Position numbers and translations under genes: made by a program. Of a DNA stretch of 64,000 bases, positions 1 to 64,000 are shown piece after piece. Source of the stretch: Gluconobacter kanchanaburiensis NBRC 103587 (GTDB lineage Bacteria; Pseudomonadota; Alphaproteobacteria; Acetobacterales; Acetobacteraceae); contig NZ_BJVA01000002.1 in the NCBI RefSeq assembly GCF_007988905.1, positions 1 to 64,000 on the forward strand. Reading direction: 5' to 3'. Every line of letters begins with the position of its first letter. The first letter of the stretch is position 1. Under the pieces are notes generated by a model that was not told the origin of the DNA, made no database searches, and saw nothing but the letters and a program-made list of their open reading frames with translations.

Positions 1-249
1 CACCATGCAAAGAGTAATAAACCCGCTTACCGCACGAAAATAGTCTCTTTTGAAGGCGCAAGGGTTATGAGGCGCTAGAGGCGCGTATCTTCGATGAAGC
101 ATTATGTCCGAAATCGCTCTGAAGGCTTGAGAATTATCAGTTTGACTTTGCAACATAACAAAGGACGAGAATGTAGATTAGATCATAAAAACAGCATAAT
201 CTTATGAAAAAATAATATGAATGATAGGCATATCATTACAAGCACATAT

Positions 250-545
250 TAGGCTCAGGACCCATTGGTTTCATTACCGAAATCCGATTCAGTCTCCCGC
301 AAGGAGACTAGAGATGAGCGATCTGTTTTGGCTGACGGACGATCAGATTGAGCGCCTGCGACCGTTCTTTCCCAAGGGCGACATGGGGATCTTCGCCCGG
401 ATGATGGATGGCCCTGTCTACCGAAAAGGCGGAGCCTCAAACCATTTCGGAAGGCTCAAGGACTGGAGACGGGTCGCAGCGCACTATGATAGAGGCCCCG
501 AGTGTCTGCTTTGGATCTCTCAATGCCCGATTACAGACATCGAGA
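250..545 (+). mobile_element. IS5-family (IS1031-like) element, internally deleted remnant
   Basis: From about 250 the sequence AGGCTCAGGACCCATTG and the following leader with an AAGGAGACT ribosome-binding site reappear, diverged, at 63901 onward, where they precede another transposase start. This is the left part of an IS5-group element of the kind common in acetic acid bacteria. Only about 300 bp remain of an expected 0.8-0.95 kb, and I cannot define the right end or target duplication. The outer limits are approximate. Confidence 0.7.
314..530 (+). pseudogene. IS5-family transposase, decayed
   Basis: The reading frame opens with MSDLFWLTDDQIERLRPFFP, the typical N-terminus of IS1031/IS5-type transposases of Acetobacteraceae, preceded by AAGGAGACT. 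After FFPK it jumps directly to GIFARMM, which in full-length relatives lies roughly 50 residues further on, so codons are deleted. The next stretch (LSTEKAEPQT) matches the family only in the +1 frame, from about 408. The sequence then jumps again to KDWRRVAAHYDR, close to the family C-terminus (KDWRRVATRYDR), back in the first frame. The DDE catalytic core is therefore missing. Two deletions and a frameshift mean it cannot encode an active enzyme. Comparison with full-length members is from memory of the family, so exact deletion sizes are uncertain. Confidence 0.75.
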
Positions 546-849
546 GACGTCCGTTCGGAATTGAAGAAAAAGATAGTCGGCGTAGCCCTTCTCGTTTCAG
601 CCGAAGAGCGTATTCCGCCCCCCCCCTCTCGTTCAAGCGGGGCACTCTGCCTTCAAGTGGGCGAGAAAGGCCGGATTTGTGAGGATCATCTTGCTGGAGA
701 CTTCCATGCCGGCGGGGTCTCTGGCGACGTATTTTCCGATATTTTAGCGCTGCCTATGACAGTATTATAACTGATACGATGGTTGGATAACGCAAAATAT
801 GCTGGAGAAATCTCAACCCGTTATCTGATTGTACTGGTAACCTACAGAA
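546..849. other. intergenic DNA with a 9-C tract
   Basis: No gene could be supported here. Short open frames continue out of the transposase remnant without recognisable similarity. A run of nine C lies at 618-626. The segment is probably debris left by IS-associated deletions between the element and the SDR gene that ends at 850. Confidence 0.4.
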
Positions 850-1707
850 TCAAAGGATCGTCTGCTCAATATCCGCATAGTCGGTGGACAGACATCGATC
901 TTTCCAACGCAAAATATCTGCGCTGGTACGGGTGGAAGCCGCTGCCCACATTGCATGAGCATCGCTGCCGAGCACTAGACGTAGCGGCGCTCCGTTATCC
1001 TTGACGGCCTCGACCATGATAGACGCTGCGATCTCGGGGTTACCAAGCTGCCTGCCGGCATTGCCGGAAAGTTGTTTTTCGATCGGTCCGACAATCGGCG
1101 CATAGTCAGGGATACGAATGGCGGGACGGACGATAGTATCTCCCTCGAACTCAGTACGAAATCCGCCCGGCTCAACGAGCGTCACGCGGATACCAAGATC
1201 CCTGACCTCTCCGGCAAGCGCTTCGGTCCAGGCTTCGAGCGCGAACTTGGTAGCACAATAAACGCCAAGATCAGGTACCGCGACGAGGCCGACTATACTG
1301 GAGACATTGAGAATATGTCCCGAGCGGGCGGCACGCATATGCGGCAGGACGAGGCGGGTCAGCTCAATCGCGCCGAAGCAGTTAACCTCGAAGGCATCAC
1401 GTACCTGCGCGATATCCAGCTCTTCCGCTGCACCATTAATGCCACGTCCGGCGACATTGGCCAGTACGTCGATCCGCCCAAATCGATCGAGGGCGGCCTG
1501 CAGAGCTTGCACTCGAGAGACGGTGTCGGTCACATCGAGTACGATCGCGAGGCCTTTACCGTCGGTATCGGTAACGATGTCTTGGAGCCGTTCGATCCTC
1601 CGGGCGCAGGCGACGACAATATCGCCTGACGCCAACGCTGCCTTTGCGAGTTCGCGCCCCAACCCTGACGACGCGCCGGTGATAAACCAGACCTTCTGCT
1701 CGGACAT
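850..1707 (-). CDS. short-chain dehydrogenase/reductase (SDR)
   Basis: A 285-residue classical-type SDR, expected to be a cytosolic NAD(P)-dependent oxidoreductase acting on a carbonyl or alcohol. The N-terminus has the cofactor motif TGASSGLG (about residues 10-17), followed by an NVAG variant of the NNAG motif near residue 85. The catalytic Ser and the Tyr/Lys pair appear as NVSS and YCATK (around 135-155). The ARR after the second strand suggests NADP preference. It starts only 3 bp after the stop of the frameshifted alcohol dehydrogenase gene, with no Shine-Dalgarno of its own, so it is probably translationally coupled and last in a three-gene unit with the SDR at 2975-3715. Members of the QOR-like and SDR families here may share substrates, but the substrate cannot be read from the sequence. 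Confidence 0.88.
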   Translation of the reverse strand: MSEQKVWFITGASSGLGRELAKAALASGDIVVACARRIERLQDIVTDTDGKGLAIVLDVTDTVSRVQALQAALDRFGRIDVLANVAGRGINGAAEELDIAQVRDAFEVNCFGAIELTRLVLPHMRAARSGHILNVSSIVGLVAVPDLGVYCATKFALEAWTEALAGEVRDLGIRVTLVEPGGFRTEFEGDTIVRPAIRIPDYAPIVGPIEKQLSGNAGRQLGNPEIAASIMVEAVKDNGAPLRLVLGSDAHAMWAAASTRTSADILRWKDRCLSTDYADIEQTIL

Positions 1708-1710
1708 TTT

Positions 1711-2900
1711 TTAAGACTTTGTCATATCAATGACGAAACGGAATTTCACATCCTTGCCCACGACGCGATCAAAAGCAGTCGCAATTTGATCTGGACGGAT
1801 CAGCTCTACATCGGCAGTGATTCCTCGTGCTGCACAGAAATCGACAACTTCCTGTGTCTGTGCGATGCCACCGATCATTGATCCCGATAGATTGCGTCGG
1901 GCTGTATTGTTCATCATCGCATTGTAGCCATCGATCGCTTCCAGTGCGCCGACATTGACCAAAGTCGCGTCTGTCTTGAGCAGGTTCATGAACGGTTGGA
2001 TTGGAAAGGCCTGCGGTACAGCGGCGATGATCAAATCAAAACCCGGGCCAGAGCTGTGTATCTTTGTCTGATCGCTCCACAAGACTGCCTCTCTGGCCCC
2101 CATCCGCAACGCGTCAGCCTGCTTACCGGCCGACGTGGTGAAGACGGTAACTTCGGCCCCCTTCGCTACAGCAAGCTTGACCGCCATGTGCCCCAGCCCC
2201 CCCCCAGACCGATAACGCCGATCCTCATCCCCCGGGAAGCCTTCCAGTGCTGGAGCGGCGAAAAGGTGGTGATGCCGGCGCATAGCAACGGCGCCATGCC
2301 GGCCAGGTTCACACCCGGCGGGATCCGGATGACAAATTTCTCCGTGACGACGACCCCGGTCGAATAGCCGCCCTGGGTGATTCCACCAGATATCTTGTCA
2401 GGCGACGCATAAGTGAGCGTCATGCCATTCAGGCAGGCATGCTCGCGGTCTGCGAGGCATTCGACGCAGTACCCGCAACTATCGACCATACAGCCGACAC
2501 CGCCGATATCGCCGATACGAAACTTGGTGACCTTCGGCCCTACTGCCGTTACGCGGCCGATAATCTCGTGGCCCGGCACCATCGGATAGTGCGCAGGCAT
2601 CCATTCCTCGCGTACCATATGGATATCGGAATGACAGATGCCACTGTATAGAATCTCCATCTGCACATCGTTCGGACCGAGAGCGCGGCGTTGGATTTTC
2701 ATTGGAACAAAACTGGATTTGTCAGTCGCCGCCCAGGCAGAGGCCGTAGTTGGTCCGAGATCGGAGGTCATTACCGTTGTTTTGGCGGCGGCCGCACCAG
2801 CTATCAGCCCAGTCGCCGCGAGGCCCGCGCTGCCGATGAGCAGATTGCGACGATCAAAAGACGCCACGATATGGTTCGGATCGTCGCATCGACTGCACAT
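1711..2900 (-). pseudogene. Tat-tagged zinc-dependent alcohol dehydrogenase, frameshifted at a 9-G tract
   Basis: Two overlapping frames together encode one MDR-family NAD(P)-dependent alcohol dehydrogenase of the YahK/cinnamyl-alcohol type. The first frame (2900-2166) has catalytic zinc ligands in GICHSD and PGHEIIG and the structural-zinc cluster CGYCVECLADREHAC. It breaks in the Rossmann motif GLGG. The second frame (down to 1711) resumes at GLGHMAVKLA and runs to a normal C-terminus. The break coincides with nine consecutive G (minus strand; 2197-2205); seven would restore the usual GLGGLG. The N-terminus carries an extra segment with a twin-arginine-like signal (DRRNLLIG, Arg17-Arg18) and a hydrophobic stretch to about residue 38, odd for an NAD(P)H enzyme. 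The start is supported by AAGGAGCT. It may be a true pseudogene, a phase-variable gene, or a sequencing error. Confidence 0.8.
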
Positions 2901-2974
2901 GATGAGAGCTCCTTTTAATATCCAATTTGAAGTGAGCAGACTTCACCCGTTCCTCTGGAAGGGGCGATGCCAGA

Positions 2975-3715
2975 TCAATATTCCTGCGACGTCGGGCGGA
3001 AGAGGATCTCGTTAATGTCAACCTCAGTCGGCTGTTCAATCGCAAAGGCGACGACACGGGCAAAACTATCCGCCGGAATCGCGTCTTTGTAGAATTCTTT
3101 GATACCCGCCGCGATCTCGGGAACGCTGACGCTGTCGGGCAATTCGGTTGCGATTGCGCCTGGTGAAATAATTGTCGTGCGAATGTTGTAGGGTTTCACC
3201 TCTTGACGGAGCCCTTCCGAAATTACCCGCACTCCGTGTTTTGTCGCAGCGTAGACGGCAGTACCAGGGGACACTTTATGACCCGAAACCGACGATACGT
3301 TGATGATGTGGCCGCTCTTTTGCTCCTTCATTACGGGGAGAGCTGCGGCTATGCCATAGAGCACGCCCTTAAGATTGACGTCGATCATGCGATCCCAATC
3401 GTCGATCTTCAGCATTTCCAGCGGAGAGGAAGGCATGAGGCCCGCATTATTGATGAGCACGTCGACCCGGCCGAAGGCTTTTACTGTCTGGTCGACCAAG
3501 GCTTGCACCTGCTCTGCGCGGGTCACATCAACTGCGACAGCAAGCGCATTACCGCCGGCAGCATTGAGTTCTGAGACCAGTGCTTCAATGCGATCGGTGC
3601 GGCGTGCGCCGACGACAACTGTGGCTCCGGCAGCAGACAGGGTGCGAGCAGCGGCTTCGCCGAGACCGCTGCTCGCACCGGTGATAACCACGACCTTATT
3701 CTTGATGTTGCTCAT
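2975..3715 (-). CDS. short-chain dehydrogenase/reductase (SDR)
   Basis: A 246-residue classical SDR, normal family length, predicted cytosolic and NADP-preferring (TGASSGLG at residues 12-19, then VGARR at the end of strand 2). NNAG lies near residue 90, and the catalytic triad is Ser in NVSS (about 140) and YAATK (about 154-158). The ATG at 3715 is preceded by TGGAGCAAAC, a good ribosome-binding site. It is the first gene of a minus-strand unit with the Tat-tagged alcohol dehydrogenase (74 bp gap) and the SDR at 850-1707, and is divergent from the AraC regulator at 3864. The arrangement suggests AraC control. Substrate unknown; the family reduces ketones or oxidises secondary alcohols. Confidence 0.9.
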
Positions 3716-3737
3716 GTTTGCTCCAGAGTAATAGTTA

Positions 3738-3753
3738 ACTGGCAGCAGCCAGT
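3738..3753. promoter_or_regulatory. short inverted repeat, possible AraC-region operator
   Basis: ACTGGC and GCCAGT form perfect 6-bp arms around AGCA, 23 bp upstream of the SDR start, in the 148-bp gap shared with the divergent AraC gene. The position suits a regulator site or a 5'-leader hairpin. Evidence is positional only. Confidence 0.3.
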
Positions 3754-3863
3754 CAGCCCCAATTGCAATGAGAGTATAATAGTGACATTATTTTTTCGAT
3801 TATATGCAAATAAGTGTCTTTCTCTTGCCTATTTATGGCAATCCGCACAAATTTGAGAGATGA

Positions 3864-4742
3864 ATGAACGAGATATCCGCTTTTGTTGCAAAGAGGCTCG
3901 CCACGGGGCCTAACGGGATTGATCCGACCGGAATAGAAGGCGTTCATGTCTTCTGGACCACCAGCCCGACACCGCCGGAACCGCTGGTCTACGACGCAGG
4001 GATCACGATCCTGTTGTGTGGGCGAAAGAATGGTTCGGTTTCCGAACGTAACTTCGTTTATGATCAGGATAATTATCTCGTTGTAACGCTACCAATGCCC
4101 CTTTTCTGCTCGCACGAGGCAAGCACAGATGCGCCGCTGTGTGGACTGTTCATAGCGGCTTCCCGTGAGGATTTATCCAGCCTGATACGGGACATGGATG
4201 ATCGGCAACCGATCGCGCCGCGTTCAGGGGCCAGCGCGTTGGCACCGGCCCGCATCACGAACTGGATGAGAAGGTCGATTGAAAGAATGGTAGTCGTCAT
4301 CGACGATCCGCTTTCCGCACGTGTGATTGGGCCAGCACTCCGTCGGGAACTGCTGTTCCACGCGCTCTGTGGTACGTGCGGCCCCTCGCTCGTAACCTAT
4401 GCCCATCAGACCGGCGACGATGGCCGCCTGGATGCACTGATCGAAGCAATCCGGGCTGACATCGCCCAACCGGTCAGCGTGAAAGCTTGGGCAGAGGCGG
4501 CGGCTATGAGCCTGTCGGCATTCCACCGCGCCTTCCGCCGCCGCACCGGACAGTCGCCGCTACAATACGTGAAACGCCTCCGCCTCCATGCCGCCCGCGA
4601 TATGATCCTTTATGATCGCGCCAGGGTCGGCGACGCTGCGCGTCGCGTCGGCTATGAAAGCGTCTCCCAGTTCAGCCGAGAATATCATCGGCATTTCGCC
4701 GTCGCACCTGCAACGGCCCGCCATATTACGGAGGCCCTCTAG
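3864..4742 (+). CDS. AraC-family transcriptional regulator
   Basis: A 292-residue regulator with an N-terminal AraC_N-type sensing domain (about residues 20-170) and a C-terminal double helix-turn-helix (about 185-290). The second half shows the AraC hallmarks: AMSLSAFHRAFRRRTGQSPL, and a recognition region VGYESVSQFSREYHRHFAVAP. AraC_N members of this kind often sit beside SDR and alcohol dehydrogenase genes and activate them in response to small aldehydes or alcohols; that is family knowledge, the ligand here is not known. It is divergent from the SDR/ADH/SDR unit, which it probably controls. The start follows TTTGAGAG, a weak ribosome-binding site, and no better start is visible nearby. 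Confidence 0.88.
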   Translation: MNEISAFVAKRLATGPNGIDPTGIEGVHVFWTTSPTPPEPLVYDAGITILLCGRKNGSVSERNFVYDQDNYLVVTLPMPLFCSHEASTDAPLCGLFIAASREDLSSLIRDMDDRQPIAPRSGASALAPARITNWMRRSIERMVVVIDDPLSARVIGPALRRELLFHALCGTCGPSLVTYAHQTGDDGRLDALIEAIRADIAQPVSVKAWAEAAAMSLSAFHRAFRRRTGQSPLQYVKRLRLHAARDMILYDRARVGDAARRVGYESVSQFSREYHRHFAVAPATARHITEAL

Positions 4743-4872
4743 TATCTGTTTTTACTGCCACAGGGGCTGTAACCTGTGAGACCGCTATGTCCCAAACGCG
4801 ATCTTCCCGAAAATATCGGCTTTCACCCTCCACTCTTCCCACTGCAATGTCCGCCTTGAAGCATATGCCGTT

Positions 4873-4900
4873 GGTCTGCTTCAAATTTATTAAGCAGACC
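4873..4900. terminator. inverted repeat between convergent genes, probable bidirectional terminator
   Basis: GGTCTGCTT and AAGCAGACC form a perfect 9-bp stem with a 10-nt AT-rich loop, in the gap between the convergent AraC and quinone-oxidoreductase genes. There is no long T tract on either side, so termination is inferred from position and stem. Confidence 0.5.
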
Positions 4901-4985
4901 GGCAGAATGTTGGCTCAACCAAAGCCAGCTGACATTTTCTGAGAATGTTTGTCTCTCAAAGCCCAGTGAAGGGGCGTTCCGAGGA

Positions 4986-5975
4986 TCAGGGAACAACGAC
5001 GATTTTGCCGATCTGGGCATTACTTTCCATGAAACGGTGCGCCTCACTGATATCCTCAAGTTTGAACACCTTGGCGATAACGGGCTTGAGCAGATCATCC
5101 GCCAGCCCCTTGCTGATAAACGCCTTAGCGCGCTCCAGGCGTTCCTGATCTCTGGTGATTTCGAAAAGCTGGTATCCCCGAACTGTCAGATCTTTGCCAA
5201 GAAGCGACATGACAGGAACAGCAAGTGGGGTTGTGTCCAAGGCTCCATATTGAAAGAAAACCCCCAGATCAGACAATGCTTCAAGTATCGTTGCGACATA
5301 TGGACCACCCACCGGATCGAAAGCCAGCCTTGCGCCCTTGCCGTTGGTAATCTTGCCGACTTCTTTAACGAGATCCTGCTCTTCCGTTGCAATAACGTGC
5401 TTTGCGCCATGCTGAAGAAGCTCTTCGCTCTTATTGGAGTGGCGTGTCAAAGCGATCGGCGTTCCCCCCAGCATGTTCACGATCTGAATGGCGGCAAGTC
5501 CGACACTGCTGGACGCCGCCCGGATCAACACCGTATCGCCCTTGGCGAGTTGTCCGATATCGACCAGCGCGCCATAGGCTGTGGTAAACATCATCCAGGT
5601 CGCAGCCGCCTCTTCCCAGCTAACATTCGGCGGGTTCTTAACGACGCCGAAAGCCGGTGCATTCACAAGTTCGCCATGAAGCCCGTATTCGCCCAGCATG
5701 AAACAGGGAATGACACTGACAGCATCTCCGACGGCAAAACCGCTGACATCTGGCCCGAGAGCCTCGATGAGGCCTGACGCCTCGTAGCCAATGATGGCGG
5801 GAAACCGAGGCTCCGTGACGTAGTTTCCCGTACGGAACATCACTTCCGCGCGGTTCAGACCCATTGCCTTTACGCGGATCTGAACTTCTCCGGCCTTAGG
5901 TGCCGGAACGTCCTTGTCCACGACCTCGAGAACCTCAGGCCCACCGGTCTTGTTGAAAATGACTGTCCTGGCCAT
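4986..5975 (-). CDS. MDR-family quinone oxidoreductase-like enzyme
   Basis: A 329-residue medium-chain dehydrogenase/reductase without the zinc-ligand cysteines of alcohol dehydrogenases, so most like zeta-crystallin/quinone oxidoreductase (one-electron or alkenal reduction with NADPH). The N-terminal catalytic domain has GLNRAEVMFRTG and GYEASG (residues about 38-75). The Rossmann domain starts near residue 145 with the loop AASSSVGLAAIQ, the QOR-type version of the nucleotide loop, and the C-terminus returns to the catalytic fold ending GKIVVVP. The start is preceded by CAGGAGAAAG. It lies 78 bp behind the old-yellow-enzyme gene on the same strand and is probably cotranscribed with it under the divergent HxlR regulator. 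Both enzymes would act on electrophilic quinones or enones, which makes a joint detoxification role plausible but unproven. Confidence 0.87.
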   Translation of the reverse strand: MARTVIFNKTGGPEVLEVVDKDVPAPKAGEVQIRVKAMGLNRAEVMFRTGNYVTEPRFPAIIGYEASGLIEALGPDVSGFAVGDAVSVIPCFMLGEYGLHGELVNAPAFGVVKNPPNVSWEEAAATWMMFTTAYGALVDIGQLAKGDTVLIRAASSSVGLAAIQIVNMLGGTPIALTRHSNKSEELLQHGAKHVIATEEQDLVKEVGKITNGKGARLAFDPVGGPYVATILEALSDLGVFFQYGALDTTPLAVPVMSLLGKDLTVRGYQLFEITRDQERLERAKAFISKGLADDLLKPVIAKVFKLEDISEAHRFMESNAQIGKIVVVP

Positions 5976-6053
5976 GGGTCTTTCTCCTGATTACAAATAT
6001 TGCGTTGCATGACGGCCGAGAGGAACCCGGTCGCTGTTTCAAGTCATGAGAAG

Positions 6054-7130
6054 TCAGTAAAGATTGGCGGTCTCATCCATCGGCACCGGCTCCGGGCGCG
6101 GCTGGTTGTTGAGCCACCATGCACCGTAACGCGTATACTGCGGCGGCACGCTAATCGTCGTTCTGAGCTGGTCTGCTGCACTGCGAACCCAGAAGGGATC
6201 ACGCAACATGGCCCGGCCAATCAAGACAATATCGGCTCTCTCGTTGGATACGATGTCCTCGGCAAGATCGGCAGTTTCGATCATGCCGACCGCCCCGGTC
6301 ATGATGCCAAGTTTTTCCTTAAGAAGCGTTGAGGCCGGAACCTGATATCCCGGATAGCTGTTCACCTTGACCCTGGCGATGCCACCAGACGAGCAGTCGA
6401 TCAGATCAACACCTTGTTCTTTCATCCATTGGCCATAGATCATGAAATCTTCCGGCGTATTCCCACCCTCTACATAATCAGTGGTCGAAATCCTGACGAA
6501 GAGCGGGCCTTCCCATTCTGGCCGTACAGCCTCAAGAATATGACGCAGGATGCGATAGCGATTTTCATGGTTTCCGCCCCACTTATCTGTCCGCATATTC
6601 GCCAGGGGCGAGAGAAATTCATTCAACAGGTAACCATGAGCCGTATGGATTTCCAGCACGTCAAAGCCTGCCTCGCGGGCTCGGATCGCCGCGGCTTTGA
6701 ACGCGGCGATGATATCAAGAATTCCTTCTTCGCTCAGGGCGTCAGGGGTTTTGTGTCCCTCAGCAAACGGAACCGCAGACGGAGCCACCGGAGGAAGGTG
6801 CTCTATTCCCAACATGCGACCAGCATGTCCGATCTGTGCGCCTGCCTTTGCTCCCATCTTGTGAATGATATCCACAAGACGGCTCAGGCCCGAGACATGT
6901 TCGTCGGACCAAATGCCAAGGTCTCCCGGACCAATCAGGCCATTTTCCAGAATACCAAGCGTTTCAGGAAATATCAGCGCGGCGCCGCCTAGAGCGCGGG
7001 CCCCGTAATGGATCAAATGAAAGTCGCTTACGAAGCCGCCCGTATCCGCCGAATGCATGCACATGGGAGACATCGCAACACGGTTTCTGAATGTCGCACC
7101 TCGAATGGTGAAAGGCTCAAGGAGTTTCAT
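6054..7130 (-). CDS. old yellow enzyme family NADH:flavin oxidoreductase (YqjM/NamA class)
   Basis: A 358-residue FMN-dependent ene-reductase, single TIM barrel, cytosolic. The N-terminus MSPMCMHSA contains the redox-sensing Cys typical of the YqjM/NamA class, GAQIGHAGR the flavin-contacting Gln/His region, and EIHTAHGYLLNEFLSPL the substrate-binding His pair and barrel core. The NxRTDKWGG segment and the late GRAMLRDPFW strand, which binds the FMN phosphate, are present. Length and motif order are normal. Members reduce activated C=C bonds of enals, enones, maleimides and quinones with NAD(P)H. The gene is first in a minus-strand pair with the quinone oxidoreductase and divergent from an HxlR regulator across 117 bp, an arrangement known for electrophile-inducible OYE genes. 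The physiological substrate is unknown. Confidence 0.9.
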   Translation of the reverse strand: MKLLEPFTIRGATFRNRVAMSPMCMHSADTGGFVSDFHLIHYGARALGGAALIFPETLGILENGLIGPGDLGIWSDEHVSGLSRLVDIIHKMGAKAGAQIGHAGRMLGIEHLPPVAPSAVPFAEGHKTPDALSEEGILDIIAAFKAAAIRAREAGFDVLEIHTAHGYLLNEFLSPLANMRTDKWGGNHENRYRILRHILEAVRPEWEGPLFVRISTTDYVEGGNTPEDFMIYGQWMKEQGVDLIDCSSGGIARVKVNSYPGYQVPASTLLKEKLGIMTGAVGMIETADLAEDIVSNERADIVLIGRAMLRDPFWVRSAADQLRTTISVPPQYTRYGAWWLNNQPRPEPVPMDETANLY

Positions 7131-7216
7131 CGAAAATGCCTTTTCTTCTCGTCTTCCTCCTGTGAGAATAAGGCACTACAACCCATTATAAAAATACGGC
7201 TTAATTGTACATATAC

Positions 7217-7230
7217 TATACAAAAGTATA
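7217..7230. promoter_or_regulatory. putative HxlR operator (palindrome)
   Basis: TATAC and GTATA flank AAAA as a perfect inverted repeat, followed at once by CTAAGGAGGG, the ribosome-binding site of the HxlR gene; a further TATAC copy overlaps just upstream. HxlR-type regulators such as YodB and HypR bind similar TAC-N-GTA dyads in divergent promoters. This suits autoregulation and control of the OYE gene. Confidence 0.45.
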
Positions 7231-7247
7231 CTAAGGAGGGCGTTTTT

Positions 7248-7610
7248 ATGCTTACGAAGAAGAAAAAACGCTGGGATGATATCCCCGGCTGTTCCCTTGA
7301 AGCCGCCCTGAACGTGATTGGGGGTAAGTGGAAAGGTGTTTTCCTTTTCCATCTTCTTGACGGCACCATGAGGTTCAATGAATTGTCCCGACTGGCTCAG
7401 GGCGCCTCCCCGCGCCTCATCGTCAAACAGCTTCGTGAACTGGAAGAAGATGGACTGGTGAACCGCAAGGTCTATGCTGTCGTTCCGCCGAAGGTTGAGT
7501 ACTCACTGACCGAAGAGGGACACAGTCTCCATAATATCCTGCATGCCCTGAGTGAATGGGGGGATCTCTGGGTAGATAATCATCCGGTTGAACCCGTCAC
7601 AAAACCTTAG
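7248..7610 (+). CDS. HxlR-family transcriptional regulator
   Basis: A 120-residue MarR-like winged-helix protein of the HxlR family. It shows the hallmark GCSLEAALNVIGGKWKGVFL (Cys near residue 15), the winged region RFNELSRLAQGASPRLIVKQLRELEEDGLV, and YSLTEEG. The start is fixed by AAGGAGGG eight bases upstream; an in-frame extension further 5' lacks family similarity. In Bacillus, HxlR members with a conserved N-terminal Cys (YodB, HypR) sense quinones, aldehydes or disulfide stress through that residue; the Cys is present here. It is divergent from the OYE/quinone-oxidoreductase pair, so redox-controlled derepression of those genes is the likely role. This is inference from context. Confidence 0.9.
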   Translation: MLTKKKKRWDDIPGCSLEAALNVIGGKWKGVFLFHLLDGTMRFNELSRLAQGASPRLIVKQLRELEEDGLVNRKVYAVVPPKVEYSLTEEGHSLHNILHALSEWGDLWVDNHPVEPVTKP

Positions 7611-7762
7611 ATTTTGAGATCAGGAATGTAGAGCGTTAGGCTTATGACTTGAACATGGTGATTACTGCGAGGCAGCTAGCTGAGAAAGACAGTCGAGTAT
7701 CTGACGTAGCGTGTACGACCGCCTGTCAATCTTTGAGTTATGCATCATAGGCGTACTCTCCA

Positions 7763-7793
7763 GACGCGCCGCCCACCCAAGAAACGGCGCGTC
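7763..7793. terminator. bidirectional hairpin terminator
   Basis: GACGCGCCG and CGGCGCGTC form a perfect GC-rich 9-bp stem with a 13-nt loop, followed on the + strand by GTTCTTTC. It separates the convergent HxlR and tautomerase genes. Confidence 0.6.
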
Positions 7794-7799
7794 GTTCTT

Positions 7800-8234
7800 T
7801 CATACAGGAACAGCATCAGCCGCCGGATTGCGAAGATCGTCCAGCGTGATTGTCTCGCCGAATACGCCCCAATCAGTGGTCGGAACGTCACGTAGGACAA
7901 TGTAGACTGGAACCAGATCGGCTTGATTCAAGCCAAGTGTCCTCGCGATCGCGCCCGTGAAACCAGAGATTAGTTTTTTCTTGGCCACGGCATCGAGGCC
8001 CCCCTGAAAAGCATTGACCTCGATACTGATAACCTTGCGACCTCCTGGCTTGCCACCATGATAGACGGTTCCGTCGTCATAATCGCGAAAGTAAATCCAG
8101 GTGGTGCTGCGCACGAAGGGTGTGTTGGGCAGACGCTCGGCATCAAGCGCGATTGTGGTGAGCGTGTCAGCAAGCTCATCCCGCTTCGCCGTCTCAAAAG
8201 TACCGACAGGAGCATTGATGTAAATCAGGGGCAT
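7800..8234 (-). CDS. tautomerase-superfamily protein
   Basis: A 144-residue tautomerase-like protein. After removal of the start Met the N-terminal residue is Pro (MPLIYI), the catalytic base of the 4-oxalocrotonate tautomerase/MIF superfamily. The length is that of fused two-domain members (two beta-alpha-beta units of about 60-70 residues), rather than the roughly 60-residue 4-OT type; TTWIYFRDYDDG and VPVYIVLRDVPTTDWGVFGE are the matching strands of each half. WGVFGE near the C-terminus is a frequent motif of this group. It follows the zinc alcohol dehydrogenase gene by 12 bp and is surely cotranscribed. Keto-enol tautomerisation of an aldehyde or keto acid produced by that enzyme is a plausible job; the substrate is unknown. 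Confidence 0.82.
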   Translation of the reverse strand: MPLIYINAPVGTFETAKRDELADTLTTIALDAERLPNTPFVRSTTWIYFRDYDDGTVYHGGKPGGRKVISIEVNAFQGGLDAVAKKKLISGFTGAIARTLGLNQADLVPVYIVLRDVPTTDWGVFGETITLDDLRNPAADAVPV

Positions 8235-8246
8235 GTATGTTCTACC

Positions 8247-9317
8247 TTAATTGAATTTCGTAACAACGACATAGCCGTTGGTTTCAAAGGTTGGCATGCG
8301 ATCGAGAACCGATTGTACATCCTCAAGCGCTACCTCCTCGGTGATATGCTGGCTTGGTTTCAAGCGCCCTGCAGCAATCATATTCAGCAGACCAGGGTAT
8401 TCTGATTGCGGGTTTCCCAGGCTGCCGGCCATCGACCATTCGTTGAACACCATCAAATCGATCGGCATGGTTAACTGGCCTTTATCCTCTTCGCTGCTGA
8501 GCCCGACTGTCGCAAGACGTCCTCCTTTGCGAAGGGAGTAAAGCGCGGTCAGTGTCGCTTTGCTGACACCAACCGCGTCGATTGAGACATGCACCCCACG
8601 ACCACCGCTGATTGCCTTGACCCGCTCACCAATCTGTTCTGGGGTCAATCCATCAATATTGATCGTAGCGACAGCTCCGAGTTTTTTTGCTGCTGCAAGC
8701 TGGGATTGCTTGCGGTCCAAGCCAATGACCTGGGCCCCGAGTGCGTTGGCAATCTCTACCGCGGCAAGACCGACGCCGCCGAGCCCGACCACGGCAACAG
8801 TCTCACCACCACGAACAGCCGCGCGGGAATGCACAGCCCGATAGGCGGTCATGTAGCGACACCCCAGAGCCGCAGCGTCGAGTTCGGTGACGCCATCCAG
8901 CAACGCCACACAGTTCAGTGTTGCGTTCGGAACCCTGACGTACTCCGCCCAACCACCCGAACCCTCAAGTAAAAACGGCCACGAAGCGTTATCACACAAA
9001 TTCTGTGTTCCGCTGACGCAGCAAAGACAATGCCCACAAGCAAAATTGAAGGGCACAGTGACCCGTGTGCCAGGCTGGTTACCGATCACCCGGCTACCGA
9101 CGCGCTCAACAACGCCGCCTATCTCGTGGCCAAGTGTCGTGGGCATGGGCAGCTTAAGACCAACCCAGCTCCAATCGCCATTCCACAGATGCCAGTCAGT
9201 ACGGCAGATGCCAGAGGCTGTTACTCTGACGAGCGCATCATCTTCGCCAATCTCTGGGATCGGAACGTTATGGATGACAAGAGGTTTGCGGAAATTCTCT
9301 ACACGTAAGCTGCGCAT
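8247..9317 (-). CDS. zinc-dependent alcohol dehydrogenase (MDR family)
   Basis: A 356-residue NAD(P)-dependent zinc alcohol dehydrogenase. The N-terminal domain has catalytic-zinc ligands in GICRTDWHLW and TLGHEIGG, and a structural-zinc cluster CGHCLCCVSGTQNLC. The Rossmann domain carries VVGLGGVGLAAVEIA (about residue 180). Length is normal. The ATG at 9317 is chosen because the protein similarity begins there (MRSLRVENF) and GGAGAAAATC precedes it; upstream in-frame Met codons run into the divergent LysR gene. It is first of a two-gene unit with the tautomerase. The divergent LysR regulator 55 bp away is the likely controller. The family oxidises primary or secondary alcohols or reduces aldehydes; the exact substrate is not visible. 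Confidence 0.9.
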   Translation of the reverse strand: MRSLRVENFRKPLVIHNVPIPEIGEDDALVRVTASGICRTDWHLWNGDWSWVGLKLPMPTTLGHEIGGVVERVGSRVIGNQPGTRVTVPFNFACGHCLCCVSGTQNLCDNASWPFLLEGSGGWAEYVRVPNATLNCVALLDGVTELDAAALGCRYMTAYRAVHSRAAVRGGETVAVVGLGGVGLAAVEIANALGAQVIGLDRKQSQLAAAKKLGAVATINIDGLTPEQIGERVKAISGGRGVHVSIDAVGVSKATLTALYSLRKGGRLATVGLSSEEDKGQLTMPIDLMVFNEWSMAGSLGNPQSEYPGLLNMIAAGRLKPSQHITEEVALEDVQSVLDRMPTFETNGYVVVTKFN

Positions 9318-9372
9318 GATTTTCTCCAGAAGAGGACACATACGAAGTTGCGCATTCATCAAAAAGTGCACA

Positions 9373-10326
9373 ATGCTGAATGTTATGACAACGACATTCA
9401 ATAATAATGAATTGGAAGGCCTTGGCCTTAACTTGCTGTTGGTACTCAGCATTATGGCCAGGGAACGCTCAGTCACGGCGACCGCACGCCGAATTGGAGT
9501 GGGTGGCCCTGCCGTTTCCATGGCATTACAGCGATTGCGGAATGTCATCGACGATCCACTCTTCGTGCGCACCAAGCAGGGAATGATTCCGACAGCACGT
9601 GCGCTTCAGCTTATTGCTTTAGTTGACCCGTTCCTCACGCAGATGAGGATTTCGCTTGCCGCTCCGGCTACGTTCAACCCACACACCACGGAGCGGACCG
9701 TCAGGATCGCAATTGCAGACGACCTCGAAGCAGTTATTTTGCCCGGCCTTCTGGAGGCTTTGCGCTCACAGGCGCCAGGCATTACTCTGATTGTTCGCGA
9801 CGCGAATTATCAGGCAATCGATGCGATCATCGCGTCAGGCGATGCCGATATTGTTGTCTCTGCAATCTTGAACGAACATCCGACACGCGCACCGCACAGA
9901 ATACTGTACCGTGATCACTTCGTGGCGTTATTTGACCCCAGTCAACTCGACACAGCGGGACCTCTGGAGCTTGGCACCTATACGAAAACTCCGCAGATAC
10001 TTGTCTCGCCACGTGGCGAGACAAGTAGTCCGATGGATCGCATGCTGGAGGAATTAGGTGTTTCCAGAAATATTGTAGCCGTAACAAGCAAATTCTCTAA
10101 TATACCGCCCATTCTGCAGCGCAGTGCATTACTCTGCAATATACCATCTCGGAGCGCTCTTGTACTTGCAAAAACATTCGGCCTTATGGCCAGCCCACTG
10201 CCTTTCTCATCCCCGGAAATCAATATCGGCCTTGCGTGGCAGGTTGCGCTTGAGCGAGACCCGCTCGCAGATTGGTTCATCGGCTTGATCGTCTCACAAT
10301 TTGAGAGCGCGCTTGTCCCGACCTGA
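9373..10326 (+). CDS. LysR-family transcriptional regulator
   Basis: A 317-residue LysR-type regulator: an N-terminal winged helix-turn-helix (about residues 20-75: SVTATARRIGVGGPAVSMAL, then LFVRTKQGMIPTARA) and a C-terminal periplasmic-binding-like effector domain. Starts at 9373 and 9385 are both in frame, neither has a clear Shine-Dalgarno site; 9373 is given, and 9385 (MTTTFN) is equally possible. It is divergent from the alcohol dehydrogenase/tautomerase pair with only 55 bp between the starts, the classic LysR arrangement, so it probably activates that pair in response to a substrate or product. The gene ends before a 430-bp gap and faces the histidine kinase gene. Confidence 0.88.
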   Translation: MLNVMTTTFNNNELEGLGLNLLLVLSIMARERSVTATARRIGVGGPAVSMALQRLRNVIDDPLFVRTKQGMIPTARALQLIALVDPFLTQMRISLAAPATFNPHTTERTVRIAIADDLEAVILPGLLEALRSQAPGITLIVRDANYQAIDAIIASGDADIVVSAILNEHPTRAPHRILYRDHFVALFDPSQLDTAGPLELGTYTKTPQILVSPRGETSSPMDRMLEELGVSRNIVAVTSKFSNIPPILQRSALLCNIPSRSALVLAKTFGLMASPLPFSSPEINIGLAWQVALERDPLADWFIGLIVSQFESALVPT

Positions 10327-10759
10327 AGTGTCCACTTTGCGGACAGACGGCACAGATCCGACACATGGATGTGGGCAACAGGTGCGCTTACACCCTCATA
10401 GCCGACATCCAAGCGAGCGTAACGGTTTCCCGAAAGCCGACATTGCCATCAAAACAGACATAGCGGGCTGACAGGTCGGAATGCCTACTTATGGAGATTT
10501 GCGATAAGCTTTCGAAATGGGCTGCTTCATCCAGCACTGACAATAGATCGTGGCGGCGGTGGAGGCACTTTCAAAGCCTCTCCACCTTGAGTTTCGGATG
10601 CCCATGGTCCTCATGATTAGGGCTATTTTAATATAAACGGCACTTTAACGATTCGCTGACCGAACCGTACACATACATTAGCGTCCCCCACCCCGACTTG
10701 CATGATGGGCATAGTGATTCGGGAAATGGCGTCGTGCGAGCGCAACTCGCGCATTTTTC
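10327..10759. other. 433-bp convergent intergenic gap with an imperfect hairpin
   Basis: No intact gene is supported. An imperfect inverted repeat (GGTGGAGGC at 10558-10566 with GCCTCTCCACC at 10576-10586, two-base bulge) may terminate transcripts of the converging LysR and kinase genes. A short minus-strand frame around 10340-10412 could be gene debris, but I cannot assign it. Confidence 0.4.
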
Positions 10760-12121
10760 TCAGAAACAATCACGAGGTATCCGGATAGATACTTTAAGAC
10801 CCGGCCCGTCGGTGCGACCTGATAATTCGATTGTGCCGTCGATTCTGTCGATAGCCCGGGCAACGATGGCTAGACCAAGTCCGCTCCCTATACCCGGCGT
10901 GTTGCCAAGCTGGTAGAATCGGCGGAAAACGTCAGCCCTGCTTGCTTCAGGAATACCTGGTCCCCGGTCGGAGATGTCGATACGGAGAAATTGCGAGCTA
11001 TCTTGCCCTATCGCATAGAGCCGGACCTCAACAATTTTACCGGAAGCCGCGTGAATCATGGCGTTTTCGATCAACGCCGACAACGCTGTTTCCAGCAACG
11101 CGGAATCGGATGTGAGGATCGTCGGTTCGTCGCTGTCAAACGAGAATGCGATGCCGCTTTGCGCAGCAAGGAGTGCCTGTCGCGCTAAAATCCCACCAAT
11201 AAGCTCCGCAACATCAAATTGTGTCCGGCTGGCGCTTCCCGCGTCCAGACGGGCCAACAGCAGCATGCTGTCTGTCAGCGACCGAGCCTGATCAATAGAT
11301 TTAAGCAATGGGATCGTTTGCACGCTTGAGAGATCCGTGGTTCGCACCAGCAACTCAGTATACATGCGAATGGCGGCCAAGGGCGTGCGCAGCTGATGCG
11401 CGGCAGCATCGGTAAAGGCCTGTTCATGTTCGATGCCACTTCGAACGCGCGCGAAAAGCGTGTTCAATGTACCGATCAGGCCGCCGAGCTCTCGAGACCA
11501 ATGGGATGGGTCAAGCGGGTCGAGATCCTGAAAGGAGCGGCAACCCAATTGCCTGTTTAAACGCCGCATATCCGCAAGACCACTGCGAAGCATGTTCCAC
11601 AGCAAAAACGCACTAACAAGAACAAGAAGATTGACCGGAAATACGATTTCGTGAATCAGGCTTATGAGACTCCGGTTGATGTCGGCCCGACGCTCGCCAA
11701 CAATAATCAACAGGCCATAATGCGGAACGTCCATCCCATATGAGCGCCATCGGTCTTGACCAAAAGTATGAAGACCTGGATTACGCGGGATGATGGCATC
11801 GGGTGGCGCATTCTCAGAATGAACAATGTCGGTTCCATTCCGAAAGACAGCGAACATGCGCTTTTGCTCGCCGGTACGGAAAGCCAGCCTGTCTTCTGCG
11901 CTCAGTAGGTCTTTCGGAAAATGCGTATCGGCACTTTCCGAAAGCTCTTCCTGCATCAGGGCGTAAAGCATGTTCGCACTGACCCTTAAGCTGCTGTCCG
12001 AGGCTCTGTCGATATCGGAACGCGCCATGACGTACGCGATGCCACCAGCCGCCGAGCCGAATGCGATCAACAGCAGCAGCATACGGATATAAACGGCAGC
12101 CGTCAGGGAGCGCAGACGCAT
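10760..12121 (-). CDS. two-component sensor histidine kinase
   Basis: A 453-residue membrane sensor kinase of the EnvZ/QseC/TctE type. TM1 is at about residues 10-32, a periplasmic domain of about 120 residues follows, and TM2 is at about 155-177. The HisKA box AAAHQLRTPLAAIR has its phospho-accepting His at 242. The ATPase domain has the N box ALIENAMIHA, the G1 box DRGPGIP and the G2 box GSGLGLAI. Length is normal. It lies 22 bp behind its response regulator, and both follow a TonB-dependent receptor gene on the same strand, so the pair probably controls that transporter. The periplasmic domain suggests that the signal is extracytoplasmic. The ligand is unknown. Confidence 0.92.
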   Translation of the reverse strand: MRLRSLTAAVYIRMLLLLIAFGSAAGGIAYVMARSDIDRASDSSLRVSANMLYALMQEELSESADTHFPKDLLSAEDRLAFRTGEQKRMFAVFRNGTDIVHSENAPPDAIIPRNPGLHTFGQDRWRSYGMDVPHYGLLIIVGERRADINRSLISLIHEIVFPVNLLVLVSAFLLWNMLRSGLADMRRLNRQLGCRSFQDLDPLDPSHWSRELGGLIGTLNTLFARVRSGIEHEQAFTDAAAHQLRTPLAAIRMYTELLVRTTDLSSVQTIPLLKSIDQARSLTDSMLLLARLDAGSASRTQFDVAELIGGILARQALLAAQSGIAFSFDSDEPTILTSDSALLETALSALIENAMIHAASGKIVEVRLYAIGQDSSQFLRIDISDRGPGIPEASRADVFRRFYQLGNTPGIGSGLGLAIVARAIDRIDGTIELSGRTDGPGLKVSIRIPRDCF

Positions 12122-12143
12122 CGACAGGATACTCTTTATGTCT

Positions 12144-12800
12144 CTATTTCGGGACGGTATAACCCAGTCCGCGCGCCGTGATTACGAAATCAGATCCAAG
12201 CTTGCGTCGAATGGCTGATATCGCGACTTCGATTGTGTTGCTGTCATATTCCTCACCATCATCATATAGTTCATTAGCTAGGTCTGCCTTCGAAACAAAG
12301 CGACCCGCACGGCGCGAAAGTAGCGCTAGCAATTTAAATTCCTTGGCAGTCAGATACACCGGCTGATCGTCCCGGTGCACGACACGCCCTCCTAGATCAA
12401 TGTCCACGCCCCGGATGGACACGATGTCGGACAGGCGCCCCTCCTGCCTACGAATTTGCGCGCGTATGCGTGCCGCCAGTTCGGCAAGATCGACAGGCTT
12501 GACAAGGAAATCGTCTGCTCCGGCATCGAGACCCGCGACACGATGTCGGGGATGCTCCCGCGCTGTAAGAATGATGACGGGGGTGTAGGTGGATTGCCGA
12601 CGGATCTGGCGAAGGATCTCTTCGCCAGACAGAACTGGCAACCCAAGATCAAGGAGCGCAACGTCAAACCGTGACTGTGTTAAGGCGGCGACTGCCGCCT
12701 CGCCGTCCTGACACCAACAGACATTATAGCCATCCTCTTCCAATGCGACCTTAATTGCCATTCCAAGCAGGTCATGGTCTTCCACAAGCAGAATCTGCAT
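12144..12800 (-). CDS. OmpR/PhoB-type response regulator
   Basis: A 218-residue response regulator. The receiver domain (1-115) has the acidic pocket VEDHD, the phospho-accepting Asp51 in LLDLGLP, and Lys in LVKPVD near 101. The C-terminal winged-helix DNA-binding domain (about 125-218) has LTAKEFKLL and NTIEVAISAIRRKLG. The ATG at 12800 is chosen because the receiver fold starts there and AGGATATCCG precedes it; a longer in-frame extension has no family similarity. It is placed between a TonB receptor gene (140 bp upstream) and its cognate kinase (22 bp downstream). Confidence 0.93.
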   Translation of the reverse strand: MQILLVEDHDLLGMAIKVALEEDGYNVCWCQDGEAAVAALTQSRFDVALLDLGLPVLSGEEILRQIRRQSTYTPVIILTAREHPRHRVAGLDAGADDFLVKPVDLAELAARIRAQIRRQEGRLSDIVSIRGVDIDLGGRVVHRDDQPVYLTAKEFKLLALLSRRAGRFVSKADLANELYDDGEEYDSNTIEVAISAIRRKLGSDFVITARGLGYTVPK

Positions 12801-12940
12801 CGGATATCCTATCCCGGTGCGAAAAACAGCCCAAGGATCGCGGCCCCGCCCCATTACTGTAGTCGCCAAAACGACATTGTTCCACATAGCATCTGACGCG
12901 CCGGAGAGCATAAGATCGCATGATCCGCGAGCTATGTGGA

Positions 12941-15352
12941 TCAAAACCCGGCCTTCAATGTCGCGACGATAGCCAGACCCGGCGCGATTAAATAGTCCGG
13001 CGCCGTGCCCTGCACTCCGTGTGCCGTCACGGCGTTTGTTGTCACACTCTGAACACCAGACAGGTAGTTATTGTTGGTAAGATTAATGAAATTAAGCTGG
13101 ATCGTCGGGCTCTTCATCGGCCCGTATCCCGGCATCCGCGCGCCAACAGATGCGTTCATATCGTAATATCCTGGGATGTACTCGTCGTTCATGAAGGTGG
13201 AATATTGCCGTGACACGTAACGGATGCTGTAGTTCCAGAAAAACATGCCATTGTCCCAGTCGATGCCCAACGCTCCTGTCCAACGCGGCGAGCGCACGGC
13301 CGTCTTACCGCTGGTCGGCAGGCCGGCAATATTATTGTCGATCGTGGCATGCAAATATTGGCCGGAAACATAAGGACGAAAATGCCAGAACGGCCGCGTC
13401 CCTGCTTCAATACTGACGCCGTCAGACGTCTGGCCTCCAGCATTGATGTCAACCGTCTCCGCGCCGTTCGTGCCGGAAATGACGCTCTGGATCTGCCGAT
13501 TGGTAAAATTATAGTGGAAATAGGTCGCGCTGGCGACGAGTAGCGGCCCGTTATAGCGATAGCCGATCTCTTCCGAAATCGAATACTCGTCCTTGATGTT
13601 CGTGATGCCTTGGACTGAAATCCCGTGCCCGTAATAGGCATTGTATAGGGTTGGGGTCGCTGGCGAACGGAAATTCGTCGCGACACTGGCGAAGATCTGG
13701 TGTTCCTTGCTGAACTGGTAGCGCGCCGAAAGCGCCGGCAGGGGCTGGAAATTGTTCAGGACAACCTTATATTGCGGGCCCGGCAGTTCATTAGTGCCAT
13801 TGCGATTGACCATCGCTACCTTGAGTCCGGCATCTACCATCAACTTGCCGTCAAAGTAGGTTGCACGGTCCCCCGCGAAGAGCGCATTGACGGTCGTGAT
13901 CGTCGAGATGTTCTGGTTGGCAAGTAACTGTCCATTGGAGAGTTTAATATTGTCGGTTTCGCCGAAAATACTAATGGGATTTCCGTTTAAGGTAACGGGC
14001 GACAAGATGACCGAGTCATGGTCGTTCGAATAATCAAACCACCATCCCAAATAGACGTCATGGTGCCTGCTGATCCTGTAATCGGTTTTCGCCGTGAAAC
14101 CGCCCCGATATTGGTCGTTCTGAAAGGCCATTAACGTCATGGCGTTAGTCGTGCCATCTCCGGCCGGCTGGGCATAGGGCAAATGAAGCGATTGCGTGAT
14201 GGATTCCGTACCAAGGAAATTACCGTTGGTATTGTTGATAAAGGCACCCGTCGAACTATTGCCGTAGCCATGCCAGAAATAGGGCGTGACATCGAGCTTC
14301 CAGTGATTTGTCAGCGTGATATGGGAGGGCGCGCTGAGCAACAGGTTGTCGTAAGGGTTCCGATTGAGCCGCCAGTAATTCTGACCCTCCGGCCCAAAAA
14401 CATATTTGCGGTCCCATGTGAAATTGCGGCCATAGGTCTTCCAGTCTGCCATCGTCGTCGAGGGCCACGTGTTTTCAATGGAGTCACGATAGGCTCCGAC
14501 GAAGGTGACGCGATTGTCGTCGCCCCATTCCTTCACCGCTTTCCAGTCCATGTTCCAGATTCGGTCGTGACCGGGGCCGCGCCAGGCATCATCTTGCTGA
14601 TTGGCGTATGAAATATAAGCGCGCACACCGCTATGGCCGATCTCGCCTGTGTCGAAGCGGACAAATTCACGGTGATAGTTGAACGAACCGTAGCCGAGCG
14701 TCACAAGCCCCCCGTTTTTGTGCGAGGGATCACGGTCATGAAAGGAAAGCAGACCTCCCGAACCGTTGATGGTCGGCGTGTCAAGATTGGAAGAGCCTTG
14801 TTGAACGCTCATATCTTCCAGATCTTCGTTGCTGGCGAATTCCGACGTATCGATCGTATAGATCCCGACATCAGTGGCAGGGGCACCCTCCCATGTTATC
14901 GCCATTTCGGATTGATCAAGGCCGCGCAGCGAGATGGTACTCCCCGTTACGCCAAACGGATCGGCAGATCCCACGACGATGCCCGGCAGCAACTGTACCA
15001 ATTGCAACGGATTTTGGGCCGGTGATTGCTTCTGGATAAAGTCTCGGCTGACGGTGCTAACCGATTTTGGTGCCGTCTCAGGCTTAATGAGACCGCCACC
15101 CGGTTGCAGCCCCGTCACGCCGTCCGCTGACCGGTGACGACGGAGCGTCACGATGATTTTTTCCTCAGCCGGCTTCATCGCGGCGCCGGTAAGGACTGGT
15201 TGGACTGGCTTGTCGGACCTCGTGGGGACGGAGGACGCGCGGTAAGCATGCCGCATAGGCAGGTTTTTAATTGGTTTCTGTGCATAGGCATGAACGCTCA
15301 GGAAGGCACTCGTACAGGACAGAAGGCATACATATGAGCGAAGACCAGCCAT
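12941..15352 (-). CDS. TonB-dependent outer-membrane receptor
   Basis: An approximately 800-residue TonB-dependent receptor. A signal peptide (MAGLRSYVCLLSC up to AYAQ) is followed by a TonB-box-like EKIIVTLRR, a plug domain (about 95-220, with SLRGLDQSEMAITWEGAP) and a 22-strand beta-barrel ending in a C-terminal Phe, as is usual for BamA-dependent porins. An alternative start at 15373 adds seven residues. It is paralogous to the receptor at 26875-29319: they share EFVRFDTG-IGHSG in the barrel and NNYLSG-TxNA near the end. The substrate is unknown. The neighbouring two-component system, transcribed in the same direction, suggests signal-controlled expression. A truncated LpxR-like gene ends 4 bp before its longer start. 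Confidence 0.9.
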   Translation of the reverse strand: MAGLRSYVCLLSCTSAFLSVHAYAQKPIKNLPMRHAYRASSVPTRSDKPVQPVLTGAAMKPAEEKIIVTLRRHRSADGVTGLQPGGGLIKPETAPKSVSTVSRDFIQKQSPAQNPLQLVQLLPGIVVGSADPFGVTGSTISLRGLDQSEMAITWEGAPATDVGIYTIDTSEFASNEDLEDMSVQQGSSNLDTPTINGSGGLLSFHDRDPSHKNGGLVTLGYGSFNYHREFVRFDTGEIGHSGVRAYISYANQQDDAWRGPGHDRIWNMDWKAVKEWGDDNRVTFVGAYRDSIENTWPSTTMADWKTYGRNFTWDRKYVFGPEGQNYWRLNRNPYDNLLLSAPSHITLTNHWKLDVTPYFWHGYGNSSTGAFINNTNGNFLGTESITQSLHLPYAQPAGDGTTNAMTLMAFQNDQYRGGFTAKTDYRISRHHDVYLGWWFDYSNDHDSVILSPVTLNGNPISIFGETDNIKLSNGQLLANQNISTITTVNALFAGDRATYFDGKLMVDAGLKVAMVNRNGTNELPGPQYKVVLNNFQPLPALSARYQFSKEHQIFASVATNFRSPATPTLYNAYYGHGISVQGITNIKDEYSISEEIGYRYNGPLLVASATYFHYNFTNRQIQSVISGTNGAETVDINAGGQTSDGVSIEAGTRPFWHFRPYVSGQYLHATIDNNIAGLPTSGKTAVRSPRWTGALGIDWDNGMFFWNYSIRYVSRQYSTFMNDEYIPGYYDMNASVGARMPGYGPMKSPTIQLNFINLTNNNYLSGVQSVTTNAVTAHGVQGTAPDYLIAPGLAIVATLKAGF

Positions 15353-15376
15353 GATTTTAATGGAAACCAGCATCGT

Positions 15377-15781
15377 TCAGAACCATAAACCATCGGCCCG
15401 CGAACCGAACTTGTGCATACTGCTGCGCTGGCCATGGACTTCGTGCATCTGGAAGAGCTGCGTATAGCTGAACCGCACGCCATCCCAGATAAGGGCTTTT
15501 TCTAGTGCCATCTCTCCGACTACACTGATCATCGAGACATACGACGTATAACCCATTCGCAGGCCATTAGCGTAATAGCGATCCGTCAGGAACGCTGTGG
15601 CAATGAAGCCGTTTTCGTCCTGAAGGACGATGATGCTGTGTGGGTCTGCTGGCTGCAAATAAGTCGTCTGAGCTCTCGTTGGAAAAATATATCCGGCATT
15701 TACTAGAAAACCCAAGAACACGATCGGCAGTCTAGACCTTCGTATCGTGGCACTCTTCGACGCCTTGATATTATTTGCCAC
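15377..15781 (-). pseudogene. LpxR-like lipid A deacylase fragment
   Basis: A 134-residue open frame whose signal sequence (about 1-37) is followed by LQDENGFIATAFLTDRYYANGLRMGYTS. This resembles the start of the LpxR/DUF2219 outer-membrane lipid A 3'-O-deacylase family, where NDxF...TDRYYTNG carries active-site residues. Full-length members are near 300-330 residues, so about 60 percent of the barrel is missing. Similarity fades after about residue 115 and the frame stops just before the TonB receptor gene, as if a deletion had joined the two. It is unlikely to be functional. The family assignment rests on the short motif only. Confidence 0.55.
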
Positions 15782-16496
15782 CAGAGACTCTCCTTTCTCA
15801 CGTAAGGCTGACCTTGTAACGCATCAACCTGATGTGAACCTGAAGATGGTGGGGAGAGTAACGAAACCGCGACAATTACGCGGCTTGATCATATCGACCC
15901 GACCGAACGGGACATCCAGAGCAACACATCCAAGAAACGAAAATGTCACAGTTCAGCCCCTCCCCCGGCGACCGCTAGAACCATCGGGGATCAGCGGGAA
16001 GACTCTCTCATTGGACGTCTCAGGCATCAGGACCGTGGCTCATTCAAGCTGACCTCACAAAGTCAGCTTTGGCTCACTTTCCGCCGCACAGGGAATTGCG
16101 GTCACCAGAAAATCGTCATTACCACACAACTGCCGAATGGCGGCAGGCGGCTCAATTGCAGATTGGCTGACAGCTTTATGAGTGCTTGCGATCCTCCTCT
16201 CCCAATAACCGAATTCAGCCCTCGCCCTTAATCGCCTTTCTGCTCGGTCTTCTTTTAAAACTTATCAAGTTCACTATTTCTCCAGAAATGGCTCGCCTTA
16301 GTCGATTAACAGCGGTCGGGCGCGTCACCGTGCTATGGTCGTTCAACAGAAGACGCGGCGGCCTGTACAGTTCGATACCTCGGGGTGGACATCGAGGACG
16401 TTCTGGCACTGTCTGAAGCTACGGATCTCTGAAATCGAATATGCCTCGGAAATTCCCTACCTCCTCCCTGTTACGGTAACACCCAAGGAGGAGCCC
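15782..16496. other. 715-bp intergenic region with a perfect inverted repeat at 16046-16069
   Basis: No gene is supported here. AAGCTGAC (16046-16053) and GTCAGCTT (16062-16069) form a perfect 8-bp inverted repeat with an 8-nt spacer; it could be a hairpin or a regulator site. A minus-strand frame at 16215-16409 has no recognisable similarity. The region should hold the promoters of the minus-strand receptor unit and of the plus-strand antitoxin gene. It may be debris of an earlier insertion. Confidence 0.45.
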
Positions 16497-16769
16497 ATGA
16501 GGCAGCATCTTTCAGATAACGCACCGTCCCCACACAAAATCGGTGTGCGGGAGTTCCGGGGAAACCTGACAACGTATCTGCGCCAAGTCAGACAAGGCAG
16601 GGCGATCTCCGTAACCTCTCACGACCAGGTTGTCGCTGAACTGCGTCCGTCGGCTGCTTCCTATCGCCCGCGTCGTCAGCCTGGAGCTCTTCACGTGCAG
16701 ATCAGAATGAGCGACGATTTTAACCAGCCCCCTCTCGCCGTCCTTGAGAGCATGGACCGTGATCTGTGA
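16497..16769 (+). CDS. Phd/YefM-type antitoxin (VapB partner)
   Basis: A 90-residue Phd/YefM-family antitoxin. The core IGVREFRGNLTTYLRQVRQGRAISVTSH-type segment (about residues 16-45) is the family N-terminal DNA-binding/dimer fold with the characteristic -V-EFR-NL--YL--V-, and the C-terminal half would wrap the toxin. The ATG at 16497 is fixed by AAGGAGGAGCCC. It overlaps the downstream VapC start by 4 bp (GTGA), typical of toxin-antitoxin pairs. The toxin partner is inactivated by a deletion, so this is an orphan antitoxin: it may still autorepress or neutralise related toxins, or may simply be decaying. Confidence 0.85.
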   Translation: MRQHLSDNAPSPHKIGVREFRGNLTTYLRQVRQGRAISVTSHDQVVAELRPSAASYRPRRQPGALHVQIRMSDDFNQPPLAVLESMDRDL

Positions 16770-16911
16770 AGGTTCTACTCGATACGCATGCATTGCTGTG
16801 GAAGGGTTCTCTCTGCTGCCAATACAGCCTGAACACCTTCAGATCCTGATGTCTTTGCCTCTGCATCATCATGATCCGTTTGACCATCTCCTAATGGAGC
16901 AGGGAAAGCTG
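16766..16911 (+). pseudogene. VapC-type PIN toxin with internal deletion
   Basis: The GTG at 16766 opens MKVLLDTHALLW, the exact hallmark of VapC PIN-domain RNases (first catalytic Asp). After the Trp codon this frame runs into a stop at 16847-16849. From about 16798 a different frame encodes GFSLLPIQPEHLQ and LPLHHHDPFDHLLMEQ, the C-terminal third of VapC, which in intact toxins contains the HRDPFDR-L--QA segment. The central part, with the other acidic residues, is gone (roughly 60-70 codons), and the two pieces are in different frames. The last residues after MEQ also diverge. It cannot be an active RNase. Confidence 0.8.
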
Positions 16912-17002
16912 AACACGCCACATTCCTTTCGGAAGACGGACAAATGGATCAGTCCCCCATCACGCGAATACGCTGTTCGTAATTTGAGTAGGGTATTGAT
17001 TG

Positions 17003-17045
17003 TGACGTGCTCCTCTTTTTGTATCCAGTTAAAAAGAGCACGTCA
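17003..17045. terminator. long hairpin, possible terminator
   Basis: TGACGTGCT...CTCTTTTT (17003-17020) pairs with AAAAAGAGCACGTCA (17031-17045) apart from a three-base bulge, giving a 15-bp stem with a 10-nt loop and T/A tracts inside the stem. It lies between the VapC remnant and the converging HbpS/GlcG-like gene. Confidence 0.5.
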
Positions 17046-17117
17046 GGCATAACGATAACCGTATTGGCTCATTTAATACCAAAAACGGTCCAAACGAATG
17101 CCCCATGTACCGCTGTT

Positions 17118-17624
17118 TCAGGCGCCTTTGTCGTCCTCAAGAATGTAATGCTCCACATCCAGCTCGAGAACAGCACAGATCGCCCTGACAACCAGCATAT
17201 GGTCGTCGCGCTGATCTAGTCCCGAGACGGTTACGGAGCCAATCATACCAGTTTTATCCAGCATGATCGGGAAGGATCCGCCAGAGGAAGCATAATCAAA
17301 GAGCGGCAGACCATAAAGCTCTTCAAGAGTCGCATCCTTGGCTGTCATTTCAAGCCCGATTGCATAGCTGCTCCTTCGATAGCGTTCGGCTACGTTGCAT
17401 TTGCGACGGATCCAGTCGGTGTTGTCCGGCGTCGATCCGGGTAGGGCGAAAAAAAACAGGGGACGGTTAAAGGTTCGGACGTCGATGGTAATCGGTGCCC
17501 GGTTCGTATGCCCCCACTCCCTCAAGAACTGGCCCAATTGCCATGCATCGGCTTCATCAAATTTCGCAAAAACGAGTTCACGCTCCTGCTTTGCGATCAT
17601 CCGCAGGTCATCTGCTATAGCCAT
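17118..17624 (-). CDS. HbpS/GlcG-family (heme-degrading domain, UPF0303-like) protein
   Basis: A 168-residue cytosolic protein of the HbpS/GlcG domain family (UPF0303/YBR137W branch). Typical segments are WQLGQFLREWG, NTDWIRRKCNVAERYRRSSY, LPLFDYASSGGSFPI and IGSVTVSGLDQRDDHMLV. The family is loosely annotated as heme-binding or heme-degrading, but many members sit beside sugar oxidoreductase genes and their reaction is not known. It overlaps the end of the Gfo/Idh/MocA gene by 10 bp, so it is translated from the same message. Function in this unit is unresolved. Confidence 0.82.
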   Translation of the reverse strand: MAIADDLRMIAKQERELVFAKFDEADAWQLGQFLREWGHTNRAPITIDVRTFNRPLFFFALPGSTPDNTDWIRRKCNVAERYRRSSYAIGLEMTAKDATLEELYGLPLFDYASSGGSFPIMLDKTGMIGSVTVSGLDQRDDHMLVVRAICAVLELDVEHYILEDDKGA

Positions 17625-18685
17625 GCAATCATTTCCTCTTTGGTGAGATCCAGCCCTACAGATTTTTTCTCGAAGGCGGATCGGTTTGCTGCTTCGATAA
17701 CGGCCATGACGGCCAACGCCTGGATCGGCGGGACGGGGTTCGGGCCAATACCGGTCAGTGCGTCCGCAATGCCAGCATAATAGCGCCGCTGATCGCCCGT
17801 GAGTGCCGGAATTTCCTGTTCCGATCCATTTTCATCATAAGCATAAAGCGGGTCAGGATCATGCCCCCAACCGGTTTCACCAGGTAACATGTCCGCAAGG
17901 AGTTGGGCCTCCTGCTCATCCTGTCTACGCTTTATGATGCTACCTCTCTCGCCATGTACGACAAAACGCGGCACTCCGCCTGCAACGAGCATACTAGCAT
18001 GCAGGATCACGCGATGCCGGTCATACTCCAGCACGACATGGGCCCAGTCGTCAGACAGTGCGCCTTCACGCTGCATCATCAAGTCGGCATGCACGGCGCG
18101 AGGCAGGCCAAACAGGCATAACGCCTGATCGACCAGATGCGGGCCAAGATCGAACCACAGACCGGCCCCAGGCTTGTTGCCTTCACGCCAGCGCTCACGG
18201 ACAACGGGCCGAAAGCGGTCGATATGAGATTCATAGTGCGTCACTCGACCGATCAATCCGCCTGCAATCGCATTTTTCACGCTCAGAAAATCACTGTCCC
18301 AGCGCCGGTTATGGAAAACGGATAGCAATTTCTCCTGCTGCGTGGCCAAGGTTATCAGTTCGCGCGCCTGCGGCAGAGTTAGCGTAAATGGCTTATCCAC
18401 GACAACGTTCTTGCCAGCCAGCAATCCCTGTCGTGCCAGTGGGGCATGAAATTCGTTCGGTGTTGCGATAACGACAAGATCGACATCCTCGTTCGCCATA
18501 AGGATTGCAGGATCGACATCAACTGCAACATCAGGCAGATCAGCATGGACCTTCTCGCTGTCGCTCGACGCAACCCGAGTAATCCGCATGCGCGGCTCTG
18601 CCATTAGCAGAGGTTTGTGGAATGTCTTGCCCGCAAATCCGTAGCCAATCAGGCCAACGCGGATTACGGGAGGAAATTGGCTCAT
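17615..18685 (-). CDS. Gfo/Idh/MocA-family oxidoreductase
   Basis: A 356-residue NAD(P)-dependent sugar or inositol dehydrogenase family member. The N-terminal Rossmann motif is VGLIGYGFAGKTFH (about residues 9-22). The family Lys-Pro appears in VVVDKPFTLT (about 97), and the C-terminal alpha/beta domain contains the catalytic-type DLGPHLVDQ (His near 187). Length is normal. The ATG at 18685 is preferred, with AAGGTG upstream; a TTG at 18703 is also in frame and would overlap the DeoR stop. It resembles YdgJ-type scyllo-inositol dehydrogenase relatives, but the substrate cannot be fixed. Cotranscribed with DeoR upstream and the HbpS/GlcG-like gene downstream. Confidence 0.9.
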   Translation of the reverse strand: MSQFPPVIRVGLIGYGFAGKTFHKPLLMAEPRMRITRVASSDSEKVHADLPDVAVDVDPAILMANEDVDLVVIATPNEFHAPLARQGLLAGKNVVVDKPFTLTLPQARELITLATQQEKLLSVFHNRRWDSDFLSVKNAIAGGLIGRVTHYESHIDRFRPVVRERWREGNKPGAGLWFDLGPHLVDQALCLFGLPRAVHADLMMQREGALSDDWAHVVLEYDRHRVILHASMLVAGGVPRFVVHGERGSIIKRRQDEQEAQLLADMLPGETGWGHDPDPLYAYDENGSEQEIPALTGDQRRYYAGIADALTGIGPNPVPPIQALAVMAVIEAANRSAFEKKSVGLDLTKEEMIAWL

Positions 18686-18699
18686 GATCCGATACACCT

Positions 18700-19443
18700 T
18701 CAAGATGCTATGATGAACTCCGCATTTGACTGCTTTACATCCAGGCCAACCTGAGAACGGTCCGAATAGATACGGCAGAATTGCGCCAAATCAGCGACAT
18801 GATGCGGTTCAACGTGGTCAAATTTCAGGTGATCAGCGAGCAACCACGCTTCGCTGGCAGCATTGATCATTGTCCGTTTCATGTCGGCATCGCGTTCCTC
18901 ACCCGCGGTCACTGCTCCGCGAGCACTGACCGCGCAGGCTCCAAGGATGGCGATATCGGCACGATAGAGACTCAGAACGGATCGAGCAGCTGCACCGGAG
19001 AATAGCCGTTGCCGGGAATCCCATTCCCCACCCGCCAAGATTAACCGAAGTGCCGATCGTTCCTCTATCTGGCTGGCGATGTCGAGCGAATTGGTGATGA
19101 CTGTCGCCGATACTGTCAGAGCTTCGGCCAATGCAAGCGTTGTACTCCCAGCATCAAGGAACAGCGTCGCCCCAGCCGGAACAGCCGCAGCCGCAGCTGC
19201 GCCAATCCTCTTTTTCTGCTCGGAAAACAGAATAGATCGTGCCGTGCGCGCCATTCCGCCAAGATTAATCGACACGGCACCGCCATGTGTCTTGTGAAGG
19301 GAGCCCTGTTTTTCCAGTTCGCAAAGGTCTCGCCGGATAGTGTCATCCGAGACGCCAAGGAGTACCGCTGCTTCTGACACGAGCAGTTCATCCGTGTCTG
19401 TTAGCATGGCGAGCAGACGATGTTGCCGTGAAAGTTTTCTCAT
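18700..19443 (-). CDS. DeoR/GlpR-family transcriptional regulator
   Basis: A 247-residue repressor with an N-terminal DeoR helix-turn-helix (residues about 5-60, VSEAAVLLGVSDDTIRRDLCELEKQG) and a C-terminal DeoR sensor domain that binds a phosphorylated sugar or polyol (FLDAGSTTLALAEAL, GACAVSARGAVTAGEERDADMKRTM). Length and motifs are normal. It heads a three-gene minus-strand unit with a Gfo/Idh/MocA oxidoreductase and an HbpS/GlcG-like gene, which it probably autoregulates. In this family the ligand usually comes from the pathway of its operon; here that is unknown. Confidence 0.9.
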   Translation of the reverse strand: MRKLSRQHRLLAMLTDTDELLVSEAAVLLGVSDDTIRRDLCELEKQGSLHKTHGGAVSINLGGMARTARSILFSEQKKRIGAAAAAAVPAGATLFLDAGSTTLALAEALTVSATVITNSLDIASQIEERSALRLILAGGEWDSRQRLFSGAAARSVLSLYRADIAILGACAVSARGAVTAGEERDADMKRTMINAASEAWLLADHLKFDHVEPHHVADLAQFCRIYSDRSQVGLDVKQSNAEFIIAS

Positions 19444-19800
19444 ATGCCGCCACTAACAAATACCGCATATAGATGCAATATAACGCATTATGCCGCATTT
19501 CGTACCCCACATAGATTAGGACTGAGGATGGCGACGCGGACATAAACTTCGGTGAGTCGACAGTTGAGCTCCAGGGTCGTCAGATGCTGTCCCAACAGAT
19601 GAAAGGTTCTAAAAAATCCATGGTTTTGTGTGTATTTCCGCCGCCTGGCTTTTCTTTCAGGCGCTTGAGCGGCGTGGCGGGATTATCTGCGCGCCGGCCG
19701 TCATCAACAGCATCTGGAACAGTTTGATTCGGTGATTGGCGGCTACTGACCAATCAGACCGGCCTCAGCAGCTCACTTACAAAACAAATCCGCCCCTGCT
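19444..19800. other. 357-bp intergenic gap with a small hairpin
   Basis: No gene is seen. CGCCTG (19642-19647) and CAGGCG (19658-19663) make a perfect 6-bp stem around an AT-rich loop, a candidate terminator for the minus-strand nag operon that ends at 19801. The remainder should contain the promoter of the DeoR unit. Confidence 0.4.
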
Positions 19801-20544
19801 TTAAGCCCTATTCTTTGCCCAGACAGCAGAAGAGGCTTTATCCAGAATGATCGTAGCGTTGTCATGGAGCCGTACGGCGGTGGCGCTTATCGCCTCGCTG
19901 ACGGGGCCGTTAAGGGCTTTGTCGATGATATCCGCCTTGCCTGCTCCGACCGCGACCAGCAAAAGACGTCTGGCTTCAAGAATGGTACCCACCCCCATCG
20001 TCAGCGCATGCGACGGGACCTGCTCCGGATCATTATCGAACATGCTGCTGTTCTGACGTCGCGTGATGGCATCGAGCTTGACGACGCGCGTCCGGCTGTC
20101 GAACGCGGAGGGTGGTTCATTGAAACCGATATGGCCGGTCTCACCAATCCCCAGAAGTTGCAGGCCGATGCCGTTCGCGGTCCGAATGGCATTTTCATAA
20201 CCCGCACATTCCGCATCCAGATCCGGCGCGACACCATCTGGAACATGGATCCCTCTGGCAGGCATATTAACATGCGCAAAAAGACGCTCGTGCATGTAGC
20301 GGTGATATGAATTCGGGTCCGTGGCCGGCAGACCGGCATATTCGTCCAGATTGAACGACGTCGTGCTGGAAAAATCCAGGGTCCCGGCCTCATGTTGCCG
20401 GACCAGGATCCGGTAGATGCTTTCCATCGTACGGCCTGTTGCCAGACCGAGAACCGGGGTCGAAGAAGCACGGATCTCGGCCGCGATCATGTCTGCGGCC
20501 TGCTCGAACGCCTGAGACGGCGTATCCGTGACGATAATTTTCAT
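19801..20544 (-). CDS. nagB: glucosamine-6-phosphate deaminase
   Basis: A 247-residue NagB that converts glucosamine 6-phosphate to fructose 6-phosphate and ammonia. Seen: LGLATGRTM (phosphate loop), FNLDEYAGL with the catalytic Asp, and GIGETGHIGFNEPPS with the catalytic His region. It lacks the C-terminal allosteric extension of the E. coli enzyme (266 residues), like the shorter Gram-positive type. It is the last gene of the minus-strand GlcNAc operon and overlaps the nagA stop by 4 bp. Product enters central metabolism as fructose 6-phosphate. Confidence 0.95.
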   Translation of the reverse strand: MKIIVTDTPSQAFEQAADMIAAEIRASSTPVLGLATGRTMESIYRILVRQHEAGTLDFSSTTSFNLDEYAGLPATDPNSYHRYMHERLFAHVNMPARGIHVPDGVAPDLDAECAGYENAIRTANGIGLQLLGIGETGHIGFNEPPSAFDSRTRVVKLDAITRRQNSSMFDNDPEQVPSHALTMGVGTILEARRLLLVAVGAGKADIIDKALNGPVSEAISATAVRLHDNATIILDKASSAVWAKNRA

Positions 20545-21650
20545 ACTCTACGTTTCCCATTGACCCAGACTTCGATGACACGAAACCTGTCATCGAGAAC
20601 CGTGAAATCTGCCAGAAGATCCGGCGCAATCATCCCTCGATCATGCAATCCGAGATAGGTGGCAGCATTTGTGCTGACCAGACGCGCCGCCTTCGGGAGC
20701 GACATTCCGGCGTCGATGGCGTTGCGCAACGCCTGATCCAGCGTCAGGACGCTTCCGGCGAGCGTTCCGTCCGGCAGACGCACCACGCCATCGCGGATCA
20801 GCACGTCCTGCCCGCCGAGCTGGCTTGGTCCATCGGGCTGCCCCGTGCCGCGCATGGCGTCCGTCACGAACAGCAGACGGTGCCCCATCACACGCTCCGC
20901 CAGACGGAAACTGGCGGGGTGAACATGATGCGTATCGAAAATCATTTCTCCATACGCCACGTCACTGCACATCAGGGCCGTGACCGGACCGGGCCGACGC
21001 CCCTCAATAGGAGACATGGCGTTGAACAGATGCGTGGCACCGACCGTTCCTCCGGCCGCACAAACCAGACAGATGGCACGTTCCGCGCCGGCATGGTCCG
21101 TTGTGGTATGCCCGAGACTGACCCTAACACCCGCCTGCGCAAAAGCCTTCATGGCCGCAGGTGCATGGTCCAGCTCCGGCGCGATGGTCACGACGCGGAC
21201 ACAGCCGGTCCCGATGGCTTCCGTCACATGATCGGCGGTCGGTTCGAGAGTGAAAGGCGGCTGGGCCCCTAGCTTGTGCGGACTAACGAACGGCCCTTCC
21301 AGATGCGCGCCGTAAATCCGTGGCCCGTCCCGCAGGCCCCGGTCACAGACCTCCGCCACGGCCCGCAACGCGTTCATGACATCCGACCAGGGCGCGGTAA
21401 TCGTAGTCGGCAGGATCGTCGTCGTGCCGTGCCTGAGGTGAAAGCGGGAGAGCGTCTCGATGGCCGCCACCCCGTCCATCGTATCCGCCCCGCCGCCGCC
21501 ATGGACGTGCCCATCAATGAAGCCAGGCAGGATATAGCGCTCCACCACCGCCGGCAGAGGCATAATTTCACGGATATGGCTGTCAAAACCGACGCGTCCC
21601 GACACGACACGGTCGCGCAGCACGATATTGCCCTCAAGATGCATTCTCAT
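20541..21650 (-). CDS. nagA: N-acetylglucosamine-6-phosphate deacetylase
   Basis: A 369-residue amidohydrolase that removes acetate from N-acetylglucosamine 6-phosphate. All family sites are visible: the HxH-type DGHVHGGGG near residue 60, metal ligand Glu in HLEGPF, His in SLGHTTTD, the substrate loop THLFNAMSP, and catalytic Asp in LFVTDAMRGTG. Length is normal. It overlaps both neighbours by 4 bp (MFS upstream, nagB downstream), indicating tight translational coupling in the operon. Confidence 0.95.
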   Translation of the reverse strand: MRMHLEGNIVLRDRVVSGRVGFDSHIREIMPLPAVVERYILPGFIDGHVHGGGGADTMDGVAAIETLSRFHLRHGTTTILPTTITAPWSDVMNALRAVAEVCDRGLRDGPRIYGAHLEGPFVSPHKLGAQPPFTLEPTADHVTEAIGTGCVRVVTIAPELDHAPAAMKAFAQAGVRVSLGHTTTDHAGAERAICLVCAAGGTVGATHLFNAMSPIEGRRPGPVTALMCSDVAYGEMIFDTHHVHPASFRLAERVMGHRLLFVTDAMRGTGQPDGPSQLGGQDVLIRDGVVRLPDGTLAGSVLTLDQALRNAIDAGMSLPKAARLVSTNAATYLGLHDRGMIAPDLLADFTVLDDRFRVIEVWVNGKRRV

Positions 21651-22930
21651 TGTTCCTGATCCAGAAGTAACAGACCTGTCTGACCATAACGTCGGGCATA
21701 AAGCAGAATGGCCAGATAGGACGGTAGGACGAGAAGCGAGAACGCGGCCTGAAAGCCGATGAACGGTTTCAATGCGACATAGATCTGCGGGATGATGCCG
21801 CCACCGCTAAACGCCATGACCATCAGGGCGGAGGCCAGAGGGGTCCATGCCCCGGCCCCCCGTATGGCGATCGGAAAAATGGTGGGCATCAGCATGGCAT
21901 TGGCCGCTCCCAGAAGTGCTACGCAGAGCACGGAAGCATATCCGTGAGTCAGGAACGCGACGATGGTGAGCAGCCCGCCGGTGAGGCAGGACAGTTCCAT
22001 GAACCGTTCCTGGGTCAGGAAGCGGGGAACGATCAGGAAGCCGGCAAGATAGCCGCCGAGCATTGCAGCGAGCGTCAGGGACGTGAAAAATCTGGTCTGG
22101 GAGAGAGGAAGACCAAAGCCCTGCCCGTAGGTTCCGATAGCGTCCCCGGCCATGACCTCGATGCCCACATACACGAACATCGCGACAATCCCGAACAGCA
22201 GATGAGGCCTGAAAATACGACGGCGGTCCGTCGGGAAGCCCGGCAGTGGAGCGGCCTGAAGATCCGGCAAGGGAAACATTGCCACACCGATCGCCGCAGC
22301 AAGCAGGATGATGGCCATCGTCATGTACGGAATGTAGATGGCCTGAACAAACCCGCTCAGAAGCGCATTGCGCGCCGCAGGATCAGCGGCTTCCTGCAAA
22401 CGTTGGGAAATACCGCCGATATCGCCCATGACCACTGTCGCCAGAACGATCGGCGCCATGATTCCCGCGCATTTGTTGCACACGCCCATGATGGCGATGC
22501 GCTGGGCGGCCCTTTCGGACGGACCGAGCAGGCTGACGAGCGGATTGATAACCACCTGCATCAATGAAAGGCCCGCTCCCATCACCAGCAGGCCGCTCAG
22601 TGCACCAGCGTAGAAGCGCAGGGCAATAAACTGTCCGAACAGTGCCACGCCCGCTGCACAGAGAAGCAGGGAGCAGGAAAGTCCTCTCCGCAGACCCAGC
22701 TTACGGGCGAAAAACGATGCAGGCAGGGAGAACAGGAAATACGAGACATAGAACACCATCGGGACGAGGAAGGCGCTCATGTCGCTCAGGCCAAAAGCCA
22801 CCCGAACGAACGAAATCAGCGGCCCGTTCATCCAGGTCACGAAGCCCATTATAAAAAAAACCGCCGCCGCAACACCAAGGGGCGCCAATCCATAACGGCC
22901 CGTCAGACCGTCCTTGCGTGCGAGGGGCAT
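21647..22930 (-). CDS. nagP: sugar MFS transporter, FucP/NagP-like (predicted GlcNAc uptake)
   Basis: A 427-residue inner-membrane transporter with about 12 membrane segments, of the fucose/glucose-galactose (FucP/GluP) branch of the major facilitator superfamily. The FFIMGFVTWMNGPLISF start, GLSLMQVVINPLVSLLG in the middle and a late NAMLMPTIFPIAIRG are typical of this branch, including NagP transporters of Xanthomonas and Shewanella GlcNAc loci. The ATG at 22930 overlaps the kinase stop (TGATG). Its place between kinase and nagA makes GlcNAc the likely substrate; the symbol is assigned by context. Confidence 0.85.
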   Translation of the reverse strand: MPLARKDGLTGRYGLAPLGVAAAVFFIMGFVTWMNGPLISFVRVAFGLSDMSAFLVPMVFYVSYFLFSLPASFFARKLGLRRGLSCSLLLCAAGVALFGQFIALRFYAGALSGLLVMGAGLSLMQVVINPLVSLLGPSERAAQRIAIMGVCNKCAGIMAPIVLATVVMGDIGGISQRLQEAADPAARNALLSGFVQAIYIPYMTMAIILLAAAIGVAMFPLPDLQAAPLPGFPTDRRRIFRPHLLFGIVAMFVYVGIEVMAGDAIGTYGQGFGLPLSQTRFFTSLTLAAMLGGYLAGFLIVPRFLTQERFMELSCLTGGLLTIVAFLTHGYASVLCVALLGAANAMLMPTIFPIAIRGAGAWTPLASALMVMAFSGGGIIPQIYVALKPFIGFQAAFSLLVLPSYLAILLYARRYGQTGLLLLDQEQ

Positions 22931-23934
22931 CACGACGTCAATCCAGCAGCACACAGTGCCTGAGATGTCCGGTCAATCCACGCGTCATCCGGGTTCCAGC
23001 CCGCCATGCGCGCGGCATTGAGGAGCCCTCCTCCCACCGGGGGAAGGCGTGGCTGAACCGGTGCGCCATGCCGGGCTGCGATAACATCGCGCAGAAACGA
23101 ACTCTGGAAGGTCCCGCCCGCATAACTCCACGGCAACGATGTCCCCGAGAAGCGGCGCTGGGCAGCGTCGATATGAGAACCAAGATGATTTGCGGCTTCG
23201 CGCATCAGGCGTTTAGCAGGTTCAAGCCCCTGTTCGGCCAAGTCCGAAACATGCCGTGCAAGAGCTGCAACACGGGCACGGGGGTGCTCAAGCGTTCCAT
23301 ACCATGCCAGGAGCGCCGCACCGCAGGCCTCCGGTGCAGACGGAAGTCCCATGATGTCCGCGAAGGGTGCGAGAAAGGCCAGATCCTCCTGATTACGTCC
23401 ATCCAGCAGCATCGTCAGCAGCGAAAGCGCCTGCCGCCCGATCCAGAAGGCACTCCCCTCATCTCCGAACAGCCCGCCCCAGCCTCCAACCTTGATCTGG
23501 CCGCCCCTTCCGTCTGTCGCCCATGCGACCGAACCGGTGCCGGACAGGAGAAGGACACCCGCATGTCCACCAAACGCGCCGGTACACGCCATTTCCACAT
23601 CACTGGTAAAGCTGAATGGGCGCTCGAATGCTCCCCTGACCACATCTTCCTGTTTGCGGCCCAAAATACGTGTTTCACCGTAGCCTGCGATCCCAAGCGA
23701 GAGCGCTGCCGTGGTCGCCGGAATCTGTGTAAGTAGAGACTGCAAAACGCCCTGCCAATCACTCTGGTCGAAAGGATTGGAGCCCGCAGCACGAACCACA
23801 GGTCCTACTGCACCATCCCGGCCAAGAACGACCAGAAGCGTCTTGGTCCCGCCCCCATCTATCGCCGCGATGCAGGGGGCCGTCATCACGGAGGCCGGAG
23901 GGCTGATCTTTATGGTCGGGTGTAAAGCAGTCAT
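22930..23934 (-). CDS. BadF/BadG-type N-acetylglucosamine kinase
   Basis: A 334-residue ASKHA-fold kinase of the BadF/BadG/BcrA family, which includes N-acetylglucosamine kinases. Seen: IDGGGTKT (ATP phosphate-1 loop, about residue 25), LLLSGTGSVAWA, and GGWGGLFGDEGSAFWIGRQ (sugar/phosphate-2 region). It would phosphorylate imported GlcNAc (or its anhydro-type relatives) to feed nagA. The start at 23934 is uncertain; a second Met at 23886 lacks a ribosome-binding site. It precedes the MFS gene with overlapping stop and start codons. Substrate is inferred from the operon. Confidence 0.85.
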   Translation of the reverse strand: MTALHPTIKISPPASVMTAPCIAAIDGGGTKTLLVVLGRDGAVGPVVRAAGSNPFDQSDWQGVLQSLLTQIPATTAALSLGIAGYGETRILGRKQEDVVRGAFERPFSFTSDVEMACTGAFGGHAGVLLLSGTGSVAWATDGRGGQIKVGGWGGLFGDEGSAFWIGRQALSLLTMLLDGRNQEDLAFLAPFADIMGLPSAPEACGAALLAWYGTLEHPRARVAALARHVSDLAEQGLEPAKRLMREAANHLGSHIDAAQRRFSGTSLPWSYAGGTFQSSFLRDVIAARHGAPVQPRLPPVGGGLLNAARMAGWNPDDAWIDRTSQALCAAGLTS

Positions 23935-24012
23935 GTCTCGACGTTTCTTTGGGGGCGGAGGGAACGGCTGGAGAAATCAGTATAGAGCACCCTTTACGCG
24001 GGGTTTATCGTG

Positions 24013-25560
24013 CTATCGCAGGACCGTAAAAACCAGTCTGGAAAAATGACCTCTCTCATAACGGATCACAACGTCCTTATGGTCACTGGCGTGGCTTGAA
24101 CTCACGGCATCGGTCTGGACCTGAATCCGCATATTACCCGCTTCCCAGGAGTTTCTGTCGATTTTCAGTGTGTCCGCGCAGGGATCATGCAGCGCGAATG
24201 TCACATGGTCTTTCCATGACACCAGCGCCTGTCCCTGTTCGATCGTGACATCAGCCGCAGGGGTGTCAGAAATCCTCAGAGTGCCCACCTGTCCACAGGA
24301 TGTGCGCCACTGAACGGCCAGAGGGTGGTACTGCGATCCTGCATCCACCCCCCGTTGTAGATGCGCTGTTTCTCCACCTGCCAGAAAATTCCTGTCGACG
24401 CGTGCACTTACACTCCGACTGCTGTCGATCCTGCGCGTCAGATCATGCGGCTGCGTCAATGTCAGAAAATCGTTCCCGATGCTGTCAGGAAGCGTAGCTT
24501 TCAGAAAGACGAATGTCGGCGCGAACCACAGATCCGCCAGATGCGGTGTCTCAACCGTCATGGTTGCCGGTAATGGAGCCTTCGAACGCGGCACGACTGT
24601 TCCAATCCAGTCTCCAACCAAGGCCACATAACTTTCCATGTCCATACCATAAGCACGGTCATAAGGACCGGCCAGGTTTTTCATGGGCGCGCTGTAAAAC
24701 GTGGCGATATCCAACCATAGTCGCTTCGAAATATCGTCTCCCGACGATTTCATGAAGTTTGTGGATCCGTAGCGTCGCCACAGCCCCAGCCCGAACAGAT
24801 CCACGCCGTAATAAGTCGGCGAGTTGTATTCCATAAATGACTGGTTCTGACGAAAGATAGCTACCGTATCATGAACCCACTTCTCCCTGATGCCAGCCAT
24901 TGCACTGTCGCGCCTGTAAACGGCATCTTCGTCAAGCAGTTGTCCGAACATGATCGCTATATTTGTATAGGATGGCAAAAGACGTCTGTTATGCAATTCC
25001 CCCTGCACGGCCTGACGAATAGACTCATGCAGACGTTGACGCAGTTCTGGGGGAAGGCGTGATCCAAAGACATGCAACGTCAATGCAAACTCACAGCCGA
25101 TGAATTCCCGCCAGTTCGGATCATATTCCTTCCAGGCAACCGCTTTTTCCGTCGGCAGCGGCTCATCGGGTGAACGTCGGAAACTGCCGGCCCACGGAGA
25201 CTCATGGTCTGTTCCATCCTGTGCCGGATACTGATTGTCGAGAATAACGCCCAGAATACGCTCTGCACGCTGCTGGTCTGAAGGGCCGTTTCGCATCATG
25301 AGCCCAAACGCATACCAACTGCTTTCGCGTATCGGATGCGACACCGGATGAGATGAACTGAGAACTGTCCCGCGCAACAGACCAACAACAGGATCGTAAC
25401 GCCCATCCATGGATGCCATGGCCTCTTGAAAAATCCAGCTCTGCCGAGCTTGATCTGAAATACGTGCTTCAGGTGCACTCCATGCAGGCATCGATAAGAT
25501 CATACCTGCACTCAGACACAGAGCAACGGGCAGGAACCGGGGGAGGCGTGACAAAACCAT
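24013..25560 (-). CDS. unrecognised secreted protein in the GlcNAc operon
   Basis: A 515-residue protein with a clear Sec signal peptide (hydrophobic 8-26, cut near PAWSA-PEA). I do not recognise a named family. The first 300 residues look all-helical with aromatic-rich motifs (SPWAGSFRR, WREFIGCEFALTLHVFG, PSYTNIAIMFGQL, FMEYNSPTYYGVDLFGLGLWRRYG, AGPYDRAYGMDMESY), and the last 180 look beta-rich. That layout, an (alpha/alpha) toroid followed by a beta-sandwich, resembles polysaccharide lyases and some glycosidases, but I see no catalytic motif I can name. The ATG at 25560 starts the signal peptide. The gene lies 29 bp behind nagX and 78 bp before the kinase in one operon, so a periplasmic role on an amino-sugar oligomer or polymer is plausible but unproven. 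Confidence 0.7.
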   Translation of the reverse strand: MVLSRLPRFLPVALCLSAGMILSMPAWSAPEARISDQARQSWIFQEAMASMDGRYDPVVGLLRGTVLSSSHPVSHPIRESSWYAFGLMMRNGPSDQQRAERILGVILDNQYPAQDGTDHESPWAGSFRRSPDEPLPTEKAVAWKEYDPNWREFIGCEFALTLHVFGSRLPPELRQRLHESIRQAVQGELHNRRLLPSYTNIAIMFGQLLDEDAVYRRDSAMAGIREKWVHDTVAIFRQNQSFMEYNSPTYYGVDLFGLGLWRRYGSTNFMKSSGDDISKRLWLDIATFYSAPMKNLAGPYDRAYGMDMESYVALVGDWIGTVVPRSKAPLPATMTVETPHLADLWFAPTFVFLKATLPDSIGNDFLTLTQPHDLTRRIDSSRSVSARVDRNFLAGGETAHLQRGVDAGSQYHPLAVQWRTSCGQVGTLRISDTPAADVTIEQGQALVSWKDHVTFALHDPCADTLKIDRNSWEAGNMRIQVQTDAVSSSHASDHKDVVIRYERGHFSRLVFTVLR

Positions 25561-25589
25561 GGACCTTATATCTCCAGACATAAATTTGT

Positions 25590-26795
25590 TCAGATCTTCA
25601 GGAAAATGCGTCGCCGCCAAAGCAGCAGATTCAAAACAAAGCACAGCCCCACATAAGTAAGAGCCCACCCAAGCGAGGCAATTTTTCCAGCACCGAACAT
25701 TCCAAAACCATGGTCGTAACTCCACTGCCAGAGCGTGACAGGGAAAGTCCCCTCATGGACGACCAGCGTCGTCATCAAAGCGTGGCCGAGTTCTGAAAAA
25801 ACGTAAGCAAAAATTGCGTTCGAGCCGAAAATGACGGCACCCCCACAAACAGCCTGCGCGAGACGAAAACGGCCTTGGATCCGGCGGATATCAAACAGTT
25901 CGACACATCCGGCGAGAAACAGGAAAGAGGCTCCCGCACAGACCAGGGCATAGGAACTGGTCCAGAGGTTCTTGTTCAGGGGAAACAGGAAAGACCATCC
26001 AGCACCGGCCAGGAAAGTAACGCCGCCAAGACAGAGCAGGCGCCAAACCTTCTCCCGGTCATTTTTTTCCTGCATGACAAGTCCCGCCAGTAGCCCGAAT
26101 AGCGTCGTAGCAACACTCGGAATCGTGCTCAGGAGCCCTTCAGGATCTCGAAAACCATGGTGGAGACGTCCGGTATGAAACAGGGTCTGCGTCAGTGACA
26201 CACAGGCCTGATCCAGCCAATTTGCAAGATTGTCATGAATATCGAGCAACGGAACCTCCGTTCCTGGCAATCCCAGGCCAGGAAGGGGCATCATGCACAA
26301 CAAAACCCAGTACAGCAGCAAAAGCCCAAAACTTGTAACAGCGATGGAGACGAAGGATCTGGCATGGACGTAAAATAGAACTGCAACAAAATAACAGATG
26401 GCAATACGCTGAAGCACGCCGAAATATCGCATTGTTGTCCAGCCGAATGTCGGAAACACATTAATCAGAAGCCCGATCATGAAAAGGATCAGAGCCCTTC
26501 GTGCAGCCCGACAGAAAATAGTCGCGCGTGGAGTTTTCTCGCGAAAGGGGCGCCGCATTGCAAAGACTACCGAACTCCCCATCAGAAACAGAAAATTCGG
26601 AAAGACCATGTCCGTCAGTGTCATACCATTCCAGACACTGTGCTGGAGTTGAGAGAACGTATGGGAAGCGTCCATGCCGTCATTAACCAGGATCATGAAA
26701 GCGATGGTCAGCCCGCGATCCACATCAATCGCCAGTGAACGACCCTGCTGGGCGTCAGCGACCACACCCTCTTGCACCTTGCCGATAGAACTCAT
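25590..26795 (-). CDS. nagX: NagX-like transmembrane acyltransferase (HGSNAT/DUF5009 family)
   Basis: A 401-residue integral membrane protein with about 10 membrane segments. LAIDVDRGLTIAFMILVNDG near the N-terminus is the family start (D-RG-T---M--V), followed by MTLTDMVFPNFLFLMGSS and, late, FGSNAIFAYVFSELG. The family is related to human heparan-alpha-glucosaminide N-acetyltransferase, and nagX members occur in bacterial GlcNAc regulons, e.g. Xanthomonas. The likely role is transfer of acetyl groups across the membrane to glucosamine units before or during uptake; this is not proven for bacterial members. It follows the TonB receptor gene after a 79-bp gap containing a hairpin and precedes the unrecognised secreted protein. 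Confidence 0.85.
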   Translation of the reverse strand: MSSIGKVQEGVVADAQQGRSLAIDVDRGLTIAFMILVNDGMDASHTFSQLQHSVWNGMTLTDMVFPNFLFLMGSSVVFAMRRPFREKTPRATIFCRAARRALILFMIGLLINVFPTFGWTTMRYFGVLQRIAICYFVAVLFYVHARSFVSIAVTSFGLLLLYWVLLCMMPLPGLGLPGTEVPLLDIHDNLANWLDQACVSLTQTLFHTGRLHHGFRDPEGLLSTIPSVATTLFGLLAGLVMQEKNDREKVWRLLCLGGVTFLAGAGWSFLFPLNKNLWTSSYALVCAGASFLFLAGCVELFDIRRIQGRFRLAQAVCGGAVIFGSNAIFAYVFSELGHALMTTLVVHEGTFPVTLWQWSYDHGFGMFGAGKIASLGWALTYVGLCFVLNLLLWRRRIFLKI

Positions 26796-26812
26796 GAAAG
26801 GACGATCCCGCT

Positions 26813-26840
26813 CATTCCGGCTGCCTGAACGGCCGGAATG
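26813..26840 (-). terminator. intercistronic hairpin, probable attenuator in the GlcNAc operon
   Basis: CATTCCGGC and GCCGGAATG form a perfect 9-bp GC-rich stem with a 10-nt loop in the 79-bp gap between the TonB receptor and nagX. There is no U tract in the minus direction, so it could be a partial terminator or an mRNA-stabilising hairpin that lets the receptor be made in excess. Confidence 0.5.
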
Positions 26841-26874
26841 ACTGTAAAAATATCAAAAGATGTGCTCGCCGCCG

Positions 26875-29319
26875 TCACAGGCCGGTGGAAATGGACGCCA
26901 TGATGCCGAAATTCGATCCGACATTGTAATTAGGCGAGCTTCCAGAGATGGTCGTACCATAAATACCTTTATACGACCGGGCATTTGCGGTAACTCCGGC
27001 AATTCCGGAGAGATAGTTGTTGCCTCCCATATTCTGCATGTTCAACTGGATTTGCGGATGCTTGAAAATACCGAACTTCGGGGCAAGCCGATACCCGAGA
27101 GTGGTATTCGCCACCACGTAACCAGGCATCTTTTCGTCGTTCATGAACGTGGCATACTGGGAAGAAAGATAACGAAGCTGGAAATTCCCAAAGAAGCGTC
27201 CATCATCATACGACAGCCCAAGAGAAGCCGTAAAATGCGGGCTCTGGACTGCTGTTTTACCCTTTGTACGGAGGTAATCGTTACCAACCTGATAATTATT
27301 ATCGATCCGCGCATCCAGATACTGCCCGGAAACATAGGGACTGAAATGATGCCAGGGCTGTAAACCAAATTCTACCTGCGCACCACGCACCGTTTCACCT
27401 CCCACATTCATCGTCTGATCAATCAGCGTGGTCGTACCGGCAATATATCCGCTGGAAGTCACCTGATGATTCGTCAGGTTCAGGTTAAACAGAGAAGCAG
27501 ATACATTATAAAGACCGTGATGGCGGAAGCCGATTTCTTCTCCGATTGTATATTCGGGTTTGAGAGAACCCGGTTGCGAAACAGCCGTGGAAGAGGACGG
27601 GTCGAAGTCCTGCACTTGTGTCTCGCTACTACCTGGCACGCGGAAAGCTGTTGTGGCGTTGAAATAAACCTGATCGCGCTGCGTAATGTCGAAACTGGCT
27701 GCGACCTGCGGAAGCGGTTCGAAATAGTTCCGCACACTCTTGTAAGGGTCAGCACCCGGCATGTCTTCTGTGGCCTGACGCGAGACCATGGCAGCTTTGA
27801 TTCCGGCCTCAAGATGCAGTCTGTTTTTCAAAAGATTCAATCGATCGGACAAAAACAGTGCATTCGTCTGCTGCAGCAGATTGAGATTATACCCTCTCAG
27901 CACTTTGCCATTCTGCAGGATAATGGGGTACTTCCCATCCATATTCGCAACATTGCCGTTCAGATCTACAGTGGAATAGGAATTTTCTTCCCAGTGTGTT
28001 GCATAGGAATACCAGTATCCAAAAGAGAGCGTATTATTGCCCCGTTTCCAGTCCAGAGACGTCGTCAGGCCGCTATTCTTGGCATTGTAATAACCAATCC
28101 CCATCGCTGTAACCTTGCCATTTACCGTATAAGGCTGGTTCAAGGGACCGGCTGGCTCGGTTCCATAGTAACTTCCGTCAGCAGAAAGATTTGAAGCCCC
28201 GGTGGCGGGCGAATACTGAAGAACAAAATATGGCGTTGCGTTGAAGGACAGTCCGCTTCCAAGATCAAGGTGAAGCGGTGCTACGATGGTGATACCATTA
28301 CGGTTCTTCGTTTGGAATTTGTAATAGGCCGTATCGCCAGGCGTATATTCCTCATTAAAATTGAAACTGCGTCCGTATTCTTTCCACTGAGCCATGGACG
28401 GACGTCGAACAGAATTCCAGAAAAGGCGCGTATAGCTGAAAACAACTCCGAAAGAGTTCGATTTACCCCATTCTTTTACGAATTTTGCATCGGTATGATA
28501 ACGCCGCAGCACACCAAAGCCTCGATCCATATGGCCATGTGTGTTCGAAAATGACAGAAAGCCACGGATTCCTGAGTGTCCAATATCACCCGTATCAAAC
28601 CTGACGAACTCCTTATTGACGGAATAATTACCGCCCATCAGATCAAGATATCCTCCCATTTTATGAGACGGGTCGATCATTTTCGCGGAAATCTGGCCGC
28701 CAACGGTATTATACAGCGGCGCAGTCAGATCAGGCGATCCCTGTGCGACGGTAATACTGCCAATATTTTCGTTATCAACATAAGTGGATGTAAATGGCTC
28801 ATAATTGAAAGCGTCGGCAACAGGAGCCCCTTCAAACAAATACCCGACTTCCGACTCGTTCATTCCGCGCATTGAGAGCGCGTCGCCCGTCGCACCCATA
28901 ATATCCTGGCTTTGATAGGCGACACCCGGCATCGCGGAAATAAGCTCGTTGATATTGGCTGTGGGAGACTGCTTTGCTAGATAATCCCGGGTTACAGTAC
29001 TCTGCGACCGCGGAACCCGCTGCACCCCCATCATTCCCCCACCCGGCGTCGTATTCGTCACACCATTGGCAGAAGTTATACCGGCATGAACGGTCATGGC
29101 CTCCTCGGAGCGCGCTTCAAGCGACCGGGGAACGAGACGTTTACTGGAGACCGCCGGAGAGGACTGCGTAGTCGCCCCTCGTCTTTTTCCCTGACCCGAG
29201 ACTCCTGAAACATGAGTTTTATGAGGATGTTTTGTGTCTGTTGCCGCAAAAGATGCGGTGGCATTCATTGCTGAAATACAGCTTGTCGCAATGAGCAGGC
29301 GTCGTTTTGTATACCACAT
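26875..29319 (-). CDS. TonB-dependent receptor, predicted amino-sugar oligomer transporter
   Basis: An 814-residue outer-membrane receptor. The signal peptide is MWYTKRRLLIATSCISAM to SFAA, and a plug (about 110-240) carries NIGSITVAQGSPDLTAP; a 22-strand barrel follows. The C-terminus is Leu instead of the usual aromatic residue (IMASISTGL). Start supported by GAGG eight bases before the ATG. It is the first gene of the GlcNAc operon and divergent from the ROK repressor. Xanthomonas and Caulobacter use TonB receptors to import GlcNAc or chitooligosaccharides, which suits this operon; the exact ligand is inferred. It is paralogous to the receptor at 12941-15352, which is tied to a two-component system instead. 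Confidence 0.88.
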   Translation of the reverse strand: MWYTKRRLLIATSCISAMNATASFAATDTKHPHKTHVSGVSGQGKRRGATTQSSPAVSSKRLVPRSLEARSEEAMTVHAGITSANGVTNTTPGGGMMGVQRVPRSQSTVTRDYLAKQSPTANINELISAMPGVAYQSQDIMGATGDALSMRGMNESEVGYLFEGAPVADAFNYEPFTSTYVDNENIGSITVAQGSPDLTAPLYNTVGGQISAKMIDPSHKMGGYLDLMGGNYSVNKEFVRFDTGDIGHSGIRGFLSFSNTHGHMDRGFGVLRRYHTDAKFVKEWGKSNSFGVVFSYTRLFWNSVRRPSMAQWKEYGRSFNFNEEYTPGDTAYYKFQTKNRNGITIVAPLHLDLGSGLSFNATPYFVLQYSPATGASNLSADGSYYGTEPAGPLNQPYTVNGKVTAMGIGYYNAKNSGLTTSLDWKRGNNTLSFGYWYSYATHWEENSYSTVDLNGNVANMDGKYPIILQNGKVLRGYNLNLLQQTNALFLSDRLNLLKNRLHLEAGIKAAMVSRQATEDMPGADPYKSVRNYFEPLPQVAASFDITQRDQVYFNATTAFRVPGSSETQVQDFDPSSSTAVSQPGSLKPEYTIGEEIGFRHHGLYNVSASLFNLNLTNHQVTSSGYIAGTTTLIDQTMNVGGETVRGAQVEFGLQPWHHFSPYVSGQYLDARIDNNYQVGNDYLRTKGKTAVQSPHFTASLGLSYDDGRFFGNFQLRYLSSQYATFMNDEKMPGYVVANTTLGYRLAPKFGIFKHPQIQLNMQNMGGNNYLSGIAGVTANARSYKGIYGTTISGSSPNYNVGSNFGIMASISTGL

Positions 29320-29402
29320 AACCAGACCTCATTTGACGAGAGGATTGTTCCGGATTCAAGACATATTCGATCTCGAATTAATTTCCCATAAGATATTATA
29401 TG

Positions 29403-29423
29403 CTCTAAATAAATTTCTTAGAG
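29403..29423. promoter_or_regulatory. imperfect palindrome, predicted ROK (NagC-like) operator
   Basis: CTCTAA and TTAGAG are perfect 6-bp arms around an AT-rich 9-bp centre with partial symmetry (AA/TT). It lies 23 bp before the ROK start and 83 bp before the divergent receptor start. NagC/Mlc operators are likewise about 20-bp palindromes with an AT-rich centre, so it is well placed to repress both directions until GlcNAc 6-phosphate (or another ligand) binds. Confidence 0.5.
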
Positions 29424-29446
29424 AACTTATTGGTGGATCTAAAGCC

Positions 29447-30598
29447 ATGAATGAAACAGTTTTTCCCGATGGCATCGCGCGTAACATCGTCGCACTTCTT
29501 GCACGGCAAGGAGGAATGACGCGGTCGGATATCGCTTCAAGCCTGCAACTGAGCAAAGGACGTGTATCGGTTATTACGGGCCAGCTTATGTCCCAGGGCA
29601 TCATCGAGGAATACGCGTACGTTCCGAGCAGCCGGCGTCCGTCATCCCTGCTACGGCTCCATCCGAAATATGCGTCATTCATCGGGATCAGTCTTCACAA
29701 CCGTGAAGCATCCGCAGTGGTGATTGATCCGAACGGTACGGTTCTGGCGAAGACGTTCTTTGAACGTGGAGATGATTATGAGACAAGCATCCGGCGCATG
29801 AGTGAAGCGGTAACAACTCTCAAAAACGAATGTCCGGAGGAAACAAACTTCGCGGCGGTAGGAGTGGCGCTCCCTGCTTATGTCTCGATGGACAAACAGG
29901 TCTGTATCACGTCGTCCGTTCTGGGCTGGGACAATCGCGACGTCAGCACGGCGATTTCAAAAGAAGTGGGGCTCCCGGTTTTCGTTGAAAACGATACGAA
30001 TGCCCTGGCGGTCTACGAAAGCATGTTCGGTGGCATGCGTAATATCCCTGCGTTTGTCGTCATCGCTGTGGGGGATGGAATCGGCGTGGCCTACACAATT
30101 GATGGTTCGGTCCATCATGGTGAATATGGAGGTGCAGGAGAACTTGCCCATCTTCCCGTAGCCCGAAGCCTTACTGAGGAGGCGCCCCGTCCATGTCGGT
30201 GTGGAAACAAAGGCTGTCTGGAAACAGTTTCCTCATCTCAAGCTATCAGAGCTCGTGCAAAAGAAGTTGGCCTTCCTCCGAATATTCATCTGATCTCTAC
30301 AAAAGCCCGCGAAGGAGACCCGGAGGCTCTCCGGATCCTGCATACCGCAGCCAATAGTCTGGGTTATGCAGCCGCCAGCCTGATTCAAATTCTGGATCCA
30401 CGCCACATTATCATCGCGATTGAAGACGACCTACTGCATGGCGTTTTTACCGCAGCCCTGCGACAGTTTATCGAACAGAATCTGATGCCAAGTTTCAATC
30501 GACCTGAACGACTTCAGTTTACTTGTTATGACACTCTTGTATGGGCCATCGGGGCGGCAGGTCTGGCGTCAAGAAAGCATCTCTTCCGTTCACACTAA
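29447..30598 (+). CDS. ROK-family transcriptional repressor (NagC-like)
   Basis: A 383-residue ROK regulator. An N-terminal winged helix (about 15-70, TRSDIASSLQLSKGRVSVITGQL) is followed by the sugar-kinase-like fold with VENDTNALAVYE, the ligand-binding EYGGAGELAHLPV, and the ROK zinc motif CRCGNKGCLET. It is classed as a regulator, not a kinase, because of the DNA-binding domain and because the ATP loop near residue 85 (GISLHNREASAVV) lacks the DxGGT motif. The ATG at 29447 begins the family similarity; longer in-frame starts run through the promoter region. It is divergent from the GlcNAc operon and is the obvious candidate to control it. Confidence 0.9.
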   Translation: MNETVFPDGIARNIVALLARQGGMTRSDIASSLQLSKGRVSVITGQLMSQGIIEEYAYVPSSRRPSSLLRLHPKYASFIGISLHNREASAVVIDPNGTVLAKTFFERGDDYETSIRRMSEAVTTLKNECPEETNFAAVGVALPAYVSMDKQVCITSSVLGWDNRDVSTAISKEVGLPVFVENDTNALAVYESMFGGMRNIPAFVVIAVGDGIGVAYTIDGSVHHGEYGGAGELAHLPVARSLTEEAPRPCRCGNKGCLETVSSSQAIRARAKEVGLPPNIHLISTKAREGDPEALRILHTAANSLGYAAASLIQILDPRHIIIAIEDDLLHGVFTAALRQFIEQNLMPSFNRPERLQFTCYDTLVWAIGAAGLASRKHLFRSH

Positions 30599-30803
30599 CG
30601 AGTGCTGGGTTTGAAACAGTTTTATATTGCATGGGTAGAGAACACTGATCGCGAATCAATGCTTACTTCCAAGATATTTAATATAGAACAGAATAATGAT
30701 CAATCCGTCTTCAACTCAAACCTTCGGAACATACCTTATTAAGGATCTATAGTTTCCTTTATTAAATTCAATCATAAAATTTTGAGCGTTTTGTTGACGA
30801 TTT

Positions 30804-31601
30804 TCAAGGTGTTTCTGCAGTGACGCCGCGCCAGGGATGCAACCAGCCCAGGCCTTCGGATGTCGAAGCACGCGGGTTATATTCGCATCCGATCCAGCCA
30901 CGATAACCGGCACGGTCCAGCAAAGCGAAAAGATAGGGGTAATTGACCTCACCTTCGTCCGGTTCATGCCGATCGGGAACGCTGGCCGCCTGAATATGGC
31001 CGATTGATTCAAACAGAGCCTCCAGTCGCACCGCAAGGTCACCCTGCATGATCTGCGCGTGATAAAGATCGAACTGGATCTTCACATTATCTGCCCCGAT
31101 CAGATCACAGACCTTCTTCGTTTCTTCCTGATAGTTCACAAAATACCCGGGCATGTTACGCGTATTGATTGCCTCCAGAACGATAGTCAGCCCAAGAGAC
31201 TTCGCCTGTGAGGCCGAATATTCAATATTCCGCAGATAGGTTTCCATCTGTCGTGCATACGGGATGTCATGATCGCGCAGGCCGGCCATGACATGCAGTC
31301 GGCTGTTCCCAAGAACCTGAGAGTACTCCAGTGCCAGCCCAATCGTACGCTGGAACTCCTCTTCACGTCCCGGGAGTGCCGCCAATCCACGCTCCCCCTG
31401 CTCCCAGTTTCCAGGAGGAGCATTAAATAGCGCAACATGCAGATCGTTTCCCGCTACGCGGGCCTTCAGGTCCTGCCTGTCAAAAGCATAGGGGAACAGA
31501 AATTCGACGCCTTTGAACCCATCGCGCGCGGCGGCGTCAAAACGCTCGAGAAATTCAAGCTCCGGGTAGTTCATGGTCAGGTTTGCGGCAAAAGCAGGCA
31601 T
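30804..31601 (-). CDS. otnI: 2-oxo-tetronate isomerase (hydroxypyruvate isomerase family)
   Basis: A 265-residue TIM-barrel enzyme of the hydroxypyruvate isomerase family. EAINTRNMPGYFVNY (metal and substrate ligands), FDLYHAQIMQGDL and GWIGCEYNPRAST are family signatures. In tetronate operons this member is OtnI, which interconverts 2-oxo- and 3-oxo-tetronate. The ATG at 31601 is fixed by AAGGAAG. It is the last gene of the minus-strand operon with ltnD, otnK, otnC and a broken permease; the gene set makes OtnI far more likely than a glyoxylate-pathway isomerase. Confidence 0.9.
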   Translation of the reverse strand: MPAFAANLTMNYPELEFLERFDAAARDGFKGVEFLFPYAFDRQDLKARVAGNDLHVALFNAPPGNWEQGERGLAALPGREEEFQRTIGLALEYSQVLGNSRLHVMAGLRDHDIPYARQMETYLRNIEYSASQAKSLGLTIVLEAINTRNMPGYFVNYQEETKKVCDLIGADNVKIQFDLYHAQIMQGDLAVRLEALFESIGHIQAASVPDRHEPDEGEVNYPYLFALLDRAGYRGWIGCEYNPRASTSEGLGWLHPWRGVTAETP

Positions 31602-31626
31602 GGCACGAGACTTCCTTTGTGATGAA

Positions 31627-33016
31627 TTACGAGACGAACGGCCACAGGAGGCAGGTTGCCAGAAACCCCAAAATGCCAAGGGTCGTTGTTAGAACAGTCC
31701 AGGTCCGCAGACCGTCTGCAACATCAATTCCGGACAGTTTTGTGAAGATCCAGAACCCTGCGTCGTTCACATGAGACACCGATAGTCCTCCCCCCCCCCA
31801 TAGCAAGAGCCAATAGAGCAAGTTGGTTGGGACTGGCATGCATCTCAGAAATCATCGGACCGAGAATTCCGGCGGTCGTCACAAGAGCCACCGTCGTAGA
31901 CCCCTGCACCGCGCGCAGGATCATGCTCAAAATGAAAGCCAGTGCGAGGACAGGCAGTCCGGTTGTGCGAAGCATGTCGGAGATGACGTGGCCAATGCCA
32001 CTTTCCACCAGGATATTTCCGAATACGCCGCCACATCCCGCAATCAGGATCACCATTGCGACGCCAGGCACTGCTGAGCCGATAACGGTCGAGACCTGTT
32101 CAAAACTCCATCCCCGGCGCAGTCCCAGCGTATAGCCTGCAAGAAGCGTATCAAGCAGAAGAGCTGTTATCGGCGAGCCAATGAGATGGGCCGTTCCTGC
32201 GTAGGAAGATCCGGACGGAAGAAAGATCGACAACATAGTCCCGAGCATGATGAGGACGATCGGAAGCAGGATCAGGCCTACAATCAACCAGAATCCGGGA
32301 GGCTCCGCCAAAGGCAGTGCGTGAATAGACGACTCTGGTTCAGCTTTGAACGTCTCGCCTTCACATCCGCTAATCGCTGAGCGAATATCTGGCGCGTAAG
32401 TGAACTCGCGTCGCGTCATACGCTGCGCAATCAGGGCACCTGCTCCACAGACGAGCAGGGTTATAGGCACCCCAAATGCCAGAATACGCCCCATATTCGC
32501 GCCAATCTGAGCCGCAGCAGCGGCAGGACCTGGGTGGGGTGGCAGGAACGAATGCACCGTCAACATGGCCGCGCACATCGGAAGTGCGAAAACCATGAGA
32601 GAGCGCCGGGTCACGTTCGAAACACCATACAGCAGAGGCATGACCATGATCACGCCAACCTCGAAAAAGACCGGAATGCCGATCAAGAAACCTGCGAGCG
32701 TCAGTGCAAGCGGGACGCGTCTGTCCCCAAAACGGGCGATAAGATCACGCGCGAGAACCTGAGCGCCACCTGAAATCTCAACGATTTTCCCGATCATGGC
32801 CCCGAGGGCAATGATAATGGCGATATGTCCCAGCGTTTTGCCCATCCCTGCTTCAATTGCAGGCACGATCTTGGCCGCCGACATCCCAGCAAAAAGAGCA
32901 ACGAACATGCTGACGATCAGCAGCGTCAGGATCGGATGAAGCTTGAAACGGATAATCAGCACCAGCATCAGCACGATGCCGGCAATGGCGCTGGCCAAAA
33001 GAACCATCGGGGTCAT
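31627..33016 (-). pseudogene. GntP-family permease, frameshifted at a 10-G tract
   Basis: A gluconate/tetronate permease of the GntP family with about 12 membrane segments. The first 420 or so codons run normally (IIALGAMIGKIVEISGGAQ, LPPHPGPAAAAA). The frame then breaks in the family motif: after LALLALAMGGG it turns to RTIGV and stops at 31724, while the next frame continues with GGLSVSHVNDAGFW and a full C-terminus to 31627. The break coincides with ten consecutive G on the minus strand (31790-31799); nine would restore the frame. The position in the tetronate operon, between otnC and otnI, suggests that it imports threonate or erythronate. Possibly a slippage-controlled gene, a recent loss, or an assembly error. 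Confidence 0.85.
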
Positions 33017-33049
33017 ATCAGGATCTCTCCTGCTTTCGAAAAGGCCAAG

Positions 33050-33691
33050 TCAGTCCCATTTCACCCCGAACACAGCCGCAATTTCCGCAAGTGCGGCATC
33101 ATCCAACGGCGCGGGCCGTGGCGTGGTCATCAGCCAAAGGCGCGCCGTTTCTTCGAGTTCCGCCAGTGCATCACTGGCACTTGTCACGCTGCTGCCCCAC
33201 ACGACGGGTCCGAGCCGATCCAGCATGATGCCGTTGACAGAGGAAGCCAGTTCGGCCACCCGGGCTGCCGCTTTCGGTGAGCCCGGACGTTCATAAGGAA
33301 TCAGCGGGACACGCCCGATTTTCATGACCTGATACGGCGTGATCGGGGGCAGGATGGCATTTTCGGCGTCCACCCCCGCCAGGGTCAGCGCAACAAGATG
33401 GGTGGAATGCGTGTGGATGATCCCGTTGCAGTCCGGTCTCTGCTCATAAATCCTGCGATGCAGAGTCACCGTTTTGGAGGCGCGTGGCCCGGAAACCTGA
33501 TTTCCTGCAAAATCGGTTTTAGCAATTCCTTCAGGCGTAAGACGTCCCAGACACACATCCGTGGGCGTAATGAGCCATCCGTCCGAGAGGCGCGCGCTGA
33601 TATTTCCCGCACTTCCGCTTGTATGCCCGCGCGTATACAGATCCCGCCCAATCGCACAGATTTCCTCGCGGCATGCTCTTTCATCAATCAT
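33050..33691 (-). CDS. otnC: 3-oxo-tetronate 4-phosphate decarboxylase (class II aldolase family)
   Basis: A 213-residue class II aldolase/adducin-family enzyme. GSAGNISARL holds the N-terminal phosphate site, IIHTHSTHLVALTL the metal-binding His pair near residue 93, and the C-terminal third the third His region. OtnC decarboxylates 3-oxo-tetronate 4-phosphate to dihydroxyacetone phosphate. The gene overlaps otnK by 4 bp, as expected for pathway partners. The assignment against fuculose- or ribulose-phosphate aldolases rests on operon context. Confidence 0.92.
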   Translation of the reverse strand: MIDERACREEICAIGRDLYTRGHTSGSAGNISARLSDGWLITPTDVCLGRLTPEGIAKTDFAGNQVSGPRASKTVTLHRRIYEQRPDCNGIIHTHSTHLVALTLAGVDAENAILPPITPYQVMKIGRVPLIPYERPGSPKAAARVAELASSVNGIMLDRLGPVVWGSSVTSASDALAELEETARLWLMTTPRPAPLDDAALAEIAAVFGVKWD

Positions 33692-34977
33692 GACTGATCT
33701 CCTGACAATGCCCGCAGCGCCTTTTCAAAGAAGTCAGCCTCACCGAAATTGCCTGATTTCAGGGCGAGTGCGAGCGACATGTCGCCCGTTGACACGGTTG
33801 CAGGAACGCCTGGTGCAATCGGCGCGCCGATACGCAGGCCTTTGACGTCAAGAGACTGGACGACGGCTCCTGACGTTTCTCCACCGGCGACGACAAAACG
33901 TCTGACACCCCGATCTCTTAAAGACCGTGCGATAAGGCCCAGCGCGTGCTCGACCATTTCTCCCGCCTTCTGGGCTCCTATTGCGGCCTGTACCTGCCTG
34001 AGTTCATCGGCCGGGCTGGTTGCATAAATAAGGACGGTCTGATCGGTATGAGCGTCGAAGAAGGCGATCGCCTCCTCTACAACCGGCTCACCGGCAGCCA
34101 GTTTCATAACATCAATCCGGTATGCTGGCCGCTTTGCCTCAATCCACCGTGCCACCTGAAGATTTGTTCTCAGCGAACCACTGCCGGCAAGCACAACGTC
34201 CTTTCCTGCCACGACCGGCAGAACAGCGGCATCAGCACCGGACAGTTCGTTATTCGTCCTGAAATTTTCGGGCAGCCCCAGCGCAATCCCCGACCCGCCC
34301 GTAATCAGGGTATGATCATGGCAGGCCTGTCCGATCACTTTCAGATCAGCTTCGGAAATCGCATCGACAACAAGGAGGGTAGTCCCCTCAGCCTGGGCCT
34401 GTTCGATTGCTGCCCGGACATGTTCCGCGCCCTTCAGGACAGTCGGAAAATCGATCAGTCCAACAGTTCCCTTTGACTGCGCCTGAAGCACGCGTACGAG
34501 ATTGGCATCCTTCATCGGTGTCAGAGGATGGTTCTGCATCCCGCTTTCATTGAGAAGCGCATGACCGACAAAGAGATGGCCATTATAGACCGTACGCCCA
34601 TTAGCGGGAAAAGAGGGCGCGGCAATCGTGACCTGCTGGTCTAAAGCTCTGGCCAGAGCTTCCGCAACTGGGCCGATATTGCCATGTTCCGTGGAATCAA
34701 AAGTAGAGCAGTATTTGAAAACAATCTGTCGGCAGCCTGCGGCCCGCAGGAAGTCCAGAGCGGCCAGTGACTGCTCCACGGCGTCCCCGGCGGCAATCGT
34801 GCGCGATTTGAGGGCGACGACGATAGCTTCGGCATCCGCGATCATCGGATCGTCTGCCTCAGGAATACCAATACTCTGCACCGTTTTCATACCGGCACGG
34901 ACCAGTGTGCTGGCAATGTCGGTCGCGCCTGTAAAATCATCAGCGATACAGCCGATAAAGGCCCCGCGCCCGCTCAT
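33688..34977 (-). CDS. otnK: 3-oxo-tetronate kinase
   Basis: A 429-residue kinase of the four-carbon acid sugar kinase family (formerly DUF1537). The N-terminal domain opens with IADDFTGATDIAS, the family signature, and the C-terminal nucleotide-binding domain contains VVAGGETSGAVVQSL and GAPIAPGVPAT. It phosphorylates 3-oxo-tetronate for OtnC. It overlaps ltnD and otnC by 4 bp each, so the three are translationally coupled. Confidence 0.95.
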   Translation of the reverse strand: MSGRGAFIGCIADDFTGATDIASTLVRAGMKTVQSIGIPEADDPMIADAEAIVVALKSRTIAAGDAVEQSLAALDFLRAAGCRQIVFKYCSTFDSTEHGNIGPVAEALARALDQQVTIAAPSFPANGRTVYNGHLFVGHALLNESGMQNHPLTPMKDANLVRVLQAQSKGTVGLIDFPTVLKGAEHVRAAIEQAQAEGTTLLVVDAISEADLKVIGQACHDHTLITGGSGIALGLPENFRTNNELSGADAAVLPVVAGKDVVLAGSGSLRTNLQVARWIEAKRPAYRIDVMKLAAGEPVVEEAIAFFDAHTDQTVLIYATSPADELRQVQAAIGAQKAGEMVEHALGLIARSLRDRGVRRFVVAGGETSGAVVQSLDVKGLRIGAPIAPGVPATVSTGDMSLALALKSGNFGEADFFEKALRALSGDQS

Positions 34978-35900
34978 GCTTTTTCTCCCCCATCGGAAGA
35001 GGGAAGCGTGATTCCGGGAAAAATCTTGATGACTGCCGAATCATCTTCCCGACCATGTCCGGCCGCAGACGCGTTGAGGAACATCTGATGCGCGGTCGCC
35101 GCCAGAGGCAGGGGAAATTTCGTCCGACGGGCCGTATCAAGCGCGAGACCAAGATCCTTGACGAAAATATCCACCGCTGACAGCGGCGTATAATCTCCTG
35201 CAAGAATATGGGGCACCCGGTTTTCGAACATCCAGGAATTGCCGGCACTATTGGTGATGACTTCATACAGGGTCACCGGATCGGCGCCTTCGCGCAGGCC
35301 CAATGCCATGGCTTCGGCGGCCGCTGCGATATGAATCCCCGCCAGATGCTGATTGACGATTTTCACACGCGTGCCGACACCGACCTTAGTCCCGAGCCGA
35401 TAAACCTTGCCAGCCATGGCAGGCAGAACCTTTTCGGCACGGATGTAAGCGTCTTCGGGCCCGGACGTCATCAACGTCATCTCGCCGGAAGCCGCCTTGG
35501 CGGCCCCCCCGGACATTGGCGCGTCCAGCAACCAGATATCATGCTTTCTCAGACGCGCCTCGAGCCCCTCAATGAAGGCTGGCGCTACGGTCGCACAGGA
35601 AATGACCAGAGAACCCGGTTTCAGCGCCTCGACTGCTCCCTGCTCTCCGAAGAGGACCTGCTCGGTTTGCTCTGCGTTCACGACCTGAATGATCAGGACG
35701 TCACAAGCCTCGGCGAGAGCGGTGGGCGCAGTATACGCCTTCCCTCCTTCAGCTTCGAACGCAGTCAGCGCTTCCACACGCACGTCATATGCACCGACAC
35801 GAAACCCTGCACGCAGCAACGATTTCGCGACACCATGACCCATCGCTCCAAGGCCGATCACTCCAATCTGACCGGCCTGATCCTTACCGTGCATCGCCAT
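34974..35900 (-). CDS. ltnD: L-threonate dehydrogenase (beta-hydroxyacid dehydrogenase family)
   Basis: A 308-residue NAD-dependent beta-hydroxyacid dehydrogenase. The N-terminal GVIGLGAMGHGVAKSL is the nucleotide loop, DAPMSGGAAKAASGEMTLM the substrate-binding signature, and the catalytic Lys lies in VKIVNQHLAGIHI (about residue 175). With otnK, otnC and otnI it forms the known L-threonate route (2-oxidation, isomerisation, phosphorylation, decarboxylation to DHAP). An erythronate-specific variant (DenD) belongs to a different family, so LtnD is favoured. First gene of its operon, divergent from a LysR regulator. Confidence 0.92.
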   Translation of the reverse strand: MAMHGKDQAGQIGVIGLGAMGHGVAKSLLRAGFRVGAYDVRVEALTAFEAEGGKAYTAPTALAEACDVLIIQVVNAEQTEQVLFGEQGAVEALKPGSLVISCATVAPAFIEGLEARLRKHDIWLLDAPMSGGAAKAASGEMTLMTSGPEDAYIRAEKVLPAMAGKVYRLGTKVGVGTRVKIVNQHLAGIHIAAAAEAMALGLREGADPVTLYEVITNSAGNSWMFENRVPHILAGDYTPLSAVDIFVKDLGLALDTARRTKFPLPLAATAHQMFLNASAAGHGREDDSAVIKIFPGITLPSSDGGEKA

Positions 35901-36039
35901 TCCCCATCTGAACCGTTAAAGTGTTCCTTGCACCCTCCGTACAGAGCAGAGGCGCCTTAAGGAGAATAGTTCACAGATTTTATGATAGGTCTAATGCAAA
36001 AAACGTTATGTTTCATGTTCTTCATGTTATGTTGAGTTC

Positions 36040-36999
36040 ATGCAAGAGAAGCAGCTTTTACCCCCCTCCTGGTTCGTCGATATCCGGCTGAAATTCCGGC
36101 ATCTCCAGCTATTACAGGCTCTTTCACGCCACAACACGCTTCAGAATGCCGCTGAAAGCCTCGGTCTGGCACAGCCAGCCGCGTCACGGCTTCTAGGGGA
36201 TCTCGAAGATGTGATTGGTATCCCCCTTTTTCAGCGGGAAGGACGCCGCCTTGTGATCAACGCATATGGCAGCGTCCTGACCCGACACGCCAACAACCTG
36301 CTCGATGAGCTTGACCGCACCCGGGACGAATTCAATGCCCTGCTTTCAGGCGGAGCAGGGAACGTCTCCATCGGTGCCATTGACGGACCCGTTGTCGACC
36401 TGCTGACGACGGCCGTGCTCAATATCCAACGAGACAATCCGGACATATCGCTCGAAATCCGTACCGGATCGAGCATTGGTCTTTTTCATGATCTGATGAA
36501 CGGGGATATCGACATCATGATTGGTCGTCCGCCAGAAGATACGCGGAGCATGGCGTGTCATTATACTCCAATCGGGGAAGAACCCATGGTCATCGCGGCG
36601 CGTCAGAACCATCCTCTTTTCAGGAAGGCGACGCCGGTTCGACTGGAGGACATGGCACCTTTTCCCTGGGTCCTGCAAAGAAAAGGGGGAAAATCACGCA
36701 GCAGGCTGGAGAGCATCTTTCAGGACAGAAACCTACCACTCCCAAAAGACATCGTCGGCAGCGACTCTCTGGTGATGACACTCGCTTATCTGGAAAAAAC
36801 AGATGCGCTGACCGTGCTCTCCGCTGCGGTCGCCAATCAACAGGCCAAATACAGGCAGATCCAGATTATGTCGTCCGATGTGAACATCGCCATCAGTTCA
36901 TACGGAATTCTGATGCTCAAATCGCGCAATCAGTCCCGCCCCACCATGACGGTTCTTGACGAACTGGAAAAAACGCTGCGCCCGGTGACGGGGCGCTGA
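36040..36999 (+). CDS. LysR-family regulator of the tetronate operon
   Basis: A 319-residue LysR-type regulator: helix-turn-helix at about residues 20-80 (NTLQNAAESLGLAQPAASRLLGDLEDVIGIPLFQREGR) and a substrate-binding domain of the GbpR/PcaQ kind (VSIGAIDGPVVDLL). It is divergent from ltnD across 139 bp. The gap contains repeated TTATGTT/CATGTT words (about 36006-36033) that may be its binding sites. It probably activates the tetronate genes in response to the substrate. Confidence 0.9.
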   Translation: MQEKQLLPPSWFVDIRLKFRHLQLLQALSRHNTLQNAAESLGLAQPAASRLLGDLEDVIGIPLFQREGRRLVINAYGSVLTRHANNLLDELDRTRDEFNALLSGGAGNVSIGAIDGPVVDLLTTAVLNIQRDNPDISLEIRTGSSIGLFHDLMNGDIDIMIGRPPEDTRSMACHYTPIGEEPMVIAARQNHPLFRKATPVRLEDMAPFPWVLQRKGGKSRSRLESIFQDRNLPLPKDIVGSDSLVMTLAYLEKTDALTVLSAAVANQQAKYRQIQIMSSDVNIAISSYGILMLKSRNQSRPTMTVLDELEKTLRPVTGR

Positions 37000-37029
37000 G
37001 CCTAGTACCCTATGTCCTGAGAGGGAATC

Positions 37030-37053
37030 CCGGGCGTCTGGCGAGACACCCGG
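37030..37053 (+). terminator. hairpin downstream of the LysR gene
   Basis: CCGGGCGTCT and AGACACCCGG form a 10-bp stem (one G-U pair) with a GGCG tetraloop 30 bp after the LysR stop. No U tract follows, so termination is inferred from position and strength. Confidence 0.5.
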
Positions 37054-37146
37054 TTGGCACCCTAACAACTGGGTTTGAACAGCGAAGTTTCGTCAAATGT
37101 GGAGAATACGAAAGACCTTTAAGATCCCTCCAACCATTCAAAATAC

Positions 37147-37866
37147 TCATTTCAGCTCATATTCATTGAATACCAGGTCCTCTGAGCCTCCATTCGTAAT
37201 AACATATGTCCCGGGATCAATGAGAAATGCATCCGCATCCTGGGTTGTAATTTGCGTCACAGTTGAATTTTTCTTGGTAGAAATAATCCTATTTCCTTTA
37301 AATACTACACGAACACCCGGCCCTTTTACCGTGTAAACACCTGTACTTTCTCCCGGTTTCAGCTCAACGTGCCAGCCATAGACAGTGGGTTTGTCCAAGG
37401 CCAATTTGAATCCTTTAACATCAGATCGATCTCCTGCACCGAAGCCCTGTGGACCGTTCTTCTTGATCTCAAAAGCAATCTGATGGTTGAGAGTTGTACC
37501 TGTATTGGTAATCCTATCCACTTCGGATTTACCTTGATGAGGTCCGAAACGAATATGACCTGTTTCCATAACAGCATATTTCACCGGTTGACCAATATAC
37601 TCAACTTTGACCGGGCTGCCGCTAATATGAGTATTCACATAATCCAAATGCTGCTCATGCCACATTGTACGAACGCCCGGAAGCAACAGCACACGCATTA
37701 CTCGAACGTCTTTGGTTTCATATATGACGTGATGTAATGGCTCATCTTTCGTTTCCACTACAGGCTCCCCATCTGGCCCTTTCGATGGGAAAGCATATCC
37801 ACACCCCACAGATGAGAGATACAACGCCAAAAAAAGAACCAACGAATAACGACCATTAATATTCAT
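37147..37866 (-). CDS. exported cupin-like protein of unknown function
   Basis: A 239-residue exported protein. The signal region (MNINGRYSLVLFLALYLSSVGCGYA) ends in a possible lipobox (SVGC) or a standard cleavage site before FPSKG. The mature part is beta-rich with repeated cupin-like strands (MWHEQHLDYVNTHI, YGWHVELKPGESTGVYTVKGPGVRVVFKG). Cupin metal-ligand spacing is incomplete, so I do not claim metal binding. The ATG at 37866 is supported by GGGAG. It is noticeably more AT-rich than its neighbours, hinting at separate origin. It lies 136 bp behind the cytochrome c subunit gene on the same strand; a link to the dehydrogenase is possible but not shown. Confidence 0.65.
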   Translation of the reverse strand: MNINGRYSLVLFLALYLSSVGCGYAFPSKGPDGEPVVETKDEPLHHVIYETKDVRVMRVLLLPGVRTMWHEQHLDYVNTHISGSPVKVEYIGQPVKYAVMETGHIRFGPHQGKSEVDRITNTGTTLNHQIAFEIKKNGPQGFGAGDRSDVKGFKLALDKPTVYGWHVELKPGESTGVYTVKGPGVRVVFKGNRIISTKKNSTVTQITTQDADAFLIDPGTYVITNGGSEDLVFNEYELK

Positions 37867-38002
37867 GATACGACTCCCATTTATATTTGTTTCATCATTT
37901 ACATGAGAGGCCATTTTTTTAGATGCACCCCTATAACCCATGCCTAATATCCATTCACAAAAGCCGCCCCAACTGTAAGGTCTACAGAGCTGAATACTTG
38001 TT

Positions 38003-39328
38003 TCAATCACCTGCAGGCCTCCTTTCATCCGTTGTTGCCTGCCGGATCTTCGCCACTTGTGGCGCCGTCATTGCCGCTCCGTGATTGCCCCAGCTCTGAC
38101 CAAGAAAAGTGACAAGATCGGCAATCTGCTGATCGTCCAGAACTTCCCGGTAGGAGCCCATCACCAGAGATGACGGCGCAGCCGAAACTCCGGGAAGCCG
38201 TCCGCCACTCAAAATGATATGAGCGGTGGAAGTTGCATCCGGTCCCTGAAGGACCGGGTTCCCGGCAAGAGGGGGAAATACGCCGGGATATCCCCGTCCG
38301 TCCGTCCGATGGCAGGCCGCGCAGCGATCAACATAAATCTTCGCCCCTTCCGACGGCATCTTTCCGGCGAATAACTGGCGTGACACCGCATCATCATAAC
38401 GGAACGTCTCGACCGAAACGCCTGGCGGCGGACCAAGCGTCTTCAGGAAAGCCGCGATCGCCGCCAGATCATGGTCATTCGTCAGAGAGGTCGAGTGCGT
38501 GATGACACCGTTCATCGCACCGAATGTCGCGCCATGCCTGTTACGCCCCGTTTTCAGGAAAGCCACGATATCCTCGGAGGTCCAGCCCACAAGTCCACCG
38601 GCGTCATCACTCCGAAGACTGGGCGCAACCCAGTTGTCTACGATGAAGCCGCCGGACAGATATTTCGGCCCATCCGCTGCAGTCTGAGCCTTTTCGGCGA
38701 GAACGAGATTGCGAGGCGTATGGCAGCTTCCACAATGCCCGGGACCTTCCACAAGATAACGGCCACGCTCGACCAGAACATCGGTCGTCTCATCATGAGA
38801 GGCAGATGGTAATGGAGGCGCAGGTGAAGGCGCAAAAAGCAGACGCCAGATCGCCAGAGGCCAGCGTGCTGACAATAACCATGGAATATCAGGCGCCCGG
38901 TTCTTCAGGCTAACCGGCGCAACACCCTGCGTGAGGTAGGCGTAAAGGGCACGCAAATCCTCATCCGTCATTTTCGAATAGGACGGATACGGCATCGCCG
39001 GATAAACGCTCGACCCGTCTTTTCTGATCCCGCGACGCATGAGACGCACGAAATCATCGTAGCTCCAGGTACCTATCCCGGTGTCACGATCAGGCGTGAT
39101 GTTGGTGGAGTAAATTGCCCCGAGCGGCGACTGAAGGGCCAGTCCACCCGCCAGATACTTGCCATCATGAGCGGTATGACATGCTTCGCAGTCGCCCAGA
39201 ACAGCGACATACGCTCCCCGTTTGATCAGATCTGCATCATCGGCATATGCCCCGGATGACTGCAGAACGCAGATCGCTCCCGCCAGTACCGGAAGAAGGC
39301 GCCGTTTCATTGTTTTCCGCTTCTTCAT
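38003..39328 (-). CDS. tri-haem cytochrome c subunit of an FAD dehydrogenase (gluconate 2-dehydrogenase type)
   Basis: A 441-residue periplasm-facing cytochrome c. A signal peptide (about 8-29) is followed by three haem c motifs, CEACH (residues 47-51), CGSCH and CAACH, spaced as in the alcohol/gluconate dehydrogenase cytochrome family of acetic acid bacteria. It accepts electrons from the FAD subunit and passes them to ubiquinone in the inner membrane. Start and preceding GMC stop overlap by ATGA, so large subunit and cytochrome are coupled. The order small-large-cytochrome is that of kgdSLC and gndFGH-type operons. Confidence 0.92.
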   Translation of the reverse strand: MKKRKTMKRRLLPVLAGAICVLQSSGAYADDADLIKRGAYVAVLGDCEACHTAHDGKYLAGGLALQSPLGAIYSTNITPDRDTGIGTWSYDDFVRLMRRGIRKDGSSVYPAMPYPSYSKMTDEDLRALYAYLTQGVAPVSLKNRAPDIPWLLSARWPLAIWRLLFAPSPAPPLPSASHDETTDVLVERGRYLVEGPGHCGSCHTPRNLVLAEKAQTAADGPKYLSGGFIVDNWVAPSLRSDDAGGLVGWTSEDIVAFLKTGRNRHGATFGAMNGVITHSTSLTNDHDLAAIAAFLKTLGPPPGVSVETFRYDDAVSRQLFAGKMPSEGAKIYVDRCAACHRTDGRGYPGVFPPLAGNPVLQGPDATSTAHIILSGGRLPGVSAAPSSLVMGSYREVLDDQQIADLVTFLGQSWGNHGAAMTAPQVAKIRQATTDERRPAGD

Positions 39329-41106
39329 GCCTGCACCATTGGTCCGGGAGACTTCAGATAACGCTCCCTGATTGCCTTTGCAGACCAGTAAGCCAGAGCC
39401 GCAACGATACCCGTGGGATTGTATCCGATGCCCTGCGGAAACGCCGATGATCCGATGACAAAGAGATTGGACACGTCCCAGTGCTGGAGATAGCGATTGA
39501 CTACACTGTCCTTTGGGGAAGTTCCCATGATCGCGCCACCCGCGATATGCGTCGTCTGATAATGACGAAGGTCGAATTCCTCTCCGAACTCCTTCGTCTC
39601 GACCGACATGGATTCAGGCTTCATGGCCCGACCGATATCCGCCATCCGGTCCGTCACGTAGCGGATCATCTTCACATCATTATCGTGCCAGTTGAACGTG
39701 ATCCGCAGCAGCGGACGCCCGGCAGTGTCGCTATAGGTCGGATCAAGAGACAGGTAGCAGTCGCGAAATGCCATGTTGGTGCCATGGGCATGGATCGATA
39801 TCGTGTGCTGGAAGTTGTCTTTGACGGCTTTCTTCCAGTGCGCGCCCCATTGCGGTGTCCCCTTGGGCACCGTGGCGCTGCTGATCGGCTTGCTTCCGGC
39901 CTGATTGACCCAGATGGGCGCGCCACCAACAAAGCCCAGCGGCCCATGATCAAAATTATCCGCATTGAAATCATCGATCGCAACACCGTTGCCTCCGGCC
40001 CCGATGAACGGATTGGTGAATTTGTCCTGCCCGAAGAATAGCGTTACGCCGGATTCATTCTGATAGACAAAATTACGTCCAACAGTCCCCTCGCCCGTCT
40101 TGGGATCGTAAGGCTGTCCGATCCTGGACAAAAGAAGCAGATAGGGGTTGTTGTAGGCAAAACTGGCCAGAATGACGATATCGGCGGTCTGACGGATTTC
40201 CTCTCCTTTGGAGGTCCGATAGATCACGCCCGTTGCTTTCTTGCCTGATGAGTCCGTCTCGACTTTCAGGACGTCACATTCGGCTCGCAGTTCAAAACGA
40301 CTTTCGCGCTCAAGTGCCGGCAGGATGTTCACATTCGGAGACGCCTTGGAATAGTTGTAGCAGGCATAGCCGCTGCAAAACCCACAGAACGTACAGGCTC
40401 CCATTTGGCATCCATAAGGATTGGTATAGGCCTGTGACGCATTGGCGGACGGGATGCGGAAAGGATGATACCCGCATTCCGCTGCGGCCTTGCTGTAGAG
40501 TTCGGCGGAATAGGTATTCTTCATGGCTGGCAATGGAAAAGGCGTTGAACGATCCGCATCGAACGGATTGCCATTGCCTACGATCTTCCCATTAACCTTA
40601 TAGGCCTGCCCTGACGTCCCGAACACGCTCTCGGCGAAGGCAAAATGCGGCTCAAGCTCTTCATAGGACACGCCCCAGTCCTGAATAGTCATGTCCTGTG
40701 GAATAAAGTCCTTCCCGTATCGTTCCTCGTAATGACTGCGCAGACGGAGTTCGACCGGCGAAATGCGCCAGTGACATCCCGACCAATGCAGCCCGGCGCC
40801 ACCGACCCCCGTTCCCGGCAGAAATGCCGCAAGCTGTCGGTAGGGAGCCGCCACCTCACTATCACGATGGCGCACCGTCACCGTCGACTGCGAGGGCTGA
40901 AGGAAAAGAGCATGCCGGGTGTTGTGCGTAAGTTCGTCAATCGACGAGGGATACGCCCCTTCAGGCCAGGTGTCGCGGCGCGGACCACGTTCCAGCGCAA
41001 CGACGTTCAGCCCCGCCTGCGTCAGTTCCCGCGCCATGATGGCACCGACCCAGCCAAAGCCGACAATCACCACATCAGTATGTTTTTCGTTACGAGAAAC
41101 CATCAT
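39325..41106 (-). CDS. GMC-family FAD dehydrogenase large subunit (gluconate 2-dehydrogenase/2-ketogluconate dehydrogenase type)
   Basis: A 593-residue flavoprotein. VVIVGFGWVGAIMARELTQAGLNVVALERG binds the FAD ADP moiety (residues about 12-41). GTGVGGAGLHWSG is the second FAD contact, and CQMGACTFCGFCSGYAC (about 233-249) is a Cys-rich cluster of the kind that holds a 3Fe-4S centre in this class. The C-terminal GMC domain has HYQTTHIAGGAIMGTSPKDSV with the catalytic His. It oxidises a sugar acid at C2 or C5 on the periplasmic side after export with its Tat-tagged small subunit. Gluconate and 2-ketogluconate are the usual substrates; sequence inspection cannot choose. Confidence 0.9.
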   Translation of the reverse strand: MMVSRNEKHTDVVIVGFGWVGAIMARELTQAGLNVVALERGPRRDTWPEGAYPSSIDELTHNTRHALFLQPSQSTVTVRHRDSEVAAPYRQLAAFLPGTGVGGAGLHWSGCHWRISPVELRLRSHYEERYGKDFIPQDMTIQDWGVSYEELEPHFAFAESVFGTSGQAYKVNGKIVGNGNPFDADRSTPFPLPAMKNTYSAELYSKAAAECGYHPFRIPSANASQAYTNPYGCQMGACTFCGFCSGYACYNYSKASPNVNILPALERESRFELRAECDVLKVETDSSGKKATGVIYRTSKGEEIRQTADIVILASFAYNNPYLLLLSRIGQPYDPKTGEGTVGRNFVYQNESGVTLFFGQDKFTNPFIGAGGNGVAIDDFNADNFDHGPLGFVGGAPIWVNQAGSKPISSATVPKGTPQWGAHWKKAVKDNFQHTISIHAHGTNMAFRDCYLSLDPTYSDTAGRPLLRITFNWHDNDVKMIRYVTDRMADIGRAMKPESMSVETKEFGEEFDLRHYQTTHIAGGAIMGTSPKDSVVNRYLQHWDVSNLFVIGSSAFPQGIGYNPTGIVAALAYWSAKAIRERYLKSPGPMVQA

Positions 41107-41831
41107 ACGCCTCCCTGCACACCATGACCGCCAACTGAAACAGGCGGGAGGGGATAGCGCGCCCCATAACGATCAACCCAGTCTGTAAAATCTGCACGGG
41201 CACCGGGGAAGCCGATCATTTTCCAGGCTCCCATTTCGTAGTTCCCGCCATGTATCGGATCAGCGAAATAGCCTTCTTTGCAGTTTTTCAGGATCTGCCC
41301 GAATAGAAGCTTCGACGGTATGGGCGACAGCGTGATGCTTCCCTTCTCCATCTCGCCGATAATCCGGTCACGTTCTCCCGCATCAAGCTGATGGAATGGC
41401 TTGCCATAGCGTTGCATGATCGCACTGTGCAGCGCGGGAAGACCCTGTTGGTAGATATCTCTAGGCGTAAAAAGGAATTGATAGCCTAACGCAGCAGAGG
41501 TCTTCATCATAGGCGGCCGGAGATACCATTCGCTTCCGTGGCCGTAAGGCGTATTCATCTGCCGATCAATGAATTCAGGCACATGCGCCTCAAGCGCACC
41601 CGGCCCTTCGGCATCCGCGGGAATCAACCGGTCTACAAAGCTGTTCAGTGTGTGCCAATCGTTATCGGGGAAAAATACGGGCCGATAAGCATATTCACTG
41701 TCGGCAGCTTCTGACACGCCCTCCGAAGGGAAATAGAGCAAAGCTGCTGCAACAAGACCCAGCGCCGTCCCCTGAAGCATAGCGCGACGACCACAAACCA
41801 GTGGACCGTCCTTTCGCGATCTAACGCTCAT
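41103..41831 (-). CDS. dehydrogenase small subunit (gluconate 2-dehydrogenase subunit 3 family)
   Basis: A 242-residue protein with a twin-arginine signal (CGRRAMLQGTALGLVAAALL, Arg15-Arg16). The mature part matches gluconate 2-dehydrogenase subunit 3: FFPDNDWHTLNSFVDRLIPADAEGPGALEAHVPEFIDRQM. It carries the large FAD subunit across the membrane as a folded pair. It overlaps the large subunit gene by 4 bp. It follows the racemase-like gene after 89 bp and is probably transcribed from the LacI-type promoter at about 42630. Confidence 0.92.
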   Translation of the reverse strand: MSVRSRKDGPLVCGRRAMLQGTALGLVAAALLYFPSEGVSEAADSEYAYRPVFFPDNDWHTLNSFVDRLIPADAEGPGALEAHVPEFIDRQMNTPYGHGSEWYLRPPMMKTSAALGYQFLFTPRDIYQQGLPALHSAIMQRYGKPFHQLDAGERDRIIGEMEKGSITLSPIPSKLLFGQILKNCKEGYFADPIHGGNYEMGAWKMIGFPGARADFTDWVDRYGARYPLPPVSVGGHGVQGGV

Positions 41832-41920
41832 TCTCCAGACACCTTTGCAAATTCGGCAACATTGCCACGCGTGTCGATGAAATCATCTGCCGGGATGCAG
41901 ATCAGAACCGCTTTTGATGC

Positions 41921-42577
41921 TCAGGCGCGCAGCAGCAGGCGCATCCTCTGGACGGCTGCATCCGGCGCGGCAAGCACCGGAATACTGACAGCAGCCTCCA
42001 CCGCTTTTAGAGCTTCAGATGTTGAGAAATGGGCAAGCATGATGACATCACAGTGCTTCAGACGCGGCGCATATTCAGCAACTAGACGATTATGTATTTC
42101 AACGTCACCACGACGCAGTGCATCAATGGCGTCAGGCACAATGATTGTTTCCAGTGTAGCCTTTGACGATGCCTGCTCCCGGAAAGTCTCAAACTCCTGC
42201 TCCATTGTCACCACGGATGGCGCAAATGTCGCCAGCATCCCGATACGCGTACCCTTTTCCAGCGCTGCGCGGAACATGGCCTCATTGGGACGGAGCACAG
42301 GAATCGTCAGCTCGTTTTCCAGCACGTCAATTGCCGGACCAAATGCAGAGCACGTGATCATCAGACCCTGCGCCTGCATGGACGCCCCATATTTCCCCAA
42401 AGCGACAAATCGCTCCGACAGATCCGGAGACAGATCAGCACTTTTTTTACGATCAATCGTCAATCCATCATCAAGCAGGTTGACGATCTCCGCCTCCGGC
42501 CAGAGACGACGAAATGCCTTCTGAATAGGCATCATTGCCACCGGAGTAGCATGAAGAAGGACAATACGCGGGCTCAT
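41921..42577 (-). CDS. Asp/Glu racemase-family protein with altered second cysteine
   Basis: A 218-residue protein of the Asp/Glu/hydantoin racemase superfamily. The first half keeps the active-site Cys in LMITCSAFGPAID (about residue 74) and the VLRPNEAM strand. In the second half, where racemases have a GC(A/T)G motif, this protein has VIMLAHFSTSEAL, so the second catalytic Cys is replaced, apparently by His. A standard two-base racemase mechanism is therefore doubtful; a decarboxylase, isomerase or lactone-related activity as in one-Cys relatives is possible. It is the first gene after a LacI-type operator and precedes the gluconate-dehydrogenase-like operon. Confidence 0.75.
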   Translation of the reverse strand: MSPRIVLLHATPVAMMPIQKAFRRLWPEAEIVNLLDDGLTIDRKKSADLSPDLSERFVALGKYGASMQAQGLMITCSAFGPAIDVLENELTIPVLRPNEAMFRAALEKGTRIGMLATFAPSVVTMEQEFETFREQASSKATLETIIVPDAIDALRRGDVEIHNRLVAEYAPRLKHCDVIMLAHFSTSEALKAVEAAVSIPVLAAPDAAVQRMRLLLRA

Positions 42578-42626
42578 TTCATCATTCCCTGAAAACAGAC
42601 CACGGCATTACAAAAGCCGGAATAAA

Positions 42627-42640
42627 TGTAAACGCTTTCA
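42627..42640. promoter_or_regulatory. LacI-family operator 1
   Basis: TGTAAACGCTTTCA, a LacI/PurR-type palindrome with the central CG, 50 bp upstream of the racemase-like start. It is the exact reverse complement of the site at 43808-43821, and one of six related sites around the LacI gene at 45116-46186. Confidence 0.75.
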
Positions 42641-42746
42641 TATTTTGAATACCCGGTAAAGTGCAAACTCATATTTGGCCCCTCACGAGATCGTAACTTG
42701 CTGAACGACGGGTAAGTCATGCCAGGAAAAACCAGTTTTCCTTTCA

Positions 42747-43775
42747 TCAGCCAATCTGCGGTACGCCTTGCGTCGCAAGGGTCAGGCGATAGATGGATGT
42801 ATGACATGCCATGAAAAGCTGATTTCGATGAACGCCCCCGAAACAGACATTCGGACAACGTTCGGGCAGGTCAATATGTCCGATCTGCCTGGCCTGCGAA
42901 TTGAAAATCGCAACCCCGTCCAGACCCTCACCTGATCCCCATCCACACCACAGGTTGCCGCTGATATCCGCACGCAGCCCGTCCGCCGCCCCTTCTGCAC
43001 AATCCAGGAAAACCCTTTGGCTGGAGACCGTGCCATTTGCGGAAACATCATACGCCCATATCTGTCGATGAGGGGTGTAACGGGATGCGATGACATAGAG
43101 GGTCTTTTCGTCGGGAGAGAAACATAGGCCGTTTGGCCCAGGCACATCCTCCAATACAGCCTCGGTCTTCCGCGTCCGCGGATCGATCCGATAGACGCGC
43201 GCAGCCTGAACGGGCGGCAGATCTCCTTCGGAAAAATTCGGCCCGAAAGCCGGATCCGTAAACCAGATGGCACCATCAGAAGTGCAGACGATATCATTGG
43301 GAGAGTTGAAAGGTTTGCCGTCAAACCCGTCCGCAAGAACAGTGATCCGGCCATCGGCTTCCGTACGAGTGATGCGCCGGGTGGCACATTCACACGTCAG
43401 AAGCCTGCCCTGACGGTCAACCGTATTGCCATTAGAAAAATTCGATGACGCCCGGAAAATGGATGTCTCTCCAGTCGCCTCGTCCCATTTCATGATGCGA
43501 TTGCCACGGATATCACTGAAAAGCAGAAGATTCGCCTCTCCCAGCCACACAGGGCCCTCCGTCCATTCAAATCCTGTTGCGATCCGCTCCACAACGGACA
43601 GAGCGTTGACGCAGGCTTTGAAAGCAGGATCGAGGATCCTGACGGCAGGGTCCGGCAGCCTAAGTGAGGCCTGCCACATAGCCGCATGAGCGGGATGCCA
43701 CGACGAAAGAGACGCGGCTGCACCTACCAGCGTCACGGAACCGAGAAATGATCGACGGTTCAATATGATGCTCAT
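42747..43775 (-). CDS. Tat-exported SMP-30/gluconolactonase-family lactonase
   Basis: A 342-residue six-bladed beta-propeller of the SMP-30/gluconolactonase family. It carries a twin-arginine signal (NRRSFLGSVTLVGAAASL, Arg7-Arg8, cut near AHA), so it acts folded in the periplasm. The metal and substrate sites are visible as FEWTEGPVWLGE (Glu), FNSPNDIVC (Asn-Asp), and PGPNGLCFSPDE (Asn-Gly). It would hydrolyse an aldonolactone made by a periplasmic sugar dehydrogenase. The start lies 33 bp from a LacI-type operator shared with the divergent propeller gene at 43899. Confidence 0.9.
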   Translation of the reverse strand: MSIILNRRSFLGSVTLVGAAASLSSWHPAHAAMWQASLRLPDPAVRILDPAFKACVNALSVVERIATGFEWTEGPVWLGEANLLLFSDIRGNRIMKWDEATGETSIFRASSNFSNGNTVDRQGRLLTCECATRRITRTEADGRITVLADGFDGKPFNSPNDIVCTSDGAIWFTDPAFGPNFSEGDLPPVQAARVYRIDPRTRKTEAVLEDVPGPNGLCFSPDEKTLYVIASRYTPHRQIWAYDVSANGTVSSQRVFLDCAEGAADGLRADISGNLWCGWGSGEGLDGVAIFNSQARQIGHIDLPERCPNVCFGGVHRNQLFMACHTSIYRLTLATQGVPQIG

Positions 43776-43807
43776 CTCATCCCCGCAGATTACCTTCCAA
43801 TAGCAAT

Positions 43808-43821
43808 TGAAAGCGTTTACA
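43808..43821. promoter_or_regulatory. LacI-family operator 2 (shared divergent promoter)
   Basis: TGAAAGCGTTTACA, the exact reverse complement of operator 1, 33 bp upstream of the lactonase start and 78 bp upstream of the divergent propeller/LacI unit. It allows autoregulation of the LacI gene. Confidence 0.75.
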
Positions 43822-43898
43822 TCTTTGGTCTAAATGTACCATCACCCAATTTGATATTTTTGTATCACTTTGTTGTTATTTATGGATAACAAATCACA

Positions 43899-45074
43899 AT
43901 GACTCACCGACCCTCCTCAGCCACCAAACAGTCCCGACAGCAAAAAAGACGACGTCTAAGTCCGATCACAGGAGCCATCCTGTGCGCATTTTTCGTGCAG
44001 GACGTTCATGCGGCAGAGCAATGGGCTATCTCGGCAAATGACGGCCATACAACGACCAATACTGCCGGAAAAATGATCACTGCCCGGACGATCGTTCCCG
44101 ACAGCCTCTCCCTGATCCGATTCGAGCATGGCTTGCCTGCGTTGGGAAAGACCCTTGATCTACCCACCTCGGTCGAAGGACCTCCAACAACAGTCTGGAT
44201 CGCTCCGGATTCACACTGGGCCATCGTCACAGCCGGGTCGCACGCAGGCGCACATGCGGGAGATTCTGTTATCGAAGATGATGTCGTATCGGTTGTAGCC
44301 ATCGACCACGCCACCCCGCATCTCGTCCAGACGCTCCACGCGGGCCTGGGCGCAAGTCAGGTCACCGTGTCACCGGATCAGAAATGGGCACTCGTTGGAA
44401 ACCGGAAAAGCGGAACAGTCTCTGTCTTTTCCGTCACACACAGGCAACTTCACCCTGTCCAGACCCTGAACATGGGGGCCGACAGCAACCCGGCCTCGGT
44501 TCTTTTCCTGCCGGACGGGCAACATGCCGTGGTTGTACTGCGCGGCCGTCATCAACTCGCTCTCCTCGACAGGCGCGGAGACGGTTTTGGCATACGAGAA
44601 CAGCGTCTTGATCTTGGCCATGCCCCCAATACGATGGACGTCACCGGATCGGGCCTCATCGCCATAGGAGATCAGGACCCCGCACACCCCACCGTGCACC
44701 TGGTGCGATTTAACGAGGGGACGTTAAATCTGCTCAACACAGTCCCAGTTGCCCCCGGCCCCGAACCCCTCCGTTTTTCTCCGGACGGGCGCTACCTCGC
44801 CGTAGGTGCTGTCGACAACTCCAACAAAGATCCGTCGAAACACGGAACTCTTACACTCTATCGTGTTGACGGAAGCAGCCTGGCGCCCGTGGCGAGTGAA
44901 AACGTCGGACGCTGGCCCCAAGGCATCATGTTTTCTCCAGATGGTCACACCCTTGTCGTGCAAAACACGACTGACAAGACCATGACTGTTCTGAAATGGG
45001 ACAGTATAAGGCTGCATCCGGTCGGCACCCTCCCCATGACAGCCGGGCCGGCAGCGGCCGCAACGTCATGGTAA
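43899..45074 (+). CDS. exported seven-bladed beta-propeller protein (YncE/lactonase-like)
   Basis: A 391-residue protein with a long, basic signal sequence (to about residue 38, DVHA-AEQ) followed by WD40/YVTN-like repeats: VTVSPDQKWALVGNRKSGTVSVFSV, VLFLPDGQHAVVVLRG, LRFSPDGRYLAVGAVD, IMFSPDGHTLVVQNTT. This fold occurs in lactonases and in periplasmic quinoprotein-like proteins; no catalytic residues are certain. It is divergent from the SMP-30 lactonase and just upstream of the LacI gene on the same strand, so it shares the LacI-type operator. Role unknown. Confidence 0.8.
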   Translation: MTHRPSSATKQSRQQKRRRLSPITGAILCAFFVQDVHAAEQWAISANDGHTTTNTAGKMITARTIVPDSLSLIRFEHGLPALGKTLDLPTSVEGPPTTVWIAPDSHWAIVTAGSHAGAHAGDSVIEDDVVSVVAIDHATPHLVQTLHAGLGASQVTVSPDQKWALVGNRKSGTVSVFSVTHRQLHPVQTLNMGADSNPASVLFLPDGQHAVVVLRGRHQLALLDRRGDGFGIREQRLDLGHAPNTMDVTGSGLIAIGDQDPAHPTVHLVRFNEGTLNLLNTVPVAPGPEPLRFSPDGRYLAVGAVDNSNKDPSKHGTLTLYRVDGSSLAPVASENVGRWPQGIMFSPDGHTLVVQNTTDKTMTVLKWDSIRLHPVGTLPMTAGPAAAATSW

Positions 45075-45115
45075 AGCCCCCCAGACCGCTAACGGAAACG
45101 CAAGCATTGAGCACA

Positions 45116-46186
45116 ATGAACCCTGACCACCCATCGCCCAGAAAAAACAGGAGTTCAAACAGCGACGGTCGCACGCGCCTTCCGGTCGCGCAGGATGTCG
45201 CGGAACTCGCGGGCGTTTCCATCGCCACAGTGTCCCGTACCCTGAACGAACCCGAGAAAGTGAGACCGGCAACACGCGAAGCCGTCATGAAAGCGGCTGC
45301 GGAACTTGGCTTTGTGCTAAACAGTGCCGCACGCGCGCTGAGTACGCGTCGCTCCTCAACAGTTGGCGTGATCGTGCCCAGCTATGGAAACGAGGTGTTC
45401 GTGCGTGCGCTTTCCAGTTTTCAAAGAACGATGCGGGCTGCGGGATATCAGGTGCTGGCGGCCAGTTCCGAATACGATCTCGCTACCGAAATGCAGGAAG
45501 CTGCGTTTCTCTTGCAGCGCGGCGTTGATGGGCTGATGCTGGTTGGTGGCATCCACGATCCAGACCTGTATGCGCGCGCGGAACGCAGTCAGGTTCCCAT
45601 CATCCAAAGTTTCAGCCTTTCAGACCGTGAATACTGTGTTGGCTTCGATAACCGGGAAGCCACATTCCGGGCCGCAAACTACCTGCTGGATCTCGGCCAC
45701 AAACGACTTGCCGTCGTCACCGGCACACGTGAAAACAATGACCGAGCAGCCCCACGAGCCGAAGGCGTGCATCTTGCCATGGCAGAGCGCGGACTGGAAC
45801 TCAGTCCGGCGCATGACCTGATTGTCTCGTCAGGAATTGTAGCTGGTCGGGATGCCTTCGGCCAGCTGATGGGCGGTCCGAAAGAGCAACGACCGACAGG
45901 CATTATTTGTGGAACGGATGAAATCGCACTGGGCATCATGAGCGAGGCATCAGAGAGAGGCGTCGATATTCCCCGCACTCTTTCCGTAATCGGTTTCAAC
46001 GATTCAAGCTTCTCCGCCGTTCTCTCGCCACCCCTTACAACCATTCGTGTCGATGCCGATGAAATCGGGAAGTCATCGGCTCTCGCTCTACTGAACCTCA
46101 TGGGCGCCAAAACGATGGTCCAAGTCACCCGGATTACCCCGGAGCTTGTCCTTCGGGGAACTGTAGCCCCGCCGGACAAGCTCTAG
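45116..46186 (+). CDS. LacI-family transcriptional regulator
   Basis: A 356-residue LacI-type repressor: helix-turn-helix VAQDVAELAGVSIATVSRTLNEPEKVRPATREAVMKAAAELGF-like N-terminus (about residues 23-65) and a periplasmic-binding-type ligand domain (TVGVIVPSYGNEVFVRAL, GIICGTDEIALGIMSEASERG, LSVIGFNDSSFSAVLSPPLTTIRVD). The GntR (gluconate) branch is similar. An earlier in-frame ATG at 45068 overlaps the propeller stop; 45116 is preferred because it gives the usual family length. It converges with the hydroxyacid dehydrogenase gene with a 4-bp overlap of the ends. Six LacI-type palindromes in the surrounding promoters make it the probable controller of the 42-56 kb block. Confidence 0.9.
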   Translation: MNPDHPSPRKNRSSNSDGRTRLPVAQDVAELAGVSIATVSRTLNEPEKVRPATREAVMKAAAELGFVLNSAARALSTRRSSTVGVIVPSYGNEVFVRALSSFQRTMRAAGYQVLAASSEYDLATEMQEAAFLLQRGVDGLMLVGGIHDPDLYARAERSQVPIIQSFSLSDREYCVGFDNREATFRAANYLLDLGHKRLAVVTGTRENNDRAAPRAEGVHLAMAERGLELSPAHDLIVSSGIVAGRDAFGQLMGGPKEQRPTGIICGTDEIALGIMSEASERGVDIPRTLSVIGFNDSSFSAVLSPPLTTIRVDADEIGKSSALALLNLMGAKTMVQVTRITPELVLRGTVAPPDKL

Positions 46187-47427
46187 GGACAGACCTTTCT
46201 GACGAAGCTTTCGTTCAGCTCTTCGACGGAATTCACACCCAGCATCGCCATGTCGCGCATGATTTCGTCGCGCATGATGCTATAAGCATGCTCCACCCCT
46301 CTCTGACCGTCATAAGCTGCGGCGAATAGAAAAGGCCGTCCCATCAGCGTGAAATCCGCTCCCAGAGCCAGAGCCTTGAGGACATCGGACCCCCGGCGAA
46401 TACCGCCATCAATGATGACCTTCATATCTCCCTTTTGGGACGCGATCTCTGGCAGAACACGCAGAGGCGCCATCGCATAATCAAGTTGACGGCCACCGTG
46501 GTTGGAAAGAATGATGCCGTCCGCGCCATGATCCCGCGCCATGAAGGCGTCATGCGGGGAAATGATGCCCTTGATGACCAGAGGTCCGGTCCAGCGCTTG
46601 CGAATAAACGCAATATGCTCCCAGGTCAGCTTGTCTCGCGCGACGGTATTGCGAACTTTGCGGGACATCATCGGCGGACCGCGATCGGCTTCCGTATTTT
46701 CAAAATGCGGCGCACCGTGCTTCACGAAGGTTCTGGCCACAGTTCCCAAAAGCCAGCGTGGATGGGTTACACTCTGCATCATCACACGGGGAGTAACCCG
46801 GATCGGCATAGCAAATCCTGACCGGATATTATGTTCGCGATTGCCAAGTATCGGCGTATCGACGGTCACGACGAGATTTCTATAACCCGCGGCTTCGACC
46901 CGGTCGAGCATGCGCGTGATCCGATCAAAATCCCCGGCAAGATACCCCTGAAACCAGGCATCAGGATTGACGGAAATGACGTCTTCCAACCGGATCAGTG
47001 AAGAGGCGCTGAGAATCATGGGGATGTTGCATGAGCGGGCCGCACCCGCCAGCGCGAGATCCGCACGATAGGCGACGAACGCTGCCCCCCCTAAAGGCCC
47101 GATCGAAAATGGCGCGGAATACGTTTTCCCGAACAGGCTGGTCCGCGTGGAGCGTGCCGAAGTATCAACCAGCGCACGAGGTGTGAAACCATAATCCTGA
47201 TAGGCTTGGCGGCCGTTGCGCATGGCGCTTTCCGTTTCCACACCGCCTGCGACGTATTGATAGATCATGCGCGGAAGTAAAGGCTTGGAGTGTCGCTCAA
47301 AATCATCGAGCGCGAGAACATCCCGCAAACGTGCCGGAAGAATCCTAGGCGCTGCCTTAAGCGCTGTGGAAAGAACAGGAGGAGCAGTCTGCGGAAGACC
47401 GTCCGCCGCTTTTATGATGTCACCCAT
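46183..47427 (-). CDS. FMN-dependent alpha-hydroxyacid dehydrogenase (LldD type)
   Basis: A 414-residue FMN flavoprotein of the L-lactate dehydrogenase/glycolate oxidase family. YQYVAGGVETESAMR (N-terminal FMN contact), VTVDTPILGNREHNIRSGF, the catalytic His and Arg in ILSNHGGRQLD, and IDGGIRRGSDVLKALALGADFTLMGRPF are all present. It has no signal peptide and is expected on the cytosolic face of the membrane, feeding electrons to quinone. The ATG at 47427 has AGGAG upstream. A LacI-type operator lies 33 bp before the start. Substrate may be lactate or the 2-hydroxyacid of the surrounding pathway. Confidence 0.9.
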   Translation of the reverse strand: MGDIIKAADGLPQTAPPVLSTALKAAPRILPARLRDVLALDDFERHSKPLLPRMIYQYVAGGVETESAMRNGRQAYQDYGFTPRALVDTSARSTRTSLFGKTYSAPFSIGPLGGAAFVAYRADLALAGAARSCNIPMILSASSLIRLEDVISVNPDAWFQGYLAGDFDRITRMLDRVEAAGYRNLVVTVDTPILGNREHNIRSGFAMPIRVTPRVMMQSVTHPRWLLGTVARTFVKHGAPHFENTEADRGPPMMSRKVRNTVARDKLTWEHIAFIRKRWTGPLVIKGIISPHDAFMARDHGADGIILSNHGGRQLDYAMAPLRVLPEIASQKGDMKVIIDGGIRRGSDVLKALALGADFTLMGRPFLFAAAYDGQRGVEHAYSIMRDEIMRDMAMLGVNSVEELNESFVRKVCP

Positions 47428-47459
47428 TTTCAGACATACTCCTGCGCTCAAATCCAATA

Positions 47460-47473
47460 TGTAAGCCTTTACA
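47460..47473. promoter_or_regulatory. LacI-family operator 3
   Basis: TGTAAGCCTTTACA, near-perfect palindrome, 33 bp upstream of the hydroxyacid dehydrogenase start. Differs from the other sites by CC in place of CG at the centre. Confidence 0.7.
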
Positions 47474-47681
47474 TTCTCTTTATGTCCCTTTCTGCGCCTG
47501 TTGCAAGGGATACATGGTATATCCTCGCAGTTTCAGCTGTTTATCCATAACGTCAAATTTTCGAAGAAATAAATATATGTTATTGTTTTTGTTTTGTTTT
47601 TTTAATTTGTTCCGCCAGAATTCTGTGACCTGCCACTTGGCAATCACGCAAAAATGAGCCTCATTTCACGGAGGGTTATTA

Positions 47682-47689
47682 CCCCCCCC
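47682..47689. repeat. 8-C homopolymer in a promoter region
   Basis: Eight consecutive C between an AT-rich tract and the LacI-type operator of the lactonase gene, 67 bp before its start. Length changes here would shift promoter spacing. Confidence 0.5.
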
Positions 47690-47698
47690 TCAAGAATA

Positions 47699-47712
47699 TG
47701 TAATCGTTTCCA
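47699..47712. promoter_or_regulatory. LacI-family operator 4
   Basis: TGTAATCGTTTCCA, matches TGWAANCGNTTNCA, 44 bp upstream of the lactonase start at 47756. Less symmetrical than sites 1 and 2. Confidence 0.6.
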
Positions 47713-47755
47713 AATTGCTATTCGAGATTCCAACTCACGTAAGACAGGAGAACTT

Positions 47756-48835
47756 ATGACTTGCGGATTTTTCGCCTATGTCGGCTGCTACACGACTGCG
47801 GAGCGACAGGCACATGGCCGGGGGATCAACGTTTACCATGTGAACGACGCATTCACGGAGTGGAAGCATCTTCAGAATATGCCGACACCCGACAACCCCT
47901 CGTTCCTTTCGCTGGATCGCAGCGGAAACCATCTCTGCGCCGTCCATGGAGACCGCAACCATATCTCGTCTTACGCTATCGATCGCCAGAACGGCGTTCT
48001 CCAACACAGATCTGGTGTTGAATGCGGCGGACGCAATCCCGTTCATCTCGTTTTTGATACGACCAACCGCTTCATCGCGATCCCGAATTATGCTGACGGT
48101 ACGCTCACGTCAGTTTCTTTCGATGCAGCAAACGGCATACTCGGTGCAGTCACGTCATCCACAACACTCCCGGGAGAGCGTGGTCCTCACCGTGTCGAAC
48201 AGCAGTCCTCTCACCCTCATGGCGTGACATTCGACCCCGCAGAACGCTTTCTGTATGTCCCGGACAAAGGCTTGGACCGTATTTTTGTATTCCGGTTCCA
48301 GGAGGGCAATCTTCGAATCGTCGACAGCATATCAACACGTGAGGGCGCAGGCCCAAGACATATTGTCTTTCATCCAACCAAACCTTACGCCTATGTCATC
48401 AACGAACTGGACTGTACGGTAACGTATTATCGTCATGATTCCGAAACCGGTAAGTTGACCCCTCAACAGATTGTTCAGGCTCTTCCCGAAAATTATACAG
48501 GAAACGGAAGAGGAGCAGAAATCGCCCTTTCCCCGGACGCAAAGTCGGTCCTTGTCTCCCTTCGTGGCGCTGATCTGATGAGCGTCCTCTCCATAGACGA
48601 TAATACCGGAATGGTTCTGCTCACCCAATCGACCGGGAGTGGAGGCAAAACGCCAAGATTTTTTACAATCACTGTACCTACATCAACAGTTCTGATCGCC
48701 CACGAAGCGTCGGACACGATAGGCCGCGTCGCCTTTACGGCTCACAAACTGGACATTACGGGTGTTCAGCACTGTGTGGAGGTTGCCAGTCCGAGCAGTA
48801 TTGTTCTCACGCCGGCACCAGATCAACCGGCCTGA
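47756..48835 (+). CDS. lactonase, 6-phosphogluconolactonase (YbhE/Pgl) family
   Basis: A 359-residue seven-bladed propeller lactonase of the YbhE type, without signal peptide and so cytosolic. Typical blades: FAYVGCYTTAER at the start, GGRNPVHLVFD, SSHPHGVTFDPAERFLYVPDKGLDRIFVF, GAGPRHIVFHPTKPYAYVINELD. The ATG at 47756 is fixed by AGGAGAACTT. It may hydrolyse 6-phosphogluconolactone or another lactone made by the neighbouring dehydrogenases. It is convergent with the OprB gene and preceded by a LacI-type operator and an 8-C run. Confidence 0.88.
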   Translation: MTCGFFAYVGCYTTAERQAHGRGINVYHVNDAFTEWKHLQNMPTPDNPSFLSLDRSGNHLCAVHGDRNHISSYAIDRQNGVLQHRSGVECGGRNPVHLVFDTTNRFIAIPNYADGTLTSVSFDAANGILGAVTSSTTLPGERGPHRVEQQSSHPHGVTFDPAERFLYVPDKGLDRIFVFRFQEGNLRIVDSISTREGAGPRHIVFHPTKPYAYVINELDCTVTYYRHDSETGKLTPQQIVQALPENYTGNGRGAEIALSPDAKSVLVSLRGADLMSVLSIDDNTGMVLLTQSTGSGGKTPRFFTITVPTSTVLIAHEASDTIGRVAFTAHKLDITGVQHCVEVASPSSIVLTPAPDQPA

Positions 48836-48880
48836 AACACCAGAAAACTTTCGACTGGCAAAGACAGGCATATCTTTTTA

Positions 48881-50341
48881 CTAGAAAATCTGAACCGTCG
48901 ATTTAAAGCCTAGAACATGCGCCGTCCGCAGATTTCTTTGACCGTTCGGGTTAAAGAAAATCTGATAATCCGGCGCAAACGCAAACCCCCGGGTTACCTG
49001 GATCTGATAATTGACTTCAAAAACAGCGGCATTTTTCTGGACACCCGTCGCATGATTGGGCATCAGACTTACCGCTCCCTCTTCAAGATAATTCGCCTCC
49101 GTAGCACTAACGCCACCAGCAATTTTTTCATACATCCCTATGAAATTTAGTGCATCCTGAGGACGTGAACGAATAAACCCACGATTGATAAAGCCGAAAT
49201 AAGTCTCCCAGCGTCTGAGGGCAATGCGTGGATCATTGAGAATGAATCCCCCAATTAGTGTGGTGCCTGACGAAGCAGGCGCTCCCTGTGGCTGCCAGAT
49301 TTTCTGATCCGTTTCGAACCATGCACTCCAGCTCCTATTATGCTGCATCGCCTTTTTGCGCGTCACGCTAAGCGGCAAACCGTTAACATCATAATAGTTA
49401 TCCGAAACCGGAACCGTCAGTAGGCGTGCGCCAATTTTATAATGGCCCGCGAGTTTGTGTTTCGCCCCAAACTGCGGCTCCCACCCTACCTCGACGGGTA
49501 TCGACTGGCCAAGAACGGCCGACCCGCCACTGAATTTGAAGCCACTCCGGTTGTAGAGGTTGGAGAACATACTTTTCTCAGGAAAATAGACAGCGGCCTG
49601 AATATAAGTATAGCGAGAGGGGCGTCCACGAATGCGGGTTCCCCAGACACCAGCTGGATAACGACCAATATAATCATTATCACTCACAGCCCTGGGACGG
49701 CCACACAGACTGTTGTTGATAAAATTACAGAACAAGGGCGAGTTGGAGAAATCCGCTAGTTCAGTCATACGGCCGCCTGCAATCGCCAGTCGACCGCCGA
49801 AAAGGTTTTCCTCACCATAAGCCATAACCAGATGGACGACGACATTCCCCCCTCCGCCATAGATTTCCGACGCATGACCCAACCAGTCACCAAACATGCG
49901 GTTGGCCGTCGTACCATAACGGCTTGTAAAAACGGTATGTGTTGCAAAACCGCGCAAACCAATCAACTTATCCCAGTTCATATGTAGAATCGTACTGATC
50001 TGCCCCGCGTTACTTGCTCCCTGACGATAATTTCTGAAACCCGGCGTAGGTTTGCTAACAGCCCCTGTAAATTCATTTGTATTAGACATCAGGAGCGCGA
50101 TTCCGTGCGCCCTCAACCAAGCTTTCACACCGAAAACATCAGGTAATAATGCGGGGGGATTTTCAAATGGCGGCACCACCGGTCCATTCAGAGGCGTGGC
50201 GGGAAGCGGCTTTGCGACCCGAACGCTGGCATCATAAGTTGGCTCAGCCTCCTGAATCGTTTGAGCATATGCGGAACCACAGAACAGGGCTGCACTGCCG
50301 ATCAGCAATGCAGCCGAATACCTCACAGAACCAGAAATCAT
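48881..50341 (-). CDS. OprB-family carbohydrate-selective porin
   Basis: A 486-residue outer-membrane porin of the OprB family. The signal peptide is MISGSVRYSAALLIGSAALF to AYAQ. GIALLMSNTNEFTGAVS-type first strand, DKLIGLRGFATHTVF, and the aromatic C-terminus (VQIF) are family features. It would let sugars or sugar acids into the periplasm for the dehydrogenases. It follows the ModA-like gene by 19 bp and should share its LacI-type and Crp-type promoter elements. Confidence 0.9.
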   Translation of the reverse strand: MISGSVRYSAALLIGSAALFCGSAYAQTIQEAEPTYDASVRVAKPLPATPLNGPVVPPFENPPALLPDVFGVKAWLRAHGIALLMSNTNEFTGAVSKPTPGFRNYRQGASNAGQISTILHMNWDKLIGLRGFATHTVFTSRYGTTANRMFGDWLGHASEIYGGGGNVVVHLVMAYGEENLFGGRLAIAGGRMTELADFSNSPLFCNFINNSLCGRPRAVSDNDYIGRYPAGVWGTRIRGRPSRYTYIQAAVYFPEKSMFSNLYNRSGFKFSGGSAVLGQSIPVEVGWEPQFGAKHKLAGHYKIGARLLTVPVSDNYYDVNGLPLSVTRKKAMQHNRSWSAWFETDQKIWQPQGAPASSGTTLIGGFILNDPRIALRRWETYFGFINRGFIRSRPQDALNFIGMYEKIAGGVSATEANYLEEGAVSLMPNHATGVQKNAAVFEVNYQIQVTRGFAFAPDYQIFFNPNGQRNLRTAHVLGFKSTVQIF

Positions 50342-50360
50342 GATCGTTACTTCTCGCGAT

Positions 50361-51056
50361 TTACCTGGGCTCAAGACCGGATTTTCTGAAACGTTCCACT
50401 GATTTCGGCTCACGCAGGAAGGCAAGAAATGCCTCAACCCTCTCTTTCTGGAAGCTGTCAGCCAGAGACGCCCCCGAGAAAGCCGTGACTTTCTGAATTT
50501 CTTCAGGAAGGCCTCCTACGATTTCTGTTCCTTCGATTGCCAGAAGCTCGCTGATCTGCTGGACAGCGAGATCAGCCTCTCCCGTTCTCAGCTTTTCTGC
50601 GGAAAATCCGGAAGGAATGCGGGTCGCCCGAGCATTAACCGCTTCAGCAATGCCAAGCCGCTCGAGGAGAGGTGCAAAATACAGACCGCTTTGACCACCA
50701 AGCGAATAAGCAACCGAGCGGGCCTTCAGCAACGTCGCCTTGAAAGCATCGACTGTCGCTATATCAGGATGCTTCGCCCCACTGGCGACACCGATGCCAA
50801 TTTTCGAAACCACTAGTGGCACCAAGGCATCTGGCGCGACAATTTTCTTCTCAACAAGTCCCTCCAGCGCGTCATCAGTTACAATGATCCCGTCAGGTCT
50901 TTTCCCTTTTTCAAGCGATGCAAGAATGACCGTCGTAGGGGCCCATTCAATAACAGGCTCCAAGCCCGTTTTCCGGACGAAATCCTGTAGAATTCCGTCA
51001 TCGAATGCACCCTTTACAACCAGAGCCACGCTCAGTGAAAACTGCCCTTGCGACAT
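50361..51056 (-). CDS. ModA-like substrate-binding domain protein without signal peptide
   Basis: A 231-residue protein with the type 2 periplasmic-binding fold of ModA/AlgQ-like proteins (LSVALVVKGAFDDGILQDFVRKTGL, SVAYSLGGQSGLYFAPLLERLGI, LRTGEADLAVQQISELLAIEG). It starts directly with the first strand and has no signal sequence, so it appears cytosolic, and no ABC permease or ATPase genes are near. The start is supported by GGAGATAGG upstream. Placed in one unit with the OprB porin under LacI-type control. It may be an intracellular ligand sensor or an enzyme-like protein; function unknown. Confidence 0.75.
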   Translation of the reverse strand: MSQGQFSLSVALVVKGAFDDGILQDFVRKTGLEPVIEWAPTTVILASLEKGKRPDGIIVTDDALEGLVEKKIVAPDALVPLVVSKIGIGVASGAKHPDIATVDAFKATLLKARSVAYSLGGQSGLYFAPLLERLGIAEAVNARATRIPSGFSAEKLRTGEADLAVQQISELLAIEGTEIVGGLPEEIQKVTAFSGASLADSFQKERVEAFLAFLREPKSVERFRKSGLEPR

Positions 51057-51135
51057 ATCCGCCTATCTCCTTCGCGCAGATAAAACAAAGAAAGCCACGC
51101 CAATCTCTCGAAAACCAGAATCTGCGCGGCGTCAA

Positions 51136-51149
51136 TGAAAACGCTTACA
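51136..51149. promoter_or_regulatory. LacI-family operator 5
   Basis: TGAAAACGCTTACA, matches the six-site consensus, 80 bp upstream of the ModA-like/OprB unit. Confidence 0.7.
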
Positions 51150-51181
51150 CTAGACATTTTCTTTCGCGTTAAACACGTATA

Positions 51182-51197
51182 TGTGATATATATCACA
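51182..51197. promoter_or_regulatory. perfect Crp/Fnr-type palindrome
   Basis: TGTGATATATATCACA, a perfect 16-bp palindrome matching TGTGA-N6-TCACA, the Crp consensus. It lies between the divergent ModA-like/OprB and MFS/dehydrogenase units, 126 and 223 bp from their starts, in an AT-rich 363-bp promoter region. Confidence 0.65.
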
Positions 51198-51331
51198 ATT
51201 ATATGGTATATGCATCTATATATCTGATTATAGGAGATATTTTTATTTTTTTATCTTTCTAAAAAGCCTAAAAATCACTGCCTCATATTCTTGTCTCAGC
51301 TTTTTGGATTGTTTGAGCGGCACGCATATGA

Positions 51332-51346
51332 TGTAAGCGCCTTTCA
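51332..51346. promoter_or_regulatory. LacI-family operator 6 (15-bp variant)
   Basis: TGTAAGCGCCTTTCA, like the other sites but with one extra central base, 74 bp upstream of the MFS start. The spacing change may weaken binding. Confidence 0.5.
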
Positions 51347-51419
51347 TTAGAGCGCCATATGGTCTGGTTCTGGATATAAAAACGGCTGGGTAAATCAATG
51401 CCCGCCACTGAGGTGTATC

Positions 51420-52724
51420 GTGACAAAAGGACGCTACAGACTGGTCATTGCCGTGCTGCTGTTTGCGCTTGGAATGATCAATTATACTGATCGCGCTGCT
51501 GTCGGCATTCTAGCGCCTCAGATACAGCGCGATCTTCACATCACGCCCTCGCAGCTGGGTTGGGTATTTAGCGCCTTCTTTTTTAGCTACGCAATCTTTT
51601 CCTTTCTGGGCGGCTACCTGTCCGACAAATTCGGGCCAAAGCGCACCTTTGGCGTTGCAGTCGTGAGCTGGTCGGTTTTCTGCTCGTTGACCGGAGCGGT
51701 CGCAGCGCTATTCCCACTCATTATCGTGCGTCTGTTTTTTGGTGCTTCTGAAGGGCCGATGAACTCCACCACCAACCGAATGGTCACAAACTGGTTTCCC
51801 AGAAAAGAAACAGCCCGTGCCCTGGGCTTCACACTTTCGGGACAGAACCTCGGGAGTGCGGTGGCCGCACCACTGGTGATTTCTCTGGGGTATTTCTTTG
51901 GATGGCGACTGGCATTCGTTATGCTTGGCGCCATCGGTATTCTCTGGTGCGTCCTGTGGCTAACCTTTGCATCCGATCGCCCCGCGGAAAGCCGCCACGT
52001 CACGCCCGAAGAGCTGGCGCATATCACGTCCGACCGCTCGGAAGCCATCCTGCCAAAAGGAAGCGCGCCTCTGAGACATTACATTCTTCGGCAATCCACC
52101 TGGGGTCTGGCTCTCGGGCTATTTGCCCTCCTTTACCCCCTCTATATTTTTGTTTCCTGGATGCCCAGCTATTTCACGAACGTCATGCATGTCACGCCAG
52201 CGGGACTTTCCGTTGCGGCAGGCGTTCCATGGATTGGCGGTTTTCTTGGATATTTCCTCGGTGGCTTTATTTCAGACCTGTTTTTTAAACGCAGTGAAAA
52301 CGGACTGAAGGCCCGTAAAACGACCACGATCGTACCCCTTCTTTTGGCCACGATCACCCTTTCCGTCATCCCGAGCGTTCACTCCGTAACCGCGGCTGTG
52401 GCACTTTTCACGTTATCCCTCTTCGCGCTGTCGATGGGGACCCAATCGCTCTGGGCCATGATCCATGAAGTCACACCCGTCATCTATATGGGTACCGTCG
52501 GCGGCTTCATCCATTTCCTTGCCAACATGTCAGGAGTCATTGCCCCTGCCCTGACAGGCTACGTTATCGAACACGCCACCAGCGGATATGCGTCCGCCTT
52601 CTGGATCGCAGCAGCCGTAGGCCTTTTGGGGGGCCTGAGCATCCTAATGCTGGTGCATAACAAGCGAATTCCTTCGCACGGCCATAATCCGTCGGTAGCA
52701 TCTCTGACAACGGGACGTTCCTGA
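51420..52724 (+). CDS. MFS transporter, anion:cation symporter family (sugar-acid carrier)
   Basis: A 434-residue inner-membrane carrier with about 12 membrane segments. MINYTDRAAVGILAPQIQRDLHIT is the start typical of the ACS family (GudP, ExuT, 2-ketogluconate carriers), followed by GGYLSDKFGPKR and SEGPMNSTTNRMVTNWFPRKE. The start is GTG at 51420 with GAGGTG upstream. Stop overlaps the cytochrome start (TGATG), so it is the first gene of an operon with a sugar dehydrogenase complex. It probably takes up the acid or keto acid product. LacI-type and Crp-type sites precede it. Confidence 0.9.
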   Translation: MTKGRYRLVIAVLLFALGMINYTDRAAVGILAPQIQRDLHITPSQLGWVFSAFFFSYAIFSFLGGYLSDKFGPKRTFGVAVVSWSVFCSLTGAVAALFPLIIVRLFFGASEGPMNSTTNRMVTNWFPRKETARALGFTLSGQNLGSAVAAPLVISLGYFFGWRLAFVMLGAIGILWCVLWLTFASDRPAESRHVTPEELAHITSDRSEAILPKGSAPLRHYILRQSTWGLALGLFALLYPLYIFVSWMPSYFTNVMHVTPAGLSVAAGVPWIGGFLGYFLGGFISDLFFKRSENGLKARKTTTIVPLLLATITLSVIPSVHSVTAAVALFTLSLFALSMGTQSLWAMIHEVTPVIYMGTVGGFIHFLANMSGVIAPALTGYVIEHATSGYASAFWIAAAVGLLGGLSILMLVHNKRIPSHGHNPSVASLTTGRS

Positions 52725-54019
52725 TGCGCAAAATCTCCACCTCTTGCAGCACCAGAGTGGCTATATGCCTTGTAGCGTGCTCGGCACTGGCGTCCCTGCT
52801 GCCCAAGGCACAGGCCGCGGACGTGACGCTCGCTGAAAAAGGTCGATATATTGCGACCGCAGCCGATTGCCTGGCCTGCCATACCGCACCTGGTGGCAAA
52901 CCCTTTGCGGGTGGCTACCCGATCATAACACCTGTCGGAACAATCTATTCGACCAATATCACACCAGCCCCGAAGAGCGGCATTGGTGACTACACAAAAA
53001 CAGAGTTCTTTGATGCTGTTCGCCGCGGAATAGGACACAACGGCAAACGGCTCTACCCGGCCATGCCATATACGTCCTACGCTGCCATCACCAATGACGA
53101 TATGGAGGCGCTCTACGCCTTCTTCAGGTCCGAGGTTGCACCTGTCGAACAGGAAAACAGGCCCGATAATATCCGTTTCCCATTCAGCATCCGCTCGGGC
53201 ATGGCGCTGTGGAACTGGCTTTATCTTGATACACGCACGTTCCAGCCACGACCTGGAGAAACATCACAGGTCGCGCGTGGCCGTTATCTGGTGGATCATC
53301 TGGAGCATTGCGGTACATGCCACACACCGCGCACTCTCTTCATGGGCCCGGCGAATGGACGCGCTCTATCGGGCTCGGTCGTCGGTGCGTGGTACGCCCC
53401 CAATATCACGACTGACAAGATCGCCGGCATCGCTGACTGGACAGACAGCGATCTCAGGAATTACCTGACATCGGGTCACGCGATGAATAAAGGCCAGGCG
53501 GCAGGCCCAATGGCAGAAGTCGTCACAAACAGTACTCGCTTTCTTACGCCAGACGACGTCGATGCCATGATCGCATATCTGCGGGAAGTCTCCCCGATTG
53601 CCAGTAAGGAAAAACGTTCCCGGACATCCTACGGCTCCACAGAACCGACTGAAGATATCGCACGTGGGCAGACAAACCCTGACGACAGGGGCTGGAAAAT
53701 TTTTAGTGGTTCCTGCGCATCATGCCATCAGGCACAAGGACAAGGAATCAACGTCTACCCCTCCCTGACGCACAACTCTGCCACTGGCAGCACCAACGCC
53801 CGCAACCTTGTGGCGACCATCCTGACTGGGGTCGAGAGGCAAACCGGTGAGAATGCGGTCTTCATGCCGGCGTTCGGGCCCGGGGCACTTTGGGTCAATC
53901 GTCTCTCGGATCAGGATATCGCTGATGTCAGTAATTTCATTCTGAAGGCGTTCGGCAATCCATCTGTGCAGATCGACGCACGCTATGTCGAGAAACGCCG
54001 TGCCGAGCTGACGCCATGA
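52724..54019 (+). CDS. tri-haem cytochrome c subunit of an FAD sugar dehydrogenase
   Basis: A 431-residue cytochrome c with a signal peptide (about 10-31, AQA-ADV) and three haem motifs: CLACH (49-53), CGTCH and CASCH. Homologous to the cytochrome at 38003-39328 in motif order and in GGYPIITPVGTIYSTNITP. It should take electrons from the GMC subunit and pass them to ubiquinone. Here it precedes the small and large subunit genes, unlike the S-L-C order of the first complex. Confidence 0.92.
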   Translation: MRKISTSCSTRVAICLVACSALASLLPKAQAADVTLAEKGRYIATAADCLACHTAPGGKPFAGGYPIITPVGTIYSTNITPAPKSGIGDYTKTEFFDAVRRGIGHNGKRLYPAMPYTSYAAITNDDMEALYAFFRSEVAPVEQENRPDNIRFPFSIRSGMALWNWLYLDTRTFQPRPGETSQVARGRYLVDHLEHCGTCHTPRTLFMGPANGRALSGSVVGAWYAPNITTDKIAGIADWTDSDLRNYLTSGHAMNKGQAAGPMAEVVTNSTRFLTPDDVDAMIAYLREVSPIASKEKRSRTSYGSTEPTEDIARGQTNPDDRGWKIFSGSCASCHQAQGQGINVYPSLTHNSATGSTNARNLVATILTGVERQTGENAVFMPAFGPGALWVNRLSDQDIADVSNFILKAFGNPSVQIDARYVEKRRAELTP

Positions 54020-54053
54020 CCAGATCCTATGTCCGTTTGTGGAGCGCTAAACC

Positions 54054-54599
54054 ATGAAACAACAGTCTCTCTTCGCAACGGCTGTATGTCAGGTGTCCAG
54101 ACGCAGGCTTCTGCTTGGCGGTCTGGCATTCGGAAGTATGGGCCTTCTTGCGCCCCGCGGGCTGACCAACACGCCCAAAGCTTCTGATGTAACAGATTTT
54201 CTTATACTCTCCGAATTTCTGACGGGCAGGAAGACCTTGAGCGTCACCTTGGCACGACGGTATTATCTTGGCCTGCAGGATCAGTTCCCGGACCTGGCAG
54301 TCAGGATCGCAAACCTGTCCCGGGAGATTCACGCCTCGGGGGTTCAGACCATGGATGACTACCTCAGTCATGGCCCCTCCCCCGAAGCACGAAACACCGC
54401 AACAACCATCGTCTCCGCCTGGTATCTCGGTGTAATCGGTCAGAATCCGAAAAAACAAATGATCGCCTATTCCGACGCCCTGATGTTTCAGGCTGTCGCA
54501 GGAGCCCTGGTCGTTCCCTCATACGGTGCCGGCCCCCTCGCATGGGGCAACCGTCCTGAACCTTATATGATGCTCAAGGGAGTGTCCGATGAGCAGTGA
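54054..54599 (+). CDS. sugar dehydrogenase small subunit (sorbitol/fructose dehydrogenase type)
   Basis: A 181-residue protein with a twin-arginine signal (SRRRLLLGGLAFGSMGLL, Arg16-Arg18) and a mature region typical of the small subunits of FAD sorbitol and fructose dehydrogenases (DFLILSEFLTGRKTLSVTLARRYYLGL, WYLGVIGQ, YSDALMFQAVAGALVVPSYGAGPLAWG). It escorts the FAD subunit through the Tat system. It overlaps the large subunit start by 11 bp. Confidence 0.9.
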   Translation: MKQQSLFATAVCQVSRRRLLLGGLAFGSMGLLAPRGLTNTPKASDVTDFLILSEFLTGRKTLSVTLARRYYLGLQDQFPDLAVRIANLSREIHASGVQTMDDYLSHGPSPEARNTATTIVSAWYLGVIGQNPKKQMIAYSDALMFQAVAGALVVPSYGAGPLAWGNRPEPYMMLKGVSDEQ

Positions 54600-56220
54600 A
54601 ACCCTACATGCGGACGTTGTCATTGTCGGCTCAGGCGTCTGTGGCGCCCTGATCGGCGCTCAACTGGCAAAAGCGGGAAAATCCGTTCTCATTCTGGAGG
54701 CCGGACCGCGGGTCAAACGTCGCGACATCGTTGAAACCTACCGGGATGCTCCCGTCAAACTGTCTTTGGCAAACATGAAGCTTCAGGGAGCAGGATCGCC
54801 GTTTCCAAGCCTTCCTCACGCTCCATCCACTTATGGCGACTATCTGGAGCAGAACGGGCCGGTCAAATACAACACGAGTTATCTTCGGGTTGTCGGTGGC
54901 ACGACGTGGCATTTCGGCTCCGCACTCTGGAGATTGCTGCCCAGCGAATTCAAACTCAATTCGCTATATGGTCGCGGGCGGGACTGGCCGATCGGCTATG
55001 ACGACCTCGAAAAATATTATGACCTAGCTGAACTGGAACTTGGTGTCAGCGGAACGGATGATCAGGACGAAAGCGGGGCTGGCGGAAACCCCTCTCCGCC
55101 ACGCACAGCACCCTATCCCATGAAGCAGGTCCCTCTGACCTACATGTTCAAAACACTGGCCGAAAAACTGTCAGCCGGAGGATATCACCCGGTCTGGGAG
55201 CCCCATGGCCGGGCAACGCGTCCCTATAATCAAAGACCAGTCTGTGCTGGAAACAACAACTGCAACCCGATCTGCCCCATCGGCGCGAAATATGATGGTT
55301 CGATGCATTGCGACATCGCCGAAAGCCGTGGGGCGACCATCATACCCAACGCTGTTGTCTACAGACTTGAAGACGATGATACGGGACGAATTCAGGCGCT
55401 GTGGTTCAAACGTCCCGACGGTTCAGAACACAAGGTTACTGCAAAGGTTTTCGTCGTTGCCGCTCATACGATTGAAACACCCAAGCTCCTTCTGATGTCC
55501 AAAACACGACATTCCCCGAACGGAATTGCAAACAGTTCGGACATGGTCGGTCGCAACCTCATGGATACCACCGGCATCAGCGTCACCATGAAAACCCGCG
55601 ACCCGATGTGGCCCGGACAAGGGCCGACAGAACTGCTGGTCTTCAATAAGCGTGAAGGCGATTTTCGCCGCAACGCTGCCCAGTACAAGATCAAGGTCCG
55701 CAATACGACCCCGGTATCCCAATACGCTGCTACTCTTCTGGAGCAGGGCGTTCTGGGCACAGAACTTGATCGAAAAATTCAGGAGCTTTCCGCCCATACA
55801 CTCGCCTGGGCCGTAGACTTTGAAGTTCTGCCTGATCCCGCAAATCGTGTGACTCTCAGCACGAAGAAATTCGATGCTTTGGGACTGCCCGTCCCGTCAC
55901 TCTACTATAATCTCGACGACTACTGGCATGCGGGCACCGAGCTTGCCATGCAGGATCTCAACAACTTCACGCAACTTCTTGACGCGGACATTATCAAGAA
56001 GAACATGAAATTCGAAAATCGCCAGCACCCGTCCGGTACGACAATCATGGGAGATAATCCCAAGGATTCTGTCGTGAACCGTGACTGTCGTGCTCACGAT
56101 CATCCCAATCTCTACATCGCAGGAACCAGTGTCATGTCTGCAAGTACATGTATGAACCCCACCCTGACGGCTGCAGCACTGTCCCTGCGAATAGCTGAAA
56201 GGATACAGGGCGAAGTATAA
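54589..56220 (+). CDS. GMC-family FAD sugar dehydrogenase large subunit
   Basis: A 543-residue flavoprotein: VVIVGSGVCGALIGAQLAKAGKSVLILEAG (FAD), VVGGTTWHFGSALWR (second FAD contact), and a Cys cluster VCAGNNNCNPICPIGAKY (about 218-235) expected to hold a 3Fe-4S centre. The C-terminal domain has NRQHPSGTTIMGDNPKDSV with a catalytic His and STCMNPTLTAAALSLRIAE. It is closest in style to FAD sorbitol, fructose and glucose dehydrogenases and would oxidise a sugar or polyol in the periplasm. Substrate cannot be decided by inspection. It ends the operon before a strong terminator. Confidence 0.9.
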   Translation: MSSETLHADVVIVGSGVCGALIGAQLAKAGKSVLILEAGPRVKRRDIVETYRDAPVKLSLANMKLQGAGSPFPSLPHAPSTYGDYLEQNGPVKYNTSYLRVVGGTTWHFGSALWRLLPSEFKLNSLYGRGRDWPIGYDDLEKYYDLAELELGVSGTDDQDESGAGGNPSPPRTAPYPMKQVPLTYMFKTLAEKLSAGGYHPVWEPHGRATRPYNQRPVCAGNNNCNPICPIGAKYDGSMHCDIAESRGATIIPNAVVYRLEDDDTGRIQALWFKRPDGSEHKVTAKVFVVAAHTIETPKLLLMSKTRHSPNGIANSSDMVGRNLMDTTGISVTMKTRDPMWPGQGPTELLVFNKREGDFRRNAAQYKIKVRNTTPVSQYAATLLEQGVLGTELDRKIQELSAHTLAWAVDFEVLPDPANRVTLSTKKFDALGLPVPSLYYNLDDYWHAGTELAMQDLNNFTQLLDADIIKKNMKFENRQHPSGTTIMGDNPKDSVVNRDCRAHDHPNLYIAGTSVMSASTCMNPTLTAAALSLRIAERIQGEV

Positions 56221-56239
56221 GGCCTGAAAACCGGGACAT

Positions 56240-56287
56240 TTCCAACTCGGAATCCATCTTTCTCCAAAGCAGAGTTCCGAGTTGGAA
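56240..56287. terminator. strong bidirectional terminator
   Basis: TTCCAACTCGGAA (56240-56252) and TTCCGAGTTGGAA (56275-56287) form a perfect 13-bp stem with a 22-nt loop, followed by TTT, between the convergent dehydrogenase operon and the YghU-type gene. Confidence 0.8.
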
Positions 56288-56288
56288 T

Positions 56289-57164
56289 TTAAGGGGTATC
56301 GATCATCCGATCCTGCGTTTTCGTCTCAAAATCAGAAGCGTCGTGACGTTCACGAAGCTGGCTCGACGGCTCTCCGAATGTTCGATTGACCATGCGACCA
56401 CGTTGAACGGCTGGCCGCTCCAGAAGTCGATCCGCCCATGCTCTGAGGTGGGGATAGTCCTGAACACTCAGGAACGTGGCAGCGTCATTATAGAGCCAGC
56501 CTTCCACAAGTCCTCCGTACCACGGGAAAATGGCCATATCGGCAATTGTATAGTCTGGTCCTGCTACGAAAGCACTTTCCGCAAGGCGCCGATCAAGCAC
56601 GTCCAGTTGCCGTTTAGCCTCCATGGCAAAACGATTGATCGCATACTCGATTTTCTTCGGCGCATAAGCATAAAAATGCCCGAAACCACCCCCGATATAG
56701 GGCGCGCTGCCCACCTGCCAGAAAAGCCAGTTCAGGCATGTTGTCCGGAGAGCGATATCTTTGGGAAGAAAGGCACCGAATTTCTCGGCCAGATACAGCA
56801 GGATCGACCCGGACTCAAAAACGGCCAGAGGCTGGTCACCGCTGTGATCGACAAGAGCCGGAATCTTGGAATTGGGATTGATCTCCGTGAAACCTGAGCT
56901 GAACTGCTCCCCCTCGCCAATCCGGACAAGCCAAGCGTCATATTCGGCCTGTGAATAACCCGCGGCCAGCAGCTCCTCGAGCATGATTGTGACTTTGACC
57001 CCATTGGGGGTGCCCATAGAGTAGAGCTGAAGAGGATGTCGACCAACCGGAAGCGCCTGTTCGTGCGTCGCGCCTGCGATCGGGCGGTTTATGCTAGCAA
57101 ATTTACCGCTTGGAGCCATCCAGGTCCAGACTTTGGGTGGTGTATAATCAGGGGAGCCGCTCAT
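56289..57164 (-). CDS. yghU: glutathione-dependent disulfide-bond oxidoreductase (YghU type GST)
   Basis: A 291-residue Nu-class glutathione transferase-like enzyme. PPKVWTWMAPSGKFASINRPIAGATHEQALPVGRHPLQLYSMGTPNGVKVTIMLEELL-type N-terminus is unique to the YghU group (long N-terminal tail before the thioredoxin-fold domain). The region NPNSKIPAL, FESGSILLYLAEKFG and the C-terminal YTIADMAIFPWYGGL complete the fold. YghU binds two glutathiones and reduces disulfide and peroxide bonds. It begins overlapping the end of a broken GST gene. Confidence 0.92.
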   Translation of the reverse strand: MSGSPDYTPPKVWTWMAPSGKFASINRPIAGATHEQALPVGRHPLQLYSMGTPNGVKVTIMLEELLAAGYSQAEYDAWLVRIGEGEQFSSGFTEINPNSKIPALVDHSGDQPLAVFESGSILLYLAEKFGAFLPKDIALRTTCLNWLFWQVGSAPYIGGGFGHFYAYAPKKIEYAINRFAMEAKRQLDVLDRRLAESAFVAGPDYTIADMAIFPWYGGLVEGWLYNDAATFLSVQDYPHLRAWADRLLERPAVQRGRMVNRTFGEPSSQLRERHDASDFETKTQDRMIDTP

Positions 57165-57473
57165 GACACTGTTCCTTTTGACACTGTGGATAGACTGGTG
57201 GGGTACATGGCCTGACGCGCGTCTTCATCCATCACGGTCTTGAACACGTGCCCGTTCACAATGGCATGTGCACGATCGACTGCAGGACGAGCGTTCATCA
57301 TCTTCATGAAACGCCTCAGATTGGGCCAGCGTTCAAGCGGTCTCTCTTCACCTTTCATAACCCGCGCTGCCCGGTCCAAGCCAGCCCCATGCCGACATGT
57401 CCGCAATCGTATAATGATCGTCGAGAATGAAAGATCGATTTTCCAGATGATCATTCAGGAACTGTATAATGCC
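57161..57473 (-). pseudogene. glutathione S-transferase C-terminal fragment, frameshifted
   Basis: Only the C-terminal helical part of a GST remains. From 57473 one frame reads FLNDHLENRSFILDDHYTIADMSAWGWL, the conserved N-capping/ADM segment of GSTs. It must shift frame near 57380 to continue as DRAARVMKGEERPLERWPNLRRFMKMMNARPAV to the stop at 57161. One extra G (CTTGGACC instead of CTTGACC) explains the shift. The thioredoxin-fold domain is absent upstream. Non-functional. Confidence 0.75.
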
Positions 57474-57708
57474 GGTTCTGCTATCCCGACGTTTCGTTAG
57501 CAAACCTGCCTCTCGCACAGAGATTACTTTTTATTTATACAGAATTATCGAAATTCGTTTTCCACAAGAAATTCTGCATAAATGTTTTTTTAATTTTAAC
57601 AAAAATAATAAAAAAATCTCCATAAATCACGATTTAAAAGACGTTGTATTTCCAGATCCGTATCGTCATGGTTCCCTTCTTTGCTACCCTTGTCGGGAAC
57701 CGAGCTGA

Positions 57709-60700
57709 ATGAATGCCATCGTCGTCACCGCACTAAGGCGACCACTCACCTTTGTCGTCCTATCGATCATGATCGTGCTGCTTGGCGTGATGTCGATCCT
57801 CAAGACGCCGACCGATGTTTTCCCAAACATCAAGGTTCCGGTCGTTGCGGCAATCTGGACTTACCCGGGACTTCTGCCCCAGGAATTTGCAGGTCGTATC
57901 ACCTATAACTTCGAACTGGCCGTAACCACGACCGTTCAGAATATCGAGCATATGGAGTCCAGCTCCTATTACGGCCGCTCGATCGTCAACATCTATTTCC
58001 AGCCCGGAACATCGGTCGGGACCGCCGAAGCCGAAGTATCGGCTATCGCGCAGACCGTGCTGCTCGGGCTCCCGCCCAAAGTCCCGGCACCGATGATCGT
58101 GGCCCTGAACCCGTCGCAGGTTCCGGTCATTGCCCTTCAGATGACGTCTGACAAACAGACGCCCTCCGATCTTTTCAAGCTCGGTGTCATTCGCGTTCGT
58201 CCGCTCCTCGCCACGGTTCCCGGCGCCATCGTCGCCCATCCTTACGGCGGCATGGACAGCTTCGTCATGGTCTCTCTCGACCAGAAGCAGCTTCAGGCCC
58301 ACCACCTCTCCGCAGCAGACGTTCAGGCAGCCCTGACCGCCCAGAACATTGTTCTGCCAGCAGGTGACCAGAAGATCGACGCGACGGACTGGATGGTTCA
58401 GACCAACGCTGCCCCGGAATCCATGGACGATATCGCCAATATTCCGGTCAAGCGCGTTGGCAATGCGGTCATCTATGTGCGCGACGTAGCCTCGGTTTAT
58501 CGCGGTGGCCATCCCCAGACGAACCTTGTGCTGGTCAAAGGCCGCCAGGGCGTCGAGATGATCACCCAGAAAGGCGGCACGGCTTCCACGCTCGATGTGG
58601 TTGCGGCCACCAAAGCCCTGCTCCCGCGCCTGAAAGCGATCCTGCCGCCTGACGTCCATATCTCCATCCTGTCCGACGCCTCCATCATGGTGAAGGATCA
58701 GATCAAGGATGTGGTTCAGGAAATGATTACCGCGTCGTTCCTGACCGGTATCGTGGTTCTGCTCTTCCTCGGTTCCTGGCGCTCGACGGTCATTATCGCG
58801 ACCTCAATTCCGCTGGCCATCCTGTGCTCGATCATCGCGCTTGGATGGGCCGGTCAGTCGATCAACGTCATGACGCTCGGTGGTCTCGCGCTCGCAGTCG
58901 GTATTCTCGTCGATGACGCCACGGTGATGATCGAGAACATCGATACCCATCTCGAAATGGGCAAGGATCTCGAAACTGCGATTATCGATGCGGCAAACCA
59001 GATCGTCATCGCGACCTTCGTCTCCACGACCTGCATCTGCATTGTCTGGCTGCCGCTGTTCGAGCTGGATGGCGTTGCAGGCTACCTCTTCATGCCGATG
59101 GCTCTTGCCATCATGTTCGCGATGATCGCGTCCTTCATCCTGTCGCGAACCCTTGTTCCGACCATGGCGAAGTACCTTCTCGCAGGACATGTGCATCACC
59201 CCGTCGGCGCACCTGGTCCGGATGAAGACCCGTACGGAATTCATGATTCTGCGATCGACATCTCGAATCCGCATGCGACCCAGCGTCCGCCGTCCGGCTT
59301 CTTCAGCCGCTTCCAGAAGGGCTTCGAGGCGCGCTTCACCAGCTTCCGTGAAGGATACAACACGATCCTCACACGCTGCGTGGAACGCCGTGGCGCTTTT
59401 GTCGGCGTCTTCATGATGCTGTCCATCGCATCCATGGGGCTCTATTTCATCGCAGGACGGGACTTCTTCCCCGAAGTGAAATCCGACGCCCTTCAGATGC
59501 ACATGCGCGCACCGCTCGGAACGCGTATTGAAGTCGCAGGCCGGATTGCCGCCCTCGTGGATGACCGCATCAACCAGCTTCTGCCGGGCAAGGTCGAGAA
59601 CATCATCTCGAACTGCGGCCTTCCCGAAGGACCGCATAACCAGGCCTTCATCCCGACCCCATCCATCGGGACGCAGGATTGCGATCTGACGATCGCCCTG
59701 AAGAATTCAGAATCCCCAGTCTGGGATTACCGTGCTCTCCTGCGCAAAGATCTCTCCAAGCGCTTCCCGGGAACGGTCTTCACCTTCCAGCCTGCGGATC
59801 TGACGAACAAGATCCTGAACTTTGGTTCCGCTGCTCCCATCGACATCCAGCTTTCCGGCCCGGATGCCATGGAGAACTACAACTATGCCAAGCACCTGAT
59901 CGGGCTGATTCGCCAGATCCCGGGCACGGCGGACGTGAATATCCAGCAGACAATGTCTACGCCGACACTGTTGGTGAATGGCAACCGAACCTTCAGTCAG
60001 GCGACTGGCGTGACAGAGAACGATCTTGCAACCAACGAACTGCTGACGCTTGCCGGTTCAGGCGTCGTCGATCCGCAGTTCTGGCTTGATCCGGTCGACA
60101 ACGTTACCTTCCCGCTCAACGTCTACACGTCACAAGACCAGCTCACCCATCTCAATGACCTGCTGACCATCCCGGTCGACAAGGGAGACGGTGACCCCAA
60201 CGACAAGACCCAGCTTCTGGGCGCCATTGCCAATGTCGTGGCAGCCGGCACCCCGGGCGAAGTGTCGCACTACAACTCGATGTCCGAAATCGACATCTAT
60301 GTGAACATCGAAGGCACCGATATGGGTTCCGTGCTGGACAAGGTGCGTCAGGTCGTCGCCCACGACGATCATAACAAGCCGACCTCCGCCGAAGTCGATA
60401 TCCACGGTCAGGCCACAACGATGGCAGGCGCCTACAAGCAGCTCATCATCGGTCTCGCAATCTCGATCGTCCTGATCTATCTGCTGATCGTGGTGAACTT
60501 TCAGTCCTGGCTGGACCCGTTCATCATCATCACGGCCCTTCCGGGAGCACTCGGCGGCATCGCATGGGCTCTGTTCCTCACACAGACACGACTGTCCGTG
60601 CCGGCCCTGACGGGTGCCATCATGTGCATGGGAACCGCAACCGCGAACTCGATCCTCGTGGTATCCTTTGCCCGTGAACGACTCGAAATCCACGGCGATG

Positions 60701-60933
60701 CACTTAAAGCCGCTATTGAAGCCGGGTATGGCCGTATCCGACCGGTCATCATGACCGCGCTGGCCATGGTCGTGGGCATGATCCCGATGGCAACATCGAA
60801 CTCGACCAACGCGCCCCTCGGCCGCGCCGTGATTGGTGGCCTGATCGTCGCAACGATCTCGACTCTCCTCTTTGTTCCCTGCGTATACGCAATCCTCCAC
60901 AACCGCACATCGCGTCAGAAGGAAATCGCCTGA
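57709..60933 (+). CDS. RND efflux pump, inner-membrane subunit
   Basis: A 1074-residue RND permease with 12 membrane segments and two large periplasmic domains. The N-terminus ALRRPLTFVVLSIMIVLLGVMSILKTPTDVFPNI is typical of the family. In TM4, GGLALAVGILVDDATVMIENI has the paired Asp residues of the proton relay; the second half repeats the topology (VIGGLIVATISTLLFVPCVY). The adaptor gene follows directly with overlapping stop and start, then an outer-membrane factor gene. Substrates could be drugs, solvents or lipophilic acids; the sequence does not show metal-binding CzcA-type motifs. Confidence 0.93.
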   Translation: MNAIVVTALRRPLTFVVLSIMIVLLGVMSILKTPTDVFPNIKVPVVAAIWTYPGLLPQEFAGRITYNFELAVTTTVQNIEHMESSSYYGRSIVNIYFQPGTSVGTAEAEVSAIAQTVLLGLPPKVPAPMIVALNPSQVPVIALQMTSDKQTPSDLFKLGVIRVRPLLATVPGAIVAHPYGGMDSFVMVSLDQKQLQAHHLSAADVQAALTAQNIVLPAGDQKIDATDWMVQTNAAPESMDDIANIPVKRVGNAVIYVRDVASVYRGGHPQTNLVLVKGRQGVEMITQKGGTASTLDVVAATKALLPRLKAILPPDVHISILSDASIMVKDQIKDVVQEMITASFLTGIVVLLFLGSWRSTVIIATSIPLAILCSIIALGWAGQSINVMTLGGLALAVGILVDDATVMIENIDTHLEMGKDLETAIIDAANQIVIATFVSTTCICIVWLPLFELDGVAGYLFMPMALAIMFAMIASFILSRTLVPTMAKYLLAGHVHHPVGAPGPDEDPYGIHDSAIDISNPHATQRPPSGFFSRFQKGFEARFTSFREGYNTILTRCVERRGAFVGVFMMLSIASMGLYFIAGRDFFPEVKSDALQMHMRAPLGTRIEVAGRIAALVDDRINQLLPGKVENIISNCGLPEGPHNQAFIPTPSIGTQDCDLTIALKNSESPVWDYRALLRKDLSKRFPGTVFTFQPADLTNKILNFGSAAPIDIQLSGPDAMENYNYAKHLIGLIRQIPGTADVNIQQTMSTPTLLVNGNRTFSQATGVTENDLATNELLTLAGSGVVDPQFWLDPVDNVTFPLNVYTSQDQLTHLNDLLTIPVDKGDGDPNDKTQLLGAIANVVAAGTPGEVSHYNSMSEIDIYVNIEGTDMGSVLDKVRQVVAHDDHNKPTSAEVDIHGQATTMAGAYKQLIIGLAISIVLIYLLIVVNFQSWLDPFIIITALPGALGGIAWALFLTQTRLSVPALTGAIMCMGTATANSILVVSFARERLEIHGDALKAAIEAGYGRIRPVIMTALAMVVGMIPMATSNSTNAPLGRAVIGGLIVATISTLLFVPCVYAILHNRTSRQKEIA

Positions 60934-62117
60934 TGGCTACCTCCCCCAAACTCATCGCCGCTGCGGGAGGGTGCCTCCTCGCGCTCTATGTCGGCTATAT
61001 CGTGGTTGACCGCATTCATGTCTCTACCGCCCTCGCGGTCGAGACCAAGGAAAATGCTCTGCCCGACGTTGCCGTCGTCAAGCCGATCCAGTCCCCCAAG
61101 AAGGTCGCCCTGACGCTGCCCGGCAATATTGACGCCTGGTATCAGGCCCCGATCTATCCGCAGGTCTCGGGCTATGTGAAGATGTGGTACAAGGACTACG
61201 GTGCCCGCGTGAAGCAGGGCGATGTTCTGGCCGAGATCAACGCCCCGGCGCTGGACGCGCAATACGCACAGGCGAAGGCCGATCTCGCGTCGATCATGGC
61301 CAAGTACAACCTGTCTAACGTCACGCTCCAGCGTTGGCAGGCCATGGGCCGCTCACAGTCCGTCTCGGGGCAGTCCGTCTCGGTCGCACAAGCTGACCAG
61401 CAGTCCGCCAAGGCGCAGGTCGAAGCCGCCGAACGGAACGTTGCTCATTTCGAGGCGCTCGAACGCTTCAAGACGATTGTCGCACCCTTCGATGGTATCG
61501 TTACCTCACGTGACATCAATGTCGGCGACTACGTCCATGACGGCGGCGGCAATCTCAACGCTGCTGGTGCGGCTTCCGAACTCTTCACCGTGGCTGACGT
61601 CCACAAGCTGCGTCTCTTCGTCTCCGTGCCGGAAGTTTTCCAGTATGTCCTTCAGCCGGACATCACAGCCGACGTCAGCGTGCCGCAGTTCAAGGACCGC
61701 AAGTTCAAGGCGAACTTCCTGACGACCGCACGCGGCTATGATCCGAACACCCGCACCTCCACCACAGAATTCGAGATGGATAACCCGAACGAAGTGCTGT
61801 GGCCGGGCACCTTTGCTTCGGTGGAGCTCAAGGCGAACAATGAGAACTCACATCTCTACGAAGTTCCCACGAGTGCTCTGGTCTTTCAGGAAAAGGGCAT
61901 GCAGCTCGCTGTGGTACGGGACGACAACACGGTCCATTTCCAAAATGTGACGGTCGGACGCATGGCTGATACGGCAACGGAAATTCAGGCTGGCATCGGC
62001 CCGAACGACCGCGTGATCGCCAACCCGCCAGCGGATGTGCTCGAAGGTGACAAGGTCAACGTGACCGTGCCGCAGCGCGGCTACAACCAGTCCGGCTTCG
62101 GAAAAGAGAACGAGTAA
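60933..62117 (+). CDS. RND efflux periplasmic adaptor (membrane fusion protein)
   Basis: A 394-residue adaptor with an N-terminal membrane anchor (about 7-28). Barrel and hairpin domains are visible: IYPQVSGYVKMWYKDYGARVKQGDVLAEINAP (lipoyl half), a coiled-coil hairpin (about 105-170), and TIVAPFDGIVTSRDINVGDYV (second lipoyl half), then the beta-barrel with VADVHKLRLFVSVPE. It links the pump to the outer-membrane factor. Translationally coupled to its neighbours (1-bp overlap and 1-bp gap). Confidence 0.93.
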   Translation: MATSPKLIAAAGGCLLALYVGYIVVDRIHVSTALAVETKENALPDVAVVKPIQSPKKVALTLPGNIDAWYQAPIYPQVSGYVKMWYKDYGARVKQGDVLAEINAPALDAQYAQAKADLASIMAKYNLSNVTLQRWQAMGRSQSVSGQSVSVAQADQQSAKAQVEAAERNVAHFEALERFKTIVAPFDGIVTSRDINVGDYVHDGGGNLNAAGAASELFTVADVHKLRLFVSVPEVFQYVLQPDITADVSVPQFKDRKFKANFLTTARGYDPNTRTSTTEFEMDNPNEVLWPGTFASVELKANNENSHLYEVPTSALVFQEKGMQLAVVRDDNTVHFQNVTVGRMADTATEIQAGIGPNDRVIANPPADVLEGDKVNVTVPQRGYNQSGFGKENE

Positions 62118-62118
62118 G

Positions 62119-63693
62119 ATGATTCCATCCTTCTCCCGCCTCCGCCGCACCGGTTTGGTCTGCGGCACCGCCCTGTCGCTGCTCGGTCTGTCCGCGTGCG
62201 ATCTGGCGCCCACCTATAAGGCTCCGAATCTTGTCGTCCCCGCCTCATGGCAGGGGCAGGCGCCGTTTGCCGTGGCCACACCCGCGGATACGGCACTGCC
62301 CACCAATTGGTGGACCATGTTTCAGGACCCACTACTGAACGATCTTGAAGCCCGCGCCACCTCGGATAACGGCGACATCCAGGCCGCTGCCGAGCGCTTC
62401 ATTCAGGCGCGCGCCCTTGTCGTAGCTGCGCGTTCGGAACTGCTTCCGCATGTCGCTCTTGAAGCCGGGGCGTCGGACAACAAGCAGTCCGCTGACCGTC
62501 TGTTCCGCAACGGCGCGACCTTGACCCAGACCGAAGAGGAATATGGCGGTCTGGCATCATGGGAGCCTGACTTCTGGTCGTCCATCCGCAACCGCGTCCG
62601 CGAACAGAAACAGTTCGCCCAGCAGCGTGCGGCCGATTTCGCGATGGCCCGTCTGAGTACTCAGGCCGAGCTTGCGCGCGACTATATCCAGCTTCGTGGC
62701 TACGATGCGCAGGATGCGATCTATGCGCAGTCCATCGGCTACTATGAGCGCGCCGTTCATATCACCGAGAATCAGGTTCAGAACCAGGCCGCTCCTCGCC
62801 TCGATCTGGCGCGGGCACAGGCGCAGCTCTACACCACACAGGCGGCGCGTCTGGATATTCAGGCCGCAAGACAGGTTACGGAACATGCCATCGCGGTGCT
62901 GACCAACATCTCACCGTCGAGCTTCCATATCCCTGCCAGCCCTGAGTTCCATTTCGTTCAGCCGACGATCCCCACGAACGTTCCTTCCACCCTGCTCCAG
63001 CGTCGTCCGGACATCGCATCATCCGAACGCGAGATGGCACAGGCCAATCGTGAAATCGGCATTGCGCGTGCGGCTTTCTATCCGCATATCGCCCTGCGCC
63101 TGAATGGTGGTTTCTCCGCCAATGGCTTTGATCTGGCCAATCTGGCCAACTCGCTATGGACCTATGGCGCAACGCTCGACATGCCGCTCTTTGATGGCGG
63201 ACTGCGTCGGGCAGAGCTTCAGAGAACATGGTCAGCCTATCGGGAAACGCGCGACGACTATCGCATGAAAGTTCTGTCGGCCTTCCGCGAAGTGGAAGAC
63301 GGTCTGTCTCTGACCGAACGTCTGACTAAGGAAAACGCGGCGCTGGAACAAGCGGTCAAAGCCAATCTCGCCACGCAGAACATGACCATGACGCTCTATC
63401 AGGGCGGCGTCGGAACCTATCTTGAGGCCATCTTCAGTCAGGAAAACACGCTGGAAAGCCGCATCCATCAGGTCGAGATCGCAACCCGTCTGTACCACGC
63501 GGACGTGGATCTGATCCGAAGCCTCGGCGGTGGCTGGAACGTGAAGGACCTGCCGACCATGGACCAGACGCTCTCGATCACTCCGCTGCAATACGACAAT
63601 CTGCACCACCCGAAACCTGTTGGAGACGTCACAATCTCACAGCATCCGGAGCAGTTCGAAAATATAACGCAGCCGATAGTTTCCCGACCCTGA
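62119..63693 (+). CDS. RND efflux outer-membrane factor, NodT family lipoprotein
   Basis: A 524-residue TolC-like outer-membrane lipoprotein. A lipobox LSAC (Cys27) follows the signal sequence, then the NodT/OprM start (DLAPTYKAPNL, PTNWWTMFQDPLLN). Two OEP repeats give the helical tunnel: LLQRRPDIASSEREMAQANREIGIARAAFYP is the highly conserved repeat start. It completes the tripartite pump. The last 45 residues are a non-conserved tail. Confidence 0.93.
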   Translation: MIPSFSRLRRTGLVCGTALSLLGLSACDLAPTYKAPNLVVPASWQGQAPFAVATPADTALPTNWWTMFQDPLLNDLEARATSDNGDIQAAAERFIQARALVVAARSELLPHVALEAGASDNKQSADRLFRNGATLTQTEEEYGGLASWEPDFWSSIRNRVREQKQFAQQRAADFAMARLSTQAELARDYIQLRGYDAQDAIYAQSIGYYERAVHITENQVQNQAAPRLDLARAQAQLYTTQAARLDIQAARQVTEHAIAVLTNISPSSFHIPASPEFHFVQPTIPTNVPSTLLQRRPDIASSEREMAQANREIGIARAAFYPHIALRLNGGFSANGFDLANLANSLWTYGATLDMPLFDGGLRRAELQRTWSAYRETRDDYRMKVLSAFREVEDGLSLTERLTKENAALEQAVKANLATQNMTMTLYQGGVGTYLEAIFSQENTLESRIHQVEIATRLYHADVDLIRSLGGGWNVKDLPTMDQTLSITPLQYDNLHHPKPVGDVTISQHPEQFENITQPIVSRP

Positions 63694-63742
63694 CGCCATA
63701 CAGTCACTGAAGGCAGTCATCGAAGGAATTTTTTTGGGAAAC

Positions 63743-63777
63743 CGCTGGCATCCTCGATCAACTCGGGAATGCCAGCG
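63743..63777 (+). terminator. terminator hairpin after the RND operon
   Basis: CGCTGGCAT (63743-63751) and ATGCCAGCG (63769-63777) form a perfect 9-bp stem 50 bp after the outer-membrane factor stop. A T7 run precedes the stem rather than following it, so termination is likely but not of the classical type in this strand. Confidence 0.5.
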
Positions 63778-63881
63778 ACACACTGAAACTAGCCACGGAT
63801 TTTCCTGCCGTACTTTAGCAAAATAATTTGCCATCTGGACCATTATCGGTGTTTAGGCCTTCTTCAAAGGAGGTGACAGGC

Positions 63882-63896
63882 ATGCTAGCCGAGTAG
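63882..63896 (+). other. strong start site cut off by an IS element
   Basis: AAAGGAGGTGACAGGC precedes an ATG at 63882, a near-ideal ribosome-binding site. The frame reads MLAE and stops at 63894-63896, within sequence that probably belongs to the IS terminus. A gene was probably interrupted here right after its start; alternatively it is a chance site. Confidence 0.4.
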
Positions 63897-64000
63897 CTCT
63901 ACAGGCTCAGGACCCATTGATTTTTATGGGGAATTTTGATTCAGACTCTGTAAGGAGACTGAAGGTGAGCGACTTGTACTGACTACAGGATGACCAGATG
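63891..64000 (+). mobile_element. IS5-family element, left part (continues beyond the window)
   Basis: From about 63901 (AGGCTCAGGACCCATTG) the sequence parallels the remnant at 250-340, including AAGGAGACT and a GTG-started VSDLY frame corresponding to MSDLF. The codon after this is TGA where the first copy has TGG, so the transposase frame is closed at its sixth codon, unless read-through occurs. The exact terminus is uncertain; GAGTAGCTCTAC at 63891 may be the tip. The rest lies outside the window. Confidence 0.65.

Follow-up and report, generated by a model that had tools for sequence, protein, structure and literature searches.

The window, a 64-kb (64,000-nucleotide) stretch from the fruit-dwelling Gluconobacter kanchanaburiensis NBRC 103587, encodes an L-threonate operon and, beside it, a LacI-family regulator among genes for two FAD-cytochrome c complexes, three propeller proteins, a porin and a carrier. 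These genes and the operators predicted among them are as follows (model scores in brackets).

30804..31679, minus strand: 2-oxo-tetronate isomerase OtnI (NF043033, 376.9; cut-off 325)
31724..33016, minus strand: GntP-family permease (TIGR00791, 337.7; cut-off 292.75)
33050..33691, minus strand: OtnC (NF043034, 252.5; barely over the cut-off of 250)
33688..34977, minus strand: 3-oxo-tetronate kinase OtnK (NF043035, 610.7; cut-off 350)
34974..35900, minus strand: L-threonate dehydrogenase LtnD (NF043037, 454.9 bits; cut-off 350)
36040..36999, plus strand: LysR regulator, transcribed away from the otn operon (best model TF_pcaQ, under its cut-off)
37147..37866, minus strand: probably exported protein, fold unassigned (no Pfam match)
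38003..39328, minus strand: cytochrome c subunit of the first, GADH-like complex (Pfam)
39325..41106, minus strand: FAD subunit GMC1, a gluconate 2-dehydrogenase paralogue (Pfam and sequence comparison)
41103..41831, minus strand: small subunit of the first complex (Gluconate_2-dh3)
41921..42577, minus strand: Asp/Glu racemase-like protein (PF01177; cross-genus core)
42627..42640, unstranded: predicted operator upstream of the racemase-like gene and GADH-like unit; conserved in three Gluconobacter besides the window
42747..43775, minus strand: SMP-30/gluconolactonase (PF08450; twin-arginine-like signal judged by eye)
43808..43821, unstranded: predicted operator between the SGL lactonase and YncE-like/LacI, strict match
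43899..45074, plus strand: YncE-like beta-propeller, probably exported (PF10282, 2e-13)
44996..46186, plus strand: LacI-family regulator (Pfam LacI, Peripla_BP_3)
46183..47457, minus strand: FMN-dependent 2-hydroxyacid dehydrogenase, mandelate/lactate type (PF01070)
47460..47473, unstranded: predicted operator variant with a CC core, before the FMN dehydrogenase
47699..47712, unstranded: predicted operator before the 7-bladed lactonase, strict match
47756..48835, plus strand: 7-bladed lactonase, no signal seen (PF10282, 3e-80, scored on the longer ORF 47654-48835)
48881..50437, minus strand: OprB porin (PF04966)
50361..51056, minus strand: ModA-like binding protein, no visible signal peptide (PF13531; cross-genus core)
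51136..51149, unstranded: predicted operator before the ModA-like gene and OprB, strict match
51332..51346, plus strand: predicted 15-bp operator variant before the MFS carrier and second complex
51420..52724, plus strand: MFS carrier (nearest the galactonate-type TIGR00893, 288.4, below the cut-off of 395)
52724..54019, plus strand: cytochrome c of the second complex (Pfam)
54054..54599, plus strand: small subunit (FAD-SLDH) of the second complex (Pfam)
54589..56220, plus strand: FAD subunit GMC2, own clade beside FDH, KGDH and others

An earlier note on this DNA had described the regulon's gene content, and Pfam returned the same families; the racemase-like gene (41921-42577), the ModA-like gene (50361-51056) and the adjacent tetronate operon were omitted from it. 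The regulator carries both a LacI helix-turn-helix (PF00356, 5e-17) and a periplasmic-binding-like domain (PF13377, 2e-30), and its orthologues in three other Gluconobacter loci are 90-95% identical. Its true start probably lies downstream of 44996, and it is probably self-regulated, since its gene sits after the YncE-like gene. The SMP-30 lactonase matches the exported gluconolactonase 3dr2 at 4e-46. For the protein at 37147-37866, structure prediction was too poor to use (pLDDT 45.5); in the Gluconobacter genome G402 its homologue comes after the FMN dehydrogenase.

Six matching sites had been claimed at these promoters. All six places exist, but four are strict matches to TGWAANCGNTTNCA (42627, 43808, 47699, and 51136, spanning 8.5 kb) and two are variants, namely TGTAAGCCTTTACA at 47460, with one mismatch and a CC core, and the 15-bp TGTAAGCGCCTTTCA at 51332, the weakest of the six. 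The sites at 42627 and 43808 are, as had been noticed, exact reverse complements of each other. With ATG 47427 taken as the FMN dehydrogenase start, sites lie 32-79 bases from the start codons (33-80 bp in the earlier note), and they cover seven units rather than the six first counted because 43808 falls between two divergent units. Shuffles of the window contained a mean of 0.06 and a maximum of 1 strict matches, as against the four observed. In the whole genome (2,923,885 bases; 2.92 Mb) the strict motif occurs at five distinct places, four of them in the window; the reversed motif has zero matches in the same 2,923,885 bases. The fifth place, C2:195635, looks like a chance match and was set aside as such because a resolvase gene adjoins it. 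These genome counts are from pattern searches. A pattern devised post hoc from the sites, TGWAANSSNTTWCA, has four genome places, all at the locus; its reversed control gave two forward and two reverse matches, and therefore position, rather than count, is informative. With two mismatches allowed, the 64-kb window held 37 matches versus a shuffle mean of 27.6, which is not significant (7 of 100 shuffles reach 37), and a genome-wide two-mismatch search with TGTAANCGNTTWCA was discarded at 221 matches on both strands versus 187 for the reversed pattern. The TGWAANCGNTTNCA frame is shared by many LacI proteins, and operators of the family resemble one another.

Three other species, G. cerevisiae (L009), G. 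sphaericus (L010), and G. japonicus (L011), have sites at corresponding positions, except that the L009 contig stops short of the last two; these close loci are not mutually independent. The 15-mer at 51332 is identical in G. japonicus and altered in G. sphaericus, and this incomplete conservation, together with the odd length, counts against the main reading given below. In a rearranged fourth Gluconobacter, G402, a search of 30,093 bp allowing up to one mismatch gives five sites, all of them before regulon units and together preceding five of these. Six loci of four other genera encode a LacI protein 52-57% identical to that of the window, and 10 of their 11 LacI-flanking intergenic regions contain a site, compared with none in 300 Markov shuffles of each region and 0 in the remaining 100,233 bp of these loci. 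One of the six (L048, genome G163) gave one intergenic region only, because its contig ends inside LacI and the racemase is absent. Before the racemase of L046 there is no site with zero or one mismatch; a perfect palindrome with two mismatches, TGTAAGGCCTTACA, stands there. Operator cores other than CG also occur in L046 and L048. A Planococcus locus (L012, 28%) was left out of the comparison. Among 18 related loci with the racemase and no LacI match at 1e-20, 0 sites were found in 298,861 bp. Whether the motif is conserved in relatives is a question that the earlier note had thought worth asking, and this strong conservation of sites across species and genera makes its central prediction, a single LacI regulon that takes in the two FAD complexes, all three propeller proteins, the porin, and the carrier, well supported at the level of sequence. 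As judged from gene content, the cross-genus core is LacI, the 2-hydroxyacid dehydrogenase, the ModA-like protein, and the racemase-like protein (62-69% in four other loci), with the oxidases outside it.

The first complex (38003-41831) has the three subunits of a gluconate 2-dehydrogenase, that is, Gluconate_2-dh3, a GMC FAD subunit, and a cytochrome c. GMC1 is 60-62% identical to the FAD subunit of the common gluconate 2-dehydrogenase (GADH), a copy of which is present in 26 of 26 Gluconobacter genomes, and forms a separate branch beside it. Because of this paralogy, the first complex is more likely to act on C2 of an acid once a lactone has been hydrolysed than to turn a sugar into its lactone, the role it had previously been assigned. 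In a tree of 18 proteins, GMC2 falls in a clade with 100/100 support, next to C16 of its own genome and C80 of G397, and inside neither the FDH nor the KGDH clade, the latter labelled by neighbourhood. Copies labelled as canonical GADH and KGDH, again by neighbourhood as described for strain SJF2-1, are found elsewhere in the genome. Both complexes are paralogous to enzymes for six-carbon acids, which counts against a four-carbon substrate.

Evidence bearing on the substrate comes from the complete L-threonate operon (30804-35900) that adjoins the regulon, in which LtnD, OtnI, OtnK, and OtnC (4/4) score over their NCBIfam cut-offs. This operon is the regulon's neighbour in four species, and OtnK is encoded by 5 of 5 Gluconobacter genomes with the regulon versus 2 of 21 without it (hypergeometric 3e-4, the close loci not being independent). 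G402 has an operon in the order racemase-OtnK-OtnC-GADH complex, preceded by a LacI-type site, and a locus from another genus (L044) has the order LacI-racemase-OtnK-OtnC. Of the 23 best places for the racemase outside Gluconobacter (the best 25 less the window's own genome and G302), 5 have OtnK at most about 9 kb away and 18 lack it in the stretch examined, where contig ends leave some stretches with under 9 kb on one side; OtnK is likewise absent from the stretch examined at five of the six other-genus LacI loci (L043, L045-L048). Since OtnK is common in the family, over its cut-off in 242 of 397 genomes, its family-wide presence was dropped as evidence and adjacency alone was used. Two observations count against the four-carbon reading: the window's otn operon has a LysR gene alongside and lacks its own LacI site, and in the Gluconobacter genomes G403 and G339 the otn operon is present where the regulon is absent. 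The earlier note had called the substrate unknown. Because the regulon is linked to 3-oxo-tetronate kinase and decarboxylase genes, four-carbon acid sugars such as threonate are suggested as its substrate class, a suggestion with about an even chance of being right.

The computation yields the sites and how they are conserved, the families to which the genes belong, and the physical links to OtnK and OtnC; from these a mechanism can be proposed. The reading favoured here, to which we give equal chances of holding and failing, is a self-regulated LacI repressor regulon of seven units whose products would oxidise four-carbon acid sugars or their lactones in the periplasm, take them up, and assimilate them. 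Ligand-free LacI repressor would occupy the 14-bp palindromes at the promoters and be released by a sugar acid, lactone, or keto-acid intermediate. Substrate would enter the periplasm through OprB and be oxidised by the FAD-cytochrome c complexes, with electrons passing to the respiratory chain; the exported gluconolactonase would open the lactone, and the GADH-like complex would then yield a 2-oxo acid. Acids would be taken up by the MFS carrier, and in the cytosol the 7-bladed lactonase, FMN dehydrogenase, and racemase-like and ModA-like proteins may convert those remaining to 2-oxo-tetronate, which the neighbouring LysR-linked operon (OtnI, OtnK, OtnC) could carry to dihydroxyacetone phosphate. 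A more specific proposal is put forward only tentatively: a respiratory periplasmic entry for tetronates, with a membrane FAD-cytochrome c tetronate 2-dehydrogenase, the second FAD complex and a lactonase upstream, and one LacI repressor, together with a cross-genus cytosolic core in which the ModA-like fold and racemase-like protein might be enzymes acting on tetronates or 2-oxo acids.

The locus could instead encode a second ordinary gluconate route, from lactone to gluconate, 2-ketogluconate, and 2,5-diketogluconate, under a PtxS-like LacI protein responsive to 2-ketogluconate. The closeness of GMC1 to common GADH favours such a route, as do the OprB, YncE-like protein, and LacI genes in the common GADH/KGDH cluster (L079), the binding of TGAAACCGGTTTCA by PtxS in its control of gad and kgu, and the classing of both complexes, if the locus is the same, as GADH/KGDH homologues in the account of PMC9692623. 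It is nevertheless judged unlikely, given the separate copies labelled GADH and KGDH, the position of GMC2 outside the neighbourhood-labelled KGDH clade, the lack among the units of any Pfam match resembling kguE, kguK, or kguD, and the site-bearing operons shared with OtnK and OtnC in two lineages. In addition, G. japonicus NBRC 3271 (L011) has the locus, yet Kataoka is said to have found in 2015 that this strain required foreign kgd genes for 2,5-diketogluconate production. Slightly less probable still is a LacI regulon for a different sugar acid, such as a pentonate or one derived from ascorbate, that merely drains into the tetronate pathway; this would suit the broad tool set of three propellers and two complexes, the exported gluconolactonase, the galactonate-type affinity of the carrier, and the origin of L-threonate from ascorbate in the plant apoplast, as stated in PMC11066805. 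Against it, none of the units has a Pfam match to a dehydratase, aldolase, or amidohydrolase that would act on longer acids. An ascorbate pathway that employs a gluconolactonase together with a WD40-like enzyme, which Stack reportedly described in 2020, was considered as the regulon's role and not adopted because amidohydrolase and PdxA matches are missing among the units (Pfam). It is very improbable that a genuine motif serves a different LacI protein or marks local control of a few units only: the genome has two more LacI genes and operators of the family are alike (cf. the PtxS site), but across genera the sites go with the regulon LacI gene, the 18 related loci that lack this gene have none, and no site at up to two mismatches occurs in stretches of 3.1 kb spanning the two additional LacI genes (L007, L008).

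Acetic acid bacteria possess several membrane dehydrogenases with unsettled substrates, and to the best of our knowledge little is known of the regulators that switch them. For two such enzymes the locus supplies a candidate regulator, operators, and a substrate class that can be put to the test, and possibly a respiratory route for L-threonate and related acids released by plants from vitamin C. The ModA-like and racemase-like proteins, with the 2-hydroxyacid dehydrogenase, form a small set for enzyme discovery, and the regulon promoters are candidate inducible promoters for Gluconobacter.

The earlier note knew of no description of such a module, but its design has a precedent in PtxS of Pseudomonas, a LacI regulator that recognises the 14-bp site TGAAACCGGTTTCA and controls gad, kgu, and ptxS itself. 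The predicted operators here are of the same 14-bp form and share the TGWAANCGNTTNCA frame; PtxS covers a periplasmic gluconate dehydrogenase (a membrane enzyme), a carrier, cytosolic genes, and itself, and the LacI protein here would have a similar reach, with sites that precede the GADH-like and YncE-like/LacI units. The locus differs in that Pfam finds no kguEKTD-like set among its units and in the addition of a second FAD complex, three propellers, the FMN dehydrogenase, and racemase-like and ModA-like proteins. The common Gluconobacter GADH/KGDH cluster, taken as IGS75_07900-07940 of SJF2-1, likewise unites both complex types, OprB, a YncE-like protein, and a LacI gene; its LacI is only 28-29% identical to the regulon LacI, and its stretches (L076, L078, L079) contain no regulon-type site at zero or one mismatch, nor was a tetronate gene noticed in them. 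Another counterpart is IGS75_00740-00810 of G. sphaericus SJF2-1, compared by its published description (L010 is of the same species): gene order, locus-tag number, and subunit sizes (242, 592, and 435 aa versus 242, 593, and 441) fit, and the two complexes very probably correspond to the GADH and KGDH homologues that have been listed for that strain. The description of these genes in PMC9692623 gives the complexes as paralogues and reports no regulator, operators, or substrate. Finally, the L-threonate/D-erythronate pathway is complete beside the regulon in LtnD, OtnI, OtnK, and OtnC; as outlined in PMC12540250 it begins with the dehydrogenase LtnD, whereas the entry proposed here would be periplasmic and respiratory.

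In the window the strict operator-like motif TGWAANCGNTTNCA has four separate matches, where shuffles of the 64-kb sequence lead one to expect 0.06. An earlier note had predicted one LacI regulon with six matching sites. A pattern search of the whole 2.92-Mb genome adds a single match, for five in all; four belong to the regulon cluster and the fifth adjoins a resolvase gene, and the reversed control of the motif has no match in the same search. The count of six therefore stands as four strict places plus two looser candidates:

47460, candidate operator, one mismatch to the motif, with a CC core
51332, candidate operator variant, 15 bp instead of 14

The pattern TGWAANSSNTTWCA, fitted after the sites were known, matches at four places genome-wide, every one within the regulon cluster, and its reversed control gives 2 matches per strand. 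The LacI gene itself contains a further match with one mismatch (45985), and two-mismatch matches are near background both in the window and genome-wide. Pfam backs the genes originally named and supports two additions:

41921-42577, Asp/Glu-racemase-like protein (Pfam)
50361-51056, ModA-like binding protein (Pfam)

No signal peptide is visible in the ModA-like protein (by eye, five aligned sequences). In such racemases a second catalytic cysteine is usual. The racemase-like protein has an invariant cysteine in TCSAFGP, and the usual place of the second reads AHFSTS in all five aligned sequences; from its sequence, this protein is perhaps not an amino-acid racemase.

The LacI protein places the window in Gluconobacter: its best-segment identity is 94% to the G. 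cerevisiae protein, 90% to that of G. sphaericus, and 95% to that of G. japonicus. Matching loci of these species (L009, L010, and L011, respectively) carry the strict motif in matching intergenic places, and in alignments with the window the site blocks are constant and the flanks drift. At 47460 the four aligned sequences read TGTAAGCCTTTACA (two sequences), TGTAAACCCTTACA, and TGTAAGCCCTTACA, indicating that the CC core is retained while other bases vary. The 15-mer at 51332 is intact in G. japonicus and altered at its end in G. sphaericus, making it the weakest of the six sites; the G. cerevisiae contig ends short of the last two. In G402, a less closely related Gluconobacter, the genes are rearranged over two contigs; all five sites with at most one mismatch in these 30,093 bp precede regulon units:

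ModA-like gene
racemase operon
lactonase/YncE-like pair
MFS gene
LacI/FMN dehydrogenase pair

In the draft genome of G. japonicus NBRC 3271 (L011, 10001-11192), the LacI gene is one base longer than that of the window and its frame changes, either through an assembly error or through natural loss of the regulator.

Among the matches listed from a sample of 397 family genomes, six from four genera outside Gluconobacter have relatives of this LacI (about 52-57% identity; loci L043-L048). Conservation of the motif before orthologues in other Acetobacteraceae, raised in the earlier note, is borne out there: 10 of 11 LacI-flanking intergenic regions contain a site that differs from TGWAANCGNTTWCA by at most one base. 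At that threshold there are no sites in 300 Markov shuffles of each flanking region or in the remaining 100,233 bp of the six loci. Nor are there any in the 298,861 bp of 18 further loci that have the racemase but lack a LacI match (1e-20); thus, the sites track the regulator. Near the related LacI, a ModA-like protein is encoded in all six loci and a racemase-like protein in all except L048, which is truncated. The neighboring 2-hydroxyacid dehydrogenase is of the FMN type in L043, L044, L046, and L048, and is replaced beside LacI in L045 and L047 by a D-isomer-specific enzyme with a TctC binding protein. The predicted regulon core is LacI, a 2-hydroxyacid dehydrogenase, and the ModA-like and racemase-like proteins; in the loci examined, oxidase complexes, propellers, porin, and carrier accompany this LacI in Gluconobacter only. 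As far as sequence can tell, the prediction of one LacI regulon was right, with sites following the regulator across species and genera, and the observation is stronger than a sequence-only note could show.

The predicted regulon includes two FAD dehydrogenase complexes, identified here by their FAD subunits:

39325-41106 (-), GMC1, first, gluconate 2-dehydrogenase (GADH)-like complex
54589-56220 (+), GMC2, second complex

In the tree, the branch holding GMC1 and its G402 relative lies next to the common GADH, of which all 26 Gluconobacter genomes carry a copy, 60-62% identical to GMC1. GADH oxidises aldonates at C2. The first complex more likely acts at C2 of an acid once a lactone has been hydrolysed than on a sugar to give a lactone, and the order of oxidation steps originally proposed is probably wrong. 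GMC2 and three orthologues form their own clade, outside those of fructose dehydrogenase (represented by L082, with 1251 bits against the enzyme of solved structure) and of 2-ketogluconate dehydrogenase (KGDH), the latter labeled by gene neighborhood. The closest GMC2 relatives in the tree are a complex on contig C16 of the same genome and one in another genome (G397 C80). The C16 locus (L077, 8000-26000) holds a third KGDH-like and GADH-like pair with an OprB porin. The common GADH cluster has its own LacI gene and OprB (L076, L079), with a YncE-like protein beside a KGDH-like complex in L079, and perhaps forms another regulon built along similar lines.

The end of the GADH-like unit (37147-39328) looks mosaic when compared with L009-L011. 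The genes for a probably exported protein (37147-37866) and cytochrome c are closest to G. sphaericus (91 and 96% DNA identity), whereas other genes compared are 86-95% identical to G. japonicus or G. cerevisiae versus 77-85% to G. sphaericus (for GMC1, 94-95% versus 91%). The exported protein of L009 and L011 is a variant 41-42% identical to that of the window, and in L112 (8122-8901), a locus from a Gluconobacter that lacks the regulon, a 41% relative adjoins the otn operon.

Neighboring genes sharpen the substrate, left open in the earlier note, to what are probably four-carbon acid sugars, given links to the kinase OtnK and decarboxylase OtnC:

30804-35900, otn (L-threonate) operon

This operon has no strict LacI site in the window, and also neighbors the regulon in three further genomes (G302, G401, and G408). 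OtnK is encoded in 5 of 5 Gluconobacter genomes with the regulon versus 2 of 21 without (3e-4, hypergeometric, the genomes being related to each other). In G402 the racemase, OtnK, OtnC, and three GADH-like subunits form a single run of almost touching genes after a site, and in L044, from another genus, OtnK and OtnC follow the racemase downstream of LacI (isomerase score 324.1, cut-off 325). Outside Gluconobacter, OtnK lies within about 9 kb of the racemase in 5 of the best 23 racemase places (L044, L119, L123, L128, and L131), against about 0.1 expected by a rough hand estimate, and not in the other 18; some of the stretches compared are shorter than 9 kb on one side because of contig ends. 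Close to the racemase, L116 and L122 also have an L-threonate-dehydrogenase-like gene (34%), and L116 and L131 have a relative of the 7-bladed lactonase. FMN-dependent 2-hydroxyacid dehydrogenases act on (S)-2-hydroxy acids. D-gluconate and L-threonate share their C2 and C3 configuration, making it chemically reasonable that a GADH relative could act on L-threonate.

The LacI repressor would hold seven units, its own gene included, until released by a sugar-acid ligand. Oxidation and lactone opening would proceed in the periplasm, with electrons passing to the respiratory chain, and the acid or keto acid could enter through the MFS or GntP carrier. Cytosolic enzymes would then supply 2-oxo-tetronate to OtnI, OtnK, and OtnC, a route that would end in dihydroxyacetone phosphate, as for the tetronate pathway in passages of PMC12540250.

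In a word search, the main text of the 2014 survey on LacI regulons names neither Acetobacter, Gluconobacter, or Rhodospirillales nor lactonases. Of the papers found that name both Gluconobacter and L-threonate, none is on this subject by its title or opening, and no title among the matches listed for LacI and Gluconobacter concerns this regulon. The Pseudomonas regulator PtxS is, like that of the window, a LacI protein; in excerpts of PMC11678583 and PMC3402500 it binds TGAAACCGGTTTCA, responds to 2-ketogluconate, and targets gad, kgu, and its own gene. In Gluconobacter CHM43, two LacI genes lie close to that for 2-ketogluconate reductase, with PtxS cited alongside (PMC11837542, in part). Two homologues are listed in G. 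sphaericus SJF2-1, one of GADH (59.8%) and one of KGDH in which the cytochrome gene leads; their subunit sizes, order, and 15-locus-tag span, as far as given in portions of PMC9692623, fit the locus of the window.
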